From Bacteroidales bacterium (GTDB lineage Bacteria > Bacteroidota > Bacteroidia > Bacteroidales > UBA932), in the NCBI GenBank assembly GCA_017630215.1, contig JAGBVR010000009.1, positions 62,001 to 126,000 of the forward strand: a stretch of 64,000 bases of DNA, written 5' to 3'. Below the pieces are notes generated by a model that was not told where the DNA came from, made no database searches, and worked only from the letters and a program-made list of their open reading frames with translations. Shown piece by piece: positions 1 to 64,000 of the stretch; position 1 is the stretch's first letter; every line of letters begins with the position of its first letter. The translations under genes were made by a program, and so were the position numbers.

Positions 1-1
1 A

Positions 2-1990
2 TTGGCTATCCTTGTCAGAATCTTTGTGAAGACATCGCGGTGGTCCATACTAAAGGTGAGCGCAGTATTCATCTCCGGTACGCTGCTGCTATCATCATGG
101 CTATTTTATGCCTCGTTAATTACTGGTAATAACCTCGGCGGTGAGTGGGGACGTGCAGTTGCCCAAAGGATGTCGGACAATCTGGGAGATGCGGCAACAT
201 TCTACCTGTTATCAGTTGGAATGATTGTCTGGATAATTGCGGCGTGTATGGATCTCATTGTTTCCGGTGCGAGATATTTCATCAACAAGCCTTACATACG
301 TGAGATTGTTGTCGAAGTACAGAAGGAGATAGAGGAAGAGAAACAGCAGGAGGCTAAGGAAAAAGCACCAAAACAGAAAACTCAGAAAGACCAAAAGGTT
401 CGCGAAGTACTTAAAGCTACTCTTCAGGTGTACGATGACCTGAAAAGCTTCAAGGTTCCGACTGAAGCTATCCTGAAGACTAGAACGGCGGACATAAAGA
501 AGGTCTCCCCGGAAGAGATAAAAAGCAATATCAACATAATCCGCGAGACACTTGCAGACCATCATGTGAAGGTGGCAGATATACAAGCTATCACTGGTCC
601 TACTGTCACTCTATACAAGGTGTACCCTGCAAAGGGAGTTAAAGTCTCTGCAATCAAGGGACTGCATGAAGATATCTCTGTAGCGCTTAGCGCAGGAACG
701 ATTAGGGCACATGTACTCACGGATTCTGTAGGCTTGGAGGTCCCAAATAAGACAAGGTCGCTGGTTCCTATCAGGGCTCTTGTGACTTCGAAGGAATTCA
801 CAGAGAGTACCGCTGAACTTCCTATCGCAATCGGTAGCACTATTGAAGGAAAGACAAAGGTTTTTGACCTTACTAAAGCGCCGCATCTGCTTGTGGCAGG
901 TTCTACCAATCAAGGTAAGTCCGTAGGTCTGAATGTAATAGCTGCGTCCTTGCTTTATGCAAAGAGACCATCTGAGCTGAAGATGGTGTTCATTGATCCT
1001 AAAGGAACTGAGTTTACACCATACAAGGAGCTATATCGTCATTATCTTGCTGTAACCACTACGGCAGATAGTGAGGAGGATGAAATTGAGAAAGCTATCG
1101 CGGTAAAACCGAAAGATGCCGACTTGGTACTTCGTGCCCTTTGTGAAGAGATGAAAGAGAGGTATGAACTCTTGAGACAGGCTGGCTCATGTCCCAATAT
1201 AAAGACTTATAATCAGAAGTTCCTTGAAAAGAAGCTTCGTCCGGACAAAGGACATAAGTTCATGCCTTATATCGTTGCTATTATCGATGAGTATGCGCAG
1301 CTTACTCTCGTAACTTCTGGTAAACCAGAGGCAAGAAATGCTAGTCGAAGCATCACGGCATCAATCATCAGTCTGGCTCAGATGGGACGTGCTGCCGGAA
1401 TTCACATGATTATTGCTACGCAGACTCCGCGTAAGGATGTCATCTCCGGAATGATCAAGGCTAACTTTCCAATGATGATAGCATATAAGGTGGCAAACTC
1501 TACAGAGTCCCAGGTTGTTCTTGACAACACGGGTGCTGACAAACTCATAGGAAACGGAGATATGCTCATCTCTCAGAATGCAAATATTGAGAGAGTCCAG
1601 TGTGGTTATATCGGTCCTGAAGAGATTAAGGCTTTGACTGATTCCATTGCGGCACAAAAGGGTGTTGGCAAGTCTTATAGTATCCCTTACTACCTCCCAG
1701 AAGTCAAGGACGATGAGAGTGAGTCTGATAGCGGAATGGTTGATATGAAGAAGCTGGATGCGAACTTTGAAGAGGCTGCACGTATGGTGGTTTCCACAGG
1801 TAGGGCATCAACTTCGTACCTTCAGACGACATTGGGAATGGGATTCGCACGCTCTGCCAGGGTAATGGCTCAGCTTGAGGCAGCTGGAATCGTTGGACCA
1901 CAGGATCCTAAGAGTAAGAATAGGGAAGTGCTGGTTCATTCTTTTGAGGAGTTAGATAAGATTATTAAAAGGTATAAAGATGGCGAATAG
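2..1990 (+). CDS. ftsK: FtsK/SpoIIIE-family DNA translocase, 5' end cut by window
   Basis: A membrane-anchored hexameric ATPase that pumps double-stranded DNA, normally in chromosome segregation at the division septum. Two hydrophobic segments lie near residues 22-41 and 63-87, followed by a Lys/Glu-rich linker. The alpha domain starts near residue 190. The Walker A box GSTNQGKS is near residue 299 and the Walker B box VAIIDEYAQL near 425. The C-terminal gamma winged helix, which reads the polar KOPS motifs in the family, is intact from about 590. The reading frame opens with TTG at base 2 and fewer transmembrane segments are visible than usual, so the true start almost certainly lies upstream of the window. 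Bacteroidales FtsK usually has GATGQGKS at Walker A, so this may be a divergent or element-borne copy. Confidence 0.93.
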   Translation: MAILVRIFVKTSRWSILKVSAVFISGTLLLSSWLFYASLITGNNLGGEWGRAVAQRMSDNLGDAATFYLLSVGMIVWIIAACMDLIVSGARYFINKPYIREIVVEVQKEIEEEKQQEAKEKAPKQKTQKDQKVREVLKATLQVYDDLKSFKVPTEAILKTRTADIKKVSPEEIKSNINIIRETLADHHVKVADIQAITGPTVTLYKVYPAKGVKVSAIKGLHEDISVALSAGTIRAHVLTDSVGLEVPNKTRSLVPIRALVTSKEFTESTAELPIAIGSTIEGKTKVFDLTKAPHLLVAGSTNQGKSVGLNVIAASLLYAKRPSELKMVFIDPKGTEFTPYKELYRHYLAVTTTADSEEDEIEKAIAVKPKDADLVLRALCEEMKERYELLRQAGSCPNIKTYNQKFLEKKLRPDKGHKFMPYIVAIIDEYAQLTLVTSGKPEARNASRSITASIISLAQMGRAAGIHMIIATQTPRKDVISGMIKANFPMMIAYKVANSTESQVVLDNTGADKLIGNGDMLISQNANIERVQCGYIGPEEIKALTDSIAAQKGVGKSYSIPYYLPEVKDDESESDSGMVDMKKLDANFEEAARMVVSTGRASTSYLQTTLGMGFARSARVMAQLEAAGIVGPQDPKSKNREVLVHSFEELDKIIKRYKDGE

Positions 1991-2006
1991 AGCTATCCAC
2001 AGACGG

Positions 2007-2049
2007 AAAAATCAGAGCCCGAAAAATTGATTTCCGAGCTCTGATTTTT
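2007..2049. terminator. Bidirectional intrinsic terminator
   Basis: A perfect 12-bp inverted repeat (AAAAATCAGAGC at 2007-2018 and its complement at 2038-2049) has A/T tails on both sides. It lies between the convergent ftsK and metalloprotease genes, so it can end transcription from both directions. Confidence 0.85.
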
Positions 2050-2050
2050 G

Positions 2051-2746
2051 CTAAATAGGTAATGCTATAAAACTGTTAAGTTTTTCTCTTTTATGTCTCC
2101 AACCAGGAAGCCTTTTGGTCATTAGGGCCTCAAACAGTTTGTTGTGGCTTTGTACCTTAAGATGCGTCAATTCATGGACTATAACGTAATCTATGCATTC
2201 TTTAGGTACTCTTGCCAACTCTAGATTCAAGAGTACGGATCTCTTCTTAGCATTGCAGCTTCCCCACATGGTCTTCATGGTTTTAATCTGCCAAGCCACT
2301 TCGGTTTCGTCCAGTTGCTTCATCCATTTATCCATCGTGGTGGTGACATACTCCTTCAATTGAGAACGGTACCACTCAGCCATCAACTCTGCACGTCTCT
2401 CTTGTGTGGACCCCTGTCTGATGTTCATGGTCATCACATTGCCTTGTGTGCTGATTGTATTTGCTCCACTGGTTGTGTAGGCTACCCGTAGTAAATAACG
2501 TTCTCCAAACAGGTAATGATTCTCTCCCGATACATATTCCCTCTGAGTCTGCCGTTCTTGGGATGCTATCTCATCTCTCTTTTTTGTGATCCACTCCCAC
2601 TTCGATATTATGTAGCTCTTGGCATCATTGTCTGCCAAATAATCAGGTATAGACAGGTGTACCCTCCCGTCAGGAGGATATACCGACAAGTGCATATTCT
2701 TGATTGGCTTACGCTCAATCTCTATATCTATTCCGTCAATATTCAT
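2051..2746 (-). CDS. YgjP/DUF45-type M48-like zinc metallopeptidase
   Basis: Predicted zinc protease of the YgjP/SprT-like group. The diagnostic WGSC motif is near residue 160 and is followed by the zinc site HELTH near 190, with a third ligand His in QSHNKLF. The final Trp/Arg-rich stretch is usual for the family, and 231 residues is a normal length. Its start abuts the hsdR stop with a 1-base overlap, so it is the last gene of the hsdM-hsdS-hsdR transcript. This family is often found beside type I restriction genes. Its role there is not settled, and proteolysis of the restriction enzyme is only a guess. Confidence 0.88.
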   Translation of the reverse strand: MNIDGIDIEIERKPIKNMHLSVYPPDGRVHLSIPDYLADNDAKSYIISKWEWITKKRDEIASQERQTQREYVSGENHYLFGERYLLRVAYTTSGANTISTQGNVMTMNIRQGSTQERRAELMAEWYRSQLKEYVTTTMDKWMKQLDETEVAWQIKTMKTMWGSCNAKKRSVLLNLELARVPKECIDYVIVHELTHLKVQSHNKLFEALMTKRLPGWRHKREKLNSFIALPI

Positions 2747-5700
2747 CAGTTACCGAATTCTGGGTTATGAATGACTATGCTCAATATTGTTTCAGGGTTG
2801 AACTCAGTTCCTTCCAAGGCCTTCCTTATTGCCAATAGAAGTTTCTTCTTTCTGATTTCATTTGTTCTGAATCCATGAGCAGCATTCGCCGTAATGACAT
2901 CATTCATCATGACAGCCAGTTCCACGTTCTTGCCAAGGTTGTCATACAGTGCCTTCTTTCCCGAAGTGTTTATTCTCGGATCGACTGTCTCTACAGATTT
3001 AAGTTCCGCTGCGAGCTCCTTTACTGATTTGAGGAAATCCTTGTAATTGAGCGTCTCTTGCTGATATTCATCCAGAAGTCTGTTAATTCGTTCAGAGAAT
3101 AACTTGTATTCTTCTGGATTACTTTCTCGCTTGCGATTAATAACCCTACGGACATTAGCAGCCATCGTCTCTGCCACACCCTTCCTGCCGCCAAGTTCTT
3201 TTTCCGCTTCCTCTGCCACTTCCACCTCACCAGTGCCCTTGATGTCAATTATATCCAGAAATGAGAAGTCATCAAGCTTTTCCAGAACCTCTACGCGTGA
3301 TGAGACGATGTAGTCATCAAGCAGTGCCCTCATCTCGGCATCAAATTTCTTGATGTCGACGTAGTCCCCACAGCGCTTTGATATAGCGTTTCTCAGTTCG
3401 TCATATGTCTTGACTTTCTGGTATATCGCCTCTGATTCCTCTTCAGTGTACCCCGCTTCATTAATCTGCATTGCGATGGCTGTGTACTTTCGGACAAGAT
3501 TGTAGCAAGCTTCATAGAAATCTTCTCGCTTACGGGCATTGGTAATTATTTCCGCCTGATGTTCCTCAGCATTACCCTTCCTCTGATCGTAACAGAACCA
3601 GTTGAAGAAATCATCGACTTTCTTAGGATATTCTACAGGCTCTGCAAGTTTATCGCAACGTTCTATCGCGGCCTCTAGATCTTTTTTACCCTCGTCTACC
3701 TTACCTTTAAGAAGTCCCTCGATGTCAGCCTTGTCATACTTGGCGAATGCGCCATTGGTATAATCCTCAATAGCTCCTTCGATGCTTTCAAACAGATGCT
3801 TATAGTCAACAATATATCCGTAATCCTTCTTCTCGCCATTGACCCTGTTAACCCTGCAGATAGCCTGAAAGAGATTATGGTCCTGCATCTTCTTGTCTAT
3901 GTATAGGTAAGTTGCTGAAGGAGCATCAAAGCCTGTGAGCAACTTATCTACAACAATGAGCAGTTTCATCTTGCCTGGATGATTGATGAACTCATCCTTT
4001 GCCCATTCCTCGAATTCCTCGGATGTCTTCTCTCCGATCATTCTCTTATGGGTGCTATACTTGTAGTCTGACTCGGTCTTCAGTTCTCCACTATATCCAT
4101 CCTCTAGTGACGGATCTGTGCCATCATAACTTGAAACTACTGCACATTTCCCTGCAAGTGCAGTCTCTTGGAAGGCTGCCCAGAACCTGTATGCCTGATA
4201 AATGCTTCCGGCCACCAGCATGGCATTGCCCCAGCCCTGCTTCAGAGCTGTAATCAATTGGAAGTCTTTCGTTATCTGGGCTACAATACGATTGACCCTG
4301 TCCTTGCTGGAGAAGAGGTTCTTCATCTCACCCCAGCGGTCCTGCAAAGCTTTCTTTGCCTTTGGTGTTAGATTACGTGTAGTGTCTTCGAACAGCTCAT
4401 CAAAAGATATCTCATCTGACAGTTCCTGATCGACTTCACGAGCCTCATACCTTAGGTCGAGAATCACCTTGTCTTGAACAGCTTCGTTGAACTTGTATGT
4501 ATGTATCCATGGACCGAAATTGTCCCTGCTGGTCAACTTTCCTTTTTCATCTTTAAGAAGTGGAGTCCCTGTGAATCCAATCATCATCACATCCTCTCCC
4601 ATAATCTTCTTCATGGCCTTGTTGAGAATGCCTCCCTGTGTGCGATGGCATTCGTCCACAAAGACAAAGATATTTCCTTTTGCCTTGAAGTCCTCTGGCA
4701 GTCTTTCGGAAAGATCCTTGAGATACTGTTCGGCTGAACGTTCTCCACGAAGCTTCTTTTCATGGCTTTCATTCACCTCTGGGTCTCCAGCCAATCCGAA
4801 CTTATGGATAAGTGTACAAATCAGAGGGTATGTCTTGACAGCATTACCATTACGGTCTTTACCATTCAGCATACCGATGAGATGGTCACCGCTTTTCGCA
4901 CGGACTGGGTGTTCTCCTGCATCCTTGAAGCCGTTTTCAATCTGCTTGTCGAGTTCATCTCGGTCAGTGATGATTATGACACGGCTGTCATCGATGTTTT
5001 CTCGGATCCACTGAGCGAGCCATACCATGGTAAGACTCTTGCCGGATCCTTGGCTATGCCATATGATACCGCTCTGTTTGTTCCGGATGCGTGTCTTCGC
5101 CGCCACAATAGCAAAATACTGATTCGGACGGGCAACTTTTTTAACCCCACCATCAAATACCACGCAATCGTGCAGGAATTCCAAAAGCCTGTCCGGATGA
5201 AGCATCTGCATCAAAGAACGGTCCAGCTCGTTAGGGTATTCCTTTGGACCATAGATAGATGATGATACAGGTAACTTCAAATTGTCGTACGGATATCCAT
5301 CTCCAGCCGGTTCCTTCCAATGGAGCCAGTACTTTGGAGGAGTAAGAGTGGTTCCGTAATATACGCCCTGACTCTCGCTGCCGGCCAGTAAAAGCTGTGG
5401 AGTAGAGAAGAAGTTCGGTATCTCTCCATCTTGCTGATTTCTCCAGTTCTGACTGATGCCGTCATCAACACTAACGGTCGCTTTCTTCAGTTCTATAACT
5501 GCTAGAGCAATTCCATTGATGTATATCACTACATCAGGTCTTCGGTGTTCATTGCCGATGGTCTGCTTGCGGACTGTAACTTCTTCTGCTATGTGGAAGA
5601 TATTGTTGTAGGTGTCTTTCCAGTCAATCAGCCAAACCTGCTTGTTAGGCAGACCAACACCTTGACTGACGGATACTGGGTAACGGAGCGTATTGTACAC

Positions 5701-5955
5701 GTCTTTATTGCTATTGTAAAGCGCATCTTTGTTGGCACAATATGCAACTTCCTTGAGTTTACGGACTGCTTCCGATGCTTGGGTGCTGGTTAGACCCTGA
5801 CGATCCATAAGGAACTCTATGAGGATATCCTCACGGATATTGGTGTTCTCAGTGTCCTTGAGATTTCCGATGTACTCATAGCCGTTTTTGTCACAGAGGA
5901 GCTTGATGACCCTGTTCTGGACAGCACGTTCAGAATTGGTGGAAGGATTTATCAT
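2746..5955 (-). CDS. hsdR: Type I restriction enzyme R subunit
   Basis: Motor and nuclease subunit of a type I restriction-modification complex. It translocates DNA from an unmethylated target and cleaves at a distance. The PD-(D/E)xK nuclease core is visible as D141 and E155-x-K157. The superfamily 2 helicase follows with Walker A SQGSGKS (301-307), the DECH box (434-437) and the FTGTP motif shortly after. At 1069 residues it has full family length and no disruption. Its ATG overlaps the hsdS stop by four bases (5952-5955), indicating translational coupling. Expression therefore depends on the promoter upstream of hsdM. Confidence 0.97.
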   Translation of the reverse strand: MINPSTNSERAVQNRVIKLLCDKNGYEYIGNLKDTENTNIREDILIEFLMDRQGLTSTQASEAVRKLKEVAYCANKDALYNSNKDVYNTLRYPVSVSQGVGLPNKQVWLIDWKDTYNNIFHIAEEVTVRKQTIGNEHRRPDVVIYINGIALAVIELKKATVSVDDGISQNWRNQQDGEIPNFFSTPQLLLAGSESQGVYYGTTLTPPKYWLHWKEPAGDGYPYDNLKLPVSSSIYGPKEYPNELDRSLMQMLHPDRLLEFLHDCVVFDGGVKKVARPNQYFAIVAAKTRIRNKQSGIIWHSQGSGKSLTMVWLAQWIRENIDDSRVIIITDRDELDKQIENGFKDAGEHPVRAKSGDHLIGMLNGKDRNGNAVKTYPLICTLIHKFGLAGDPEVNESHEKKLRGERSAEQYLKDLSERLPEDFKAKGNIFVFVDECHRTQGGILNKAMKKIMGEDVMMIGFTGTPLLKDEKGKLTSRDNFGPWIHTYKFNEAVQDKVILDLRYEAREVDQELSDEISFDELFEDTTRNLTPKAKKALQDRWGEMKNLFSSKDRVNRIVAQITKDFQLITALKQGWGNAMLVAGSIYQAYRFWAAFQETALAGKCAVVSSYDGTDPSLEDGYSGELKTESDYKYSTHKRMIGEKTSEEFEEWAKDEFINHPGKMKLLIVVDKLLTGFDAPSATYLYIDKKMQDHNLFQAICRVNRVNGEKKDYGYIVDYKHLFESIEGAIEDYTNGAFAKYDKADIEGLLKGKVDEGKKDLEAAIERCDKLAEPVEYPKKVDDFFNWFCYDQRKGNAEEHQAEIITNARKREDFYEACYNLVRKYTAIAMQINEAGYTEEESEAIYQKVKTYDELRNAISKRCGDYVDIKKFDAEMRALLDDYIVSSRVEVLEKLDDFSFLDIIDIKGTGEVEVAEEAEKELGGRKGVAETMAANVRRVINRKRESNPEEYKLFSERINRLLDEYQQETLNYKDFLKSVKELAAELKSVETVDPRINTSGKKALYDNLGKNVELAVMMNDVITANAAHGFRTNEIRKKKLLLAIRKALEGTEFNPETILSIVIHNPEFGN

Positions 5956-7193
5956 ATAAGACGTGTTTTACCGGTTAAAAGTTCTTGCATCATACCTTGT
6001 TTGATAGATGCATATTTATCACGTTTCGACTCAATGTTCAGGATTTCATTGTCAACTCCCTCAATAAAATCGCATATTTGATTCTGCTCTTCAATAGAAG
6101 GAGGTATCATGAAATCAAATTTAACAATATCTTTCTGGTATAGATGGACGATTGTTGAGCCTGCAACAATTGAATCTATAAAGTCATCAAAGTACTTAGA
6201 AATAAATACTTTGGCCAAATATCGCTGCGAGATGTCTTTGTCCTTTGACCTAACAACAAAAACTCCACTATTCAGTGTACCTGGTCCTGGGATTGTATCA
6301 AGGTAAGCAACTTTCCCTATTGTTCCGTCTTTTGATATGAGAACGTCGTGCTCACGTATTTTTATGTAAGGATCTTGCTCAAAGCGGTCTTTGGTGACGA
6401 AGTGACAGTTCTTCCAGTCGATGCGTCCATCCTTAAAATCTGTTCCAGTAATTAGGTAATATTCCCCAGAATTAAGGTACTCCTTAGTTGTAAGCCCTTG
6501 CCAGCCGATTCTCGCTTTGATTGTTGCACTTTTACCAAGGTTTTTCGGAATCCACTCGGAATGAAAGCCAGGTAGACGAACTTTGCCAGTCAATAATTGT
6601 TGTATCAGTCCTTCCCTGATTTGCTTCTTTTTTGAGATTTCTTCGCCAAACGAAGCAATAAGTTTATCAATTTTCGATAGAGCTTCAGCAATACATCTTT
6701 GCTCATCTAAAGATTTCGGAGCAGCAAATGTTGTATTACGTAGATTTTCATTATAAAGTCGTACAACGATACCACCATTCTCAGTATGAAAATTCATGAC
6801 TTTATAGCAATAGTATAGAAAGCAATTCAAGACTTTATTCTCATTATTATCAATCCAAACAATGTTAGAGTCTTGAAAGTATGAATCTTGTCCGTCAAAA
6901 ATGACAGTGCGTCCAATTGTTCCTGCTGCAGAAAGAAGAATGTCACCTTTCTTTGGATATGAAAACCTCGAACGGTAATCTACAAACAAATCTCTAGAGA
7001 TATAAGCATCTGGAGTTCCTCCAAATGTTCCTATTTTAAAGAAAGGGATGTCTCCTTTTGCAAGAGTCTGAGACTTCATGACTCTCTTGCACATCTTTAC
7101 CTCACCTAGTTCTCCGAGAGATAATACTTCCCAATCATTTGGAATAAGCCCGAGGGAAGACATTTTCATATGTTGAGTGTCTGTCATTTTCAT
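5952..7193 (-). CDS. hsdS: Type I restriction specificity subunit S
   Basis: DNA-recognition subunit that sets the bipartite target of the restriction-modification complex. Two target-recognition domains are separated by the conserved helical spacer. Each half ends in the family signature: LDEQRCIAEAL then QQLLTGKVRLPGF in the middle, and IEEQNQICDFI then QELLTGKTRL at the C terminus. The near-repeat of the two conserved regions gives the usual pseudo-symmetry. The length of 413 residues is normal and both halves look intact. No second hsdS copy, recombinase or inverted repeat for phase variation was seen nearby. The start overlaps the hsdM stop by one base. Confidence 0.96.
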   Translation of the reverse strand: MKMTDTQHMKMSSLGLIPNDWEVLSLGELGEVKMCKRVMKSQTLAKGDIPFFKIGTFGGTPDAYISRDLFVDYRSRFSYPKKGDILLSAAGTIGRTVIFDGQDSYFQDSNIVWIDNNENKVLNCFLYYCYKVMNFHTENGGIVVRLYNENLRNTTFAAPKSLDEQRCIAEALSKIDKLIASFGEEISKKKQIREGLIQQLLTGKVRLPGFHSEWIPKNLGKSATIKARIGWQGLTTKEYLNSGEYYLITGTDFKDGRIDWKNCHFVTKDRFEQDPYIKIREHDVLISKDGTIGKVAYLDTIPGPGTLNSGVFVVRSKDKDISQRYLAKVFISKYFDDFIDSIVAGSTIVHLYQKDIVKFDFMIPPSIEEQNQICDFIEGVDNEILNIESKRDKYASIKQGMMQELLTGKTRLI

Positions 7194-9610
7194 TAAAGAT
7201 TAATTCCCATTGCCTTGAAGTACACCTCCACTTCACCACTTAACGAGATAATATCTTCGTTTATTTTCGGAAGAGGCTTTGCGTAACGTTCATTGAGCAC
7301 TGATACCTGACTGGATATTGATTCGCAGACACGCTTATTCTCTGCTTCGCTTCGAGTGCAAAGTTCTTGTAGCCATTTGTCATAGATTACGAGGTCGCGA
7401 ATCTCCTCTTCATTGAGGGCATCGTACTTTCTACGTACATTTTCCGTGAGCTTATCTATGAGAGCATATAATACTTTGGCAGCCTCTTTCTTCTTAGCGC
7501 AGAGGTCCAAATACTTGTTCCATACTTTTACTACCTCAGAGTCGGCTTCAATCGTGTGTTTCTTCTGGGCTGCAACCGCCTTCTTGACATTTGCTTCATT
7601 CACCTTCTCTAACATCTCAAAGAGTCCCTCGTCAAAGGCATCGGGATTCTCTTCTGGTAGAGCCTCAATTTCACCGCCAAGTTGTTCTACTTCAACACGT
7701 TTTACAAGTATATCGGCATGTTCAGCAGAGAAGAATTTGTTCACTATCACCTTGACAGGTAAGAGATCGCACTCAATATCCTCAAAGGTCGATTTCTTTT
7801 TGGTGTCACGTAGGGTTACCTTCCAACCGTCACGACTAACCATATAACAGTCATCCTGCATTGCTTCTACCCAGTAATTCATGAGTATCTCGTAGACATT
7901 GTAAGGGTCAACCAGTTTCAAACCGGCTTTTGCTCCTTCCAGAAGCATTTCGCTCCAACGTTCAATGAGAGCCTTAGGTTCACATTCTTCCTTTACAGAT
8001 GTTAGCATATCTACAGATGCCGCTTTGCACCAGTCTTCGACGATCTTTGCGTACATGGCATTCTGTCTTTGGTATGAACTGTCTGCATTAACTGCCTCGG
8101 AGATACCATCTGCTGAAGGTACTAGACTATAATAGCCGTTTGACTCCTTATGGAACAGGCAATCTTTTAGGCTTGGACAAGCATCCCATAGAGGGGCCAG
8201 CACCTCCTCTACATCGTGAGCAGGCAGACCACCGTGCAGGTGAGCGTAGATGTCCTGGCGGATTTCCTTGTCCTCTGGGATTACATAGCGAGGGATATTG
8301 AGGTTATACTCGTTGGCAGCAATCTCTTCAAAAGAAACAAACTTGGCATAATGCAGTACATCAGACTGTGATTCCCAGGTGTCCACAATAAGCTTGACGT
8401 CCTGCTCTCTGAGTCTATTCTTTGCCCCGTCTTTCTGGAAACCTTCTTTCGCGTCGATCATGAATATACCCTTTGAGCTTGCCGCATGTTCCTTGTCGAT
8501 GATGATGATGCACGCTGGGATTCCGGTGCCATAGAAAAGGTTTCCTGGCAGACCAATGATGCCGCTGATCCAATGTTTCTTCACAAGGAACTTGCGAATC
8601 TCGGCCTCTGCTCCCCCACGGAAGAGTACACCATGAGGCAGAATACATGCTGCATGACCTTGTGTTTTGAGTGAAGCTATGATATGAAGGAGGAATGCAT
8701 AATCCCCACATCCAGGAGGTGGTACCTGTGCGAGATTGCCGCTTGCACCCCATCTCATGAATGTATCGTTCGCTTTTGCGGACTTCATCCAGCCTTTTGT
8801 TGAAAAAGGAGGATTAGCTACAATATAGTCAAATGTCTGTAGGGTAGTGTCGTTCTCTTTGTGCAGTGGGTCATTCAATGTGTCACCATGTCTGAGTTCT
8901 GCATCATCTACCCCGTGAATGATCATGGACATTCTGGCCATACCGATTGTGGCAAGGTCCTTTTCCTGTCCGTCGATGCTGGCATTGTTTCTTGCCTCAG
9001 CCCTGGCACGGAGAAGGAGTGAACCTGAACCGCAGGTAGGGTCGTATATGGAGATCATTTGTCGGTCATCCTTGTTGATGCCGATAACTCTAGCCATGAT
9101 GCGGCTGACTTCTGCGGGTGTATAGAACTGGCCCTTGCTCTTTCCAGATTCAGAGGCAAAGTTCTTCATGAGAAACTCATACGCATCTCCAATCAGGTCA
9201 TCATCTGCAGCACGATTATTTGAGAAATCCAACTCGTCCCTTTGAAATACTTCTATAAGTTTGCTGACCGTCTCGATGAGGTCTTTTCCCTTGCCGAGTT
9301 TATTTTCGTCAGCAAAATCAGCATTAGTTATCACCCCGGTTAGTCCGTTGGCATCGGCAAGTTTTGCGAGAATCTTATTCATCTCTTCGCCAATGTTGGT
9401 CTTTCCCTTGAGTGCAATCATATCGTCAAACGAGCAGCCCTCCGGTACTGATATGAGCATGTCCGGATCTTTCTTTGCCTTGTCACTTATGTACTTGACA
9501 AAGAGAATGACCAATACATAATCCTTGTATTGACTGGAGTCCATGCCGCCTCGGAGTTCATTGCAACCCTCCCATAGGGCACTATAAAGTTGAGATTTCT
9601 TAATTGCCAT
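7193..9610 (-). CDS. hsdM: Type I restriction-modification methylase subunit M
   Basis: N6-adenine methyltransferase that protects host sites and forms the core of the restriction complex. Counting from the upstream Met at 9634, SAM motif I is DPTCGSG (198-204) and catalytic motif IV is NPPF (274-277). Both are intact. The N-terminal four-helix region has the family sequence LRGGMDSSQYKDYVL. At about 805 residues it is longer than classical HsdM (about 500), because a C-terminal coiled extension rich in Lys and Glu follows the methylase domain. The start at 9610 (MAIKKSQLYS) matches the usual family N terminus. An in-frame ATG at 9634 is the alternative. It heads the operon hsdM-hsdS-hsdR-M48. 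Confidence 0.95.
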   Translation of the reverse strand: MAIKKSQLYSALWEGCNELRGGMDSSQYKDYVLVILFVKYISDKAKKDPDMLISVPEGCSFDDMIALKGKTNIGEEMNKILAKLADANGLTGVITNADFADENKLGKGKDLIETVSKLIEVFQRDELDFSNNRAADDDLIGDAYEFLMKNFASESGKSKGQFYTPAEVSRIMARVIGINKDDRQMISIYDPTCGSGSLLLRARAEARNNASIDGQEKDLATIGMARMSMIIHGVDDAELRHGDTLNDPLHKENDTTLQTFDYIVANPPFSTKGWMKSAKANDTFMRWGASGNLAQVPPPGCGDYAFLLHIIASLKTQGHAACILPHGVLFRGGAEAEIRKFLVKKHWISGIIGLPGNLFYGTGIPACIIIIDKEHAASSKGIFMIDAKEGFQKDGAKNRLREQDVKLIVDTWESQSDVLHYAKFVSFEEIAANEYNLNIPRYVIPEDKEIRQDIYAHLHGGLPAHDVEEVLAPLWDACPSLKDCLFHKESNGYYSLVPSADGISEAVNADSSYQRQNAMYAKIVEDWCKAASVDMLTSVKEECEPKALIERWSEMLLEGAKAGLKLVDPYNVYEILMNYWVEAMQDDCYMVSRDGWKVTLRDTKKKSTFEDIECDLLPVKVIVNKFFSAEHADILVKRVEVEQLGGEIEALPEENPDAFDEGLFEMLEKVNEANVKKAVAAQKKHTIEADSEVVKVWNKYLDLCAKKKEAAKVLYALIDKLTENVRRKYDALNEEEIRDLVIYDKWLQELCTRSEAENKRVCESISSQVSVLNERYAKPLPKINEDIISLSGEVEVYFKAMGINL

Positions 9611-9698
9611 AGTGTCTGTATCGATGAATGCCAATGGCTGTTATTGTCAGCCATCATATTCTAGGTTCTAATTTGTTTAGTGGTGATTATTTATCTTC

Positions 9699-9706
9699 CA
9701 AATTTA
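9699..9706 (-). promoter_or_regulatory. Candidate -7 box for the hsdM operon
   Basis: TAAATTTG on the minus strand matches TAnnTTTG exactly and lies 65-90 bases upstream of the possible hsdM starts. No clear -33 TTTG was found at the expected spacing, so support is partial. The rest of the 9635-9900 intergenic stretch holds the SNF2 promoter and no recognisable gene. Confidence 0.45.
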
Positions 9707-9904
9707 ATTATTTTCTTCTTATAAATACCCTACGTGAGCGATAAATGTTACAGATTACCACTCAATGTTGGCGATTTTGACAGGTATGTGTCAAAAGTCC
9801 GTCTTATATTTTTAGCCCTCATAGCTTGTAACAAAGAGCCAGACCATCAGTATATACAGGAAGAAATACAACAGGTTACACACTGATTTAGCAATCTGCC
9901 ATAA

Positions 9905-9930
9905 TTTGGCACATAGGCACATTACTTTTG
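9905..9930 (+). promoter_or_regulatory. TTTGGCA-N11-TAnnTTTG promoter of the SNF2 operon
   Basis: TTTGGCA at 9905-9911, 11 bases, then TACTTTTG at 9923-9930, leaving 14 bases between the TTTG and the -7 box. The likely ATG follows at 9948. The same layout occurs at five other places in this window, always upstream of a gene. An ACAGGTTACA sequence at 9871-9880, shared with the region upstream of the RNA gene at 40721, lies further upstream. Confidence 0.65.
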
Positions 9931-9947
9931 CACCATATCCCAATCCT

Positions 9948-12900
9948 ATGACTGATAAGAAACTACAAGAGCACTTTCCTGACCTGAGCGTGATAGACTT
10001 CAAGCTCCTGTGTAATATTGCGTACCATGGTGAGATTCCGGGCAGCTATACGCTTAGGAATATTGCGTCGCGCTCAAGAGTGAACGTGAATAAAATCAAT
10101 GAGTCCTTGGCTAGACTAAGGAATACCCCTTATCTTCAGGGCACGAAGGTGTCACCGCGCTATTTCTTCAAGGTAGTGAAGGTGATGATGGATAACATTC
10201 CTCAGTGGGAAGATTCCTTTAAGCGTATGCAACAGTTCCGTTACGAGACGGCTAAGTACCTATGGAACTTCGCTAAAAAGGTTGCTCATGAGAACTGGAA
10301 AGGTGCTGCATCTTTGAAAAGACCATCTATGAATTTTCAGAGATATGGTCATGATGAAAATGCCCTGAGCATGGAACGATATATCGGAGAGCTGGCAATC
10401 GATGAAGATAAATCGGTTCTTTTGAGGGTGCTCAACGACATTGAACTGTCACGTTTGATTGAGCAGATTCTTGAAGATCGGACTCAGGAGAACACTATAT
10501 CGATAGAGTTCATAGATAAAGTAAGGGACATGATGCAAAGGGAGAAAATCCGCTCCAATGAGGCAGAACATGTCCTTGAGGCTTATAGGTACTTCATCGA
10601 AGGAAATTATGTAGTATCACCTGCTCAGGTCAAATCTAAAGATAATATGCCGTCAATGTGGTCTTATGGAGTCAAGGCCATCAATCTGCTCTATCGTGAC
10701 CACCTGAAGGAATCTCTGGAATGCTTCACCGAGGCAATGCGAGAACATGATAAGGTCAGCAGAATCCCAGGATCATTCGACAGTCAGATTCTCTCGTTCT
10801 ATTATGCCATATGTCTTATCAGATGTTCTAAGTCTGCGATCTTCACAAGGCGAGATCATATTGACGAGAAGCTTGAGAAGTTCTTAAAGAATAGAGACGT
10901 GTATTACGGAAGGAAGCTTGCCGCAACACGTATTCTCCTTACCTACGCAAAGAATGAAAGTACACAATGTGCATCTTTCGTAGCGAAGGAGGTCGCAACG
11001 ATGATACAGGAGGATAATTGCCCTCTAACTAGAATCTTTGCAGATATTCTTACAGGCTATTTCAAGTGTAATGAGAACAGTCTAGCTTCAGAGATGCCTG
11101 CCCTTGGTGTTCTCAAGCATGAACTCTCTACTTTCTATCCGGTAGGAACGTTAAATAAGAATGAACTGACCAAAGCTTTCGGCGGACAACCGCTCCTTAA
11201 CACTACACGAAGACGTGATGACTGGGAGATTCTGTTCAGTGATATTCGAAAGAATCTTATTGAAGGACAAAAGGCGGAAAGAAGGCTTATCTACTTTCTT
11301 GATGGCCTGTGGTTGAAGAATATCGTTGAGCAGACCCGTCGTGATGACGGATCATGGGATTCCGGAATCTCAGTTTCACGCAAACAGTTTCTCAATGAGG
11401 GCTTTGAATCCATGAATGAGGCTGACAGGAAGGTGGCTGCCAAGATGAGGGTAAGAGTAGTTGACAAGCCAGAAGCATCCATACTATTTGAGGAACTCGG
11501 TGCAAGTGAACGTCTTTTTGTCGGAGAACCATATACTCAGCCGTTCCAACCAGCTGAAGTGGAGGTGGTAATGCCTTCGATTAGGTTTAAAACAATCGGA
11601 AGTGAGATCTACGTGTCTTCTAACGTCTCTTTGGATAGTAATCTGAGAATACCAGATAAGTGTATCGTCTCGACGGAGGAGTTCGGAAAGTATAAGGCTA
11701 TAATGCTGAACGATTTGCAGAGGGATGTGCTTACAAGAGCATTGTCTTCTCCGGTTCTGCCAATTCAGGCTGCTGCGGAGGTGAAGATTCTTTCAGAACG
11801 TCTGGAAGGTATACTGGATGTGGAGTGTGAACTTATGAATGCGGACTGCATTCAGACAAGAGAAGGTACCGGCACCATTGCCATACGAATCACTCCAGAC
11901 GAGCAGAACAAGAACTTCAACGTTCAGATGCTTGCTGCACCCCTTCCCGAGGGTCAGGTCAGATTCCCTGCAGGAGAAGGGGAAGATATTATCTATGATC
12001 AGTGTGACGGTCACACAATTGCGGTAACTCGAGATCTAGCAACAGAGCAAGTGAATTATGAACTTCTGCATAAGTTTGTCTGTGATGAGATCGGAGATGT
12101 CTTTACAGACTTCATGACTGCAGAACTCTCTTCTCCGCAATCTTTGCTGACCCTGCTAGAGTTCGCGTTCGAACATCAGAGTACATATATGCTTGAATGG
12201 CCATTAGGTAGGGAACTTAAGTTCAAGGGTGTGATGAAGCCCGCTGATGTAGATGTGCAGGTGACAACCAATATGGATTGGTTCAAGGTTCAGGGAAACG
12301 TGCATATCCCAGGTACCACCTGTTCATTTGAAGATCTGCTGGCAATGTATCGTCAGGCTGAGTATGACGGATATATCAAGATCGGAGACAATGAGTTCAT
12401 GAAGATGACAGAGGCTCTGAAGAAGAATATCGAGCAGCTGGACAACGTCATAGCAGGATACGATAAGTCATCAAAAAGCCAGCTTGTCGGTAAGTATGAT
12501 GTGGGACGTCTGGCTGAGATACTCGGTGATGATGGCGGTCTGCATGCGCAGATCGACGAGGATTTCATCGGTTTGCTCAAGAAAATGCGTGAGGCATATG
12601 ATTCAACTCCTGAAGTCCCTGCAACCTTGAATGCAACACTCAGAGACTACCAGAAGGAAGGATTTGAGTGGATGGCACGCCTTACCAGCTGGGGAGCAGG
12701 GGCCTGTCTTGCTGATGATATGGGACTTGGAAAGACTATTCAGACTATTGCCTTAATGCTTCATAGGGCAGAGCAAGGCCCATCACTGGTTGTTGCTCCA
12801 AAGTCTTTGATACTGAACTGGGAGAATGAGCTGCATAAGTTCGCACCAACCCTCAATCCTGTTAACTTCAATAACGAGAAGAATAAAAAGCAGGCTATTG

Positions 12901-14024
12901 CCGATGCTAAGGCTGGAGATGTATTCATCAGTACTTACGGCGTGTTGGTGACTCAGAAGGATATCCTGACGTCCCGACAGTGGAACGTAATCTGTCTAGA
13001 TGAGGCGCACTCGATCAAGAACCGTATGACACGTACCTCACGCAGCGCGATGGCTCTCAAGGGAGACGCAAAGGTTATCCTTACTGGTACTCCTCTGCAG
13101 AACCATCTTGGTGAGATGTGGAATCTTTTCCAGTTTATCAATCCGGGAATGCTCGGCCCTTGGCAGCAGTTCGTAGACAAGTACATAAAGTCTCCATGGG
13201 ATGACATGGTGCAGAAGGAACTCAAGGACAGGACTCTTCCGTTCATCCTGAGAAGGACTAAGAACGAGGTACTCGCTGATCTTCCCGAGAAGATAAGCTA
13301 TGAACAGATGGTGGAACTGAGTCCTGAGGAACTTCAGATCTATGAGAAGATACGCAAGGATGTCGAGCTGAAGTTCAAGAAGCACAAAACCAAGGCGGAG
13401 AAGGAAGAGGCAGCAGCACTGCAGATTGGGTTCTTCCAGGAACTGACTAGACTCAGGCTGCTCGCTAACTCCGTGTCTTTGGTCTATCCGGAATGGAAGC
13501 CTGAATCATCAAAGATAGCTGCGCTTAGGGATATCCTTACATCACTCCGTCAGGATAACGGGAACAGAGTCTTGATTTTCAGTCAGTTCACAAGCTTCCT
13601 CTCTCAGATAGGAGCTATGATGAAGGATGCCGGGTTTGATTACCTTTACCTTGACGGGCAGACTCCTCTGGATGAGAGGCAGAGACTGGTCGACAGTTTC
13701 CAGGCAGGGGAGTCTCAGTTCTTCCTCATCAGCCTGAAGGCCGGAGGACTAGGATTGAACCTGACAGCTGCGAACTACGTCATCCTGATGGATCCGTGGT
13801 GGAATCCATCCATCGAAGATCAGGCTACCGACAGAGCGCATAGGCTCGGCCAGGAGAGGAACGTCACAGTCATACGTCTGGTAAGCGCTAATACCATAGA
13901 AGAGAAGATACTCAAGCTACATGAGCAGAAACAGGATCTTTCAGACAAGATACTTGAAGGTACTTCAGCAAGTGCAGCTCTTACTATGGACGAGGTATTG
14001 GATATGGTTTCACCTTACAGATAG
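9948..14024 (+). CDS. SNF2-family helicase/translocase with winged-helix N terminus
   Basis: Large ATP-dependent double-stranded DNA translocase of the SNF2/RapA type, about 1358 residues. The N terminus resembles a winged helix. A long uncharacterised middle follows, then the motor from about residue 890: Walker A DMGLGKT near 922, DEAH near 1017, TGTPLQN soon after, and the C-terminal lobe ending in the arginine-finger motif near 1292. ATG 9948 is chosen because the frame upstream would begin inside the promoter. Three genes follow in tight coupling (small protein, MoxR ATPase, VWA protein), which suggests one complex. SNF2 motors occur in anti-phage systems such as DISARM, but no DISARM partner is present, so function is open. 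Confidence 0.93.
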   Translation: MTDKKLQEHFPDLSVIDFKLLCNIAYHGEIPGSYTLRNIASRSRVNVNKINESLARLRNTPYLQGTKVSPRYFFKVVKVMMDNIPQWEDSFKRMQQFRYETAKYLWNFAKKVAHENWKGAASLKRPSMNFQRYGHDENALSMERYIGELAIDEDKSVLLRVLNDIELSRLIEQILEDRTQENTISIEFIDKVRDMMQREKIRSNEAEHVLEAYRYFIEGNYVVSPAQVKSKDNMPSMWSYGVKAINLLYRDHLKESLECFTEAMREHDKVSRIPGSFDSQILSFYYAICLIRCSKSAIFTRRDHIDEKLEKFLKNRDVYYGRKLAATRILLTYAKNESTQCASFVAKEVATMIQEDNCPLTRIFADILTGYFKCNENSLASEMPALGVLKHELSTFYPVGTLNKNELTKAFGGQPLLNTTRRRDDWEILFSDIRKNLIEGQKAERRLIYFLDGLWLKNIVEQTRRDDGSWDSGISVSRKQFLNEGFESMNEADRKVAAKMRVRVVDKPEASILFEELGASERLFVGEPYTQPFQPAEVEVVMPSIRFKTIGSEIYVSSNVSLDSNLRIPDKCIVSTEEFGKYKAIMLNDLQRDVLTRALSSPVLPIQAAAEVKILSERLEGILDVECELMNADCIQTREGTGTIAIRITPDEQNKNFNVQMLAAPLPEGQVRFPAGEGEDIIYDQCDGHTIAVTRDLATEQVNYELLHKFVCDEIGDVFTDFMTAELSSPQSLLTLLEFAFEHQSTYMLEWPLGRELKFKGVMKPADVDVQVTTNMDWFKVQGNVHIPGTTCSFEDLLAMYRQAEYDGYIKIGDNEFMKMTEALKKNIEQLDNVIAGYDKSSKSQLVGKYDVGRLAEILGDDGGLHAQIDEDFIGLLKKMREAYDSTPEVPATLNATLRDYQKEGFEWMARLTSWGAGACLADDMGLGKTIQTIALMLHRAEQGPSLVVAPKSLILNWENELHKFAPTLNPVNFNNEKNKKQAIADAKAGDVFISTYGVLVTQKDILTSRQWNVICLDEAHSIKNRMTRTSRSAMALKGDAKVILTGTPLQNHLGEMWNLFQFINPGMLGPWQQFVDKYIKSPWDDMVQKELKDRTLPFILRRTKNEVLADLPEKISYEQMVELSPEELQIYEKIRKDVELKFKKHKTKAEKEEAAALQIGFFQELTRLRLLANSVSLVYPEWKPESSKIAALRDILTSLRQDNGNRVLIFSQFTSFLSQIGAMMKDAGFDYLYLDGQTPLDERQRLVDSFQAGESQFFLISLKAGGLGLNLTAANYVILMDPWWNPSIEDQATDRAHRLGQERNVTVIRLVSANTIEEKILKLHEQKQDLSDKILEGTSASAALTMDEVLDMVSPYR

Positions 14025-14028
14025 AGTT

Positions 14029-14544
14029 ATGGAAGTTTTTCTTGAGATATTGGAAGAGGAACTGGAATCAGTTCTTGCTGGTAGTGGATTCAGAGTTATA
14101 GCTGTGGATGATGGTGATTCATATGTGGCAAAATTGCTTTTGCCATCAGAATTCATGATTACGTTCAGAGTCCCTAAGGATGATAAGGTCCTTATGAAAA
14201 TGTGCGAAAGCGTAGACAAGGTGATACAGTTCAAGGATATGTACATGGATGGGGCGCTTAGTCCCGGAATAGCTAAGGCTTTTCTTGATCTGCCAGGTGT
14301 TTTCACCTTTGTTACTGATGAGATAGACATCCGTGCCAAGAGGCTTATAGGAATACTTATGGAAGACCTGTACGGAAGACATAATATCTATGCCCTGAAC
14401 GTAACAGAAGAATGTGTCCGGGTAGATACACGTGGTGGGAGGTTCTACTTCCATTATACTGATTTTAATATAAGCGTGAAGAAGGAGCTTGAGTTGATGG
14501 GGAAGACGATGCGTAAACCTTTAAGAAAACGATATCAGAAATGA
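14029..14544 (+). CDS. Small two-module alpha/beta protein (window-wide family)
   Basis: A 171-residue protein with no family I recognise. Two modules can be seen, each a helix, a set of short beta strands and a closing helix: roughly residues 1-75 and 95-160. This is the layout of the small proteins at 35-36 kb and 43-48 kb. Similarity here is mainly structural and weak in sequence. It starts 5 bases after the SNF2 stop and overlaps the MoxR start by four bases, so it is co-translated with them and may be an adaptor of that complex. Confidence 0.75.
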   Translation: MEVFLEILEEELESVLAGSGFRVIAVDDGDSYVAKLLLPSEFMITFRVPKDDKVLMKMCESVDKVIQFKDMYMDGALSPGIAKAFLDLPGVFTFVTDEIDIRAKRLIGILMEDLYGRHNIYALNVTEECVRVDTRGGRFYFHYTDFNISVKKELELMGKTMRKPLRKRYQK

Positions 14545-15908
14545 CGACAGATATAAGAAACAGAATCAAAAGTCTCATAGGCGAGATGAGCCGTGGAGCA
14601 TTCGAGAGGGAAGAGGCAATAGCTCTGAGCCTCTTGAGCGCCTTTGCCGGGGAGAGCATCTTTCTGCTTGGTCTCCCCGGTGTCGGAAAGAGTATGATAG
14701 CCCGAAGACTCAAGAGCGCCTTTAAGGGTAGCACCTGCTTTGAATACCTCATGAGTAGATTCAGTACTCCGGACGAGATATTCGGTCCGGTCTCAATTAG
14801 TAAGCTCAAGGATGGAGATACCTACGAAAGATGTATCGAAGGTTACCTCCCCACTGCTGATGTGATTTTCCTTGATGAGATATGGAAGGCAGGACCTGCC
14901 ATTCAGAACTCGCTCCTGACAGCCCTTAATGAGAAGATCTTTCACAATGGCAAGATTGATATCCAGCTTCCGCTCAAGGGCATCATTGCCGCATCCAATG
15001 AGCTACCAGCAGAGGATGAGGGGCTTGAGGCGCTCTGGGACCGTTTCCTTATCCGATATATTGTTCAGCCAATTGGTAAGAAAGATGCGTTCATGAGACT
15101 CATTGGTGAAAATCCTGAGAAGTTTGTCATACCATATGAGCTTCCCATTACATCAAAGGAGTATAAGGATATCCAACCGGAAATAAGTAAGGTAAGCGTC
15201 CCTGGTATTATCATGGAATCTCTCTATGATCTTCGCTGCTTATATGCTAAACGCTTTGCCAATAAGGATGAATCGGAAGATAATAATGAGATAGGATGTC
15301 CCTACATTTCAGACCGAAGATGGAAGAAGATGGTCGGAATACTTCGTACTAGTGCATATCTAAATGGACGAATGACGGTAGATTATAGTGATTGTCTCTT
15401 GCTCGAACACATGCTTTGGGATAAGGATACTCAGCTGCCTATGGTAATGAAAGATGTTTCAGAACTGGTGGCTGGAGGTGTGGCCAGACAACATCAGCTC
15501 GCAAGAAGAAAGGGAATGGAGTTGGAAGAGTGTATGAGTATAAAGGATAGTTGCTATACCATCTCTGCAGGACGGGAAGATCTTCTTATTAGTAAAGAGG
15601 ATTATGAGAAGCTTGAAGGTGGAACGCCGGCATATGGCCGATTCACCGAAGGTAATAGGATCGCTGTAAACTTCGACGCTGGAGACTTCAGATTGAAATG
15701 TGACAGGACAGGAACCCTGACAATCAACTCTTTTACATATCAGCTGAGGAAAAAAGGAGTACATAACCCTTCGAATCTTTCAGATTATACTGGAGTGCCT
15801 ACCTCAGTCAGTGAACTTATAGTGGACAATATCTTCCTCCGCGACGGTATTGATAATTATCCATATCTGAGTACTAGCGTGAACAAGTATAAGAGTCTAC
15901 ATAAATGA
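14541..15908 (+). CDS. MoxR/RavA-type AAA+ ATPase
   Basis: AAA+ ATPase of the MoxR group, a family that remodels or chelates metal into partner proteins together with VWA proteins. The Walker A box GLPGVGKS is at residues 44-51 and Walker B VIFLDEIWKA near 108. The sequence following each P-loop motif resembles E. coli RavA. The C-terminal third is variable and may hold a beta-rich partner-binding domain. The start overlaps the previous gene by ATGA, and the stop overlaps the VWA start by ATGA. This is the first of two MoxR-VWA pairs in the window; the second is at 43309-45520. Confidence 0.9.
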   Translation: MTTDIRNRIKSLIGEMSRGAFEREEAIALSLLSAFAGESIFLLGLPGVGKSMIARRLKSAFKGSTCFEYLMSRFSTPDEIFGPVSISKLKDGDTYERCIEGYLPTADVIFLDEIWKAGPAIQNSLLTALNEKIFHNGKIDIQLPLKGIIAASNELPAEDEGLEALWDRFLIRYIVQPIGKKDAFMRLIGENPEKFVIPYELPITSKEYKDIQPEISKVSVPGIIMESLYDLRCLYAKRFANKDESEDNNEIGCPYISDRRWKKMVGILRTSAYLNGRMTVDYSDCLLLEHMLWDKDTQLPMVMKDVSELVAGGVARQHQLARRKGMELEECMSIKDSCYTISAGREDLLISKEDYEKLEGGTPAYGRFTEGNRIAVNFDAGDFRLKCDRTGTLTINSFTYQLRKKGVHNPSNLSDYTGVPTSVSELIVDNIFLRDGIDNYPYLSTSVNKYKSLHK

Positions 15909-17413
15909 AATACTCAGGATATATAGATGGTCTGCTTGCTGAAGCTCTCTTTGCCAAGAAGACAGGGGACTTTGACTGGCTTGCACAGATGCTCAGCAAA
16001 GAGAGGGATCCTATCAAGAGGATTCTTCTGGAGGAGGTGTGCAAAGAAAGCTTCATGGAGCATGTCCGTAGAGAAGGAGGATGGATAAAGGAGCAGAAGA
16101 TACGTCTTGAAAGTATAGCCCTTGGGGAAATAGAAGATGGAGCAACTGAATTTATCGGGGATCAGATGGATAAGGATGACAGTGGGCCAAAAGATGATGA
16201 ATGTGAGAATGAGCTTGACCTGGAACATAAGGGTGACGATGAAAATGATGCGCAAGATCAAGGAGATGATTCTTCGTCAGAAGGTAAAGGTTCAGGTAAT
16301 AATAAATGTGAAGATGAACCTGATATGCAATCAGGCCAACCAAGTGCTTTAACTCGCCAGCAGATAAAGAAAATCCAGGAGCCACTCTATAAGGATACCC
16401 CTGAACAGAGGTGGGAACAGATGCGCAAGCAGGCTATTGATAAGTACAAGGAGAAGCTGGATAGGAAGTCGTGGGAGAAAGCTATGAGAGAATTTCAGTA
16501 TAATCCTTCACGGATGCCAAACACGAACTCGGGAAGCTCGTATTTGGGAATTGGCGGTGGAGAGGGAGAGTTATTACAAGCAGAGAACCGAATCCTATCA
16601 AAAATCCCAGATTCTTTAAAGAAGCTAGCCAGAAAAATTGGCCGAACTGGTGGGTTTGATACTTTGCCAGGGAAATCTTTCAGTCGGGCTTCCAAGAGTG
16701 ACATCAGTGGTATTACAGTAGGTGATGATCTCAATTCTCTGTTGCCATCAGAAGTGGCATTACTTTCAGATAAGAGAACTCAGGATGTCTTTTATAAGAA
16801 TTATGCTGAAAAACGACTACAGGTGTTTGCCTCAGCTTCTTCTGGGGAACAGAAGAAAGAGCGTAAGGATGGTCCCGTGATTATATGTTTGGATACCAGC
16901 GGCTCAATGAGTGGTGAGCCGGCAGCAATAGCGAAGATGCTGACTGTTGCTGTATCCATTTATGCTATGCGTCGCAAAAGGAAGGTCCTTGTCATTAAGT
17001 ATTCGAATGATTACGCTTGGCAGGCATTCACCAAGCGCAAGGCTGATAGAACAGCACTGATGAATTTTCTCCAGTGGTTTGGCCATGGTGGTAATGATGA
17101 GAATACGATGTTTAAGTTCCTATTCAATGAGCTTCTGCCGCAGGAGGCAGCATTCGATTCGGCTGATATACTATGCATTTCTGACTTCGGTTGGGTCCCC
17201 TTAGATGAGGATGTGAAGGAACTCATAGAAAAAGCGAAAACTGGCGGAATGATGTTTTATGGACTGGTCGTAGGGGTGTACGATGACTTTGATTATTTCT
17301 CTGGGAAAGCTATTTCCAATTGCGACTCCAGGTGGCAATGGAGAAATGGTGAATGTGTGAATATAGATGACAAATGCAAGTGCTCAGAGGAAGAATATTC
17401 TGAAGATATGTAA
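15905..17413 (+). CDS. VWA-domain protein, partner of the MoxR ATPase (ViaA-like)
   Basis: A 502-residue protein with an acidic low-complexity linker (about residues 80-140) and a C-terminal von Willebrand A domain. The metal-ion-dependent adhesion site DTSGSMSG is near residue 329. In RavA-ViaA and related pairs, the VWA protein is the partner or substrate adaptor of the MoxR ATPase. It ends the SNF2 operon, and no signal peptide or transmembrane segment is seen, so action in the cytoplasm is expected. The last 20 residues are Cys-rich and acidic (CKCSEEE). The link to SNF2 is the unusual point. Confidence 0.88.
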   Translation: MKYSGYIDGLLAEALFAKKTGDFDWLAQMLSKERDPIKRILLEEVCKESFMEHVRREGGWIKEQKIRLESIALGEIEDGATEFIGDQMDKDDSGPKDDECENELDLEHKGDDENDAQDQGDDSSSEGKGSGNNKCEDEPDMQSGQPSALTRQQIKKIQEPLYKDTPEQRWEQMRKQAIDKYKEKLDRKSWEKAMREFQYNPSRMPNTNSGSSYLGIGGGEGELLQAENRILSKIPDSLKKLARKIGRTGGFDTLPGKSFSRASKSDISGITVGDDLNSLLPSEVALLSDKRTQDVFYKNYAEKRLQVFASASSGEQKKERKDGPVIICLDTSGSMSGEPAAIAKMLTVAVSIYAMRRKRKVLVIKYSNDYAWQAFTKRKADRTALMNFLQWFGHGGNDENTMFKFLFNELLPQEAAFDSADILCISDFGWVPLDEDVKELIEKAKTGGMMFYGLVVGVYDDFDYFSGKAISNCDSRWQWRNGECVNIDDKCKCSEEEYSEDM

Positions 17414-17489
17414 CAATTCGCAGGATTTTGGTATATCCTAGGTATAATAGTTACATCTGAAGTTTAAGATTGTTGACTACCTTTGGTGT

Positions 17490-18182
17490 ATGTTGAAAAG
17501 ACTATATAGATTCCTTCTTATCAAAGTACCAGTAGGCTTTTTAGTGATAAGCCTTTCTTGGGTATTGCTATACAAGGTTGTGCCAGTTAGATGGACACCA
17601 CTCATGCTGAAAAGAAGTATCGAGAATATAGATCAGAAGGGGTATAGAAACCATCGAACCTGGGTAGACCTTGAGGAGATTGCACCAGTTATGGTCAGGG
17701 CTGTCATTGCCTCTGAAGATGGACGATTCATGGAGCATCATGGGATCGATTACAAAGAATTGAGGAAGATGTGGCAAGAGCAGAGGAGAGCGGGTAGAAA
17801 GCTAAGAGGATGCAGTACAATCTCTCAGCAGGTTGCCAAAAACTGTTTTACATTCTGTGGCCATAGTTGGTGGCGAAAAGGATTTGAAACCTATTATACG
17901 ATGTTGATAGAGTTGTTATGGAGCAAGGAAAGGATAATGGAAGTTTATCTGAATGTTGCGGAAACTGGTAAAGGTGTCTTTGGGGTGGATGCTGCTGCTA
18001 TGAGGAATTTTGCCAGGCATGCCTCAAAGCTTACGACTCATCAAGCTGTTTCTATAGCATGTGTTCTTCCGAATCCACTTATAAAAAGTCCTAAGACTGT
18101 AAGTCAAAGGAATAGCAGCAAATATTCAACAACGTACAAGATAACTCAGCAGACTGCATATCCGTTTAATCAAAATTTGTAA
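17490..18182 (+). CDS. mtgA: Monofunctional peptidoglycan transglycosylase (GT51)
   Basis: Polymerises lipid II into glycan strands at the outer face of the inner membrane. An N-terminal hydrophobic anchor (residues about 11-30) is followed by the GT51 motifs: EDGRFMEHHG with the catalytic Glu, GCSTISQQVAKN, the Arg/Lys-rich RKGFETYY, and the YLN...GVFGV block. The length of 230 is normal. The C-terminal 25 residues are Ser/Thr/Asn-rich and look unconserved. TACCTTTG at 17478-17485 matches a -7 box, but lies only 4 bases before the ATG, so it would give a nearly leaderless message. It is the one housekeeping-type cell-wall gene here. Confidence 0.93.
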   Translation: MLKRLYRFLLIKVPVGFLVISLSWVLLYKVVPVRWTPLMLKRSIENIDQKGYRNHRTWVDLEEIAPVMVRAVIASEDGRFMEHHGIDYKELRKMWQEQRRAGRKLRGCSTISQQVAKNCFTFCGHSWWRKGFETYYTMLIELLWSKERIMEVYLNVAETGKGVFGVDAAAMRNFARHASKLTTHQAVSIACVLPNPLIKSPKTVSQRNSSKYSTTYKITQQTAYPFNQNL

Positions 18183-18190
18183 TAACTTTG
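18183..18190 (+). promoter_or_regulatory. -7 box for the 68-residue protein
   Basis: TAACTTTG, an exact TAnnTTTG match, directly follows the mtgA stop codon and lies 20 bases before the next ATG (18210). Confidence 0.55.
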
Positions 18191-18209
18191 CATACAAATC
18201 GTTAAAGCT

Positions 18210-18416
18210 ATGAGACGAAAGAAATTAAGAATCACAGAAGCGGACTATCTCAAGGCCAATAGAAGGGCCTCCAGACAGGAAGAGATAGAATCCCATGGTC
18301 ATCCGGTCCAGGGGCGTGCGATGATCCACAAGTCAAAGAAGGTTTATGACCGCAACCGAATGAAGAGGGCTGCCATCAAGAGCGATGACAGCTCTTTTTT
18401 TTATAGTTCAAACTAA
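18210..18416 (+). CDS. Small basic protein, unknown
   Basis: A 68-residue Lys/Arg-rich protein with no recognised family. The central part (about 5-57) is basic and probably helical. The last 12 residues are low in conservation because the coding frame runs through an intrinsic terminator (18378-18402). It has its own -7 box 20 bases upstream. The basic character would fit nucleic-acid or ribosome binding, but that is not shown. Confidence 0.6.
   Translation: MRRKKLRITEADYLKANRRASRQEEIESHGHPVQGRAMIHKSKKVYDRNRMKRAAIKSDDSSFFYSSN
18378..18402 (+). terminator. Intrinsic terminator inside the 3' end of a CDS
   Basis: AAGAGC (18378-18383), a 7-base loop, GCTCTT (18391-18396) and a run of 10 T ending at 18402. 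It overlaps the last codons of the small basic protein gene. Confidence 0.7.
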
Positions 18417-18479
18417 ATATTTGGTGAGTTTTTGTTATATATACATGTAACCATATTAGGATTACGGAGTAAGAACTAC

Positions 18480-18487
18480 TATATTTG
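18480..18487 (+). promoter_or_regulatory. -7 box for the 22-residue repeat protein
   Basis: TATATTTG matches TAnnTTTG exactly, 26 bases before the ATG at 18514. A TGTAACC sequence lies upstream at 18446-18452. Confidence 0.5.
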
Positions 18488-18513
18488 AAGAACCTTTATT
18501 TTAACTAGCTTAC

Positions 18514-19161
18514 ATGAGTATTTTTGATGATGAGGAAGACAAACTGAATGAGGTTGATAGAAGTGTTATTGAGAAGTTCCTGAGGCAAAATTATTTGGCT
18601 GTATGGGAAATAAGTAGCGAGCCTAATGAAGAAGGCCTATACGAAGTGTCTTGTCCTGGCATGGTTATTTTCTTAGGAAGTTATCTGACTTCCTTAACAA
18701 ATGGTCTTTTTACTTGGACGAGAGTTGGTGGAGATTTCTGTTGCTCAAATAAACCATTGACCTCACTCAAGGGAGCACCAAAATATGTAGGTAGAATGTT
18801 CTGGTGTTCATCCTGCAAAGCTCTGACTACTCTTGAGGGAGCACCAGAAGAAGTCAAGGGAGATTTTATTTGCGATAATTGTGACTCTTTAGTCAGCTTG
18901 AAAGGGTCTCCAAAGAAGGTCGGCGGGAACGTCGATTGTTCATATTGCTGGGGGATAACCTCACTCGAAGGTGGTCCAGAGCAAGTTGGCGGTTCAATGA
19001 ATCTGAGCTGGTGCAAGAATCTGAAGACGCTTGATGGTGCCCCAAAAGAAATACGTAGGGCAATCAATTGCAGCTATTGCAAGTCACTTACCTCGCTTGA
19101 TGCCATTCCATCAAAACATAGAGGTAATGTCAATACGTTGAATTGTACATCGTTAATATAA
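18514..19161 (+). CDS. 22-residue tandem-repeat protein, leucine-rich-repeat-like
   Basis: A 215-residue protein whose residues 84-215 are six tandem repeats of exactly 22 residues, each starting S/T-L-x-G-x-P and carrying a V-x-G-x-x-x-C core and a second Cys in most units. A partial unit precedes them. Repeats of this style occur in phage and Bacteroidota proteins and probably form a solenoid or beta-helix. No signal peptide is seen. The regular Cys pattern could coordinate metal or simply fill the core. Binding partners are unknown. Confidence 0.8.
   Translation: MSIFDDEEDKLNEVDRSVIEKFLRQNYLAVWEISSEPNEEGLYEVSCPGMVIFLGSYLTSLTNGLFTWTRVGGDFCCSNKPLTSLKGAPKYVGRMFWCSSCKALTTLEGAPEEVKGDFICDNCDSLVSLKGSPKKVGGNVDCSYCWGITSLEGGPEQVGGSMNLSWCKNLKTLDGAPKEIRRAINCSYCKSLTSLDAIPSKHRGNVNTLNCTSLI
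18763..19158 (+). repeat. Six 66-bp coding repeats
   Basis: Six in-frame units of 66 bp encode the 22-residue repeats. The DNA copies have drifted from each other while the protein pattern is kept, so this is an old, selected expansion rather than a fresh slippage array. Confidence 0.8.
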
Positions 19162-19186
19162 GTGAGATTCTTAAATTATAAATAAA

Positions 19187-19411
19187 ATGTGGATAAAGAG
19201 AGATTCCATCATTATCAATACAGATAATGTCTGTTCGATGCAACAGGTTGAAGATAAGCTGATCTTCCGCCTGCACGGGGCTTCAACTTCAAGTACAATA
19301 GATAGAGCAGCTCTTTCTGCTGAGGTTACAATGAAGAAGGTGCCCGAAGGTACATTAGATGTTATTTGGAATGCAATCCAAGAAGGTAAGGAGTGCATAA
19401 CTTTAAATTAA
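19187..19411 (+). CDS. Small protein, unknown
   Basis: A 74-residue protein with two or three predicted beta strands followed by a C-terminal helix ending in EGKECITLN. No family is recognised. It lies 25 bases after the repeat protein and 6 bases before the predicted nuclease gene, so it is probably co-transcribed with one or both. Confidence 0.6.
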   Translation: MWIKRDSIIINTDNVCSMQQVEDKLIFRLHGASTSSTIDRAALSAEVTMKKVPEGTLDVIWNAIQEGKECITLN

Positions 19412-19417
19412 AAGAAT

Positions 19418-20287
19418 ATGCCAAACATGGATTTTACGATTGAGGACGTAAAGAAGTCAGTATTGACAGCAATTGAGAAGAATCAACGATTTCTTTTCAA
19501 TGAACTCGAGTTGCAGATGCTTGTTGCTCGTAGATTGGAACAAGACTTTAAGGTGGATGATGGATATATAGTTCATCTTGAATATCGTTTGCCTAAAGGT
19601 TGGAATGATGATTTTGATAAGGCTTATGCTCCTTGGGGTGAAACTCCATACTTCGATATCGTTTTGGAACATAAGGTAGATAAAGAATCATCTCAGTATA
19701 TCGGTATTGAGTTGAAGTACAAACTGAAGGAAGTAAAGCTGAAGGAGGATGATAATAAGTTTAAGAGGTTTGGAGTAGCAGGCAAAAAAGGAATTAAACT
19801 TGTGTCTAATCAGGCGGCAGAGAATGAAGGAAGGTATGACTTCTGGAAGGATGTCAAAAGACTTGAACTGTTGGCTGAACATTTCAAGGATTCAGTAATA
19901 GGTGGTATTGCTATATTTTTGACAAACCAAGGTAATTACACAAATCAGCAGCCTGGTAATAAGTATAGCCCTTTCAACTTATCTGAAAAGCAGAAGGATA
20001 CGCTACTTTACTGGGATCATCAAACCCAGCCTACCTGGTGTAATAAATGGCAGAAAGGCACATGTACGTATTGTAAAAATCCATGTGGAGAAGCCCAGAA
20101 GACAGAGCCTGCCAAACGAAAGGATAAGGATTCTGTATGGGGGTCTAAATTATGCCATTATAAGCGTCCTAACTTCTCGTTTGAAAGGACTTATGGAGTG
20201 TCATGGTTAAACGGTACAGACGGATGGTCAGGTCCATTAGGACAAAAATACTATTGTTGCTATGTAACTGTCCCAGAGTGGAAATAA
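19418..20287 (+). CDS. Predicted PD-(D/E)xK nuclease-like protein
   Basis: A 289-residue protein whose N-terminal half fits the PD-(D/E)xK fold: a helix with E29/E31, then D80 in YFDIVLE, then the E98-L-K100 tripod in IGIELK, each followed by hydrophobic strands. The second half has a Cys cluster (CTYCKNPC near 210-217) that may bind zinc. No specific restriction-enzyme family is recognised. A solitary nuclease with its small upstream gene could be a defence module or a mobile-element function. The nuclease call rests on motif spacing only. Confidence 0.55.
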   Translation: MPNMDFTIEDVKKSVLTAIEKNQRFLFNELELQMLVARRLEQDFKVDDGYIVHLEYRLPKGWNDDFDKAYAPWGETPYFDIVLEHKVDKESSQYIGIELKYKLKEVKLKEDDNKFKRFGVAGKKGIKLVSNQAAENEGRYDFWKDVKRLELLAEHFKDSVIGGIAIFLTNQGNYTNQQPGNKYSPFNLSEKQKDTLLYWDHQTQPTWCNKWQKGTCTYCKNPCGEAQKTEPAKRKDKDSVWGSKLCHYKRPNFSFERTYGVSWLNGTDGWSGPLGQKYYCCYVTVPEWK

Positions 20288-20670
20288 CAATTAAAAGGCG
20301 AGTGGCTAGAATCTGATCCGATCCATTCTCCTCTCTCTAGCAGAGCATCCTTTACCTTCTCGCGGGTAATTGGCTGACGGTACAGATAGATGGTGTCTGA
20401 CATAGTCTTAGGTTTCTCCATAGTGAAGACCTTGACCTTCATCTCTGGTTTCTCACCTGACGTGTCCATACTAGCACGAAGAGAGAGAAGACCGCTGAAG
20501 TCCTCCTTGGATGTGAACACAAGGTCGGTCATCAGGCCATAGACCAGTTGCGACGCGAGGTACTGACTGTTGTAGAATGTTTCTGGGGAAATGCCGTACT
20601 TGTCCTTCAGGCCATCCCAATTGATCATGTCCAGTTTTTCCTGGACGTCCTTAGATAGTGTTGTCTCCAT
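20260..20670 (-). CDS. Primase-associated protein, probably 3'-truncated
   Basis: About 136 residues from the ATG at 20670. It overlaps the end of the primase gene by 20 bases. The N-terminal 100 residues are well formed and resemble, loosely, small domains linked to primases on Bacteroidales mobile elements. From about residue 115 the frame becomes Ser/His/Cys-rich and runs into the end of the convergent nuclease gene, overlapping it by 28 bases. This suggests that the native C terminus was lost at a junction near 20290-20330. The true parent length is unknown. Confidence 0.55.
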   Translation of the reverse strand: METTLSKDVQEKLDMINWDGLKDKYGISPETFYNSQYLASQLVYGLMTDLVFTSKEDFSGLLSLRASMDTSGEKPEMKVKVFTMEKPKTMSDTIYLYRQPITREKVKDALLERGEWIGSDSSHSPFNCYFHSGTVT

Positions 20671-21619
20671 GATTGTGTGTATTGATGGATGAATGTTCGT
20701 CTTTGCTTGACAATTCATCCGACAGCTTCTCATTGAGGTCATTGTAGTCCTCATAGAGTTTCGCCATGTCATACACACACACTTTGCCTGCATCATCAGG
20801 CACATTCTCGATTATCTTCTGGAGGGTCTTGCGCCCTGCCTCGTCGTTGTCCATGAATGCCGCTATGTTATTATGAGCGGTGATCCAAGGCAACGCCTTA
20901 TCTATGTTCGACACGCTATTCAGTATGCAGCAGTCATATTCTGGGGTATCCTGCTGTACATTGGATAGCCATGAAAGGAAGTCCATGAATCCTTCAAAGA
21001 CAAGCACTTTGCTGCCGCTTACCTGATCGGTGATGACGCCTTCAGGACTGAGGGTGGTCATCGCACTTGACGTGCACTTCTTGGTTAGGCTTGATCGGAG
21101 AACGTATCCTCCGTCATTGTTCTTGAATCCGATAGCATAGTACTGTTTGTCTGGATAGGAATCGATGTGGTAGAGGATTTCCTCACAGAATCTCTCGAGA
21201 ACCTGTCTGGTGACAGCCCTAGCTTCAGCATACTCCACGAGCTTGTGTCTGGTGAACTTATGTGATGCTGAGTCTACGATGATTCTTGCAGGCTTGACCT
21301 TCTTTATCTTCTCAACGACAGCCTTATATTCGCTTTCAGGAATCATGCTTCTAAAGCTCGAAAGCCAGTCATAGACTTCTCCTCTTGTGATTCCGGCAAT
21401 CCTGCATACGAATTCAAAGAGTCCTCCGCCTTCAGATGTTCCGAAGTCATACCACCTGTTGGTGGCGCCATCGATATGGAATGACGGAGTGGACTCGTCA
21501 CGGAACGGGGAGTAGTACATGCCTTTCTGATTGTAGAGATTTTTCCCCATATGGGCCATGATCTCGACAATAGAAATTGACTGCAACTTCTGTTTCTCCT
21601 GATCCGTGTACTTTGCCAT
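20651..21619 (-). CDS. DnaG-type primase, element type, with TOPRIM domain
   Basis: A 322-residue primase-like protein that would lay down RNA primers for DNA replication. The N terminus has the shape of a CHC2 zinc-binding domain (YSPFRDESTPSFHID then WYDFGTSEGG), but the Cys/His ligands are replaced. The TOPRIM domain follows, with the Glu of VLVFEGFMDF and the DND motif in AAFMDNDEAG. There is no helicase-binding C terminus, so it is shorter than chromosomal DnaG. This architecture is common on Bacteroidales plasmids, phages and integrative elements and is the clearest mobile-element signal in the window. Confidence 0.85.
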   Translation of the reverse strand: MAKYTDQEKQKLQSISIVEIMAHMGKNLYNQKGMYYSPFRDESTPSFHIDGATNRWYDFGTSEGGGLFEFVCRIAGITRGEVYDWLSSFRSMIPESEYKAVVEKIKKVKPARIIVDSASHKFTRHKLVEYAEARAVTRQVLERFCEEILYHIDSYPDKQYYAIGFKNNDGGYVLRSSLTKKCTSSAMTTLSPEGVITDQVSGSKVLVFEGFMDFLSWLSNVQQDTPEYDCCILNSVSNIDKALPWITAHNNIAAFMDNDEAGRKTLQKIIENVPDDAGKVCVYDMAKLYEDYNDLNEKLSDELSSKDEHSSINTHNHGDNTI

Positions 21620-21734
21620 GCGACAAATTTAATAGTAAAAAATAACTAATGCAATGTATAATGAAAATATTTCTTATTATCTTTGACGAGTCCTCATTGT
21701 AGGACGGTAATGATGATGTGTAAATATTTCAGAG

Positions 21735-21765
21735 CAAAGTTAAAAGTTTCTGCCCCATAAGCAAA
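21735..21765 (-). promoter_or_regulatory. Canonical Bacteroidota promoter of the primase gene
   Basis: On the minus strand, TTTG (21765-21762), 19 bases, then TAACTTTG (21742-21735). Both boxes are exact and the spacing is canonical. The leader to the primase ATG is about 115 bases. Confidence 0.75.
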
Positions 21766-21803
21766 TACTTTTTGCGTGTTGTTCTGTACAAGATGAATTA
21801 GAT

Positions 21804-22310
21804 ATGCCTAGACGCATAAGCAAGGATGATCTTCAGGATGTAACAAAGAACCAGGTCAGCAACCTTAAGTTCCTGGATAAGTTCATTAAGACCATGAAGT
21901 GGACAAAGCCTCAGTTTGCTGAAAAGATAGGAATGACTAAGGCTAATGTATACCACTGGTTTAAGGTGGATGATATCCAGTTGACAACGCTCAATAACGC
22001 ATTTGAGAGGATTGGATATGAGGTCATATTCAGTATGGATATGCCTAGGAAGAGGGGAGATGAGATTATAAGCATTGAGATTGATAATAAGGATCAGAAG
22101 CAGGATGCTCCTAAGAAAAGTCTGGATTTTCTCAGAAGGGCGCTATATGATAATGATATCGATCAGAATGCACTGGCGAAGAAGCTGAAGATTGATGTTG
22201 AGACTATAGATTACTGGTTCAGACATGACAAGTGCTATGTGTCATACTTCTTCAGTATTGCCAAGTATACAGGTATGAAGTTGAAGATTGATATCAAGCC
22301 AAGGAGATAA
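21804..22310 (+). CDS. Double helix-turn-helix DNA-binding protein
   Basis: A 168-residue protein with two HTH segments of similar form: residues about 30-62 (MKWTKPQFAEKIGMTKANVYHWF) give one HTH written here in fewer letters as PQFAEKIGMTKANVYHWF, and residues about 120-150 (QNALAKKLKIDVETIDYWF) give the second. Each is followed by a strand with a Lys-rich end, so it looks like an internal duplication. It is divergent from the primase gene and shares the 184-base intergenic region, so it may regulate it. No ligand domain is visible. Confidence 0.7.
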   Translation: MPRRISKDDLQDVTKNQVSNLKFLDKFIKTMKWTKPQFAEKIGMTKANVYHWFKVDDIQLTTLNNAFERIGYEVIFSMDMPRKRGDEIISIEIDNKDQKQDAPKKSLDFLRRALYDNDIDQNALAKKLKIDVETIDYWFRHDKCYVSYFFSIAKYTGMKLKIDIKPRR

Positions 22311-22341
22311 AATTTTTACAAACTCATAAAACGTTAAAGCA

Positions 22342-22512
22342 ATGAAAGAATTAGTTGAAAAGATCAACGCAGCTTTGGCCGTGTTTGCAGAGAACGTTGA
22401 CAAGCAGCTCGCGGGAAACAAGGCTGCTGGTGCACGTGCACGTAAGGCTTCTCTTGAGATTGAGAAGGCTCTCAAGGAGTTCCGCAAGGTATCTGTAGAG
22501 GCTGGCAAGTAA
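22342..22512 (+). CDS. Histone H1-like protein, Hc1 type
   Basis: A 56-residue basic protein (MKELVEKINAALAVFAE at the start, then AAGARARKASLEIEKALKEF). It matches the short Hc1-like proteins widespread in Bacteroidota, which are thought to bind and compact DNA. It lies 31 bases after the two-HTH gene and ends before a terminator at 22526-22554. Confidence 0.85.
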   Translation: MKELVEKINAALAVFAENVDKQLAGNKAAGARARKASLEIEKALKEFRKVSVEAGK

Positions 22513-22525
22513 TCTACTACATGGT

Positions 22526-22560
22526 AAGGGGTGGGCACTATCTGCTCACCCCTTATTGGC
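22526..22560. terminator. Hairpin terminator between convergent genes
   Basis: Arms AAGGGGTGGGCA (22526-22537) and TGCTCACCCCTT (22543-22554), 12 bp with one mismatch and a 5-base loop, between the Hc1 gene and the end of the Schlafen-WYL gene. T-runs are short. Confidence 0.65.
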
Positions 22561-22571
22561 TCTTACTTTCT

Positions 22572-25406
22572 CTAAATGATGTAATCTTTGCAATACTTTC
22601 TGGCGTATTCCTTAAGTCCTTCTGCTTCGATAATCTGAATCTCTCCAGCCATTCCCATATAGAAGCGTCCAATACCTTCCATTCTATATACCTGCGTGTC
22701 AAGCATCCAGATGTCATCATTGTCAGTAGGTATCAGGTCTTTCTCAGCTTCAGGATATTCCTCTACTAGGACATTCTTTGCTCTAAGTGAGAGTTGGAGT
22801 TTCACGCTTGTTGGAGTCTCTCCTGTCATACGGAAGATATCCATCTTGCCCTGACGATGATGTGTCTCATACTCCCATCTTTCAGCCTTTATCTCTACAT
22901 TGGAGATTCTATCTACCTTGAATACCTTGTTGGCTTTAGTTGCTACCTCATAGCACCACACTGTCTTTTGACCTGCTGCGAAGGCGAATGGTTCTACGAT
23001 TCTGTCCTTGATTTCTCCGCTACTTGATGAGCTATATCCGTGGAGAACCACCTGACGCTTGCTCTCGATTGCATCCATCAGTGCTGCTACGTTTGCTGCA
23101 TCTTCCTTCTTTGAAAGTATCCTCTGGGCCATCAGCTGACGTCTCATGGATTCAGACATTCGGATGGTCTCGCTATTGATTCTGATGAAAGCCTCGCCAT
23201 CGACCTTGACTATATCGTATTCAAATGGGGCTACCGTGATAGCAATCACCTGACCATCATACATCGGATTGATTCTGATATTTGTCATCATGCTGATGTC
23301 AAAGTACTTCTTCGCTTCATCGGTGATGTATCTTACGTAGCCGTCGATTCCCTTGTAGTTACCGTAGGCCGTTCTCTCCATGTACTTGATGTCCTCCTGG
23401 ACTCCCTTGATATATCCGAGGTCGTCAACTCCAAGATAAAGTGTGCCACCGACTCTGGTATTGAGGAAGGCGCACACTCCGCGAAGGATAGTGAGCTTCT
23501 GATTCTGCTCCTTGGCATTTGCAGGAGCATGGAAGAATGATGTCTTGAACTCCTGGCGGTCATTCTCGATACCGAGGTAAGTACCATTCTCTTCCTCAAG
23601 ATCAGTCTCTCCTTCAGCCTCGATGGCAAGACACTTGATGATCTCTCGCTTGATGACGTTCTGCATTGACTTGCTGATGACATGGTCAATGCGATTACAT
23701 GACTGCACCAGGATGGCTATCTTATGGATGAGCTCATCTGTGTCGGAATCGATGATGTCAGACAGAACTTCATTCTTGTCATCGTTACCATATGCGCTTA
23801 GAACTTCCACAACACGTTTTCTACGTGTAACACTTTCAGGTTCTGACTCGCACTCAAATCCCAAAGGGCGGAGCTTATCATAATCACCCTTGGCAAAGAG
23901 AACCAAGGCTTCCATATAGTCGGAGAGGAAACTGATGTATTTGGCATCGGCCTGGTTCTTTGTTATCTCAGCCAAAATTCTCATTGTACACAATATGCGG
24001 TATCTGTCAGAAGGACGAGGGAGGTTCTTCTGATAACCGATAAGGATGCGCGAGAGAAGCCTAAGAGTCTCAAGTGACAGACTCTGCTCCTCGACCTCTT
24101 CCTCTGGAACAAAGCAGAAGCATGAGACACACTCCTTCTTCGCTTCATTTACATTGAACTCATCGTCACTAAGTCCGAGAATCTCAGACATGACTACACC
24201 GAAATACTGGCCTTCGCCATAGGTCGTGATCCTAGCCTGGACGTAGTCACCTACCTTGTAGTCTCCATTGATGTATGCCTGAACAGCATAACCTCTATCT
24301 GTCCACATGTAAGCTTTAAACTTACCAGACTTGTCCTTAGAAACAGTATTTATGTATGCCGTAATCGCTGACGTGTCCTGGGCTCTCTCATTGACTATGT
24401 ATTCCTTGAACTCATCCTCGATGTCAAAGATTCCCTTGTCGACATTGGTGATTTTCAGGTTGAACTGGTCTCCTACATTCAGGTATGCATAGAAATCAAG
24501 CATTGAGTAATTGACATACTGAAGTGACGGGCTCTTGAGATAACCTTCAACGACCTCATAATCCTTTGCTACTGTCTTGACCCAGATTTTGCCTTCATTG
24601 TCCTTTCCTGTGACTCTTACCTCAGCTATATCTCCGTTCTCATAATGCTTTGAATATTTTCTTACCTTGACAGTCGGCTCCTTTAGCTCTCTAATGAAGT
24701 CATTAGTGAACTCAGCCATTGCCTGAAGGTTGTCAAGTTCAGACTTCTTAACTTTAGCATTCTTCTTTGACAAGATTTGCAACTGGCCATCAAGGAGTTC
24801 TATAGCAGGCTGAAGCATTGATCTGGTCGGATCATCCTTAGGTAATGAAGATATAGCCAGCTCTCCCTTCTTAAGTAGAACGCTTCCCTTGCCTTCATAC
24901 CAGAAATCATCAGCAAGGCCTGCTGATTTCTCAGTTGTATTCGCAATCTTATACGCAAGAATCTGTGGATTGAAGTTCAGGATGTCATCCCAAGAGAATG
25001 GCAGCTTACCATTAACGCATCCGAGGAGATTTGCAATTGAGAACTCAGCGAGTTGCTGCTCATGCTGATGGGAAAGCAGAAGAAGGCTCTGAAGCATCAG
25101 AGAGTAGGCGTTTCGTCTGAGTTCGGTATTCTCGGGGAATATAAGGACATATAGCGCGCTCATGCGGCAGACAAGCGCCAGCTCCTCATCCTTGCACATG
25201 TTCTCTTGAAGAGGTGCTGATGTGATGCTTTCAATAAGAGACTTGACCCTGTCTTCAAGGAGATTTACCGTTGTATTGTAGAAACTGTCCTGAAGTGCGG
25301 GGTTCTTAACTCTTTTGTGGAGATACGAAAGTACTCCTTCAAAGTTCTCATCGATATACTCTTTCTTGATGTCAAGCCACAAGGGCATTGCTGAAGTCTC
25401 TGCCAT
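22572..25406 (-). CDS. Schlafen AlbA_2 plus WYL fusion protein with OB-like middle
   Basis: A 944-residue multidomain protein. The first 240 residues are helical. Residues about 250-420 hold two Gly/Val-rich beta segments that look like OB or S1 folds. An AlbA_2 (Schlafen-type) domain starts near 610 with the motif EFKTSFFHAPA and the block CAFLNTRVGGTLYLGVDD. A WYL-type domain, the ligand or nucleic-acid sensing fold of defence regulators, follows from about 790. This combination in one long chain is unusual and suggests sensing of RNA or nucleotides. A clear -33/-7 promoter lies upstream (25444-25474). No nuclease motif was identified. Confidence 0.8.
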   Translation of the reverse strand: MAETSAMPLWLDIKKEYIDENFEGVLSYLHKRVKNPALQDSFYNTTVNLLEDRVKSLIESITSAPLQENMCKDEELALVCRMSALYVLIFPENTELRRNAYSLMLQSLLLLSHQHEQQLAEFSIANLLGCVNGKLPFSWDDILNFNPQILAYKIANTTEKSAGLADDFWYEGKGSVLLKKGELAISSLPKDDPTRSMLQPAIELLDGQLQILSKKNAKVKKSELDNLQAMAEFTNDFIRELKEPTVKVRKYSKHYENGDIAEVRVTGKDNEGKIWVKTVAKDYEVVEGYLKSPSLQYVNYSMLDFYAYLNVGDQFNLKITNVDKGIFDIEDEFKEYIVNERAQDTSAITAYINTVSKDKSGKFKAYMWTDRGYAVQAYINGDYKVGDYVQARITTYGEGQYFGVVMSEILGLSDDEFNVNEAKKECVSCFCFVPEEEVEEQSLSLETLRLLSRILIGYQKNLPRPSDRYRILCTMRILAEITKNQADAKYISFLSDYMEALVLFAKGDYDKLRPLGFECESEPESVTRRKRVVEVLSAYGNDDKNEVLSDIIDSDTDELIHKIAILVQSCNRIDHVISKSMQNVIKREIIKCLAIEAEGETDLEEENGTYLGIENDRQEFKTSFFHAPANAKEQNQKLTILRGVCAFLNTRVGGTLYLGVDDLGYIKGVQEDIKYMERTAYGNYKGIDGYVRYITDEAKKYFDISMMTNIRINPMYDGQVIAITVAPFEYDIVKVDGEAFIRINSETIRMSESMRRQLMAQRILSKKEDAANVAALMDAIESKRQVVLHGYSSSSSGEIKDRIVEPFAFAAGQKTVWCYEVATKANKVFKVDRISNVEIKAERWEYETHHRQGKMDIFRMTGETPTSVKLQLSLRAKNVLVEEYPEAEKDLIPTDNDDIWMLDTQVYRMEGIGRFYMGMAGEIQIIEAEGLKEYARKYCKDYII

Positions 25407-25443
25407 AATACGTCTTTTTGAGGTATATACCTAGATAACCTAA

Positions 25444-25474
25444 CAAAGTTACTTCTATTATGGCGCTTTTGCAA
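25444..25474 (-). promoter_or_regulatory. Canonical promoter of the Schlafen-WYL gene
   Basis: Minus strand TTGC (25474-25471), 19 bases, TAACTTTG (25451-25444), then the ATG at 25406. It shows the standard 19-base spacing, in contrast to the six TTTGGCA promoters. Confidence 0.7.
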
Positions 25475-25493
25475 GATAATTTAAGAGCAAGAA

Positions 25494-25513
25494 GAGCGGC
25501 CGTCTGGCCGCCC
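25494..25513 (-). terminator. GC-rich hairpin after the DUF262 gene
   Basis: GCGGCC (25496-25501), loop GTCT, GGCCGC (25506-25511), with extra pairs outside. It lies 24 bases after the DUF262 stop on the minus strand. The T-tract is weak. Confidence 0.5.
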
Positions 25514-25536
25514 TTCATTTGGAGCGATCTTTCTCC

Positions 25537-27360
25537 CTATATAAGCCCTTTCTCCTTCAGCATCTTTATCATGGCCAGCTCCTCTTCGGTCGGTACTGGT
25601 TTATCGGATTCCAGAATGTTGGCCGGTTCGTATCCTTCAACCCATTTCTTGAAAAGGTCTTTTATAGTCTTACAGATCCTTTCGTCATTGGTGTCGACAT
25701 TGTCCATATTCCAATCTTCCAGCGAACTCTGTCCTAACTTCTTGCTGATAGCGATCTGGGACTCCTTGTATTTCTCCTTCTTCTTGAAGAAATAGTTATT
25801 GCTTGCAGATATGTTAAGCTTCTTCTCGAGTGGCAGCTTATTTCCGATATGATGAAGCTTGTCACTGATTTCTTCATCTCCGAGAGTATAATACTTTGTG
25901 TCCCAGGTTTGCGGAAATATATGCTCGATCTCCCAATATGGCGGAAGAAGTCCTTCCTGATCTTCGCATGAATATGCCCATAACTTCATAACCATTCGTT
26001 CAATCCTTGCATGTGGCCTGATGATCAGGTTATCTGTCCTGACGCTTTCCGCCTGCTGGGCATACTCATCATCCAGATTCTTCTCGTCAAATCCTGCTGC
26101 AAATTCAGGATGGCACGAATTGATGATTTGCACATTAAGTTTGAGGATGTCGCCTTTTACTGCACTTACTGTAGGCCTTTCCATAAATCTGGTAATGAGC
26201 ATGACCAAGAACTTGCGGAGGAATTTCAAGAACAAGGTTTCGAACTCCTCCGTATCCTTATATCTCATGTAATATATTGAAACCGGATATTTCCAGAACT
26301 CATTGGTATACGAAGACAGACAGTCCAGAATCTTTCTGATGTCCATGTTCTTGCTCCATGGTTCATCCTCTATGATCGCTCTACCTTTTACGACCTTCCA
26401 TAGATGTAGGCTTTCGGCTAATTCGTCTATCACATCCACAGTGAGACGATTCTTGTTCTTCTCAAGGAAATATTTCCTCACACCAGGTGTGGTGGTCTTC
26501 TCGTCACCCTCTTTTGCACGAATGTAGAACATGTGGTAATAGAACAGTGACTGTATGCTCTCACTGACATCTGCAGCGTCCGATTCCAGCTCCTTCCACT
26601 TGCGTATGAAGTCGCTCTTCCCCTCATCATCAAGCCTCTTGTAGAGATATGACTTGAATATGTCAGCATCAGACAGTGGCAGACCTCTATTGTTAAGAGT
26701 GTTGAAGATAGTCAGGGCCGTTTCTTGATCATCAGCATCAATAGGCAGCAGAATCGTATGATTCAAGACTGCATTGATGAAGTGATAAATCTGGTTCGGG
26801 CTATGCTTGGCCTTGATTTCATATAATTCTGCAAACTTGTTGTAGTTGCGGGAATAGTTGTCAGTGGCATTGGGCAACGTCTCACCTCTTTCCAGAATCC
26901 TCCGGAGGATCTCATTGCCGGAATCGGATACCACGTCAGATGTCAAAAGCATCTGCCCTCTATCCTCAAGACCGGTCATCTCATTCTCTTTCCATAATGC
27001 CGGCTTTATCTTACTGATGAAGTTTGTTACTTCCGCAGTCTTGTTCTCTTCGCTTTCAAGATTCTTGAAGATTGCCCTCAGCAAAAGAAATAGTGATGTT
27101 AGTCTCTGCTGACCATCGATAATCTGACTGACTTCGTTCTCCTTGTAGGAGACGATGCTGCCTAAAAAATAGCTCCTGGCACCTCCTTCTTGAGTCCGGT
27201 CTATAGAAAACTCCCAAAGGTCGTCAAACAAAGTTATGACCTCGTCATCACCCCATGAGTACGGACGCTGATATTCTGGAATAAGGAATGGGACCTCCTG
27301 TCCAGTTTTCAACAATTCAAGAACACTTAGCTTGTTTACTCTGATATTTGCTGCTGCCAT
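25537..27360 (-). CDS. DUF262/DUF1524 protein, GmrSD-like type IV restriction enzyme
   Basis: A 607-residue single-chain protein. The ParB-like DUF262 domain has the nucleotide-hydrolysis motif DGQQR near residue 81, preceded by the family LGSIV strand. The DUF1524 HNH-type nuclease domain has EHIFPQ near 479 and the downstream HHIGNKLPL and N residues. GmrSD and related proteins cut DNA with modified bases, such as glucosylated phage DNA, using nucleotide hydrolysis. The order and both active sites are intact. It stands alone with a -7 box TATCTTTG (27398-27391), so it probably works as an independent anti-phage gene. Confidence 0.88.
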   Translation of the reverse strand: MAAANIRVNKLSVLELLKTGQEVPFLIPEYQRPYSWGDDEVITLFDDLWEFSIDRTQEGGARSYFLGSIVSYKENEVSQIIDGQQRLTSLFLLLRAIFKNLESEENKTAEVTNFISKIKPALWKENEMTGLEDRGQMLLTSDVVSDSGNEILRRILERGETLPNATDNYSRNYNKFAELYEIKAKHSPNQIYHFINAVLNHTILLPIDADDQETALTIFNTLNNRGLPLSDADIFKSYLYKRLDDEGKSDFIRKWKELESDAADVSESIQSLFYYHMFYIRAKEGDEKTTTPGVRKYFLEKNKNRLTVDVIDELAESLHLWKVVKGRAIIEDEPWSKNMDIRKILDCLSSYTNEFWKYPVSIYYMRYKDTEEFETLFLKFLRKFLVMLITRFMERPTVSAVKGDILKLNVQIINSCHPEFAAGFDEKNLDDEYAQQAESVRTDNLIIRPHARIERMVMKLWAYSCEDQEGLLPPYWEIEHIFPQTWDTKYYTLGDEEISDKLHHIGNKLPLEKKLNISASNNYFFKKKEKYKESQIAISKKLGQSSLEDWNMDNVDTNDERICKTIKDLFKKWVEGYEPANILESDKPVPTEEELAMIKMLKEKGLI

Positions 27361-27390
27361 ATGAAGTTTCTGTTATCAATCTGTTTGTTG

Positions 27391-27398
27391 CAAAGATA
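27391..27398 (-). promoter_or_regulatory. -7 box of the DUF262 gene
   Basis: TATCTTTG on the minus strand, an exact TAnnTTTG match, 30 bases before the ATG. No -33 box is evident at 14 or 19 bases. Confidence 0.45.
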
Positions 27399-27406
27399 AG
27401 CATTTC

Positions 27407-27946
27407 TTACAGAATTTCCCTTGCAATCCATGCACACGCTTCTGCGTCAGCGAGAGCATGGTGATGATTCATAAGATCGTATCCGCAGGCGGCTGCGACA
27501 GTCTGCAGCTGGTGATTCTCCAAAGAGCCACTGAAATGACTTCTTGAGGCTGCCAGCGTGTCGTGGAAGACGAACTCCGGATAATCCATCCTGTAGCATC
27601 TGAATACTTCACGGAGACAGCGGCTGTCGAAGCCTGCGTTATGTGCCACAAACGGAACTGCATCGGGATCATCGGATGTGTCCTCTGACTGGATCTGGAT
27701 TCCGTCAAGAAGCTCGGCAATCATCCTTTCCCACACATATGGAAATACCTCAGCACAATCGGTGTCTTCGTGGCCCAGTCCGTGCACCTGTTGGCAGAAC
27801 CACTTGTAATAATCCGGTTCTGGTCTTATCAGGCTGTAGAAAATATTGACTATCTCACCGTCCCTGACCAAGACCGCTCCTATGCTGCATACGCTCGAGG
27901 GACACTCGTTTGCTGTCTCAAAATCTATTGCTATAAAATCCTTCAT
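27407..27946 (-). CDS. DEDDh 3'-5' exonuclease (DnaQ-like)
   Basis: A 179-residue exonuclease of the DnaQ/epsilon group. ExoI motif IDFETA gives D8 and E10, ExoII is FVAHNAGFD, and ExoIII is HHALADAEA with the catalytic His and Asp. All four acidic residues and the His are present. It is too short for a polymerase and carries no BRCT or other tail, so it is a free-standing exonuclease. The start is 3 bases after the WYL regulator stop, so the two are one operon and the exonuclease is likely the effector or processing partner. Confidence 0.9.
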   Translation of the reverse strand: MKDFIAIDFETANECPSSVCSIGAVLVRDGEIVNIFYSLIRPEPDYYKWFCQQVHGLGHEDTDCAEVFPYVWERMIAELLDGIQIQSEDTSDDPDAVPFVAHNAGFDSRCLREVFRCYRMDYPEFVFHDTLAASRSHFSGSLENHQLQTVAAACGYDLMNHHHALADAEACAWIAREIL

Positions 27947-27949
27947 AAG

Positions 27950-28864
27950 CTATTCTCCATCTTCCACGTCGTCATACATCTTTATAGCCCTTCTTAGCTC
28001 TCTTGCTATCTCCTTTCGAAGCCATAGAGGGCTCATGACTTCAATGGTATCCCCTTTAGACAGGAGCTCACGAGTGAAGTCATAAGTCGGTACCAGTCGG
28101 TATGAGAACTCTGTATACCCATCTCCGGACTCACCCTCTTCCTGAGAGTGGTGAAGAGGCAATGTGCGATAGTACTTCACCTGGTCTTCAGATACCCTTA
28201 TGAGCACATTCTCCACCGGGCCGTTGTCCAAAATCACTCCGAAGAGCTTTCTGAAAGTCTCCTTCGGCTCGAATCCTTTCGGCAACTTATAACTTTGCTT
28301 GGTCTGGGTCAGGCAATGGATCCTGTCCAGAGCGTAGATTCTAGGATGTTCGTAAGCATCACTCTTAGCAAGCATATACCATCTCTGCTTGAAGAGCTTG
28401 AGGCAGTAAGGTGCTACAGCATAAGTGTGGGCTTCGCTCTTCCAGAAACTCTGATAGGTCATCTCCAGTTTCTTCCCATCCCGCATTGCGGCCATTATCT
28501 CCGGCAGCCATTTCTGACTGGACGGGACATCCTCGCAGATAATCCTGTCTCGCAGGTCCGAACCCTCATTCATGATGCTGTTAAGCGAAAGAGACTGAAG
28601 CATCCAGTTCTTTAGTGAATCTGACTGCACGTCATCGTCGTTGGAGATGTAGTAACCGAGAGACCTGTCACACTTGATCTCGATGTCAAATGTATCGTAA
28701 ATCGCCTTCTTATGATTGAAGAATGTCCTCTCTGAAAGGCTTTCTCCGTATTCGTTATACGTGCTTCGCCTCCAGGCCCTATCGATATCCTCAAAGCTTA
28801 TGTGACCGCTTCTTTGGATCAGGTCGATCAGCCAGATGTACCTGTTGAAATAATTCTTTGCCAT
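27950..28864 (-). CDS. WYL-domain transcription regulator
   Basis: About 304 residues from ATG 28864 (MAKNYFNRYIW). The N-terminal winged helix is visible as ISFEDIDRAW...SERTFFNHKKAI. The WYL domain spans about 120-200, with the block YCLKLFKQRWYMLAKS and ALDRIHCL, and a WCX-like C-terminal extension follows. Regulators of this kind (for example BrxR and CapW) often repress defence operons and respond to nucleic acid or nucleotide signals. Its promoter has the shared TTTGGCA element, so it could be autoregulated or even be the factor reading that element; this is inference. Confidence 0.88.
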   Translation of the reverse strand: MAKNYFNRYIWLIDLIQRSGHISFEDIDRAWRRSTYNEYGESLSERTFFNHKKAIYDTFDIEIKCDRSLGYYISNDDDVQSDSLKNWMLQSLSLNSIMNEGSDLRDRIICEDVPSSQKWLPEIMAAMRDGKKLEMTYQSFWKSEAHTYAVAPYCLKLFKQRWYMLAKSDAYEHPRIYALDRIHCLTQTKQSYKLPKGFEPKETFRKLFGVILDNGPVENVLIRVSEDQVKYYRTLPLHHSQEEGESGDGYTEFSYRLVPTYDFTRELLSKGDTIEVMSPLWLRKEIARELRRAIKMYDDVEDGE

Positions 28865-28887
28865 GTTGACTATGATTTTAGATGCTG

Positions 28888-28913
28888 CAAAGTAAAATCT
28901 TTTCACTGCCAAA
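28888..28913 (-). promoter_or_regulatory. TTTGGCA-N11 promoter of the WYL regulator
   Basis: Minus strand TTTGGCA (28913-28907), then TTACTTTG (28895-28888) with 14 bases between the TTTG and the -7 box. The -7 box deviates at one position. The ATG is at 28864. Confidence 0.6.
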
Positions 28914-28914
28914 T

Positions 28915-29817
28915 TTAGGCATTTTTATCTTCCTTTGTCACATTCTTAATATCAAAATCTTTTGTACTATAGCAAGAAATCCGTATACTCTTTTCAATCA
29001 CTTCTTTCATATTCTTTGTTAATACTGCAACTTGCAGATCCCACCTGTAAGGGATTTCATGAATCTGAAATTTTCGTAAACTGCTTTTCGTGCCAAGGAC
29101 CTTTTTCTGCAATAGTGTTTCTTCAAAGCAGATGTCCTCATATAGTTGCCAGAATTCGCGGCTATGTCCAGGATAGCGTCCATGACAAAGTTCATGTATG
29201 ACTACTATCATCGAATAGAAAGGGCTTGTTATCAATCTTCTATTGTATGTAACTCGACTATATTTCTGATTAAACAGGCCCAGTTTATTCCCCATTCTAT
29301 TACTGCCGAGCCTTACATGAGAGGGTAGAAGGTTATATTTTCCGCCGATATATTCTGTATATGAGAAAATCTCCTTTGTCCATTCCTTGAAGCAGGTGTG
29401 AGCCAACATAAATTGTTCCTGCTTCTTATTATGTTTTGGGTGAGTAAAAATATTCCACCACCTGTCCCTGAGTGTACACAATCTAGAATATACAGCTTCT
29501 GCATCTCCACTATATGGCATATAATTGTGGAGATCATATTTATTCATAAGGGACATATGGTCTTGAATTATCATGGCGAATTGCATTCTGGCGCCCGAAA
29601 TGGCTTTGTATGCTTCCCTTAGATCATCAATGATATATTGATGCCCGTTGATAATATTTATGAAATCATCCTCATTGTAGTTTAATGAATGATTTTCCTG
29701 CGTTGATTGAAAGTCTTCTGTTGAGTTTTTTGATACCCTTGTGAGAGTGGCAACTTCTTGTATTTCATCAGAAATTTGATGTAGTAATACATCTATTTTA
29801 TCTAGCTGCAAGTCCAT
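28915..29817 (-). CDS. SprT/YgjP-like zinc metalloprotease
   Basis: About 300 residues from ATG 29817 (MDLQLDKIDVLLHQI). The zinc site is VVIHELCHGRYPGHSREFW, giving HELCH and a third His eight residues on, as in the SprT/M48 relatives. The N-terminal 100 residues are helical and unassigned. It stands on its own TTTGGCA promoter. A second protease of a similar class sits in the type I operon (2051-2746), but the two are not obviously paralogous outside the zinc motif. Substrates are unknown. Confidence 0.8.
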   Translation of the reverse strand: MDLQLDKIDVLLHQISDEIQEVATLTRVSKNSTEDFQSTQENHSLNYNEDDFINIINGHQYIIDDLREAYKAISGARMQFAMIIQDHMSLMNKYDLHNYMPYSGDAEAVYSRLCTLRDRWWNIFTHPKHNKKQEQFMLAHTCFKEWTKEIFSYTEYIGGKYNLLPSHVRLGSNRMGNKLGLFNQKYSRVTYNRRLITSPFYSMIVVIHELCHGRYPGHSREFWQLYEDICFEETLLQKKVLGTKSSLRKFQIHEIPYRWDLQVAVLTKNMKEVIEKSIRISCYSTKDFDIKNVTKEDKNA

Positions 29818-29833
29818 ACTAATTGATTTTTTG

Positions 29834-29859
29834 CAAAGATCATATTGGCGACTGCCAAA
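29834..29859 (-). promoter_or_regulatory. TTTGGCA-N11 promoter of the metalloprotease gene
   Basis: Minus strand TTTGGCA (29859-29853), 11 bases, GATCTTTG (29841-29834). The -7 box matches in the TTTG half and differs in the TA half. The spacing is again 14 bases. Confidence 0.55.
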
Positions 29860-29931
29860 GAATAGCAGGTTACTTACTTTTCTTTGCATTCAACAGGTAG
29901 ATATATTACCGGTACGTGAGCAATAAATTAT

Positions 29932-29939
29932 TAACTTTG
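29932..29939 (+). promoter_or_regulatory. -7 box of the PLD-like gene
   Basis: TAACTTTG, exact TAnnTTTG, 18 bases before ATG 29958. Neither a TTTGGCA nor a clear -33 box precedes it. A TACGTGAGCAATAAAT sequence at 29913-29928 resembles 9731-9746. Confidence 0.5.
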
Positions 29940-29957
29940 TAATATTGAGATAAGTAT

Positions 29958-30476
29958 ATGGGATATATAACATACATCCAAGATGAAGATCACTATAAAA
30001 AAGTGATAGAAAAGGTAGCATCTGTAAAAAAGTCCTTATGGATTGGTACAGCTGACATCAAGGATCTTCATGTGAAGTCAGGAAAGAACTCTGAGCCATT
30101 TCTCTCGGTCCTTGCAGACCTGCTGAAAAGGGGAGTGGAGATTCGTCTTATCCATGCTAAGGAACCGGGTCCAATCTTCCGTGAGGAGTTCGATCGTTAT
30201 CCTATATTGGCAAAGAGATTGGAAAGATCCCTTTGCCCGCGTGTGCACTTTAAAATAATGATATTCGACCTTGAAGAAGCATACGTTGGCTCAGCTAATC
30301 TGACCGGTGCTGGTATAGGGATGAAGAGCGCAAAAACCAGAAACTTCGAGGCCGGGATTATGACTGACGATCCTGTCCTTGTAGGGTCTGCAATAGATCA
30401 TTTCGATAGTGTCTGGGCTGGATTCCGATGCAAGGAATGTTCTCGAAAGAAGTTCTGTGGGGATCCGATAGTTTAG
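29958..30476 (+). CDS. Single-HKD phospholipase D-like protein with Cys tail
   Basis: A 172-residue protein with one HKD motif: HFKIMIFDLEEAYVGSANLT, giving H-x-K and the downstream Asp and SxN of the PLD superfamily. Proteins of this size with one motif usually dimerise to form the active site and are often DNA nucleases (for example BfiI-type or Nuc). The C-terminal tail CKECSRKKFC has three Cys, which could bind metal. Its stop overlaps the stop of the convergent 104-residue gene by four bases. Confidence 0.78.
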   Translation: MGYITYIQDEDHYKKVIEKVASVKKSLWIGTADIKDLHVKSGKNSEPFLSVLADLLKRGVEIRLIHAKEPGPIFREEFDRYPILAKRLERSLCPRVHFKIMIFDLEEAYVGSANLTGAGIGMKSAKTRNFEAGIMTDDPVLVGSAIDHFDSVWAGFRCKECSRKKFCGDPIV

Positions 30477-30787
30477 TTTGCCATATCAGCCAGTACAGCT
30501 TCAATCTGGTTAATCTCTGATATCAAGTCCAGGGTAGTTATCAAATAATAGTCCAAATATCTACTTGTGTTCTCATGTACATGCCTGAGATCAGAAATAT
30601 AACGGTCTAATTTAATGATAGAAGACCCGATTACTTCGTCAGTATCCACAAAATCTTCTGTATAGATGGAGTGGAGTATATTCAAGATGATTCCTGCCTT
30701 TTTCACTAGCTGAGGAATCTCATGAATCAGCTCATTTCGGAGTCTCTGATACTCCTGCACCTTTAATTTGAGGACATCTAAATCCAT
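30473..30787 (-). CDS. Small helical protein, unknown
   Basis: A 104-residue, almost entirely helical protein with a heptad-like pattern of Leu and Ile, so a coiled coil or helical bundle is likely. No family is recognised. It starts 32 bases after the AAA ATPase stop on the same strand and is likely co-transcribed with it. Confidence 0.6.
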   Translation of the reverse strand: MDLDVLKLKVQEYQRLRNELIHEIPQLVKKAGIILNILHSIYTEDFVDTDEVIGSSIIKLDRYISDLRHVHENTSRYLDYYLITTLDLISEINQIEAVLADMAN

Positions 30788-30819
30788 AGCTTCATGCTTT
30801 TAGATATGGCTTTACCGGA

Positions 30820-32466
30820 CTAGAAACCGATGCGATTTCTAGTCCTCTGGCTGTCATTGAGGGTTTCAGCCCTGCAGTACTCACGAATCATTTCCTCAGA
30901 CGGCTCCACTCCGCTAAGAATCTGCTCTACTGTTCTCTTTCTGGAGACGTTCTCAATCTGACCGCCGCTGAGGTCGTAGTCCTTTGCCAGAGATACTGCA
31001 AACTCATCTGACAGTGATGGAATCATAGACTTCCATATCTGTGTCTTTGCCTCAAGGGTAGGACGCTCAAACTCAATCTTGTAGATGAATCTGCGTTCGA
31101 ATGCCTTGTCAAGATTGCAGGTGAGGTTGGTTGTGGCAATCATAACTCCCTCCAGCGTCTCCATCTCCTGAAGGATGATGTTCTGGATGGAGTTCTCCAT
31201 CTTGTCAACGGCCCTCTGTGCACCCTCCTGACGAATACCGAGCACCGCATCAGCCTCGTTGAAAAGAAGTATCGGTGCGACCTCGTTCTTCTTGACCAAT
31301 GCCCTATAGCGGTCGAAGAGACCCTTGATGTTCTGCTCGCTCTCGCCGACCCAGCAGCTCTTAATCTGCGTTACATCAACGACCATGACGTCACGACCTG
31401 TAAGTCTCGCCAACTGATTGACGGTTTCAGTCTTACCTGTTCCTGGGGAGCCATAAAATAGACAAGCAAATCCCTTTCTCATTCCGTTTTCACTGAGACG
31501 TTCGGTTACCTGCGTGAATTTCTCAGGCTGCAGGAGTTCTCCAAGGCGGTCTATCTGTGACTGCACCCTAGGGGTGTAGAAAAGCTGCTTCGGAGCAAAA
31601 GTAGTATGAGATATCAAGGTCTTGTCGTTCTTGGCTGTCTTCTCCACCAGGTCCATACCAGGGAACAACTCATCCTTTGCCTTATCGGTAAGGTGGTAGT
31701 AATTCGGGTCACGGACACCATCCTCAGTAGTTGGCTCAAATAGTTTCTTGGTAATCAGTTCAGACTCACCCTTCTTGAGGTCCTTGAGGATTTTTCTTAC
31801 ATGTCTCTTGCCCTCCATATAATCTTCCCAGTCGTGGGTACCAATAATGTCATCATCCTCATTAATCAGACGATGGGCAAAGATGTGGAGTAGTATCTCA
31901 TCCCCCATATACAGGTCGTATGACTTAACCATCTTGCAGTATGGGAGATGCAGATTGCCATCTACCAATGCCTCAAGCTGGTCTCTTAAGTCCCAGTACT
32001 TGATGTCATCCTCATCCAAGATTTCACCCATTCTTTCGAAGAAATCATCGAAAGACAGATTTGTGGTAGGCTTTGGGACTATCTTTGTGTTCTGCCTTAT
32101 ACAGTCAATCACACTCTTTGGAACCGCATACCAGTTCTCGTCATTCTTGTTGTGACTGCTCTTGATGTAGCCCTTCTTGACAAGTTCGTCAGCCACATTC
32201 ATCATCGAAATGATTCTGATGGTGGATGTGTTCACCAAGTCGGCAAGGTTATTTATCCAGATACGATTGGATGAACTCTTCTCAAAGAACAACGACAACA
32301 GCAATGCTTCCTCCTTTGAGAGTTCAAGGGTGGATGAAATATATTTCAGACTTGCTGCTGCAGCCTGATAAAACTCTGGGTTAAGGCTATGCTCCTTAGC
32401 CTTAGCAATGACATCTTCCATCGATGTGAGCAATGTCCTTTTCTGCTTTCTTTCTACTGTTGCCAT
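30820..32466 (-). CDS. AAA ATPase with Asn in Walker B (paralogue of the 59.8-kb gene)
   Basis: A 548-residue AAA-family ATPase. The N-terminal 300 residues look like winged-helix or substrate-binding modules. The AAA core has Walker A GSPGTGKT and a Walker B reading LLFNEADA, so the first acidic residue is Asn instead of Asp. The second region of homology (ERRFIYKIEFERP) holds arginines. The paralogue at 59778-61514 has the same Asn. This may weaken or shift metal binding; it appears to be a feature of the family. Its promoter (32489-32514) lies between it and the retron RT stop. Confidence 0.82.
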   Translation of the reverse strand: MATVERKQKRTLLTSMEDVIAKAKEHSLNPEFYQAAAASLKYISSTLELSKEEALLLSLFFEKSSSNRIWINNLADLVNTSTIRIISMMNVADELVKKGYIKSSHNKNDENWYAVPKSVIDCIRQNTKIVPKPTTNLSFDDFFERMGEILDEDDIKYWDLRDQLEALVDGNLHLPYCKMVKSYDLYMGDEILLHIFAHRLINEDDDIIGTHDWEDYMEGKRHVRKILKDLKKGESELITKKLFEPTTEDGVRDPNYYHLTDKAKDELFPGMDLVEKTAKNDKTLISHTTFAPKQLFYTPRVQSQIDRLGELLQPEKFTQVTERLSENGMRKGFACLFYGSPGTGKTETVNQLARLTGRDVMVVDVTQIKSCWVGESEQNIKGLFDRYRALVKKNEVAPILLFNEADAVLGIRQEGAQRAVDKMENSIQNIILQEMETLEGVMIATTNLTCNLDKAFERRFIYKIEFERPTLEAKTQIWKSMIPSLSDEFAVSLAKDYDLSGGQIENVSRKRTVEQILSGVEPSEEMIREYCRAETLNDSQRTRNRIGF

Positions 32467-32488
32467 AACTTTTCAAATTTTCACGATA

Positions 32489-32514
32489 CAAAGGAAATAA
32501 CTTGTTATGCCAAA
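32489..32514 (-). promoter_or_regulatory. TTTGGCA-N11 promoter of the AAA ATPase gene
   Basis: Minus strand TTTGGCA (32514-32508), 11 bases, TTCCTTTG (32496-32489), 14 bases between TTTG boxes. TGCCA and TGGCA at 32508-32522 also form a short inverted repeat over the upstream box. The retron RT stop is at 32527. Confidence 0.55.
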
Positions 32515-32526
32515 ATGTGGCAGGGG

Positions 32527-33516
32527 TTATTTCTTGATCATAACTTTCGACATGATCGCTTTGTATTTATATATACACCCTCTCTCTTCGTTTAGTAACA
32601 TAGAAAGGTAACTTATTTTGCCCATGATGGAATTATACTCCTTTCTGGTACATCCAAAGGTCTCAGCAGCGAATACCGCTGCACGCAGATTCTTCCTGAA
32701 GGAACGATGTGCATTGGTCTTCTCATTTACGATAACACCTGTGACTTCCTGTCTTGATCCTCTCTTCTGAAGTCTAGTCTTCCTCTCGTTTATTGTAAAG
32801 CCACAATCTTCAATGATGCTCCTGAGTTCTGCGAAAAACTCACCACCAGCAGCATAGACATGATGATTGCTGCTGAATGTCATGTCATCCGCATATCTGG
32901 TATAGTCCACGCGGAATCTTCTTGCCAGCCCCATGAGCTTTCTGTCAAGATCGGAACACACCATATTTGAGAGTAGTGGTGAACAAGGAGATCCCTGCGG
33001 CAGCACATTCCGAAGTGTCTGCGAATCCTCAATAGCCATGGGTAAGGTTGTCAGTCTGGATATCAGATGTGCAACTTCTGAATTGAGGCCATGCTTCTGA
33101 AGTGCCTTTTGTACACGTGTTGCCGTAATGCTTGGAAAGAAGTCCTTCAGATCAATGTTAAGGACATAGTTCTTTCCCATGTGTACCGATGCATTGCTTG
33201 CTACTGACCTCTGGGTGGTAAAGCCATGAACGCATCCGCCAGGCTCATAATATGGGGTAAGAATCACCGATAGGCACTTGAGTACATCCTTAAGTTTTCC
33301 GACCGGCGCTGTAATGCGTCTAGTCCCACCGGATTTCTTAGGGATATCGAATTCCTTGTAAGAAAGCGTGCGCAATCTGGCAGAAGCAAGGTTATTGATG
33401 TCACCAACCCTGTCTGTCAGAGCCCAACCTACATTATAGGGAGCAATAGTTTCGATTGTGCTTACTAGTGTATTTGTGTCCTTGATATCCATAAAATGAG
33501 AATAAGTCAAAGCCAT
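32527..33516 (-). CDS. Retron-type reverse transcriptase
   Basis: A 329-residue RT that would copy part of the adjacent msr-msd RNA into multicopy single-stranded DNA. It has the catalytic YADD near residue 207, the LPQGSPCSPLLSN motif and the retron-typical VTGVIVN near 260. There is no maturase or endonuclease domain. The first ATG (33516) lies immediately after the a2 inverted repeat. The next in-frame Met (33492) is a plausible start if a2 is to stay untranslated. No classical effector (for example a Toprim, HEPN or ATPase-HNH pair) is attached; the neighbouring AAA ATPase and the upstream hydrolase are the only candidates. Confidence 0.92.
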   Translation of the reverse strand: MALTYSHFMDIKDTNTLVSTIETIAPYNVGWALTDRVGDINNLASARLRTLSYKEFDIPKKSGGTRRITAPVGKLKDVLKCLSVILTPYYEPGGCVHGFTTQRSVASNASVHMGKNYVLNIDLKDFFPSITATRVQKALQKHGLNSEVAHLISRLTTLPMAIEDSQTLRNVLPQGSPCSPLLSNMVCSDLDRKLMGLARRFRVDYTRYADDMTFSSNHHVYAAGGEFFAELRSIIEDCGFTINERKTRLQKRGSRQEVTGVIVNEKTNAHRSFRKNLRAAVFAAETFGCTRKEYNSIMGKISYLSMLLNEERGCIYKYKAIMSKVMIKK

Positions 33517-33517
33517 C

Positions 33518-33764
33518 CCGGAAGGGCTTCTGAAGGGTTGTGCGTGGGCTCATGTTCGAGTACGCAAGAACGACCGCAGGGCAAAACTTAACATAAGCTT
33601 TTGAGCGAAGCGAAGAGCTTATGCTTTCCGGCCGTTTTGCACAAGGTCGGGTGAAGCGAACGGAGAATATGCTAATTCTTACCGTCGTATCGGAGCTGCT
33701 CCGACATCTGCCGGTTCCAGCAGACAAGTCAAACCCTTCCGGATGACAATGAACTATGTTAATT
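33518..33764 (-). ncRNA. Retron msr-msd noncoding RNA
   Basis: Read on the minus strand, a1 (33742-33734) and a2 (33526-33518) are complementary 9-mers CCGGAAGGG/CCCTTCCGG extended by ATC with one bulge, as required for retron RNA. Between them are two msr hairpins (33724-33707 with TCTGC/GCAGA, and 33704-33690 with CTCCGA/TCGGAG). The long msd hairpin (33649-33571) has stems CGACC/GGTCG, GCAAAAC/GTTTTGC and CATAAGCT/AGCTTATG. The promoter at 33796-33771 puts the start near 33764. The branching guanosine could not be fixed. Confidence 0.85.
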
Positions 33765-33770
33765 ATTTTG

Positions 33771-33796
33771 CAAAGCTAAGGTAAGCTTGTGCCAAA
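33771..33796 (-). promoter_or_regulatory. TTTGGCA-N11 promoter of the retron
   Basis: Minus strand TTTGGCA (33796-33790), 11 bases, TAGCTTTG (33778-33771), exact -7 box and 14-base spacing. It would start the msr-msd RNA a few bases downstream. Confidence 0.65.
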
Positions 33797-33804
33797 GTAT
33801 TGTA

Positions 33805-34403
33805 CTACACACATTCAGCTATTACCTCTTTTATAAACCTTAAGGACTGTCTGCACAGACGATGCCCTCCTTTATCTTCAAGCAAAACCTTATAACCTGC
33901 CTGCTGACACACGACCATGTTTTCCAGAATTCCTTCCGGGCCGATCAGCTCGTCGTGGATTGAGAAGACAGCATAGTCTCTATGTATATCAGCCTGTGGG
34001 CGTACAGTCTCCTCAATGGCTTTATCGAAGGCTGCGCATACGCCCTCGTCAAGCAAGTACTCATGGATCCCGTCTTGCCTTGGCACGAAGTACTCTTTCT
34101 TGCCAAATCCTATGGTCTGTCTAATAACCTTTGATATATGACAGGCTGGATTACAAAGAATCCTTCTACAGCCAGGGTGGTCAGACAGGTCGGCATACAT
34201 GACATATAGTCCACCGATAGATGTGCCCATCAGAAGGCATGGGTCGAGTTCCTTGACGGCTGCATTTATGATTGAAACCGACTCGGGAAGGCTCTCATTT
34301 ACTTCTACGGCATGCCACTTATATTTGTAAAGGATCTTTCAATGGTTGACAGACCACTCGTTGCGGCACCGCTGCCTAATCCGTGTACATATATGGCATT
34401 CAT
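33805..34403 (-). pseudogene. YqiA-like alpha/beta hydrolase with frameshift
   Basis: The N-terminal part starts at ATG 34403 (MNAIYVHGLGSGAATSG) and the C-terminal part (KILYKYKWHAVEVNE onward, with the nucleophile elbow GTSIGG and the later His-Asp residues) is in another frame. They join if one A is restored in the short A run at 34337-34339. The product then reads as a complete YqiA-type esterase of about 200 residues. The current sequence stops 32 codons in. Either the gene is broken or the A was lost in sequencing. It overlaps the preceding membrane-protein gene by ATGA. Confidence 0.8.
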
Positions 34404-34906
34404 CGGCAAAGTTCAATCACAGTTAAGATTATAAATACAAGTGCATGGAATCCATTACGTATAAGGTTCTTTGTTGTCAGCTCCTTAAGAGTACGATACA
34501 ATGAGACCTCGTTATCATGCTCTGGGCCGAAGACCTTTTCTTTGCTCCACTTGCGCTTGATTTCATCGCGTCTCGTGCATAGGCAATGCTTATGATTATT
34601 GAAAAGATAGATAAGTGAGTCTATAGTAAACAACACCAAAACTCCAACTGATATCCATAATACAGGGATACACAAGGCTAGTTTGATTAAGTCTAATGCC
34701 ATTGGTATCAGCATCAGTCCGCAGACAGCATGAATCGAATGATGGATGCAGTGGATGACGTCTGCCTTCTTCTGGAGAGGGCGCAGGCGGGGAATCGTGT
34801 CCTGATCTCTGTAGCCATACATGGTACATGCAATCCTTGCATAGGATGTCTGCGAAAGGAAGACAAGCAGCCCAGTAATGATGAGTAGATAAAAGAGAAA
34901 ATTCAT
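34400..34906 (-). CDS. Four-TM membrane protein, unknown
   Basis: A 168-residue protein with hydrophobic segments near 3-20, 58-78, 82-105 and 150-167 and a basic loop between the last two (KWSKEKVFGPEH). No family is recognised. The stop overlaps the hydrolase start by ATGA, so the two were translated together. It lies 83 bases after the preceding small-protein gene. Confidence 0.65.
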   Translation of the reverse strand: MNFLFYLLIITGLLVFLSQTSYARIACTMYGYRDQDTIPRLRPLQKKADVIHCIHHSIHAVCGLMLIPMALDLIKLALCIPVLWISVGVLVLFTIDSLIYLFNNHKHCLCTRRDEIKRKWSKEKVFGPEHDNEVSLYRTLKELTTKNLIRNGFHALVFIILTVIELCR

Positions 34907-34989
34907 AAGTTCGTTTTGTTTGTCAGTATTTACCTGAAAGAATAAAGATTGTTACACTTCCTCGATATAGCCTGTAAATCTATATTGAG

Positions 34990-35460
34990 TTACAAGAGTG
35001 ATGGTAGATCATTCAGTGCATCATTAACCTTTACCATGATTTCTACCATGTCACGAATCACCTCACCTACTATCTCCTTTTCATTGCCATAAATACACCA
35101 TATCTGTATTCCATATCCATCTGGCCCGTCAACCAGTTGAATGGTATTATTACTGAACTTAATATCATAAGCTCGGATACCGCCATATGTCTTGCGTTTG
35201 GAAATTTCGACCGGTAGTCTGGATAACTGTTCCAGGATTTCATCCAAACTGGGAACTACGTATCCCTTTTTCCACGGACGTCGTTTTTGTCCTATAAGAT
35301 GTACATTTCTCCAGAACTGAAATACCAAAGATATATCCAGATAGTGCAAGAAGCGTTCTCGAGGAGCGTTTCGTGATACGAACATGCTCGCATAATATCC
35401 TCTGCTATATTTTCTTACCGCTTTATTCAAGGCAATCCTTATGATATCCTCAATTCTCAT
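34990..35460 (-). CDS. Small alpha/beta protein (member of the window's repeat-module family)
   Basis: A 156-residue protein. Residues 1-70 are helical and aromatic-rich. Residues about 72-150 form the module seen elsewhere here: a helix (PSLDEILEQLSRLP), four short strands with Gly turns, and a closing helix (IVGEVIRDMVEIMVKVNDAL). Sequence similarity to the others is low, so membership is inferred from layout and context. It is 90 bases downstream of the next small-protein gene. Confidence 0.6.
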   Translation of the reverse strand: MRIEDIIRIALNKAVRKYSRGYYASMFVSRNAPRERFLHYLDISLVFQFWRNVHLIGQKRRPWKKGYVVPSLDEILEQLSRLPVEISKRKTYGGIRAYDIKFSNNTIQLVDGPDGYGIQIWCIYGNEKEIVGEVIRDMVEIMVKVNDALNDLPSLL

Positions 35461-35550
35461 ATATTCTTATTGAACAACGTTCTATATCACTTCTAATATG
35501 CTTGGGACATACTGATTATATGGCCCGTATTGTTCTTTCTTATTCATCGC

Positions 35551-35961
35551 TTACTTCTTTTTACGTGTAACTAAAAATTGGCGTAGTAGTTTAGCTCGCA
35601 GATAGGTCAAGGATGCGGTCAAAGTTAACTGACCGGAGTCATAAGTTATTGCAACCTTTCCTTTCGGACGTCCAGTGACCGAATAACCATTCGGAATCTT
35701 AATTTTACCCTCGGTTTCAAGACGCGTAATAATTCCTCTTGCAGTTGCAGCATTCATCTCAAGAAGCATTTTTCTCTGTTCCTGCTCTTTTCTGCACTTC
35801 TCGAATTCCATGAGAATCATATTGTCAATGCCAGTCCAATCAGGATCGGGACCAAGATGGTCGATAATCCATCTGTATACGGTTCTCATGACATAATCTA
35901 TGTTGGGCTTTTGTCTGAAGGCCTGCCTTACGTAGGACTTGATAGTATATGCGTCAATCAT
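35551..35961 (-). CDS. Small alpha/beta protein, sister of the 48.3-kb protein
   Basis: A 136-residue protein. An N-terminal helical part (1-70) is followed by the module TARGIITRLETEGKIKIP, strands, and a closing helix LTYLRAKLLRQF. The pattern TAxGI, then GKIKIP, then T-x-SL and a Leu-rich helix is shared with the protein encoded at 48274-48957, so the two are paralogous in their C termini. It overlaps the upstream gene by four bases. Confidence 0.7.
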   Translation of the reverse strand: MIDAYTIKSYVRQAFRQKPNIDYVMRTVYRWIIDHLGPDPDWTGIDNMILMEFEKCRKEQEQRKMLLEMNAATARGIITRLETEGKIKIPNGYSVTGRPKGKVAITYDSGQLTLTASLTYLRAKLLRQFLVTRKKK

Positions 35962-36428
35962 CTGTACAGGTATCTCTGGAACTTATATTCAAGTATTCTG
36001 TTTGCCTTGAAAAGCGCAGCTATGACAGCCGCCACACTATCTGGCCCGTAGCAGCTGATGTCATATGATGTTGAATGCTCTTCTTTCTGTCCGTATGGTC
36101 TGAATGTGAGATTCATACCTCCGTTAGGGAGAGTTGTCAGTATAGCCGTGTCACCACCTGACTTATAGCCGATACTATACCCTTCCTGAATCTGTTCTAC
36201 CCTCATCTTCCTGCGATTAGGCTGAAGACAATCGAGGATATCTTCCAGGTTTTCAGATGCAGACATCGGAATCTGCATGTTCTCAAATAAGGAGTCGGCC
36301 ATGCTCATCCATGCTTGATATACTCTTTGGTATATATCACCGCTAGCAAACCTTCTTGCATCAATGGACTTGGCAGTAATCTCAGCATATTCGGTAGCAG
36401 GCTTCAATAACATAAGGCTTGGTTTCAT
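35958..36428 (-). CDS. Small alpha/beta protein, first-module type
   Basis: A 156-residue protein with a helical first half (1-70) and a beta-rich second half (SIGYKSGGDTAILTTLP, then NLTFRPYG) closed by a helix (SVAAVIAALFKANRIL). It resembles the first module of the larger family members (45-49 kb) in layout. It begins 55 bases after rtcB and ends with ATGA overlap into the next gene, so it belongs to the rtcB transcript. Confidence 0.6.
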   Translation of the reverse strand: MKPSLMLLKPATEYAEITAKSIDARRFASGDIYQRVYQAWMSMADSLFENMQIPMSASENLEDILDCLQPNRRKMRVEQIQEGYSIGYKSGGDTAILTTLPNGGMNLTFRPYGQKEEHSTSYDISCYGPDSVAAVIAALFKANRILEYKFQRYLYR

Positions 36429-36483
36429 GTTGCATTACTTGTTACGTTCCGATTATATATACTCGCTGCCATACGCTTGGTCA

Positions 36484-37665
36484 CTATCCCTTGATGTTTA
36501 TCTTCGATTTCAGCACATACTGAACGCGACAGGTCGGTGGGAGAGACTCCAGGATCTCTTGGGTAGGCTTATACGCTGAAGGGGACTCGTCGATAGTTTC
36601 AGGATTGATGGATGTGGAGTATACACCCTTCATCTCCTGACGGAAATCCTTCATTGTGAGCTTTCGTCTTGCTGCGGTTCTTGACATTGTCCTGCCGGAG
36701 CCGTGGGGTGCGGAGTAGTTCCAGTCTGGATTGGACAGGCCCTCTGCGATTGCCACTCCATCCCTCATATTGAAAGGTATCACGACCAGTTCTCCCTCAT
36801 AGGCGCGTATGGCACCTTTTCGAATGACCAGATCCTGAAAGTCCAGATAGTTGTGCGTCGTTCCGATGACACCATCCACCTTTGCGCCGTTGATCTTATG
36901 CATGATTGCAGCAGCCTTATCAAGAATGACCTTGCGGTTAAACTTGGCGTATGCCTGGGTGATTACCATATCGGTCAGATACCCCCTAAGATTCTCACCT
37001 GAAAGGTAACCACCTGTACGCTGAGCTATCCTGTCCCACTTATTGAACACCTTATGCCCAAGGGAACGGGAACCGGTATGTACTGTGAATGCCCATCTGT
37101 CCTCACCCTCTTCATACTCCATGAAGTGGTTTCCGCCACCAAGAGTACCAATGGATTTATAGAAGACCGCTGGCTGGATATTTACGCTACTCATCCATGC
37201 GACCAAATCATCCTCGGTCAGGAATTCTACCATGTTGATCATACCTCTTGCAGATTGGAATGCACGATTTATCTCCTGACGCATGAACTTAAGAAGCGCC
37301 TTCATCTCAAACTGGCTTTTTCCATTGATGTCCTGTCCGACCGGTATCTCCTTCCTGATTCTATGCTCGAATACTGCGTAATCTTTCTCCTCCAGCTTTC
37401 TGTCAAAGAGTTGGGTGTCTATGCCGCAGCCTATATCCAGACCAATGTGTGCCGGATTGACATGTGTACCCATCTGGCCGGTGAAGCCGATAACTATACC
37501 CTTACCAAGGTGCATGTCCGGCATGATTCTGATTCTGGAACCAGCGCTATGAGGGTTATCCAGATAGTCCATTACCATCAGCATTGCCACAGGCTCTGCA
37601 TTTCTGGCGAAGATCTTACAGTCCTTGCCAAATGCTCCTTTGATTTCTTTTAAAAATGGTTTCAT
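36484..37665 (-). CDS. rtcB: RtcB-type RNA 3'-phosphate ligase
   Basis: GTP- and Mn-dependent ligase joining RNA 2',3'-cyclic phosphate (or 3'-phosphate) to 5'-OH ends, used in RNA repair. The metal and guanylylation motifs are present: GLDIGCGI with the bridging Cys, GGGNHF, HTGSRSLG, and APHGSGRTMSR with the His that is guanylylated. The length of 393 is close to the shorter bacterial RtcB types. In a region rich in defence genes, the likely job is repairing tRNA or other RNA cut by nucleases. It is divergent from the HD-ART-NADAR operon across a 115-base gap with a GGTTACA/TGTAACC inverted repeat. Confidence 0.95.
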   Translation of the reverse strand: MKPFLKEIKGAFGKDCKIFARNAEPVAMLMVMDYLDNPHSAGSRIRIMPDMHLGKGIVIGFTGQMGTHVNPAHIGLDIGCGIDTQLFDRKLEEKDYAVFEHRIRKEIPVGQDINGKSQFEMKALLKFMRQEINRAFQSARGMINMVEFLTEDDLVAWMSSVNIQPAVFYKSIGTLGGGNHFMEYEEGEDRWAFTVHTGSRSLGHKVFNKWDRIAQRTGGYLSGENLRGYLTDMVITQAYAKFNRKVILDKAAAIMHKINGAKVDGVIGTTHNYLDFQDLVIRKGAIRAYEGELVVIPFNMRDGVAIAEGLSNPDWNYSAPHGSGRTMSRTAARRKLTMKDFRQEMKGVYSTSINPETIDESPSAYKPTQEILESLPPTCRVQYVLKSKINIKG

Positions 37666-37713
37666 ACTCTCTTTCGATTATTTCTAATGAGATATACCTC
37701 AAACATTACATAA

Positions 37714-37737
37714 GGTTACAATCAGATTTGTGTAACC
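37714..37737. promoter_or_regulatory. Inverted repeat between rtcB and the HD operon
   Basis: GGTTACA (37714-37720), 10 bases, TGTAACC (37731-37737), a perfect 7-bp palindrome with a gap, in the shared regulatory region of two divergent transcription units. A dimeric regulator could bind here. Similar single copies occur at 9874, 18446, 40724 and 59703. Confidence 0.45.
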
Positions 37738-37779
37738 ATTGAATAGGTACATATGTATGTATTGTTAAAGAATATTAGA

Positions 37780-38397
37780 ATGATGAATCTAGAGACTTTT
37801 CAGACATTAGTAAGAGAGAACCTCAAGGGCTGGTACTCAAGAAAGGAGCATGAGGATAAGGCGGTTGACAGAATTACAGCTATCAGAGCGGAATTCAGAG
37901 CTATCCTCGCGGAAGTCAATAGGGATGGTATTTCACAAGTACTCGATTATCTTGATGAGTGCGGATTCTTCTATCGTCCCTCATCAGCTGACAGACATCA
38001 CAACTACCCTGGGGGGCTCGCAGAGCACTGTCTTGGTGTATATCGAAAGATGCTTCTTTACGGATTGGGTGATTCATTCAATGAGAGTGTTAAAATTGTA
38101 GGTCTGTTTCATGACCTATGCAAGTGCGATATGTTCTACTTCAATGGTAGGGAGATTTTTTCTCATAAAAGACATGGACATGGCAGCCGTTCAGTAAGAA
38201 TCCTTAGACGCTTCGGCGTGAGACTTTCTGGAGCTGAATATCGTGCAATTCGCTATCACATGGGAAAATCCAACAATCCTGTAAGACTGAAGGACCCTGA
38301 ATTTGTGAAGGCCATCAAAGAGCCGCTAAGAAAGGCTGTTTCTTGGGCTGACCATGAAGATTCAGCTGAAGCATGTGCAAGAGCTAGGAGAAAATGA
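37780..38397 (+). CDS. HD-domain phosphohydrolase
   Basis: About 205 residues with an HD metal site: a His in HNYPGGLAEHCL, the HD pair in FHDLCK, then HGHGSRSVRILRRF and DHEDSA. HD enzymes hydrolyse phosphate bonds of nucleotides or nucleic acids. The start at 37780 follows a short upstream frame; 37753 is the alternative. The stop overlaps the start of the ART-like gene by ATGA. As the first gene of a predicted ADP-ribosylation module it may act on a nucleotide signal or on ADP-ribose products, but that is inference. Confidence 0.82.
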   Translation: MMNLETFQTLVRENLKGWYSRKEHEDKAVDRITAIRAEFRAILAEVNRDGISQVLDYLDECGFFYRPSSADRHHNYPGGLAEHCLGVYRKMLLYGLGDSFNESVKIVGLFHDLCKCDMFYFNGREIFSHKRHGHGSRSVRILRRFGVRLSGAEYRAIRYHMGKSNNPVRLKDPEFVKAIKEPLRKAVSWADHEDSAEACARARRK

Positions 38398-38990
38398 TTA
38401 ACTTTATCCTTTCAATCTTCATGAATATGGAAACTTATTACCATGGTTCACATGCTCTCTTTGACCGCTTTGACCTAGACCATGCTCTGGAAGGGGATGG
38501 TAAAGTCAAGTTCGGATATGGCGTGTATGTGACCTCAAAATATACTTCTGCCGCACATTATTCAGGGGCAAACCCTAATTCGACAGATCACTATGTATAT
38601 ACAGTCGAAATTCCAGAAAGGACAGCAACAAACTGCATAGCCTTCAAAGAACCTGTCCATCCCACCATATTGGCTGCGGCTGAGGCGAGACTTGGAGAAC
38701 CTCTCCCCGAGAAATATCTGCAGGATGCCGGAAAGGAGTTCCGAAAGTTCCTTGCAATGAAACTGACTGGACAGAAGAAGGTTACCCTGGAAGGGGAGAA
38801 GGCCGCAACAGCATTCCTGCTATCAATAGGCGTAGAGCTGATCGAGTGGCCGTATAATTGGAAGAACCCTGCGTTGGGTACAAATAGGGCGGTGCTGGAT
38901 GACTCTATGCTCCGAATCATAAGGGTTGATTCAATAAAACTAGATGACAAGAAAAAACTCATCGAGGATTCTATAATACAGATAAGATAG
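38394..38990 (+). CDS. ADP-ribosyltransferase-like protein
   Basis: A 198-residue protein with the layout of small prokaryotic ADP-ribosyltransferases: an early His in YYHGSHALFDRF, a GYGVYVTSKYTSAAHYSG strand-helix with Tyr, and a late ALGTNRAVLDDSMLRI motif, as in ART domains of phage polyvalent proteins. This gives an H-Y-x core; the final Glu could not be fixed. ATG 38394 has AGGAG at 38386-38390 upstream. It is followed 1 base later by a NADAR gene. A toxin, or a nucleotide or tRNA modifier, are both possible. Confidence 0.65.
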   Translation: MINFILSIFMNMETYYHGSHALFDRFDLDHALEGDGKVKFGYGVYVTSKYTSAAHYSGANPNSTDHYVYTVEIPERTATNCIAFKEPVHPTILAAAEARLGEPLPEKYLQDAGKEFRKFLAMKLTGQKKVTLEGEKAATAFLLSIGVELIEWPYNWKNPALGTNRAVLDDSMLRIIRVDSIKLDDKKKLIEDSIIQIR

Positions 38991-38991
38991 C

Positions 38992-39594
38992 ATGAACTTC
39001 TATAGCATAGCACCATTCATTAAAGACTTCTACCCAGAGTATTGGGGAGAGTTCTCCTATGATGCGAACAAGTGCATCCGAATCCACAAGGTGGATGATG
39101 AGTGGGGTGTCCTTTGCAACTTTGCCAATACTCCTATTGTCGTAGGTGGCTTTACCTTCAAGAGCAGCGAACAACTGTTCCAACTCATGAAGTTTACCGA
39201 CCAGGATGTCGTTAAGAGAATCTTGAACGGCATAACCAGGAATGACAAGAAATGTCATGAGGTCAAGAAGACCGTCAAGAGCTATGAGAAGGATTATAGA
39301 AGGGAAGACTGGGGGAGTATGATTATAGATGCAATGAAGTTTAGTCTTCAGTGCAAATACGAGCAGTCTGAAGCATTTCGACAAAAGCTTGAAGCAACCA
39401 AAGGGTTCAATATCGTTGAAGATCAGACTAGCTTCCCTAAGAAAAGTCCAGATGCATGGGGCGTCAAGCTTCACGAAGGACAATTTGTGGGACCGAATCT
39501 TCTAGGACGTCTACTCATGGAACTACGTGACAATTGCCGGCTTGACTACTCCCTGCCAGATAATGCGCTTGACTTTATCGAATATCTGAAATAG
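38992..39594 (+). CDS. NADAR/YbiA-like ADP-ribose or glycosidase protein
   Basis: A 200-residue NADAR-family protein. Recognisable blocks are WGVLCNFANTPI, the FKSSEQLFQLMKF helix, LQCKYEQSEAFRQKL and WGVKLHEGQFVGPNLLGRLLM, in the usual order. Family members act as N-glycosidases on riboflavin precursors or remove ADP-ribose from guanine, acting as antitoxin to DarT-like toxins. The adjacent ART-like gene makes the latter pairing attractive. The gene ends in a strong bidirectional terminator. A second NADAR protein is at 61656-62369. Confidence 0.85.
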   Translation: MNFYSIAPFIKDFYPEYWGEFSYDANKCIRIHKVDDEWGVLCNFANTPIVVGGFTFKSSEQLFQLMKFTDQDVVKRILNGITRNDKKCHEVKKTVKSYEKDYRREDWGSMIIDAMKFSLQCKYEQSEAFRQKLEATKGFNIVEDQTSFPKKSPDAWGVKLHEGQFVGPNLLGRLLMELRDNCRLDYSLPDNALDFIEYLK

Positions 39595-39632
39595 AAATTC
39601 CCATAGCATAAAGTGTGATGCTATGGGAATTT
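39595..39632. terminator. Bidirectional terminator
   Basis: Perfect 15-bp stem: AAATTCCCATAGCAT (39595-39609) and its complement (39618-39632), loop AAAGTGTG. A and T tails flank it on both sides. It separates the HD-ART-NADAR operon from the convergent 91-residue gene. Confidence 0.88.
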
Positions 39633-39634
39633 TC

Positions 39635-39910
39635 TTAATCTCCGTTTAATATTGCTTTTAGCTTCTCCTGATCTGGTTCGAAACCACAGACCTCCAGTTC
39701 ACCATACTTAAACATCATCTCTTCAAGTCGCATAGCAACATATACCTCCCAGAAGTACTCTTCTGGGTCGTCATGATACAGGCAGCTCTCAGTATAATCG
39801 TATAAGCAGCCGAGGTCTCTGTCCAATATATCTGCCGCGAAGTCTCCGATATCCTTGGTCTTAAGATATTCTACCATACTGTAGAATTCTTCTGCTAACT
39901 TGGTTTTCAT
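39635..39910 (-). CDS. Small acidic helical protein, unknown
   Basis: A 91-residue acidic protein, largely helical, with a Tyr- and Cys-rich middle (CLYDYTESCLYHDDPEEYFW). A -7 box TACATTTG (39940-39933) lies 23 bases upstream of the ATG. No family is recognised. Acidic small proteins near defence genes are sometimes nuclease or toxin inhibitors, but there is no specific evidence here. Confidence 0.6.
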   Translation of the reverse strand: MKTKLAEEFYSMVEYLKTKDIGDFAADILDRDLGCLYDYTESCLYHDDPEEYFWEVYVAMRLEEMMFKYGELEVCGFEPDQEKLKAILNGD

Positions 39911-39932
39911 ATAATCTTTCCTTTTGTGTCAG

Positions 39933-39940
39933 CAAATGTA
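39933..39940 (-). promoter_or_regulatory. -7 box of the acidic-protein gene
   Basis: TACATTTG on the minus strand, exact TAnnTTTG, 23 bases from the ATG at 39910. No -33 box is clear. Confidence 0.45.
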
Positions 39941-40024
39941 CGGAATTATTATGAAAAAAAGACGGTGAAGCATCTCTGCCGCACCGCCTGAAACAAACAA
40001 CACTATGGAACACAAACTGTTCTA

Positions 40025-40669
40025 TCAACACGAACAGTTGAAAAACTTCTCATCTTCATCCTGAGTGAAATTACCTTCGAAGTCGATGTACCCCTTCACT
40101 CCATCCTTGATCACCTCTAGGTTCTCATCGATGATGTCATAGTCATCATACACGGTCTCCGTGTAGACATCATAACCTAGCATTGAAAAACCATACTTGC
40201 CCTCATTCTCGTACACGACAAGGGAGTTGAATGGAACATACACCTTGTCCATTGTAGCTGGAATAAGCACCTGACCACATCCATCTGCGAGCCCCTGCTT
40301 ACCTTCCTTAATGAGAATATAGAAGCCGTCTGTAAAATGAACCGAATCATATTCGAACTCTGATACCAATGTCCCCTTACCATCAGGGGCAGCAAAGGCA
40401 AGCTTTGCACCTTTCACCACAGGTATGGCAAATCCTCTGCAACAATCTGTGAAGGTGCATGCGACGTCGTCGAACATGGCAGGTACAAGAACCTCTCCTG
40501 CGGCATCCTTCACTCCCATCATGCCATTCTCTTCGTATACCTTGGTGAATACGTCGTACTCACTCTCGAATGCCTGGATTCTATCAAAGTCTGCAGCAAG
40601 TACAGCTGTCTTATACATCTGGCGGTAATCAGCCATCTGCTCGATTGTTGGCGTCTTCTTCTCTGTCAT
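40025..40669 (-). CDS. WG-repeat protein
   Basis: A 214-residue protein built of degenerate WG (KWG) repeats: segments such as KYGFSMLGYDV, KQGLADGCGQVLIP and GMMGVKDAAGEVLVP recur every 35 to 45 residues. This is a beta-strand repeat protein likely to mediate binding. The N-terminal 40 residues are helical. It is divergent from the RNA gene and RT. It could be the partner of that system, but no direct link is visible. The C-terminal CSC is unusual. Confidence 0.72.
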   Translation of the reverse strand: MTEKKTPTIEQMADYRQMYKTAVLAADFDRIQAFESEYDVFTKVYEENGMMGVKDAAGEVLVPAMFDDVACTFTDCCRGFAIPVVKGAKLAFAAPDGKGTLVSEFEYDSVHFTDGFYILIKEGKQGLADGCGQVLIPATMDKVYVPFNSLVVYENEGKYGFSMLGYDVYTETVYDDYDIIDENLEVIKDGVKGYIDFEGNFTQDEDEKFFNCSC

Positions 40670-40748
40670 TTTAGTAATCTTGAATTGTTATTTCTGTTAA
40701 TAGATACCACGAATGGTGCTACAGGTTACATCTTTGATGAAAATTTTC

Positions 40749-40756
40749 TAAATTTG
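40749..40756 (+). promoter_or_regulatory. -7 box of the RNA gene upstream of the second RT
   Basis: TAAATTTG, exact TAnnTTTG. Transcription would begin near 40762-40765, which is exactly where the 5' arm of the closing stem starts. GGTTACA (40724-40730) lies 18 bases upstream. Confidence 0.6.
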
Positions 40757-40762
40757 TGCAGA

Positions 40763-40945
40763 TTAAAGCACCTGAGGACATTGGTTAATCGCATGTATAA
40801 GCACTAATTGTTTTGTTTCTGTGCCCAAACGTAAATCATTATGTCTGTGGCGAAAGCCAACCAGCGGTGGGCAGACATAAAATACCTCAGGCTTTAAAAG
40901 CCTTCGATCGCCTTGATGGCCCGAGGTCCTAGGTGCTTTTTTTAT
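40763..40945 (+). ncRNA. Structured ~180-nt RNA gene preceding a reverse transcriptase
   Basis: A closing stem joins 40765-40779 (AAAGCACCTGAGGAC) to 40926-40939 with a single bulged G, 14 pairs, ending in seven T (terminator). Inside, in order: GCAC/GTGC hairpin (40801-40824), a stem ATGTCTG/CAGACAT (40841-40847, 40872-40878) enclosing a GNRA hairpin TGGC-GAAA-GCCA and a CCA/TGG hairpin, then the hairpin AGGCTT/AAGCCT (40889-40903) and GCC/GGC (40911-40920). No protein is encoded. The RT gene starts right after the terminator (40955). The whole resembles the RNA genes of retrons and defence-associated RTs, but no known RNA family is recognised. Confidence 0.72.
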
Positions 40946-40954
40946 ACGGTATAT

Positions 40955-42676
40955 ATGCAGATGAGCTTCTTAGAATACTTGACAGAGGATAACTTGATCG
41001 AATTCGTCATCAAGGAAAGGGTCAAGTGTACCCAGAAGCAGAATCTGAATAAAGATAGAGTCCAGCATATAGAGCAGGCGCAGACACCTGCGGCCGCGGT
41101 GCAGGCCATGACTCCTCCGCGCAACTTATGGAGGAGGCTTCGCAGATCCAGCAGACATAAAATTGATCGAGTAGAGATCAAGAACAAACTATCCCTGAGG
41201 AATACCATCTACTATGACCTGAAGCTATACAGAAACAATATGGTCATAGCGCCGCCATACCTTCAGGAACTCATGGCATTCATTTCTCGAGTGCAGGAGA
41301 TGGCATCAGATGTTTCTACTTGGGACTTCTCATCCTGCATTAAAGTGATTGCTCAGTTCAAGGAAGATGATGCTGATGGAAATGCGATATATCGTCCGCT
41401 AACGATATACAATTCCTTGGAGATAAAAGCCCTCATCTCACTCGCAAGTACATACCTTACAACTGCGGTTGATGATTATCTCCATGAAGAGATTCTCTCT
41501 TACAGACCTCTAAGGTTATATCACGGAAAAGAGAATTATCATACTGGCGGCTATGATGCAATAGCAGGGCTCAGAAGATTCATTGAAGATCATCCTGGGC
41601 AGAAGATATATGTTGCAGAATGCGATATCCAGAAGTTCTATGATGCAATAAATCACGAGGTGGTTCTGGATAGCTTCAGAAGGATTGCCGAGCAGGCTTC
41701 TATTCCAGCCTACCATGAAGTGGAAAGGATCCTCAAGCTCTATCTTGATTCGTACAGTTTCCATTCAAATATCATGGCGCTGAATGATTCTCAGGAATAC
41801 TGGAAAGAGTACGAAAGACAACATAGGGGAAAGATAAAGGGCAAATGCCTCTTCAAGTGGGTAAGTGATGACGACTTTCTCAGATGTTATAAGGATCCCG
41901 CTAAACTTGAATTCTATAAGGACAAGATAGGAGTGCCTCAGGGAGGAGCATTATCTTGTATCATATCAAATGTAGTTCTGAATGAAGTGGACAGAAGATC
42001 TGTCCTAGTGAAAGAAGATCCTGACAGATTCTTCGTAAGGTTCGGAGATGATATACTTCTTACGCATACAGATCTACAGGAGTGTACAAGACTTATAGAT
42101 GCTTATACACGAGAACTGGAAAGACATCTGTTGCCGTCACATCCGTTCAAGCCGATGGACGAATGCAAGAACGGAGAAAAGACTACAAAAGAGTTCTGGA
42201 AGCGTAAATCAAAGGCACCGTTCCTCTGGGGACCTGGCGAGGGAAATGCCTTTGAATGGATTGGTTTTGTTGGGTACGAAGTAAGGTATACAGGTGAATC
42301 ACGCCTGAGACTCTCGACTCTTGATAAGCAGTTCGGTAGTATCAACAAGAGATATCACTCCTGTATTCTTAAGGATAAGCCCAATAACACAAGAGGATAC
42401 TTGTCTTCCAATATAAGGAAGGTTGCAGGTATGAATACCTCTTTGAGCAAGTTCGAGCAGCTCGATATGAATCCATATTCTATCCAGCAGGTAAAGAGCT
42501 TAGATCGATACAGGCTTACAAAGATCGAACGTCTGGATGCAATGTTATCCGCCAGATTTGCTCAGGAGTATACCGACACAACTGCAAACCTGGTAAATCG
42601 TTTCGTGAAGCATAGGGATGAACCGACCAGTTATTATAGAAGATTGATGGAAATTGATTCCACTCTTAATGACTAA
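40955..42676 (+). CDS. Reverse transcriptase, non-retron, defence-associated or unknown-group type
   Basis: About 573 residues (ATG 40955; 40961 is an alternative). RT motifs in order: RPLTIYNSLEIKAL, VAECDIQKFYDAI near residue 220, GVPQGGALSCIISNV near 325, and the catalytic FGDD near 362 in place of the YADD typical of retrons and group II introns. There is a 190-residue helical C-terminal part but no maturase X domain, no endonuclease and no intron RNA. This is how the unknown-group RTs of defence systems look, several of which (for example DRT2 and DRT9) also use a neighbouring RNA. Group assignment was not possible by eye. Confidence 0.85.
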   Translation: MQMSFLEYLTEDNLIEFVIKERVKCTQKQNLNKDRVQHIEQAQTPAAAVQAMTPPRNLWRRLRRSSRHKIDRVEIKNKLSLRNTIYYDLKLYRNNMVIAPPYLQELMAFISRVQEMASDVSTWDFSSCIKVIAQFKEDDADGNAIYRPLTIYNSLEIKALISLASTYLTTAVDDYLHEEILSYRPLRLYHGKENYHTGGYDAIAGLRRFIEDHPGQKIYVAECDIQKFYDAINHEVVLDSFRRIAEQASIPAYHEVERILKLYLDSYSFHSNIMALNDSQEYWKEYERQHRGKIKGKCLFKWVSDDDFLRCYKDPAKLEFYKDKIGVPQGGALSCIISNVVLNEVDRRSVLVKEDPDRFFVRFGDDILLTHTDLQECTRLIDAYTRELERHLLPSHPFKPMDECKNGEKTTKEFWKRKSKAPFLWGPGEGNAFEWIGFVGYEVRYTGESRLRLSTLDKQFGSINKRYHSCILKDKPNNTRGYLSSNIRKVAGMNTSLSKFEQLDMNPYSIQQVKSLDRYRLTKIERLDAMLSARFAQEYTDTTANLVNRFVKHRDEPTSYYRRLMEIDSTLND

Positions 42677-42681
42677 ACTTT

Positions 42682-42774
42682 ATGGCACGTGATTTTAATA
42701 TATCACCCAGAGTAATCAGACACTTAGAGGACTGGAATCTACCAGTTCTCATACGGCATGAGCTTTTGGATTGA
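42682..42774 (+). other. 30-codon ORF, possible gene remnant
   Basis: An open frame MARDFNISPRVIRHLEDW and 12 more residues, 5 bases after the RT stop. It has a protein-like composition and overlaps the end of the convergent 188-residue gene. It may be the start of a lost gene, or a very small protein of the RT operon. Confidence 0.3.
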
Positions 42775-43305
42775 GACTCCTTTTCCCATTGTTGTCAGCA
42801 AGCTGATAAGTGATTGCGTTGCAGAGATGTTGCGCTGTATATCCTCGTCCATATTCTTGTATGTGACATAGAATATTACCTTATTCCTGTCTCCGATCTT
42901 GACCGCAACTTTAGCTCTATATGTCTGGGGTATGACTATATACTTCAGACCTGTTCCTTCCATTGCTTCCTTGATCTTTGCCTGAGCACTCAGCTGCTTG
43001 ATCTCGGTCACCATCTTACGAGACTTATAGAGCTTTATCGTATCAGCAATATGCTTCTCCAATTCCGGGTGAATCTCGTCCCAGATTTTTGAAACTCCAG
43101 CGATATCATCTGACTTCCATGCAAAGAATCGCGCAAGGGCTAACCCTCCGTCTAGCATCATGTCTCCTTTGTAGATGCTCTTAAGATCATTCAATGCTTT
43201 GTTGATATAATTAAGCTCTGAAAGACTTGCACCGGACTTGATATGCTCACGAATCTCTTCAGTCAGCCTTTTCTTGATAGTTGTGAGATATAATGATTTA
43301 TCCAT
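42739..43305 (-). CDS. Small alpha/beta protein, last gene of the ClpP-MoxR-VWA operon
   Basis: A 188-residue protein: a helical N-terminal two-thirds followed by a C-terminal module (IKEAMEGTGLKYIVIP, strands VAVKIGDRNKVIFYVTY, helix IQRNISATQSLISLL). The module layout matches the other small proteins of the operon. It starts 3 bases after the VWA stop, so it is translationally coupled to it. No catalytic motif is visible. Confidence 0.68.
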   Translation of the reverse strand: MDKSLYLTTIKKRLTEEIREHIKSGASLSELNYINKALNDLKSIYKGDMMLDGGLALARFFAWKSDDIAGVSKIWDEIHPELEKHIADTIKLYKSRKMVTEIKQLSAQAKIKEAMEGTGLKYIVIPQTYRAKVAVKIGDRNKVIFYVTYKNMDEDIQRNISATQSLISLLTTMGKGVSIQKLMPYENW

Positions 43306-43308
43306 AGT

Positions 43309-44433
43309 TTAACCAATCTGCATTACACATGTACGTCCCGATTTTTCCATCCAGTGCTTATGGTGGTTAAGACAGTCTTCATTCTCACAGACCCAAAGTA
43401 TGCCTGCCTTGAAGCCTTCAGGTATATCAGGAGCTGGAGCATAACCATCCGTCAGCATGATAAGACCATCATATCCATTTTCATGAGCAAAGTCTACAGG
43501 TTCCTGAAATGATGTACCACCTCGACCTACGATTCCCACATCCTTGACCACCTTCTTGAGGTTCTGTACTACGCGGACTCCGCAGTCGAATTGCACAACA
43601 TCTATTGACTCGAAACCATACTTGAACGCACTGTTAATGACTCCATAGAAATACTGGAGACTCTCGCTGGAGATTGAACCAGATACATCGACTGCAACAA
43701 GCAGCTTCGTGTCGAAACGTCTGATGCTACCCATATTATCAAAGCCGGTCCTTCGGTTAGGCTTCATTCGAGTAAGTTTCCTTTTAGAGGAAATGATGCT
43801 TGCTCTAAATCCGGCAAAGACATTTCTCCAGTTTATCTTAGCCTTCAGAGATGATGTCAGTATCTCAGCGAAGTTGCCGGAGATCGAACCCCAGCTCTTT
43901 GTTGAAGAGATGACTCCGTTGATCATCTGAACGGTAAGTTCATCCTCTTCCCAAAGCTCCGCAAGGTCTCGATGTTTTTCTCCAGCTCCTCCAGATTCCG
44001 AGTCGTTGTCCCCGTCACCATTGCCTCCGCCTGATTGTTGTTTCTCCACCTCACGGGCATACCACTCATAGTTCATACCACTCTTGAGCCCGAAATCCGC
44101 TGGTGTCTCTATCCTGAATCGAGGGTGAGAGTAGTTGTCACCGACCACCAGGTTACTGGCAAGTCCCATTGCCTGCTGGCTGCATCCGTCCGGTCTTCTT
44201 TCATAAGGATGCTTAAGGAGAAGTCTCACGGCTTCAGCACGCAAAGCCTCTTCCAGAGCATCGTCAGACATCTCCACAACTATGTCTGGGTTGTACTCCA
44301 GCTTCTTGCGACCGCTTCGCAACGGACACTTCATCTGAGTATTCGGCACCAGTTCATGTATGCAGAGCACCTGAAAGAGCGGTGGTTCCATGATGAACCA
44401 CTGCTCCAGAATATGTGAATACCTCTCCTGCAT
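43309..44433 (-). CDS. VWA/DUF2201-like protein, partner of the second MoxR ATPase
   Basis: A 374-residue protein with an N-terminal helical region resembling the putative metallopeptidase part of DUF2201, an acidic Gly/Asp/Ser-rich linker (about 135-155), and a C-terminal VWA domain with the metal-binding motif DVSGSIS near residue 250 and DGYAPAPD later. It follows the MoxR gene directly (one base between stop and ATG), as pairs of this kind do. No signal peptide. It differs from the first VWA protein in its N terminus, so the two pairs are not recent duplicates. Confidence 0.85.
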   Translation of the reverse strand: MQERYSHILEQWFIMEPPLFQVLCIHELVPNTQMKCPLRSGRKKLEYNPDIVVEMSDDALEEALRAEAVRLLLKHPYERRPDGCSQQAMGLASNLVVGDNYSHPRFRIETPADFGLKSGMNYEWYAREVEKQQSGGGNGDGDNDSESGGAGEKHRDLAELWEEDELTVQMINGVISSTKSWGSISGNFAEILTSSLKAKINWRNVFAGFRASIISSKRKLTRMKPNRRTGFDNMGSIRRFDTKLLVAVDVSGSISSESLQYFYGVINSAFKYGFESIDVVQFDCGVRVVQNLKKVVKDVGIVGRGGTSFQEPVDFAHENGYDGLIMLTDGYAPAPDIPEGFKAGILWVCENEDCLNHHKHWMEKSGRTCVMQIG

Positions 44434-44434
44434 C

Positions 44435-45520
44435 TTACTTAATTCCCTTAACGTAAGTAACCAACATCATCACTAGCATCGGACACTTGGTCGCGATGAA
44501 GCTGATAGCATCCTGATAGGTCTGCTGAACGTAGATGTTCGCAAAGTGAGCCGCAGCCTCCTTTCTGTTCTTGGTGAGGTACTCGAAGTATGACATGAGG
44601 TTCTCAGCATATGCCTTCACGTCCTTCTCACGCACCTTCTCCACCTCAAGGTGTCTGTAGATACCCTCGTTAACCACTGAAAGCTGATGGATTCCGTACT
44701 CTGCGATAGTGTCCTTCACCTTGGCCTTGTCGAATCCCGCAAGAACCTCCCTGCCAGAGAGAATCTTTCTTGTGGCTGCGTTCTGAATGAATGCAGAAGC
44801 GGCCTTAGGTCCAACGATGCTGGAGATGATCTTAGAATCAATCTCCTTGAGTTCAGGCTTGTCTGTGACAATGTCAGATACCCTCTTCCATGCACGGCGG
44901 TCAGGTGTCTTGTCGAGTCCCGTATCGGCACCCTCCTTCTGGTCAGGATCCTTATCCAACCAGATGCGGTTCTCATCGATGAATCCAATGACTCTCGAGT
45001 CGAGACCTGCCTTACGGGCCCAGAGAAGCCATTCTTCGGCTGTAGGTCTGAAGTTCACGATATTGAATCGAGAAACTAGAGCTGGGTCAAGGTCAGTAAG
45101 CTGATACTGATCTCCTGCATTCACGGCGCTGATAATGCGGCTACCCTCTGGAAGGAGCTTGCCAGCGAGTTTACGGTTCAGTGCGAGGTCCATCACAGTC
45201 TGGAGAATCTCCGGACGGGCACGATTGAGCTCATCGAGGAAGAGCACGATAGGCTTTCCGTCTGTCGGGAACCAATATGGCGGCATGAAGTCAGTCTTGT
45301 CAGTCTTCTCGTCCTTGCACGGAAGACCGATAAGGTCTCCCGGATCACTCATCTGACCAAGGAAAAGAGCCACGACGGGCATACCCTGAGCACCGAAGTG
45401 CTCGGTAAGAATCTCTGACTTACCGATTCCGTGGTTTCCTACCAGCATGATGTTGTGTGAGGCAGGAGTTGCCTCTAGGAGCTGCTTAAGCTCTGTGATG
45501 TTTACTGAAATGTTACTCAT
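44435..45520 (-). CDS. MoxR-type AAA+ ATPase, second copy
   Basis: A 361-residue MoxR-group ATPase. Walker A is VGNHGIGKS near residue 29, where the usual GxxGxGKT has NHGI, and Walker B is VLFLDELNRA near 93, with sensor 1 in SAVNAGD and the arginine finger region after. The C-terminal domain is helical. The protein is closest in form to bacterial MoxR proteins with DUF2201 partners. It lies 37 bases after the previous small-protein gene. Confidence 0.9.
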   Translation of the reverse strand: MSNISVNITELKQLLEATPASHNIMLVGNHGIGKSEILTEHFGAQGMPVVALFLGQMSDPGDLIGLPCKDEKTDKTDFMPPYWFPTDGKPIVLFLDELNRARPEILQTVMDLALNRKLAGKLLPEGSRIISAVNAGDQYQLTDLDPALVSRFNIVNFRPTAEEWLLWARKAGLDSRVIGFIDENRIWLDKDPDQKEGADTGLDKTPDRRAWKRVSDIVTDKPELKEIDSKIISSIVGPKAASAFIQNAATRKILSGREVLAGFDKAKVKDTIAEYGIHQLSVVNEGIYRHLEVEKVREKDVKAYAENLMSYFEYLTKNRKEAAAHFANIYVQQTYQDAISFIATKCPMLVMMLVTYVKGIK

Positions 45521-45557
45521 TATATCTGTTCTTTGCTTATTTATACCCCGTCTTTAT

Positions 45558-46283
45558 TTAAATGTTACTATCAAAGTCATAGTTGTCGATTGTATTCATA
45601 TCCGATATGGTATCCTCTAGCTCCTCAGCAAATGATTCTAAGCTTCCACTAACATAGAATATCCCTGTCTTTGTTTTGATTTCTACTGTTACTTCATCAT
45701 CTTTGACTTCGGTATCCTTGATTTCATAATCCATGTCAGAAAGTCTGGCCTTTATGATTCCTAAGGCTGTAGAAATCAATATCTCATCCTGAATCTTGTT
45801 TGCCATGTAAGCCTTAGCACTATGATCAACATGATAAATGATGTTTGACTCCTGGCATTCATTATAGATGATCTCAAGAAGTTCTATAATGTCCTCATCC
45901 CAATCTCTCACTCTGGTCTTAAAACCATCAACCTGTACTATAGGGCCTTCATAGGAGCATGTGAATGACATTGTCATTGCTTTGTATTTGACTGTCAGAC
46001 AGAGTGGGGGAGTTGTAACCTTGTACTCAGATACCCCCTTCTCCGCTAATCTGTCGAGTAATCTCTTGAAAGGTAGATTCTGTGCATTCTCGATCCGTCC
46101 CTTGAGACGTCCGAACTTGTCCATCAAAGCCTGTAGGAACATCGATTTGTACCGAGAGCATGCTCCCGTCAAATCAAGCTCCGTAGCATCAGCATTGCTA
46201 ATGCTGTCTATGTAGTCATTACATGCTTCTTTATGAGCACCTTCAACAATGGCCTTCTTTAATACATCATCCAGAATAATCAT
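45558..46283 (-). CDS. Small two-module alpha/beta protein (family member)
   Basis: A 241-residue protein. First module around residues 70-140, second around 170-225: TALGIIKARLSDMDYEI, then strands, then the helix SLESFAEELEDTI. The second module aligns well with the next gene upstream (TAEGIIKARL..., SPLESFDDAL...TI), so these two are clear paralogues. It starts 3 bases after that gene's stop. No enzyme motif is visible; binding function is likely. Confidence 0.75.
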   Translation of the reverse strand: MIILDDVLKKAIVEGAHKEACNDYIDSISNADATELDLTGACSRYKSMFLQALMDKFGRLKGRIENAQNLPFKRLLDRLAEKGVSEYKVTTPPLCLTVKYKAMTMSFTCSYEGPIVQVDGFKTRVRDWDEDIIELLEIIYNECQESNIIYHVDHSAKAYMANKIQDEILISTALGIIKARLSDMDYEIKDTEVKDDEVTVEIKTKTGIFYVSGSLESFAEELEDTISDMNTIDNYDFDSNI

Positions 46284-46286
46284 AAT

Positions 46287-47021
46287 CTACCACATGGCTG
46301 AACTTTGTTTTACCTCTTTAATGGTACATGTTAAAGCATCATCAAATGATTCAAGCGGAGAGCCTATCCTTATTTCACCCCAGGACGTATCAATCCAGAA
46401 AGTCACGGTGTTTTCATTCTCATCTGCTCCTCTGAGGGTTATTCGATAATCTTCACCTTCAAGTCTGGCCTTGATTATGCCCTCAGCGGTCTCGCACATT
46501 ATGTTCTTGGTGATGGAAGCCTGACGGAACTTCTGAATCAAGGGAATGAAGTGTCTGCTTGCGTAACTGAGGTCGCAATGTTGGGATATCACTCCCATGA
46601 AATCCAGAATGGACTCTTTCCACGAGTCAAACTCAAATACATGGTAGTCATCGATCCTTAGAATCTTATAGCCACCTTCCATGTTTTCAAAGCTATACTC
46701 CACATCATTGACTTTGATTCGTAGTTGTAGAAGACTTTGAGAGAGGACTTCACTTCGATACTCTCTTTGCTTGATTCCAGAAGCCAGCGCTACCAAAGGG
46801 ATATTACGGCTAGGGCAATATGCTGTACACTTGCTATCTTGGTCTTTTATCACATCCATAATAGCAGTTATGAAGTAACCGCAGTAGATATAGTATGCAA
46901 CCTTTTCTGTGATGTTGAATTGCTGAAGCTCCTCCAAATCATCATAGAAGTAATAGGCAGCCTTCCTATGAGCATAATCTACGACAGCCTCTACTGTAGC
47001 AGCCGGCAACTGTCTAATCAT
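46287..47021 (-). CDS. Small two-module alpha/beta protein, paralogue of its neighbour
   Basis: About 244 residues from ATG 47021 (MIRQLPAATVEAVV), which is chosen because it lies 4 bases after the ClpP stop. The second module TAEGIIKARLEGEDYRI followed by strands and SPLESFDDAL matches the downstream protein. The first module includes the SFENMEGGYKILRIDDYHVF strands. The pair probably arose by tandem duplication. Confidence 0.75.
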   Translation of the reverse strand: MIRQLPAATVEAVVDYAHRKAAYYFYDDLEELQQFNITEKVAYYIYCGYFITAIMDVIKDQDSKCTAYCPSRNIPLVALASGIKQREYRSEVLSQSLLQLRIKVNDVEYSFENMEGGYKILRIDDYHVFEFDSWKESILDFMGVISQHCDLSYASRHFIPLIQKFRQASITKNIMCETAEGIIKARLEGEDYRITLRGADENENTVTFWIDTSWGEIRIGSPLESFDDALTCTIKEVKQSSAMW

Positions 47022-47025
47022 GGCA

Positions 47026-47712
47026 TTAGTCCTCCTTGAGCTTCTTCTTACCCCTAAGGATGCTGTCAATCATTCCGTACTCCAGAGCCTGCTGCGAGGT
47101 CATCCAGTAGTCTCTGTCAGCATCAGCGAGTACCTTGTCGATGCTCTGACCGCTATGCTCGGCAATGATGGAGCAGAGTTCGTCGCGTGTCTTGCGGATT
47201 TCCTCAGCGGCAATGAGAATGTCGGATGCCTGTCCTCTCGCACCGCCAAGTGGCTGATGAATCATCACGCGTGAGTGGGGGAGAGCAGACCTCTTGCCTT
47301 CAGCACCTGCTGCAAGGAGCACACTGCCCATAGATGCGGCCATACCCGTGCAGATTGTGGCAACATCAGGAGTGATAAGCTGCATGGTATCATAGATGCC
47401 CAAGCCAGAGTGAACTACTCCACCTGGAGTATTGATGTAAAGAGAGATGTCAGCTTGGTCGTCAACCGACGAGAGGTAAAGCAACTGTGCCTGGATGATG
47501 TTTGCAACATCGTCATCGATAGGCACACCTAGGAAGATGATGCGGTCCATCATCAGGCGGCTGAAGACATCCATGGATGCGATGTTCAGCTTGCGCTCTT
47601 CGATGATTGATGGATTGATGTACGCATCCGTAGCGCTTCCATAGCGGTGGAGAGTCATTGGGCTGATGCCTCTGTCAAGGCTTGCAAATCTTTCAAAATC
47701 GTTTCTGTTCAT
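47026..47712 (-). CDS. clpP: ClpP protease subunit, operon-embedded paralogue
   Basis: About 228 residues from ATG 47712 (MNRNDFERFASLDRG). The catalytic triad region is intact: Ser in GMAASMGSVLL, His in RVMIHQPLGGARGQASD, and Asp later near YWMTSQQALEYG. The sequence is close to the Bacteroidota housekeeping ClpP, but the N terminus differs, so this is likely a second copy. No ClpX or ClpA lies next to it; the MoxR ATPase four genes on is the only AAA protein in the operon and may be its unfoldase partner, which is inference. Confidence 0.93.
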   Translation of the reverse strand: MNRNDFERFASLDRGISPMTLHRYGSATDAYINPSIIEERKLNIASMDVFSRLMMDRIIFLGVPIDDDVANIIQAQLLYLSSVDDQADISLYINTPGGVVHSGLGIYDTMQLITPDVATICTGMAASMGSVLLAAGAEGKRSALPHSRVMIHQPLGGARGQASDILIAAEEIRKTRDELCSIIAEHSGQSIDKVLADADRDYWMTSQQALEYGMIDSILRGKKKLKED

Positions 47713-47768
47713 ATCTTGTACTGTTTTTGTCCGTTTGTAGCAATATATACACGGCATCTTCTGGTTTG

Positions 47769-48284
47769 TTACATTTTCGGTAGTCCAATATTCTCTCCTG
47801 CGCAATGTGTTAAAGTCTGAAGCGCCTTGGCTGTATTGATTAGGCAATCAACGGCCCCTTGCAGATCCTCATACTTTATGTTTACCTCAAGAGTCCTGGT
47901 TCCACTGACTTTTATCCTGACGTCAACGCTCTTCTTATTGTACTTCGCCGTGTAGTCTATACCTGATTCTTTAAGACGTGGCTCAAGAACGGCTTTCATT
48001 GATGTGCTTATTACGGCTTTCTCTATACATTTTCGTCTTCCATTTTCAAGCAGCTTATCCATGATTCTCTCTATGTCGGGCCATATCTGCTCCCATTCCG
48101 CACTTCCTTGGATCTGTGGCACTTCACGGCAGCGTTTGTACCGGAAGTAACTATGGGCAAGACAAGATGCTTGTTCCACAAAGTAATCGCGGCTTTCCAG
48201 TACTCCATGTTTTACTTGTCCTTGTATCTTCCAACTCAATCTGTCTATAACATAGAGCTTGCATTCATCCCAACTATATCTCAT
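47769..48284 (-). CDS. Small alpha/beta protein (family member)
   Basis: About 171 residues from ATG 48284 (MRYSWDECKL); 48308 is an alternative. N-terminal helical region, then a module: ISTSMKAVLEPRLKESGIDY, strands SVDVRIKVSG and LEVNIKY, and a closing helix LQGAVDCLINTAKAL. It overlaps the previous gene by 11 bases. Layout agrees with other members, but sequence similarity is weak. Confidence 0.68.
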   Translation of the reverse strand: MRYSWDECKLYVIDRLSWKIQGQVKHGVLESRDYFVEQASCLAHSYFRYKRCREVPQIQGSAEWEQIWPDIERIMDKLLENGRRKCIEKAVISTSMKAVLEPRLKESGIDYTAKYNKKSVDVRIKVSGTRTLEVNIKYEDLQGAVDCLINTAKALQTLTHCAGENIGLPKM

Positions 48285-48957
48285 CTTTTGATTGTTTAGA
48301 AATTCCATACTTCTTCAATAAACGACCTTCGAGTTTGTCAAGGCTACATGTAATAACTCCTGATTGGTCGTTGAAATAGACATGAATCTTATTTGCTGAT
48401 ACTCCGCTGACCTTCAACTCGCCGGGAATCTTTATCTTTCCAGAGGATACCAGAGCGTGAACTATACCTGCTGCTGTGACCTGGATAATCTCGCCAGTCA
48501 TTGTTGCTTCATGAGCAATACGTCTGCACTCTTCTGCTCTTGACAGAATCTGTGGTATAAATGCATCAAAGCTGATAATAAGATCTGCTGCCACATCTGC
48601 ATCCAGCCTTGTCAGAAATCTTCTCGCATTCCTATACACCGGCAGAATGTAATATCCACCGCTTGCTCTCTCCAGATACCATATGCCATTTGGTAGAGTA
48701 AGTTTTTGCTGGTAAAACAACCCACATGACGTTTCTACCTTGAGGGAGGATTCTCCTGTAATTTCCTTGATATTTTCCAGCACCAGATCTATAGATTTGT
48801 CTTCTGTATCCTTGAGAGGCATTCCTATATATACTTCCTCCCATATGGTACAGATACATCTTTGCGGGTAATACTTATTACGCAGGTCATGGAAAGACTG
48901 CCCCTGAAAGTGCTTCTCGATCGCATCCTGAATCCCGTATTTATCCAGATCTGTCAT
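48274..48957 (-). CDS. Small two-module alpha/beta protein, first gene of the ClpP operon
   Basis: A 227-residue protein. First module about 45-110 (strands LKVETSCGLFYQQKL, IWYLERASGGYYILP), a central helix, and a second module near 155-210 (TAAGIVHALVSSGKIKIP, strands, CSLDKLEGRLLKKY). The second module is the closest match to the protein at 35551-35961. It follows the TTTGGCA promoter at 48991-49016 and heads an eight-gene operon ending at 42739. Confidence 0.75.
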   Translation of the reverse strand: MTDLDKYGIQDAIEKHFQGQSFHDLRNKYYPQRCICTIWEEVYIGMPLKDTEDKSIDLVLENIKEITGESSLKVETSCGLFYQQKLTLPNGIWYLERASGGYYILPVYRNARRFLTRLDADVAADLIISFDAFIPQILSRAEECRRIAHEATMTGEIIQVTAAGIVHALVSSGKIKIPGELKVSGVSANKIHVYFNDQSGVITCSLDKLEGRLLKKYGISKQSKDEI

Positions 48958-48990
48958 ACTCTATAATACCACCCTATGTTGAGATGGTTG

Positions 48991-49016
48991 CAAAAGTATG
49001 CGACTCATCTGCCAAA
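48991..49016 (-). promoter_or_regulatory. TTTGGCA-N11 promoter of the ClpP-MoxR-VWA operon
   Basis: Minus strand TTTGGCA (49016-49010), 11 bases, TACTTTTG (48998-48991), exact -7 box with 14 bases between TTTG boxes, the same as at the SNF2 operon, which also encodes a MoxR-VWA pair. Confidence 0.68.
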
Positions 49017-49029
49017 AAGAGGCAGAATG

Positions 49030-49060
49030 AAAAAAGGTGTCCACACATTATGTGAACACC
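49030..49060 (-). terminator. Terminator of the addB-addA operon
   Basis: GGTGTCCACA (49036-49045) and TGTGAACACC (49051-49060), 10 bp with one mismatch, followed on the minus strand by six T (49035-49030). It lies 24 bases after the AddA-like stop and just before the next promoter. Confidence 0.75.
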
Positions 49061-49083
49061 CTCGTCGTGTATTGCCTGAAAGG

Positions 49084-51975
49084 TTATTTCAATCTTACTA
49101 TTCTTCCCTGTACGGAATAGAATACCAGTGTGTCAAGTACCTTGTCTCCTGACATCATTGCTGCCGCATCTCGATAGGCGGCCAGCTGGGGGCCATACTT
49201 TCCTGCAAAGAACTTACTGTCTGGATTGGTGACATCGTCAAATCCAGGGTAGTTCTTGTAGTCTACGACCACCACACCATCCGGTGTCTCCCAGAGAAGG
49301 TCGATTGTTCCGCCCACTATCTGTCCAAGATGGTTCTTGTACATGAATGGATACTCCTTGTGAGCCTTTCCTTTGCCGTACTTTTCTGTCAGGTAGCCGT
49401 ATAGACCTTTCACGGATGCTACAATCGATTTCTTGTCGGTAAGTACTTCACTCATGTCGTGAGCCTCAGCAATCTGACAGAAAGTCTTTATGACTGAATC
49501 CTCCTCCTTGGCTGGATCATATACCGCAAACATATCATGTATGCAGGTTCCGAAGGTGGCGTAATCACTGGTGTTTCCATGGGAGATACGCTCGGAGACT
49601 GTGGCCACCGCCTCTACTTCTGACTTGTCACCTTTATCGGTGCTCGGAACAATATTCCTGAGCAGATGAGGATTTTCTTCCTCTACTGGTTTAATTGCCT
49701 TGAAAGCAGTTTCCTCTTCCTTCTCAGGTGTATCCTGTGCATCACGGATAAGCTCATAGTATGTCATTGGTGCATCCTTACCCCAGAGATCATTATATGT
49801 CTGATCCGAAAGGCCCTTAAGGTCAAGTGCACATCCGCACTCATCAAGGAAGGCCTGAGTCTTGCCGCCCATAGATAAGGTGACAAGGTAATCCCTCGCT
49901 CTGGTCATACCAACATACAGAAGCCTACGACTGTCAGAGACTACCTCCTCCCAATAGTCAGCAAAATCAGCCTGTACATTAGCCTGCACACCAGAATCAA
50001 TATTTGAATTGAGTGTTGGACGGAAATCCGGACAATAACGTAGCGTGAAGTCTGAGTAAAGGTTATCAGGTGTCGGCTTGCTTTCTCTTGTCACAGTCAC
50101 GCCGCAGCAGAAGTGTTTAAGCGCAGCCTTGCTATCCTCTCGTGATGTAGTGTCAAGAATGACAACTGGCCACTCAAGACCTTTTGATGCATGGTATGTC
50201 ATTATCTTCACACCATCCGGGTCTCCCTGTACCTCAATCTCGTCAGGGAATGAGGAAATGAATCCTTCAACGGTTGCATCAGCAGAACCTTCATACTCTC
50301 TGGCAAGCTGTACGATTGCATCAAGTACGCGTGTTCTCAGCTGAGCATCTCCCCATCTTCCGCAATGTTTCTGAAGATTGAGTCCGTGAATGATGCGCAG
50401 CACAAGGTTGGATACTGAAGATGTCTGATATCCAGAACGGATGTCATCAAGAACTTTGAAGATCTCATAATCAAAGCCCTCGGCGATTAGCTCTTCTAAG
50501 CTCTTGTCATACATCAAGCGGGCAATCTCCGCCTTGAGAAGATCAGCATCCGAATCAACCATATAGGTAAGAAGACACTTTACCAATGCTACTTCTGCAC
50601 GTCCTGCATTGTATGATTCTGGACAATCCACTGGAATGCCATATGATCTGAGCCATCCAGCCTGTTGTGATATATATGCAGACTCCCCATCTTTAAGGAA
50701 GAGTATGGCAATATCAGAAGGACAGATTTTTCGGAGCTCTTTGCTATCCTTGTCTACCACCATCTTGATGTGGTGCTTTCCCTCAAGGATATCCCTGACC
50801 TTTGCTGCAGTTGCATCCAAGAGCATCTCTCGGTTGGCAGCCTTGCGGGTCTTTCCTTCAGGTACCCTAGCTTCAAGGTCCCAATGATATATGGCAGGTG
50901 GATTGCCAGGCATTGTTGCTGTGCGAACAGCATTAAGCTTTACGTCATCCTTATCAAGGAGTCCTTCGAACATCGGAATAAAGGTCGAATTCGCTAGCTT
51001 AACTAGCGGCTCAACTGATCGCCATGACTTATCTAGCTCTCTACTATACTCATATCCCTTATCCTTGCAGGTCTTGAGATGATTCATAATGGCTGCAACA
51101 AGTTCTGTGTCACAACCTCTGAAGCGGTATATGGCCTGCTTAGGGTCACCCACCCAGTAGCTTCTTTCAACCAACTCGGATAGCTTGTCGAAAATCTTCA
51201 ACTGGACCTGATTAGAGTCCTGGAACTCGTCCACGAAGACGTACTTTATGGTGTTTCTGATGTCCTCCTTTACAAGGTCATTCTCCAACAACTCAAGGAA
51301 GAGTGTCTCCATATCACTGAATGAGAGCAGGTTGTTCTTTTCCTTGAACTCATTGAACCCCTTTCTCCAACGTTTGGCAATAGAGAAAAGCCTTTCTGTA
51401 ACCTTGACAATGTCTTCTGCATCACCGCCAGGATACATCTTTCTGATATGCTCGAGTGACTTTGCAAGACAAGCATCAAGATCGGTTATACCAAATGTAT
51501 CACACACCTCAATGATGTTCTTGAGATCATACTTCCAGAAGTCAAGTCTGTATTTTCCTCTGTCCTTTAGATCTCTTGCACGCGCAAAACGGTGAAAAAG
51601 AGCAATGTCTTCATCTGTGGCTACCTCAGAGAGAGTTCTTGAGATATACACCTCTTTCGCATCATCATCCATCTCATTGAATGTCGAGCTTCGTCCCAGA
51701 ATATACCAGTACTTACGGATATAGTGAAGTCCTACGGAATGTACTGTTCCGATCTTTGCATCTTCAAGGCTTGAAGCCATCCCAAGCATACCATTGCTAA
51801 GCAGCTTCTCACGGGTCTTCCTCTTGAAGTCTGCAGCAGCGGCCTTTGTGAAGGTGGTAAGGATGACATTCTCAGGTGCTACCTTTTCATCCTTGAAGAT
51901 CTCCAGGAGCTTCTCTGTCAGTTTGAATGTCTTGCCGGATCCGGCACCGGCGTTGTAATATGTGATATTCTTCAT
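49084..51975 (-). CDS. AddA/RecB-like UvrD helicase with C-terminal nuclease
   Basis: A 963-residue superfamily 1 helicase. Walker A AGAGSGKT is at 9-16, motif II VDEFQD near 247-252, and further motifs (GDPKQAIYRFRG, ASKGLEWPVV, YVGMTRARD) are all present. The C terminus has a RecB-family PD-(D/E)xK nuclease with Asp near 891 in GGTIDLL and DYK near 904. It pairs with the AddB-like gene in a TAATG overlap. AddAB complexes process double-strand breaks and degrade linear phage DNA. Whether this is the chromosomal repair pair or an element-borne version cannot be told from here. Confidence 0.92.
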   Translation of the reverse strand: MKNITYYNAGAGSGKTFKLTEKLLEIFKDEKVAPENVILTTFTKAAAADFKRKTREKLLSNGMLGMASSLEDAKIGTVHSVGLHYIRKYWYILGRSSTFNEMDDDAKEVYISRTLSEVATDEDIALFHRFARARDLKDRGKYRLDFWKYDLKNIIEVCDTFGITDLDACLAKSLEHIRKMYPGGDAEDIVKVTERLFSIAKRWRKGFNEFKEKNNLLSFSDMETLFLELLENDLVKEDIRNTIKYVFVDEFQDSNQVQLKIFDKLSELVERSYWVGDPKQAIYRFRGCDTELVAAIMNHLKTCKDKGYEYSRELDKSWRSVEPLVKLANSTFIPMFEGLLDKDDVKLNAVRTATMPGNPPAIYHWDLEARVPEGKTRKAANREMLLDATAAKVRDILEGKHHIKMVVDKDSKELRKICPSDIAILFLKDGESAYISQQAGWLRSYGIPVDCPESYNAGRAEVALVKCLLTYMVDSDADLLKAEIARLMYDKSLEELIAEGFDYEIFKVLDDIRSGYQTSSVSNLVLRIIHGLNLQKHCGRWGDAQLRTRVLDAIVQLAREYEGSADATVEGFISSFPDEIEVQGDPDGVKIMTYHASKGLEWPVVILDTTSREDSKAALKHFCCGVTVTRESKPTPDNLYSDFTLRYCPDFRPTLNSNIDSGVQANVQADFADYWEEVVSDSRRLLYVGMTRARDYLVTLSMGGKTQAFLDECGCALDLKGLSDQTYNDLWGKDAPMTYYELIRDAQDTPEKEEETAFKAIKPVEEENPHLLRNIVPSTDKGDKSEVEAVATVSERISHGNTSDYATFGTCIHDMFAVYDPAKEEDSVIKTFCQIAEAHDMSEVLTDKKSIVASVKGLYGYLTEKYGKGKAHKEYPFMYKNHLGQIVGGTIDLLWETPDGVVVVDYKNYPGFDDVTNPDSKFFAGKYGPQLAAYRDAAAMMSGDKVLDTLVFYSVQGRIVRLK

Positions 51976-54656
51976 TATGCAAGTCCTCCCTTTAAGATAA
52001 GATTAGGTGTGCCATAAGGCGAGCTCTTAGTGGTGTCGTCCTCATATGCCCTCTCGAGAGGGTAGAGTCTTCTGGTGTTGGCATCCTTATGATACTGGAT
52101 ATCAGCCAGACTGAATCCTTCAGCTTCCTCGATGATACCCTGTTCAATCTGTTCCATTCTGTACTCGTATGAGTTGCATGCGAGCTCAAAATGATCACCG
52201 AACTGTTCGCCCTCAATGATCTCCACGATGTCTGATGGCTGTAAATAGTCTACCGATGTGAGGAACTTCCTCAGTGGGAGAACAAAGTAACCTTCGCAGA
52301 CAACCTTATGACCATCAGTCTCCATAGCCTTGCGGTAGAGCGCAAGCTGGAGGGTGTTACCCTTCTCGAGACGTCTGTTGTAGGTCTTGCCTTCGTTCCA
52401 TTTCATATCGACAATGACCAGATTGCCATCGGCGTCAGCAAGAAGAAGGTCAATGCTTCCGGTAAATGCACCGATAACCGGGAATACAGTATCAATAGTG
52501 TGCTCCATACCGATAACCTTCAAGGCGTTCTCCTCAATGAACCTAAGCAAGGAGTCCACTGCTGGTCTGAGTGCTGCGAGGAACGAGTTCCTTTCAAGTC
52601 GATACTCATCCAGATACATTACCGCACCCTTCTCGCGGATGCATTCCTCAATTCTTTCAGAGTACTTCTCTGCGTGAAGTTTCTTGGCTGACGTAATCTC
52701 CTTGCCGCTATCTTCCAGGAGAGTTTCAATGTATCTATGGGCAACAGTACCCTTGACCGTTGCGATGTCATCCATGCTCTCTACGCCGTATCCATCCCAG
52801 TGGAGGAGGTAGTTAGTGACGTAGTCGAATGGGTAGTTGATCAGCGTGCTCAGACTAGTGTAGCTTTCTCTGCTTCTCTTGAGACCACCCTTGTCTTTCG
52901 GTATGCGGACGCCCTTGAAGTGCTCCGGACTGACTACATGCTCTAGCTGACTTTCCTGTTTTCCAGTCACTTCGAACAGTGATGTGAACTTTTCGTCAGT
53001 GCAGCTCTCTTCCTTCACCGAGCAGCAACTCTTGAGCTCGATCATCAGCGGGTGTTCCTGTACCGGCTCTCCAGCCTCCATGTCGCAGGTCATGATGACA
53101 AGTGAGTCTTTTACCTGTGAGAGACCGTAAGCTATCATAAGCCTTTGTGCATCGTAAACGGCGCGGGCCGAGTCTGTTTCAATACCGAGTTCAGCTATAT
53201 CGGAAGGGGAGAGGAAGTCTAATTCTCTCTGTGTGCCACCACTTGTCCAACAATCCGCCCAGAACAATGTATCCACTGTATCAGTAATAGAAGATGGAGT
53301 ATCGATCACTTCGGATGAACCCAGCTCTGCCGGCATTGCGGTCTGGGTTGTCGGAGCTCCAGCTGATGAAAGCCAACGTATGAGTGAATCTATATCAATA
53401 TCACCAACAAGATCTTCGGTCAGAAGCTCTGCGAACCTACAGTACTGAAGGAGTGATGATCTGCTCTCCAGATCTTTCGCTGCCCAGGAAGAGAGTCGCT
53501 TGAGAAGGGTAGTAAGATCTTCCTTTGTTATTGCTCCACTGGATACTCCAACGTAGGAGACAGTATCAAGAATTCTCTTCTTGGAATGCCTTAATGGCTT
53601 CCTCTCCCAGTTGTACTTCTTTGCATTTAGGATAACCTGCCAACCTTCCCCGAATCCACCTTGAGAGAGAAGATGGTCACGTAGTACCTTGTTGACAGAT
53701 ACGAAATACTCTTTGTCGGATCTCACCTGCTTTACGTATATAGATGAAAGAGGGTTCGGCTCTATGGATAAGAATGCCAAGAGACTATTCACATCAGTAT
53801 CCTTTTTCCTAAGGGATAGTGCCAGCGGCAGAAGCTTAGCTACTTGAGGAACGGATGAATCTGTGGTCTTTGGAAGCGGGCGGTTCATGGCCCTGAAGAC
53901 CTCGCGAAGCATCACCGTCTCACTAGATGAGATGACGGTAGGGTTAGACAATGCTGTGAATCTTAGAGCTTCATCGGAATTGTGCATTCGATAGACCTTG
54001 AATGATCCATCATCAATCTTTGATAGGTCTATAGCTTTGCCTGAAAGAAGATAATCCTGCAGTGCTCTGAGTCTTGTTCCTTCAGCAGCTGCTGCGGATG
54101 GGGCAGGGGAATATACTACCTCTGCTCCGCATTTATGCGCAGCTGAAAGAAGGGCTGCAAAGTAACATGGCAGCATACCTTCCGGCAGAACGGACTCAAT
54201 TGTGATTCCGCTCAGATCTGCCTGACCAGCCTGAAGTGTCTCCAGAAGTTCCCTTTTGCAGTCTGCCACTCCTGCGCAGTCAAAGTGCTTCTCGATATCC
54301 ATCAGAGCATTAAGCTTCTGGGACTTGGTATAGTCGGAAGGATTCCATCCAAGGCCTACTAGTGTGTCTCGCCATCCAAGAAGTGTCATAGCCACGCCTA
54401 GCTCATCCTTACCGAAAGAAGAACGGAAGATTTCTGCATGCGAACCTTTGTTCTCCTTGAATGTGGAACGTATGGCCTTCATATACTGAGCAGTACGCTC
54501 CATTGAGTCAGGAAGCACTGATGTCAGGCCTGAACGAAGTCTCAGTTCTCCGATCAGTTCCTGGCTTCCTGCATATTTCTGTCCTATCAGAGATCCTTTC
54601 TTGTCAAGATCTATAAAGACATGGTTTCCAAAGAATGGACTGAATATAATCTTCAT
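51975..54656 (-). CDS. AddB-like nuclease subunit
   Basis: An 893-residue AddB/RexB-like protein. The helicase-like N terminus has no Walker A box, as is common for the second subunit in Bacteroidota. The C-terminal RecB-family nuclease has GSIDLLL then VIVDMKW near residue 750. The Cys cluster that forms an iron-sulphur site in classical AddB was not recognised. Its TAA shares a base with the AddA ATG. A near -7 box TAACTTTA is upstream. Confidence 0.82.
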   Translation of the reverse strand: MKIIFSPFFGNHVFIDLDKKGSLIGQKYAGSQELIGELRLRSGLTSVLPDSMERTAQYMKAIRSTFKENKGSHAEIFRSSFGKDELGVAMTLLGWRDTLVGLGWNPSDYTKSQKLNALMDIEKHFDCAGVADCKRELLETLQAGQADLSGITIESVLPEGMLPCYFAALLSAAHKCGAEVVYSPAPSAAAAEGTRLRALQDYLLSGKAIDLSKIDDGSFKVYRMHNSDEALRFTALSNPTVISSSETVMLREVFRAMNRPLPKTTDSSVPQVAKLLPLALSLRKKDTDVNSLLAFLSIEPNPLSSIYVKQVRSDKEYFVSVNKVLRDHLLSQGGFGEGWQVILNAKKYNWERKPLRHSKKRILDTVSYVGVSSGAITKEDLTTLLKRLSSWAAKDLESRSSLLQYCRFAELLTEDLVGDIDIDSLIRWLSSAGAPTTQTAMPAELGSSEVIDTPSSITDTVDTLFWADCWTSGGTQRELDFLSPSDIAELGIETDSARAVYDAQRLMIAYGLSQVKDSLVIMTCDMEAGEPVQEHPLMIELKSCCSVKEESCTDEKFTSLFEVTGKQESQLEHVVSPEHFKGVRIPKDKGGLKRSRESYTSLSTLINYPFDYVTNYLLHWDGYGVESMDDIATVKGTVAHRYIETLLEDSGKEITSAKKLHAEKYSERIEECIREKGAVMYLDEYRLERNSFLAALRPAVDSLLRFIEENALKVIGMEHTIDTVFPVIGAFTGSIDLLLADADGNLVIVDMKWNEGKTYNRRLEKGNTLQLALYRKAMETDGHKVVCEGYFVLPLRKFLTSVDYLQPSDIVEIIEGEQFGDHFELACNSYEYRMEQIEQGIIEEAEGFSLADIQYHKDANTRRLYPLERAYEDDTTKSSPYGTPNLILKGGLA

Positions 54657-54735
54657 GCTCGAATTATTACGTTTAGAATACCTACCAGAAGAATTCTATA
54701 AAGTTACAAATGTTTTTAAGATTGTGGGATATTTA

Positions 54736-54765
54736 AAGAAAAAAGTCCCCCTGTGAAGGAGGACT
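54736..54765 (-). terminator. Terminator after the sigma-factor gene
   Basis: AGTCCCCC (54744-54751) and GGAGGACT (54758-54765), 8 bp with one mismatch, followed on the minus strand by TTTTTT (54743-54738). It lies 14 bases after the sigma gene stop. Confidence 0.75.
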
Positions 54766-54778
54766 CAATGCTGGCAGA

Positions 54779-55381
54779 CTATGCAGCTGTGCTGTAGTCG
54801 CGTCCGAAAATCTCCGCACACATGATGCAGATATCTCCGTTTTCCTTGAGCTGCTTACGGCCGCGAGACATCATCGTCTTCGTTGCGCCGTATCCTGTAC
54901 CTTTAATCTCAACGATTTCAGGTAACGAGTATCCGTTGGCCTGTAGCCAGATGGCTTCACCAGCCTCGGGACCAAGGCTATCTACCGCCTTCTTGATGGC
55001 AGCCGTTCTCTGTTCAGAGATGATGGCAGCATCGGCGTGATAGCTGCGAGGGGCCTCTCTGTCGGAGTATTCTACCTCGTAGACATCACCGTCCTCTGAG
55101 GTAACTCCAAGTGATGTACGATGACATCTCCAGTTGCCCTCTCTCGTCATGTAGGTAAAGGCACATCTGTAGGCAATAATGGCGAACCACTTTGATGCCG
55201 AGATGTTCTCGTCGTACCTATCCCAGCTCTGGGCTACTCTTACAAGCATCATTGAGGTTACCTCCTCGATGTCTTCCGAAGAAAACATGAAGCCTCTCTC
55301 GTTGAATGCTGCGATGATAGCTGGACGTGCAATAGCGACAATGCGCTTGAGGTCTGATGACCTAAAATCTTTAGTTCTCAT
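54779..55381 (-). CDS. Sigma-70-family RNA polymerase sigma factor
   Basis: A 200-residue sigma factor of the small (ECF-like) size. Region 2 is seen at about 38-85 (EDIEEVTSMMLVRVAQSWDRY, then the helix with Trp, Arg and Lys for -10 recognition) and region 4 at about 135-180 (LGPEAGEAIWLQANG, then the HTH ending TKTMMSRGRKQL). There is no adjacent anti-sigma factor. The 5' leader has a TAAAGGA/TCCTTTA hairpin (55418-55438). It is tempting to connect it to the non-canonical TTTGGCA promoters in the window, but that link is untested. Confidence 0.8.
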   Translation of the reverse strand: MRTKDFRSSDLKRIVAIARPAIIAAFNERGFMFSSEDIEEVTSMMLVRVAQSWDRYDENISASKWFAIIAYRCAFTYMTREGNWRCHRTSLGVTSEDGDVYEVEYSDREAPRSYHADAAIISEQRTAAIKKAVDSLGPEAGEAIWLQANGYSLPEIVEIKGTGYGATKTMMSRGRKQLKENGDICIMCAEIFGRDYSTAA

Positions 55382-55417
55382 ATTTTGTGTTGTTTTAGAA
55401 TTATCCAGGGATTGGGA

Positions 55418-55438
55418 TAAAGGAAGAAAGCTCCTTTA
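55418..55438. other. Hairpin in the sigma-factor leader
   Basis: TAAAGGA, 7-base loop, TCCTTTA, 37 bases upstream of the sigma ATG. The remaining 55382-55604 intergenic sequence is A/T-rich and shows no gene. Confidence 0.4.
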
Positions 55439-55604
55439 CCCCAGGTGTGAAGGTCAATGCTTTCACTAAACAATTCGCAAATGCTCCACTTATGAAAAAT
55501 TCTAACAACGTCTAAATATGTCAAAGAACAAGCGGCTACTTATCTGCCTGCATCTATATTATACTGACAAATTTCTCATTTGTTACAGTCGTTTCAAAAA
55601 AAAT

Positions 55605-56879
55605 CTACTTTTTTTCTACTTTTAACCTATACGGGCCATTAGAGACACGTTTAATATTCACCTTTGTCTTTCTAGGGTTTAATGTCTGCCCTTCATTAAA
55701 GCCTGGTACAACTACTTTAGCATCCTGATTGTTTGAATCTTTTTTTTCTTCTTCAGCCCAGCATTTGTCACCATAGTGAAGAATTCCATCGGTTATCTTA
55801 AAGCTAACCCCAGCTTCAATATCATCCCTTAACTTGTATACCCTTTGCCTATTTTGGACAGGATTCGAATGTGAGTTCTTATATGCCGCCAAATACATTA
55901 TGATGTCACAGAGTTGATAGACCAAGAAGTAAGAACTATATATACCTCCTGTTTCTGTCGCATATTCCACACATGCCCTCTTTAGCTTAGACCACTCATC
56001 TTCTTTTATGAAATTTTCGTTATTGACACGCATAACATGTGAATCAGTAACTGTTGTATATAGATATATGGTCTTCAGGTTCTGCGCCATAAGATAAGGC
56101 AATATAGGGCCTTCTATATCAATTACTCCAAATGCGTTATTTTTTATATCTTTCCCATACTCATTATTTGTCTGCTCTCCACAAAGATATAAAACAATAT
56201 CTCTTAGATTAAGCTCGTTTCCATCTTGTTTATAACACTCACTTGGAATCAACCCAACTTCTTGTCTTATAAGCGAATGGAAAAGATATTCAAGAACCTT
56301 TCTTAATTTAGCAATGCCAGGACGTTTGTTTCTATATTCTTTGAAATGGAACGCCTTAAGAAAACCCAAGAGAATTTCTTGACTTTCTTCATTAAGATCG
56401 AGATGTTTTGTTGCCTCAAAAACTTTTGGATACATATCCATTACGGCACGATCTTCACGTGTTGATGCTAACTTCTTGATGTCCTCTATCAGTTGCTCTG
56501 TTCCCTCCCATCCTTTTCTATATATGGGAATGTCTCTGTATGAATTTATAAATTCTTGATTATCAAATAACTTTATCTGGCCGGTAAAGATAAATATTGG
56601 TAAATTTATGTTGTTTGTATAAGCTATCTTTTGAATCTGTTGTATAGCATAATTCAAACCAGACTTATCCCATCCAGCTCCTTCATTAATATATCCTACA
56701 GCGTCAAGTAATGCCAAATCCCATGCTCCTGGATTATCCTTAAGACGCTCTACGAATTGTTCTGCGTATTTCTCAGCATGTAATACGATACCTTCGTCCT
56801 CAAACTGGGCCCTCCAGTCTTCATTAGAAAGCATCTCCTCTGACTCATCATCTAACCAAAGTACTTTAATCTCGTTCAT
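55605..56879 (-). CDS. Receiver-domain protein with unknown C-terminal domain
   Basis: A 424-residue protein. Residues 1-125 form a response-regulator receiver: acidic pair D10-D11 in LWLDDES, phospho-acceptor D59 in LALLDAVG, T99 in FIFTG and K122 in YRKGW. The remaining 290 residues are mostly helical and match no output domain I recognise (no DNA-binding HTH). It starts 14 bases after the kinase-methylase fusion, so it is very probably its phosphorylation partner and the effector. Confidence 0.85.
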   Translation of the reverse strand: MNEIKVLWLDDESEEMLSNEDWRAQFEDEGIVLHAEKYAEQFVERLKDNPGAWDLALLDAVGYINEGAGWDKSGLNYAIQQIQKIAYTNNINLPIFIFTGQIKLFDNQEFINSYRDIPIYRKGWEGTEQLIEDIKKLASTREDRAVMDMYPKVFEATKHLDLNEESQEILLGFLKAFHFKEYRNKRPGIAKLRKVLEYLFHSLIRQEVGLIPSECYKQDGNELNLRDIVLYLCGEQTNNEYGKDIKNNAFGVIDIEGPILPYLMAQNLKTIYLYTTVTDSHVMRVNNENFIKEDEWSKLKRACVEYATETGGIYSSYFLVYQLCDIIMYLAAYKNSHSNPVQNRQRVYKLRDDIEAGVSFKITDGILHYGDKCWAEEEKKDSNNQDAKVVVPGFNEGQTLNPRKTKVNIKRVSNGPYRLKVEKK

Positions 56880-56893
56880 TCCTTACTATTCTT

Positions 56894-59596
56894 TTAGTAT
56901 GATCTGATGCCTCGCCTTTTTCTATATTTAGATAATAGATTATCAACTACTTTTTTTACATAGTCAACATTAACTACTCTCTTACCATTCTCATCCAATG
57001 ACGTGATGTCATTGATCCAGTGTATATCTTCTGGGGGGTCACTATGATATGGACGACCATCCGAATCGATGTAGATGTTATCATCGTCATCCAAATCATA
57101 TCCATAATCTTGAAGTGGGATAATATATACTTCTAACCCTTCTTCCCAAGTAATATCAAACCCAGTATTTATAATGTATTCCTCATATTCAATATGGTCG
57201 TTAACTATACCATAAATGGTGTCAAAGGCATACTCCTTCATAAAGGTAGTCTCGTCAAAGGCAATGACGGCAGGGAAGTATATCATTACCCGTGTCTTGC
57301 TATATTCGCCTATTTCATCTTTTACTGAATGTGGAGCTTCATATCCTCCACCGAAATGCCTTGTCATTTCGCTTATATATGCTCCGCCGAGTCCTTCTCC
57401 TTTTGAACCCTTGACATCTGCATGCCAGCCTGACATTCCGAACTGGGCTTTTGTCATTTCAGGAGCTGGATATCCGTTATTCTCGAATACGAAGCATACT
57501 CGGTGACCTCCATCCTCATTTTCGTCACAATAAACTCTGATGTTGAGATAGTAGTCTCCTCTGTTTGGGTCTCTGAATCCATGCTTCTCCGCATTGCTGA
57601 TGATATTTTCAACTACCTGACTGAAATCATCTGGGTTGACATTTATTGCAAACTTAGCTTCAATATCATCAAATGTAGCCATGTCAAGATTGTAGGAAAG
57701 CGTATAATTCTTGACTGCTCTATTAGATTCAAGATTCTTAAAAAATTGATCGAAACCAAACTCTCTTGTCTCTTTGAATTGATTTTCATCTGCGATTCTA
57801 TCTAATCTTCCATCAAGATCCTTCCAGTAGCCGACTAATCTGTTGACTCTGTTGAACAATGCCTTTACATCAATCTCTCCTGTCTGGTTCGATTGCTCTA
57901 CTTGCTTTTGTAGTTGTCGGATACTAGCTGATATATTTTCTCTGACTGTACCAAGATTGTGTTTCTTTGTTCTAATAAGTGTTTTGTACTCGTTCTTGAG
58001 CCTTTGCACTTCTTCACTTAATCCCAACTCTTTAATCTTGGTTAGCTTGTTCGCTTTAATCGTGTCCTCTACAATCCTTCTCTGTTCAGGTAATGCAGGG
58101 AATGATATAGGATAGTTAAGTATATATGTGCGTGATAGTGCAGATGAACTTAACCCCTCAATAGAGCGCAACTTGAAGATCAGATATTCCGGATCAATAC
58201 GACTCTCATCTACCTCTAGAATCATTAGCAAATTGTCAGCATAGATTTTACTTCCTTCTGTATGCTTATAGTATGCTGCACTTAAACGACGTCCGCGCGG
58301 AGCTATCAGTACACAAGATTTCTCAAGTTCGACACAATTCTTATGATATGCCTCGCGGTTTGGTTCTATTGTGTCAATATTTATTTGGAATTCAGTAAGG
58401 TTCTTCTCAAGGTGAGTCGGTTTTAATAAAACGATATTTTCCACTTCTCTCATCCTTACAGGTGTCATCACTTGAAGCTTGTATGGAGAAGTCAATTCCT
58501 TTAATGGATATGCTTGATAACCTTCGGGTAATGATTCTACTGGCCTGAGATAGGCTTGAGGATTGAGGTTGAAATTCTCTTCGGCAATAAGCTCTAAAGA
58601 GACCTCAGTCTTATTATCTATGTGGCCATTTGTAATATCGTCTAAAAGCCTAGAAGAATTTAGGATGTTGTGTCGCGAATTACTAATATGATAATACTCT
58701 GTTCCACTAGCATCCATCATCGTTACAGGCTTACCTTCAGGTCTGTCTTTTTCACATACGAGAACTGCAACATTCACCCCTGTTCCCATAAGCATTGAAG
58801 AAGGAAGAAGGATTACTTTATCGAGGAGGTTCCTTTCGACAATTATGTTTGCCCTGTTTCTTGAGTTGAATAATCTTCCTGTAGGTACAACGAAAATGGC
58901 CTTACCATGAGGAGTTAGACGATAGAAATACTCCTCAAGGTCGATATCAAATTCTCTTGATAAGGAGATGCTGACAAGATTTTCATAAGAATATATCTCA
59001 TTCTGCTCATGATGTGTGCAAGTATAATTTTTTGATGGCAACTTATCATGTAATAGCATCTTGGATATTCCGATATACCACAATATCTCATCTTGGGTTG
59101 TGCCAAAGTAATCATTGCCAATGTTGAGAACACTACCAATTATACCTTCTCCTGCATTTGGATTGTATACTACTCCGCCACGATAATCTAGAAGTTCTAC
59201 TAATAATTCTGATAATTCTTGAGTCGGAGTAGGGTCTTCATAACGCATTTTCTTATCGAGAATAGCGTCCAGAACTCTTTGACACTCATCAGTGGTTAGA
59301 TGGTGATGTGTTAACTCATTGTATATCTCATTTATGGCTGGAGCATTGTCTACTTCCCCTATCCAATATTTTCTTACTTCTGACCAAATTTTTTCTAATA
59401 GGTATGACTTGTAGCTATTCTCACCTATGCGATCAAAACTACTATCTACTGGATATATGCGTTCTTTAAGAAATACAAGGATAGATGTCTGAATTTTTAT
59501 GACTTCATCGGCCATCAATCCATATTTGTATGAATCAATCTCACGCAATCTTGCGTAAATATTATTAATAACTGATCTCCTATCGTTCAGATTCAT
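56894..59596 (-). CDS. Inactive HsdM-like methylase plus specificity-like domain fused to histidine kinase
   Basis: A 900-residue fusion. Residues 120-310 follow an N6-adenine methylase fold, but motif I is YNPNAGEG (144-151) instead of DPxxGSG and motif IV NPPF is replaced by SISL (209-212), so it should not methylate. Residues 360-525 resemble an HsdS target-recognition half with LPEQRRIV (502-509). A coiled segment brings H546 in KKHNLG, a likely phospho-acceptor His box. The GHKL ATPase then has the N box VVENIISNAEKHG (661-673), G1 ENNG (705-708) and G2 GEGLGG (733-738). An acidic Tyr/Asp-rich tail ends the protein. It looks like a DNA-reading sensor kinase. Confidence 0.85.
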   Translation of the reverse strand: MNLNDRRSVINNIYARLREIDSYKYGLMADEVIKIQTSILVFLKERIYPVDSSFDRIGENSYKSYLLEKIWSEVRKYWIGEVDNAPAINEIYNELTHHHLTTDECQRVLDAILDKKMRYEDPTPTQELSELLVELLDYRGGVVYNPNAGEGIIGSVLNIGNDYFGTTQDEILWYIGISKMLLHDKLPSKNYTCTHHEQNEIYSYENLVSISLSREFDIDLEEYFYRLTPHGKAIFVVPTGRLFNSRNRANIIVERNLLDKVILLPSSMLMGTGVNVAVLVCEKDRPEGKPVTMMDASGTEYYHISNSRHNILNSSRLLDDITNGHIDNKTEVSLELIAEENFNLNPQAYLRPVESLPEGYQAYPLKELTSPYKLQVMTPVRMREVENIVLLKPTHLEKNLTEFQINIDTIEPNREAYHKNCVELEKSCVLIAPRGRRLSAAYYKHTEGSKIYADNLLMILEVDESRIDPEYLIFKLRSIEGLSSSALSRTYILNYPISFPALPEQRRIVEDTIKANKLTKIKELGLSEEVQRLKNEYKTLIRTKKHNLGTVRENISASIRQLQKQVEQSNQTGEIDVKALFNRVNRLVGYWKDLDGRLDRIADENQFKETREFGFDQFFKNLESNRAVKNYTLSYNLDMATFDDIEAKFAINVNPDDFSQVVENIISNAEKHGFRDPNRGDYYLNIRVYCDENEDGGHRVCFVFENNGYPAPEMTKAQFGMSGWHADVKGSKGEGLGGAYISEMTRHFGGGYEAPHSVKDEIGEYSKTRVMIYFPAVIAFDETTFMKEYAFDTIYGIVNDHIEYEEYIINTGFDITWEEGLEVYIIPLQDYGYDLDDDDNIYIDSDGRPYHSDPPEDIHWINDITSLDENGKRVVNVDYVKKVVDNLLSKYRKRRGIRSY

Positions 59597-59777
59597 AAGA
59601 TATATGCTTAAACATGTAAAGTTAATAATTCATAAGTAAAGGTCAAACTTCATGACCATCAATTATTTTTATTCATATGTTTTTACCAGCTTTACGTTGT
59701 ATGGTTACAATAAAAACAAGATAAATTTCCTGTAACATCGATTCTCAGTCAGGGTATATACTTTCGAACCTGCTCAA
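59597..59777. other. Divergent intergenic region between sensor kinase and AAA ATPase
   Basis: Holds a TTTG-N19-TAACTTTA promoter-like sequence for the kinase gene on the minus strand and a GGTTACA (59703-59709) with TGTAACA (59731-59737) on the plus side. No gene is seen. Confidence 0.45.
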
Positions 59778-61514
59778 GTGCAGGCAACGAACCAAATGAA
59801 CAGAAGACCGAAAAGCAGAAGAGCAATGAGGGATTTAGATCCAACAATGATGGAGATCAGGGAAGCAAGAGACAAGGATACGATGTCAACATCGGCATGT
59901 CTCAATAGAATCATGTTGAAGGTAGAGCAGGAGTCATTTTGTGATGCAGTAAAGCAGGAGTTAATGGGTGACTTCGATTATGTGCAAAAGATGCTCGGCA
60001 TCTGTCCTGAAGAGGCAGCTATACTTTCATGCGTTTTGGAAAATAGTAATGGATTCCACACATGTGATGATGAGGATTTGGCGCGCTTCATGGGATGCAC
60101 TAACATCGAGTTTATCAGCTTCCGACAATATCTTGATACTCTGGCACAGAAAAGAATCGTGAGAATCGCAAAGAATCGTGGTGGTATGTCATACATCGTC
60201 CTTAAAGAAGCATGCAGGGCAATTATCGATAATGCTGAATTCTCAGAGAAGAACTTTGCTGGACTTACAAGCGAAGAAATGTTTTCACAGATGCGTAAGT
60301 TGTTTACTTCTCTTCGCGAGGAGGAAATAACAGAAGATATGCTTCTTACAGACCTTAATATGCTTGTAGATGTTAATCCCCAGAACATCTTCAGCCAGAG
60401 AGTAATGGATTGTGGCATCCGTAACTTCTCGAGTGACGAGCAGCGCATTTTCTATTACCTCTGTCATAGATATGTCAGCTTTGGTGATAAATTTCTTCCA
60501 TTCCATCAGTTTGGTGAACTTATTTCCGATAAGGAAGATGAACAGAAGTTCTTCAGACACTTCCAGGCTGGAAAGATGAACTCTCAGATTCATGGCATCA
60601 TCTGCTTTGGTGGTGAGGATGGTCTTATGGACAAAGGATCCGCAGGACTTTCTGATAAGATACGTGATACCTTCTTTACTGAAGTCGATCTCTTCTGTGA
60701 GGACCGCATTGAGGGGCATAAGGATCTTTTGAGCTGCGAAAATATCGTGGCGAAGGAACTCTTCTATAATGAACCTGAACAGATTCAGGTAAAGCGCCTT
60801 GAAGGCCTTCTTGAGGAGGAGAACTTTAATGGTGTCCAGACTCGTCTTGAGGAGATGGGCATGAGAAAGGGCTTTAACATCATCCTATATGGAGGCCCAG
60901 GTACTGGTAAGACAGAGACTACTATGCAGTTGGCAAAGAAGACAGGACGTGACGTGTTCTGCATTGACTTCTCTAAGATCAAGAGTAAGTGGGTTGGAGA
61001 TTCTGAGAAGGCAATTAAGGGCGTCTTCAATATCTATAGGACGCTCTGCAAGACAAAGCCAGTGAAGCCTATCCTTTTCTTCAACGAGGCAGATGCTATC
61101 TTTGGCAAGAGAATGGAGAATGTGGAGTCATCTGCTGCCCAGATGCTCAATACCATGCAGAATATCATTCTACAGGAGATGGAGAACCTTGAGGGTATCC
61201 TTATCTGTACTACTAATCTTCATGGTAATCTTGACTCGGCGTTCGAGCGTAGATTCATATATAAGATCGAGCTTGAAAAGCCAGGAGAGGAGGTGAGAGC
61301 GAAGATCTGGAACTCAATGATGAAGGAACTCCCTGCGGATGATTGCGCCATTCTTGCCCGCAGATACCCGTTCAGTGGTGGCCAGATTGAGAATGTGGTG
61401 CGTAAGAGTGCGGTGGAATACATCCTCTCTGGTACTAAGCCTACAGTCAATACCATCTGCAAGTTCTGTGAGGAGGAGAACTTCAAGTCAAAGGTCAGAA
61501 GAGTCGGATTCTGA
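59778..61514 (+). CDS. AAA ATPase, paralogue of the 30.8-kb gene
   Basis: A 578-residue ATPase. The AAA core aligns throughout with the 30820-32466 protein (GMRKGF, GPGTGKTET, FFNEADAIFGKR, NLDSAFERRFIYKIE, GGQIENV). The Walker B is again NEAD, with Asn for Asp. The N-terminal halves differ: here an Arg-rich start and a winged-helix-like segment. The ATG at 59778 may be preceded by a later start (59796). No paired gene is obvious, but a NADAR protein and a Cys-rich protein follow. Confidence 0.82.
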   Translation: MQATNQMNRRPKSRRAMRDLDPTMMEIREARDKDTMSTSACLNRIMLKVEQESFCDAVKQELMGDFDYVQKMLGICPEEAAILSCVLENSNGFHTCDDEDLARFMGCTNIEFISFRQYLDTLAQKRIVRIAKNRGGMSYIVLKEACRAIIDNAEFSEKNFAGLTSEEMFSQMRKLFTSLREEEITEDMLLTDLNMLVDVNPQNIFSQRVMDCGIRNFSSDEQRIFYYLCHRYVSFGDKFLPFHQFGELISDKEDEQKFFRHFQAGKMNSQIHGIICFGGEDGLMDKGSAGLSDKIRDTFFTEVDLFCEDRIEGHKDLLSCENIVAKELFYNEPEQIQVKRLEGLLEEENFNGVQTRLEEMGMRKGFNIILYGGPGTGKTETTMQLAKKTGRDVFCIDFSKIKSKWVGDSEKAIKGVFNIYRTLCKTKPVKPILFFNEADAIFGKRMENVESSAAQMLNTMQNIILQEMENLEGILICTTNLHGNLDSAFERRFIYKIELEKPGEEVRAKIWNSMMKELPADDCAILARRYPFSGGQIENVVRKSAVEYILSGTKPTVNTICKFCEEENFKSKVRRVGF

Positions 61515-61529
61515 TGATTGATAAGGGTT

Positions 61530-61595
61530 TACTCCTGGAATCCTGAATCGGTATAGGCTTATGCTATTAGTACGACCGGTAGGATTTCAGGAGTA
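61530..61595 (+). terminator. Long stem-loop between AAA ATPase and NADAR genes
   Basis: TACTCCTGGAATCCT (61530-61544) pairs with AGGATTTCAGGAGTA (61581-61595), 15 bp with one mismatch, with an inner CGGT/ACCG and ATAG/CTAT pairing in the loop. It is followed by TTTTATA. The structured loop is larger than usual for a terminator. Confidence 0.55.
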
Positions 61596-61655
61596 TTTTA
61601 TACCCTAATGTTACCGACGAGTTTATCAGTAGTATGTATTAACAAACATACTTAC

Positions 61656-62369
61656 ATGAACAAGATACACTTCATCTATCAACAGCTTAAAGACGTAAAG
61701 CTTTTTGATTCTCTTTCCTCAGTAGTAGAATCTGTTGATGCTCTTATTCCTAGTAACGAAGAAGAGTTTACTGAGCTGCTTAAGTTCGGACTCTATCCCG
61801 CAGAGAATTGCCAACCTTTCACTACAAAGCAGAAGACTCCGTTCTACAATCTCGACAATATGGCAGTCATACCTCTTCATGAAGAGGATAAGTGGATGCA
61901 TTACGGTGACTTTAGATTCCGTCAGTTGGAGATTCTTTACAATATGGTACGTATGGACTCGGTTGAAGCGCATAACTGGCTCAAGGATAATCTCTTCCAG
62001 AAAAGAGTTGATGCTAGAAAGAAGACCGAGTATAAGGCAAAATTCAGAGGCCTACAGCGTAAGGATTGGAAAAGAATCCAGACAGAGTGGATGAAGTATT
62101 GCCTCAATCTAAAGTATAGGGATTTCGCTAGTTTCAGAAGGGATCTTCTCTCAACCGACAAGGTGCCAGTAGAAGATGCAACCTCTACTAATTATGCTTC
62201 TAACCTGTTCTGGGGAGCAAAGCTTGTCGAGGTTGATGGACGTAAGTACTACTTTGGATGCAATGTCCTTGGTAAGCTATTGGTCCTGCTTCGAGAAACA
62301 AAAGGTAGGATTCCTTATAGCCTTCCTGAGGATCTTCATCTGTTTGGTAAACCAATCCTTGCGATCTAA
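61656..62369 (+). CDS. NADAR-like protein, second copy
   Basis: About 237 residues from ATG 61656 (MNKIHFIYQQLKD), preferred over an upstream TTG-type start. Family blocks are visible in the second half: FRFRQLEILYNMV, WMKYCLNLKYRDFASF, FWGAKLVEVDGRKYYFG and CNVLGKLLVLLRE. The N-terminal 80 residues are not conserved with the first NADAR protein. It stands alone from an ART gene, so it may act in a general ADP-ribose removal or nucleotide role. Confidence 0.75.
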   Translation: MNKIHFIYQQLKDVKLFDSLSSVVESVDALIPSNEEEFTELLKFGLYPAENCQPFTTKQKTPFYNLDNMAVIPLHEEDKWMHYGDFRFRQLEILYNMVRMDSVEAHNWLKDNLFQKRVDARKKTEYKAKFRGLQRKDWKRIQTEWMKYCLNLKYRDFASFRRDLLSTDKVPVEDATSTNYASNLFWGAKLVEVDGRKYYFGCNVLGKLLVLLRETKGRIPYSLPEDLHLFGKPILAI

Positions 62370-62391
62370 TAATCAATAACATATAACATAT

Positions 62392-62589
62392 ATGAGTAAG
62401 ACAAGTATCCCTACAACAATGCACAATTGTGCAACCTGCCGAAGATGGACCGGTACAGCTATTCCTAATGCATTCTGCTCATGGGTGGAAATTGATGTCC
62501 ATGAAACAGGAAAATGCATGGGAGGCACATATCATATGTGCAGCATGTACCCTATGCAGTCATGCAGCAAGTGGGAGGCTCGCTGGTAG
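62392..62589 (+). CDS. Cys-rich small protein
   Basis: A 65-residue protein with seven Cys in the arrangement CATC, FC, KC, MC and SC, consistent with one or two zinc sites. No family is recognised. It starts 22 bases after the NADAR stop and ends just before a strong terminator (62614-62650). Confidence 0.6.
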   Translation: MSKTSIPTTMHNCATCRRWTGTAIPNAFCSWVEIDVHETGKCMGGTYHMCSMYPMQSCSKWEARW

Positions 62590-62613
62590 ACTGATTTTAC
62601 CTCATCGTACATG

Positions 62614-62651
62614 AAAAAGTTCCTATTTATTTTTTAAATAGGAACTTTTTT
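62614..62651 (+). terminator. Strong intrinsic terminator
   Basis: Perfect 16-bp stem, AAAAAGTTCCTATTTA (62614-62629) and its complement (62635-62650), loop of five T, ending in a T tract. Confidence 0.88.
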
Positions 62652-62864
62652 GGCTAACTTTGAATGTAAATTAAAATCTTTGTAAATAAAGAAGAGTCAA
62701 TCGGCTATGGATAAACCATTGTAATTCAACGATATAATATCCATTTCGCGCGAATTAGTTCAGTCTCCCCTTTTGTTATACAATTTATGTTATGTTAACC
62801 TGAAGGGTGACAACTGTCCCCATTTTGTACCAGCCTATGAAAGTAGACACGAAAATTTCTTATG
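62652..62864. other. Promoter-like region without a recognised gene
   Basis: TAACTTTG (62655-62662), an exact -7 box on the plus strand, is followed by only very short frames. No ORF, hairpin or repeat of note is seen up to the end of the convergent gene at 62865. It may be a degraded gene or a small RNA start. Confidence 0.3.
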
Positions 62865-63512
62865 CTATAATCGATTGGTAATCTCCAAAATCTTTTCCTG
62901 GAAATTGTCTAGCAAATTGATTTTATACTTACATGAGATTCCATTCCCATATTCTATTTGCATATTTGCGGTTTCCTCATCGAAGTTTTGTGTAACATAC
63001 GAGTTGATCCCTTTTTGTCTCAGCCGTTCTGAGATAGAATGTAGGAAGGTCATACCGACCTGACAAATCAGCTCTATTTTCTTTAGCTCTACTTCTGCGT
63101 TATCTACAATCATTTTGTATATTGGCAGCCAGTTGATGATTGCAAGAACAAAGTCGGCAATCTCTTCATGGCTGAAATCTACTGTAGACCAGAATTTAAG
63201 TCTTGGAATCAGAAGCTGAACGCTTTTACTTTTGTAGCTTGGAAAAAGTGCTCTTGTAAAGTCGAATCTGCAATCCTCATACTGAATAACAAGAGTTTCG
63301 CTAAAGTCACAGATCTGGTAACTTATTGTTGACTCAGGAATACCACGATCTAATAATTCTTTCTTTACTTGTTCAAGTGTTGGATGAGCATGAATTGTAA
63401 GATATTGATCCTTTATATCATCCAAATACGCCTCTACTCTTCTTGAAATTATCCTTTCTAATTTCTCTGATGTTGAGATAAATCCTCTTGGTAGAATTCC
63501 TGTAGATAACAT
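62865..63512 (-). CDS. Small two-module alpha/beta protein, solitary family member
   Basis: A 215-residue protein with a first module near 45-120 (TLEQVKKELLDRGIPESTI, strands, closing helix EEIADFVLAIINW) and a second near 150-210 (FLHSISERLRQKGINSY, strands MQIEYGNGISCKYKI, helix FQEKILEI). This matches the layout of the proteins at 43-49 kb. It is far from any MoxR or ClpP gene. Confidence 0.68.
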   Translation of the reverse strand: MLSTGILPRGFISTSEKLERIISRRVEAYLDDIKDQYLTIHAHPTLEQVKKELLDRGIPESTISYQICDFSETLVIQYEDCRFDFTRALFPSYKSKSVQLLIPRLKFWSTVDFSHEEIADFVLAIINWLPIYKMIVDNAEVELKKIELICQVGMTFLHSISERLRQKGINSYVTQNFDEETANMQIEYGNGISCKYKINLLDNFQEKILEITNRL

Positions 63513-63597
63513 ATCAAGTATACATTAATTACTCATCAGTATATACTAATTATCATCTATAATGTTACTCTAATTTTAAATTCTAAAGAAAAGTTCA

Positions 63598-63605
63598 TAC
63601 CTTTG
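63598..63605 (+). promoter_or_regulatory. -7 box of the last gene
   Basis: TACCTTTG, exact TAnnTTTG. The start of transcription would be near 63611, giving a leader of about 150 bases before the ATG at 63762. Confidence 0.55.
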
Positions 63606-63610
63606 CGTCG

Positions 63611-63761
63611 AGCCACGAGTGGTATTGTAAGTTTTAATAAGATTGGAGATTATTGTTTAGTATTCGTCACCAATCGCGAGTACAATATTAGCCCTTGACA
63701 TTCTTGCAGTTTGGGCAAGGGTTTAAGATTGGACATTATTCATTATTAAAACAGCAGTATT
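63611..63761 (+). ncRNA. Structured 5' leader of the last gene
   Basis: Nested stem TATTGTA/TACAATA (63623-63629, 63681-63687) around GATTGG/CCAATC (63641-63646, 63670-63675), then a hairpin CCCTTG/CAAGGG (63692-63697, 63716-63721). This is more structure than other leaders here. It could be a cis-regulatory RNA; no known riboswitch is recognised. Confidence 0.45.
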
Positions 63762-64000
63762 ATGGCAACAAATTCATTTAACACTCAGCTCAATTTCATT
63801 CAGGATTACCTCGTTTCACCATCAGCAGCTATTGCAAGAGGCAGAAAGGTAGTAGAGACAAAGTCATGGCCGGCCGAGCCTTCAGACATTGAACTGAGCT
63901 CTCCAGAGTTTCAGAGATTTGTTACGGCAATCGTGGATGATGCCCTCAGCGGCTACAATTGGGATGACTCTGATGAGTATGATTACCTCGAGTATGACTA
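63762..64000 (+). CDS. Unknown protein, 3' end cut by window
   Basis: An open frame from ATG 63762 (MATNSFNTQLNFIQDYL) to the window end, at least 79 codons. It becomes acidic and Asp/Tyr-rich near the end (YNWDDSDEYDYLEYD). No family is recognised from this fragment. Confidence 0.6.
   Translation, partial: MATNSFNTQLNFIQDYLVSPSAAIARGRKVVETKSWPAEPSDIELSSPEFQRFVTAIVDDALSGYNWDDSDEYDYLEYD

Follow-up and report, generated by a model that had tools for sequence, protein, structure and literature searches.

Adjacent genes for a soluble kinase-like and a receiver-like protein, known as HEF_HK/Response_reg_2 pairs, are enriched near restriction–modification genes, with examples in Bacteroides (PMC8011034, Bellieny-Rabelo 2021). 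Detocs is likewise a defensive two-component system (PMC11249213), and a kinase–response-regulator pair acts on CRISPR–Cas expression (PMC8523701), the kinase CapK and the repressor CapS lie upstream of diverse immune operons (PMC13373217), and WYL proteins regulate defence genes (PMC9122588, PMC9122601). On the side of the phage, Ocr is described as a mimic of DNA that inhibits type I enzymes competitively (PMC2806950). In a bacterial counterpart, the PrrI hsd proteins keep PrrC from acting, and this hold ends when T4 disables these proteins (PMC3710099).

The window analyzed here, a stretch of 64,000 nucleotides from a Bacteroidales bacterium, holds a sensor gene followed after 14 bases by a receiver gene, both on the minus strand (59596..56894 and 56879..55605) and both with uninterrupted reading frames. 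The sensor unites an HsdM-like part and a half-HsdS-like part, together called the M–S core below, with a histidine kinase. The features are as follows.

56894..59596, minus strand: HsdM-like, half-HsdS-like and histidine kinase sensor, 900 aa (ORF, Pfam, PADLOC, phmmer, family profile)
59240..59596, minus strand: sensor residues 1-119, aligned with the N-terminal part of HsdM, where family members diverge most (profile and identity comparison)
58535..59239, minus strand: sensor residues 120-354, methylase-like domain, in the window copy degenerate at motifs I-IV (Pfam, motif check, family profile)
58052..58534, minus strand: sensor residues 355-515, a single HsdS-like half of the target-recognition-domain type, conserved among close relatives (PADLOC and family profile)
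57662..58051, minus strand: sensor residues 516-645, linker plus DHp-like region, site of the presumed phospho-acceptor His546, codon 57961-57959 (phmmer; H546 in 51/51)
57272..57661, minus strand: sensor residues 646-775, catalytic domain of the HATPase_c type, N, G1 and G2 boxes present (Pfam, residue check)
55605..56879, minus strand: receiver protein, 424 aa (ORF, family profile, residue check)
56463..56879, minus strand: receiver residues 1-139, receiver domain with D10, D11, D59 (codon 56705-56703), T99 and K122 (profile and residues)
55845..56462, minus strand: receiver residues 140-345, conserved C-terminal domain with R193, E197, S280 and H281 (residue conservation)

Comparison with Described Systems

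Detocs comprises three genes, the third encoding a receiver plus an ATP-degrading effector, and PrrC is a single nuclease protein; here, by contrast, a kinase–receiver pair is found, and the window pair has no third receiver–effector gene, its neighbors being a sigma-factor-like gene and an AAA gene. The likeness to Detocs lies in two-component signaling tied to defence (PMC11249213), and that to PrrC/PrrI in an extra gene of an hsd operon that acts once restriction is disabled (PMC3710099). With the HEF_HK/Response_reg_2 pairs, the family shares a soluble kinase and a receiver side by side near restriction–modification genes, but those kinases mostly carry HATPase_c_3 and HEF_HK, whereas the present fusions carry HsdM and HsdS parts (PMC8011034). 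PF19191 was not found at E values up to 0.1 in the window fusion or the 10 relatives scanned, and PF19192 was not found at E values up to 1 in any of 20 receivers. CapK/CapS differ in that their reported target is a transcriptional repressor, affected once DNA is damaged (PMC13373217), and they are not known to have an HsdM or HsdS part. BrxR and CapW resemble the family in having a WYL gene near defence operons, whereas here the WYL gene is accompanied by a kinase–receiver pair.

Profile similarity to type I restriction systems extends across HsdM and one HsdS half. Nevertheless, the fusions differ from type I HsdM in being joined to a kinase and in their motif I, and from type I HsdS, with its two diversifying target-recognition domains, in having by profile one half that is conserved among close relatives. 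An HsdM–HsdS–kinase fusion was not found among the matches listed in the open-licence literature. On the basis of sequence comparisons, we consider it roughly 60% probable that the pair is a mobile two-component sensor tied to restriction, whose input would be a general ligand of the M–S core, such as DNA, a DNA-mimic protein, or the state of a complex.

Domain Composition of the Sensor

The fusion of HsdM-like, HsdS-like and kinase parts, which an earlier note had read from the letters of the DNA, is confirmed. In Pfam, N6_Mtase matches window sensor residues 223-352 above the cut-off (1.9e-13), while HATPase_c at residues 655-775 (2.5e-5) scores 25.1 bits, slightly below the cut-off of 26.4, and exceeds it in 8/10 relatives scanned; Methylase_S stays below the cut-off (0.049). 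The type I specificity profiles of PADLOC match residues 354-535 (best 1.9e-7), and phmmer against PDB sequences aligns residues ~518-766 with HK853-type kinases (best 2.2e-6) and residues 215-354 with one HsdM structure (2.5e-4). A family profile built from 18 members, window copy included, recovers EcoR124II HsdM (1.2e-57), HsdS structures (2.6e-14), and sensor kinases (7.4e-13). Rfam gave no match at gathering scores in window positions 40000-64000.

The kinase had also been claimed to be complete, and H546, N668, N706, G708, G735, and G737 are indeed all kept in the window protein. Across the family, H546 is found in 51/51 fusions and the other five residues in all 49 readable sequences, two rows being incomplete. 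As also claimed, the window copy has lost motif I, where it reads NPNAGEGIIG, and the NPPF motif, with SISL at the motif IV position; moreover, T replaces E in motif II and H replaces D in motif III.

Family and Gene Order

At least 51 fusions were assembled, nearly all of them from Bacteroidota; 35 of the 51 are among the matches listed of one scan, seeded with four close members, in which one of the two patterns contains NPFAG. The earlier note had proposed a survey of gene neighborhoods, and the receiver partner proves to be conserved: its gene lies next to the fusion in 49/51 cases, with the contig ending in the remaining two. The scan of the 35 was made without the receiver, and the receiver gene is next in 33/35 loci, the other two again being at a contig end. 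Gaps between fusion and receiver range from -25 to 16 bases in 44/48 loci, the others being -64, 47, 53, and 377. In one of the 33 receiver-adjoined loci (L104), the fusion itself is broken into two ORFs.

A WYL gene stands at most two genes upstream, on either strand, in 40/51 fusions, and HsdM at most five genes downstream in 32/51. This linkage to restriction operons is supported, as is the proposal that the sensor derives from restriction proteins and is joined to a soluble kinase. Since relatives often lie beside unrelated restriction systems, this type of pair probably monitors or controls anti-virus restriction defence. Similar kinase–receiver pairs also occur beside other defence parts, namely a Cas10-type CRISPR operon (L061) and a PtuB-like HNH domain (L082), and this company suggests that the kinase–receiver pair is a more general signaling cassette.

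In the window, the pair has diverged and stands alone, with WYL and hsd genes absent from its neighborhood. Thus, the operon argument rests on relatives that, over sensor residues 120-770, are at most ~24% identical to it in the set. A linked WYL gene was sought for this pair as well, and the closest match in the genome lies ~100 kb off, with no fusion in the 20 kb surrounding it. Its divergence, its isolation from WYL and hsd neighbors, and its degenerate methylase motifs are what a functionless relic would display, although both ORFs are intact and the checked kinase and receiver residues are kept, and this explanation appears very improbable.

Methylase Pocket and Recognition Half

Canonical motif I is present in 0/51 fusions by our own pattern, but 35 of these fusions stem from the scan with an NPFAG-containing pattern. 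Motif II E is retained in 48/51, motif III D in 39/51, and consensus motif IV in 20/51, and the same patterns applied to HsdM genes near the fusions detect motif I in 27/33 and motif IV in 33/33. Therefore, the conserved dead motif IV that the earlier note had listed as possible support does not hold for the family, since the motif is intact in those 20 fusions; homologues with an intact NPPF motif were among the findings that, according to that note, would refute its idea. By sequence, the methylase pocket is altered yet largely conserved, the common trait being a changed motif I.

Among fusion pairs with kinases at least 60% identical, the recognition half is less than 45% identical in only 2/66, as against 47/51 for whole HsdS in pairs with HsdM at least 60% identical. 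The neighboring HsdS ranks first for the recognition half of the fusion in 1/34 cases (median rank 18.5 of 34). Matching of this half to the neighboring HsdS gave no signal (1271/2000 shuffles reach the observed sum), nor did matching of the fusion M domain to the neighboring HsdM (1717/2000). As judged from these patterns, the recognition half is unlike a target-recognition domain in its behavior, being conserved and not tracking the neighboring HsdS. Because of this conservation and the lack of preferential likeness to the neighboring HsdS, the specific DNA-sequence input suggested at the outset is unlikely. A sensor that binds specific sites and reports their methylation status, in line with the earlier note, would fit the M–S architecture of the family profile, and the frequent retention of motifs II to IV means that adenine and cofactor pockets may persist; however, the same conservation and ranks, together with the loss of motifs I-IV in the window copy, make such a reader doubtful.

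The N-terminal region of the fusion is less than 45% identical in 47/66 of the same close pairs. This fast divergence, as well as the altered motif I, the conserved recognition half, and the indifference to the kind of partner, would be explained if the sensor mimicked the M–S core bound by phage anti-restriction DNA mimics (Ocr, ArdA) and raised an alarm when restriction is blocked, and PrrC is a known back-up of like logic (PMC3710099). Nevertheless, the binding of mimics is here a supposition, the variable N-terminus may be explained in other ways, and many fusions conserve pockets for which a decoy would have no use, so that such mimicry is unlikely. The fuller version, a guard-and-decoy receptor in which a mobile kinase with the M–S core as bait would detect restriction-disabling phage proteins and set off a further layer of defence by way of a receiver bearing a putative effector domain, is less likely again.

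Co-Variation of the Unit Genes

Similarities were correlated (Spearman, 1000 shuffles) across the 26 units having all five genes. Kinase and receiver similarity correlate at 0.74 (0/1000 shuffles) and HsdM with HsdS at 0.48 (0/1000), while kinase similarity shows no correlation with HsdM (-0.04, 690/1000) or HsdS (-0.11, 843/1000) and a weak one with WYL (0.21, 10/1000). HsdM is more than 50% identical in 9/36 of the closest unit pairs; thus, the module has not switched partners in every case.

These figures bear on the possibility that the receiver and the WYL protein time or limit the expression of restriction genes, while phage would not be sensed directly. The frequent upstream WYL and downstream HsdM genes are in line with such control, and precedents exist in WYL defence regulators, the kinase–response-regulator pair on CRISPR–Cas, and CapK/CapS. 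However, the window pair endures with neither WYL nor hsd genes beside it, and the kinase–WYL correlation is weak, which leaves pure expression control a tentative reading that is probably not the right one.

The Receiver Protein

The window receiver protein alone has no Pfam match, but receiver structures are recovered (1.7e-4) once 20 family members are combined into a profile. D59, T99, and K122, claimed earlier to be intact, were found together with D10 and D11; in the family, D59 and K122 occur in 49/49 receivers, with T or S at position 99 in 49/49. Within the C-terminal domain, R193 and H281 are kept in 49/49, E197 in 48/49, and S280 in 43/49 relatives.

The invariance of R193 and H281 and near-invariance of E197, kept in a window copy free of WYL and hsd neighbors, would suit a toxic effector, possibly HEPN-like, and a pair working as a stand-alone abortive-infection system. 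By eye, the R..LE and GSH patterns of the receiver resemble DUF4145, which, like Abi_C, is a HEPN-type family. However, no convincing Pfam match to the C-terminal domain was obtained in 20 members, and hhalign returned nothing significant against small sets of five proteins each, with probabilities of 3.7% for DUF4145 and 0.4% for Abi_C. A HEPN-like output is thus supported neither by Pfam nor by profile comparison, and a toxic effector is unlikely.

Mobile Elements and Other Phyla

The window fusion query retrieved 11 plasmid records, three of which are Myroides plasmids carrying the fusion. The window receiver query retrieved none, in a search judged insensitive because it missed the family receiver that these Myroides plasmids do carry. 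Among phages, 6 records matched, one of which (H12) spans the recognition half and kinase; among viral contigs, no relative was found in two scans.

Other phyla were searched with the receiver profile at E values up to 1e-6. Of 349 genomes in the L127 phylum, 8 match, all inside the first 145 of 312 profile positions, and these matches are thus plain receivers. In the phylum of L094, 41/149 genomes match; two matches span most C-terminal positions, one being in the L094 genome itself, and two further matches end at positions 173 and 184.

Proposed Mechanism and Significance

In the favored reading of a mobile sensor tied to restriction, the family would be a soluble two-component pair whose sensor is a restriction M–S core, the helical end of which would continue into the dimerization helix of the kinase. 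Binding of a general ligand to the M–S core would alter kinase activity, the candidates being methylated or unmethylated DNA, a protein by which a phage mimics DNA, and a partner subunit. Phosphate would then pass from His546 to Asp59 of the receiver, whose conserved C-terminal domain would carry the output. In most relatives, the pair and a WYL regulator stand ahead of type I restriction genes that belong to unrelated kinds and, given this position, the job of the pair may be to control restriction or to serve as its back-up.

If this is true, the family would represent a signaling system that takes its input through the architecture of a restriction enzyme and attaches itself to restriction operons of unrelated kinds. 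It would also make testable the question of whether bacteria can sense that restriction is at work or has been sabotaged, beyond the sequence of the invading DNA alone.

Sensor and Receiver Architecture

The pair is encoded by two adjoining genes on the minus strand of the window, with the following coordinates and domain matches:

59596-56894, minus strand: sensor gene, 900 residues
56879-55605, minus strand: receiver gene, 424 residues
Sensor residues 223-352: N6_Mtase match (Pfam)
Sensor residues 354-535: type I specificity match (profiles)
Sensor residues 655-775: HATPase_c match (Pfam, slightly below the cut-off)

In phmmer searches, the window sensor matches one HsdM structure as well as kinases of the HK853 family. 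A profile built from 18 members of its family gives 1.2e-57 for EcoR124II HsdM, matched over about the first half, 2.6e-14 for HsdS structures, and 7.4e-13 for sensor kinases. Therefore, the sensor is a fusion which, judged by its profile, Pfam, and phmmer matches, consists of HsdM, one HsdS half, and a kinase. The kinase histidine and ATP-binding residues are intact, as are D10, D11, D59, T99, and K122 of the receiver, in agreement with the complete His-box and kinase and the intact D59, T99, and K122 described in the earlier note. The window receiver alone gave no Pfam match; a profile from 20 members of its family matches solved receivers at 1.7e-4, and these matches are confined to the first ~145 of 312 profile positions.

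The receiver C-terminal domain conserves R193 and H281 (49/49 each) and E197 (48/49). No convincing Pfam family was recovered for this domain with 20 members, and comparing it with two HEPN-type families, each represented by a few sequences, gave nothing significant. Because the window pair keeps the domain without WYL or hsd neighbours, we infer that it carries the output. Some receiver tails of other loci (e.g., L053:9252-10424 and L055:8818-10008) have a cold-shock or OB-type look by eye in the alignment, for which Pfam support was not found.

Relatives and Gene Neighbourhood

The window fusion, used as query, matches sequences in 115 of 393 genomes of the window's order, Bacteroidales (that of the window counted), most of them HsdM stretches only, and four loci besides the window (L003-L006) extend well into the kinase. 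The receiver profile finds matches in 10 of 395 genomes of the phylum and 17 of 393 of the order, the window's counted in each, five of the order matches being short. Four close fusions served as seeds for a scan of named genome contigs with two patterns, one of which contains NPFAG; it yielded at least 38 loci, namely 35 fusions (four at loci already found before the scan) and three HsdM without fusion. The resulting set of 51 fusions, with four duplicates removed, comprises the window, 15 from other searches, and the 35 from the scan. Named carriers are presumably Bacteroidota except for a Leptospiraceae assembly (L094) and L085, a record labelled Bacteriophage sp. (label only), and one unit is located on a Myroides plasmid. 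An N-terminal HARE-HTH is present in the L036 and L081 fusions, and the fusion ORF at L122:6799-11190, with 1463 residues, exceeds other fusions by several hundred.

The earlier note would have taken the lack of a conserved receiver gene beside the fusion as refuting its idea. Of the 35 scan loci, 33 have such a gene immediately after the fusion, including L104, whose fusion is divided between two ORFs, and the two remaining contigs end there. The same holds for 15/15 non-scan fusions, ten of which had been found via the receiver. A WYL gene, on either strand, is no more than two genes upstream in 27/35 scan loci and 13/15 others (40/51 including the window), and HsdM within five genes downstream in 25/35 and 7/15 (32/51 including the window); the window pair has neither within these distances. 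An HsdR match occurs within seven genes downstream in 12/50, with a profile built from only four sequences.

Next to the window pair lie a divergent AAA gene (59778-61514; IetA profile match, 1.1e-28) and a NADAR gene (61608-62369) whose match to an anti-phage NADAR model falls below the cut-off. An AAA piece of 232 aa close to the L036 pair (L036:14174-14887) is 46.6% identical to the window AAA gene. Elsewhere in the window are ordinary type I hsdR, hsdS, and hsdM genes (2746-9634, ~47 kb from the pair; HsdM motifs intact), a MoxR-type ATPase (bpMoxR profile) adjoining a vWA-domain protein (14541-17413), and a reverse-transcriptase-domain ORF (40913-42676; PF00078, 2.2e-10); from 40000 on, no Rfam match was found at gathering score.

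State of the Methylase Part

In its methylase motifs, the window sensor reads NPNAGEGIIG at motif I and SISL at motif IV, with E replaced by T in motif II and D by H in motif III. Thus, the methylase part, called dead in the earlier note, is so by sequence in the window copy; for the family, a conserved dead motif IV does not stand, since 20/51 fusions hold the consensus motif IV. Motif II keeps its E in 48/51 and motif III its D in 39/51. Canonical motif I, searched with one pattern, occurs in 0/51 fusions and in 0/16 of those from outside the scan, the usual form being NPFAGLASF; for comparison, HsdM genes near fusions have motif IV in 33/33 and motif I in 27/33. Only motif I thus appears non-canonical throughout the fusion family. 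Because the altered motif is itself conserved, the pocket may bind something, and inability to bind cofactor is not claimed. The L096 and L102 fusions are nearly alike up to motif IV and then differ sharply (NPPF vs. SPPL) in the alignment by eye, as if by recombination.

Relationship with the hsd Partners

The earlier note proposed DNA sequence or methylation state as the input, and a recognition half reading its partner's target was assessed by rank, correlation, and conservation. The recognition half shows no greater likeness to the HsdS beside it than to the rest: the neighbour comes first in 1/34 units and has a median rank of 18.5 out of 34, with the HsdS of the window, ~50 kb off, counted as partner. 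In the 26 units that have the full set of genes (fusion, receiver, WYL, HsdM, and HsdS), kinase similarity tracks that of the receiver (0.74) but not that of HsdM (-0.04) or HsdS (-0.11), and HsdM and HsdS correlate with each other (0.48). The shuffles assume that units can be exchanged freely, an assumption that related sequences violate. The HsdM proteins are >50% identical in 9/36 of the closest unit pairs, which counts against independence from the hsd partner. The recognition half falls below 45% identity in only 2/66 close-relative pairs, and whole HsdS does so in 47/51 pairs having HsdM ≥60% identical. The variable part of the fusion is its N-terminal 119 residues (<45% identity in 47/66 close pairs), and aligning eleven close members shows this too. 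The three tests say no to a fusion reading the partner's target sequence; therefore, the module seems to pass from one hsd operon to another, unrelated one, and the sensor input is probably general.

Other Sensors and Known Systems

The receiver search also yielded a kinase–receiver pair at L061, where it belongs to a CRISPR operon that includes a Cas10 gene:

1605-12241 and 15021-17375: CRISPR operon and array, ~30 repeats
7759-10050: kinase
10051-10974: receiver of this family

No known domain was found in the sensor part of this kinase, and the other csm genes and subtype III-A are assigned from the Cas10a profile name and ORFs read by eye. In another sensor, L082:3381-5615, a profile match places a PtuB-like HNH domain at the start, followed by a specificity-like region and the kinase, and L084:4762-6963 shows by eye a similar HNH front and specificity-like region.

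Alongside the established domains, residues, gene order, and lack of correlation with hsd partners, a mechanism may be outlined in which a dimeric M–S core, helix-coupled to the kinase, would respond to a general ligand, and phosphotransfer from sensor to receiver would let the pair act in or alongside restriction. Defence-linked regulatory pairs are already known (PMC8011034), among them CapK/CapS and a kinase acting on CRISPR–Cas expression. The features of HEF_HK/Response_reg_2 and of Detocs that were looked for were not found in the pair. A restriction-core kinase sensor with plug-in behaviour was not found among the open-licence papers that the searches listed, and it is this sensor, together with its plug-in behaviour, that is new here.
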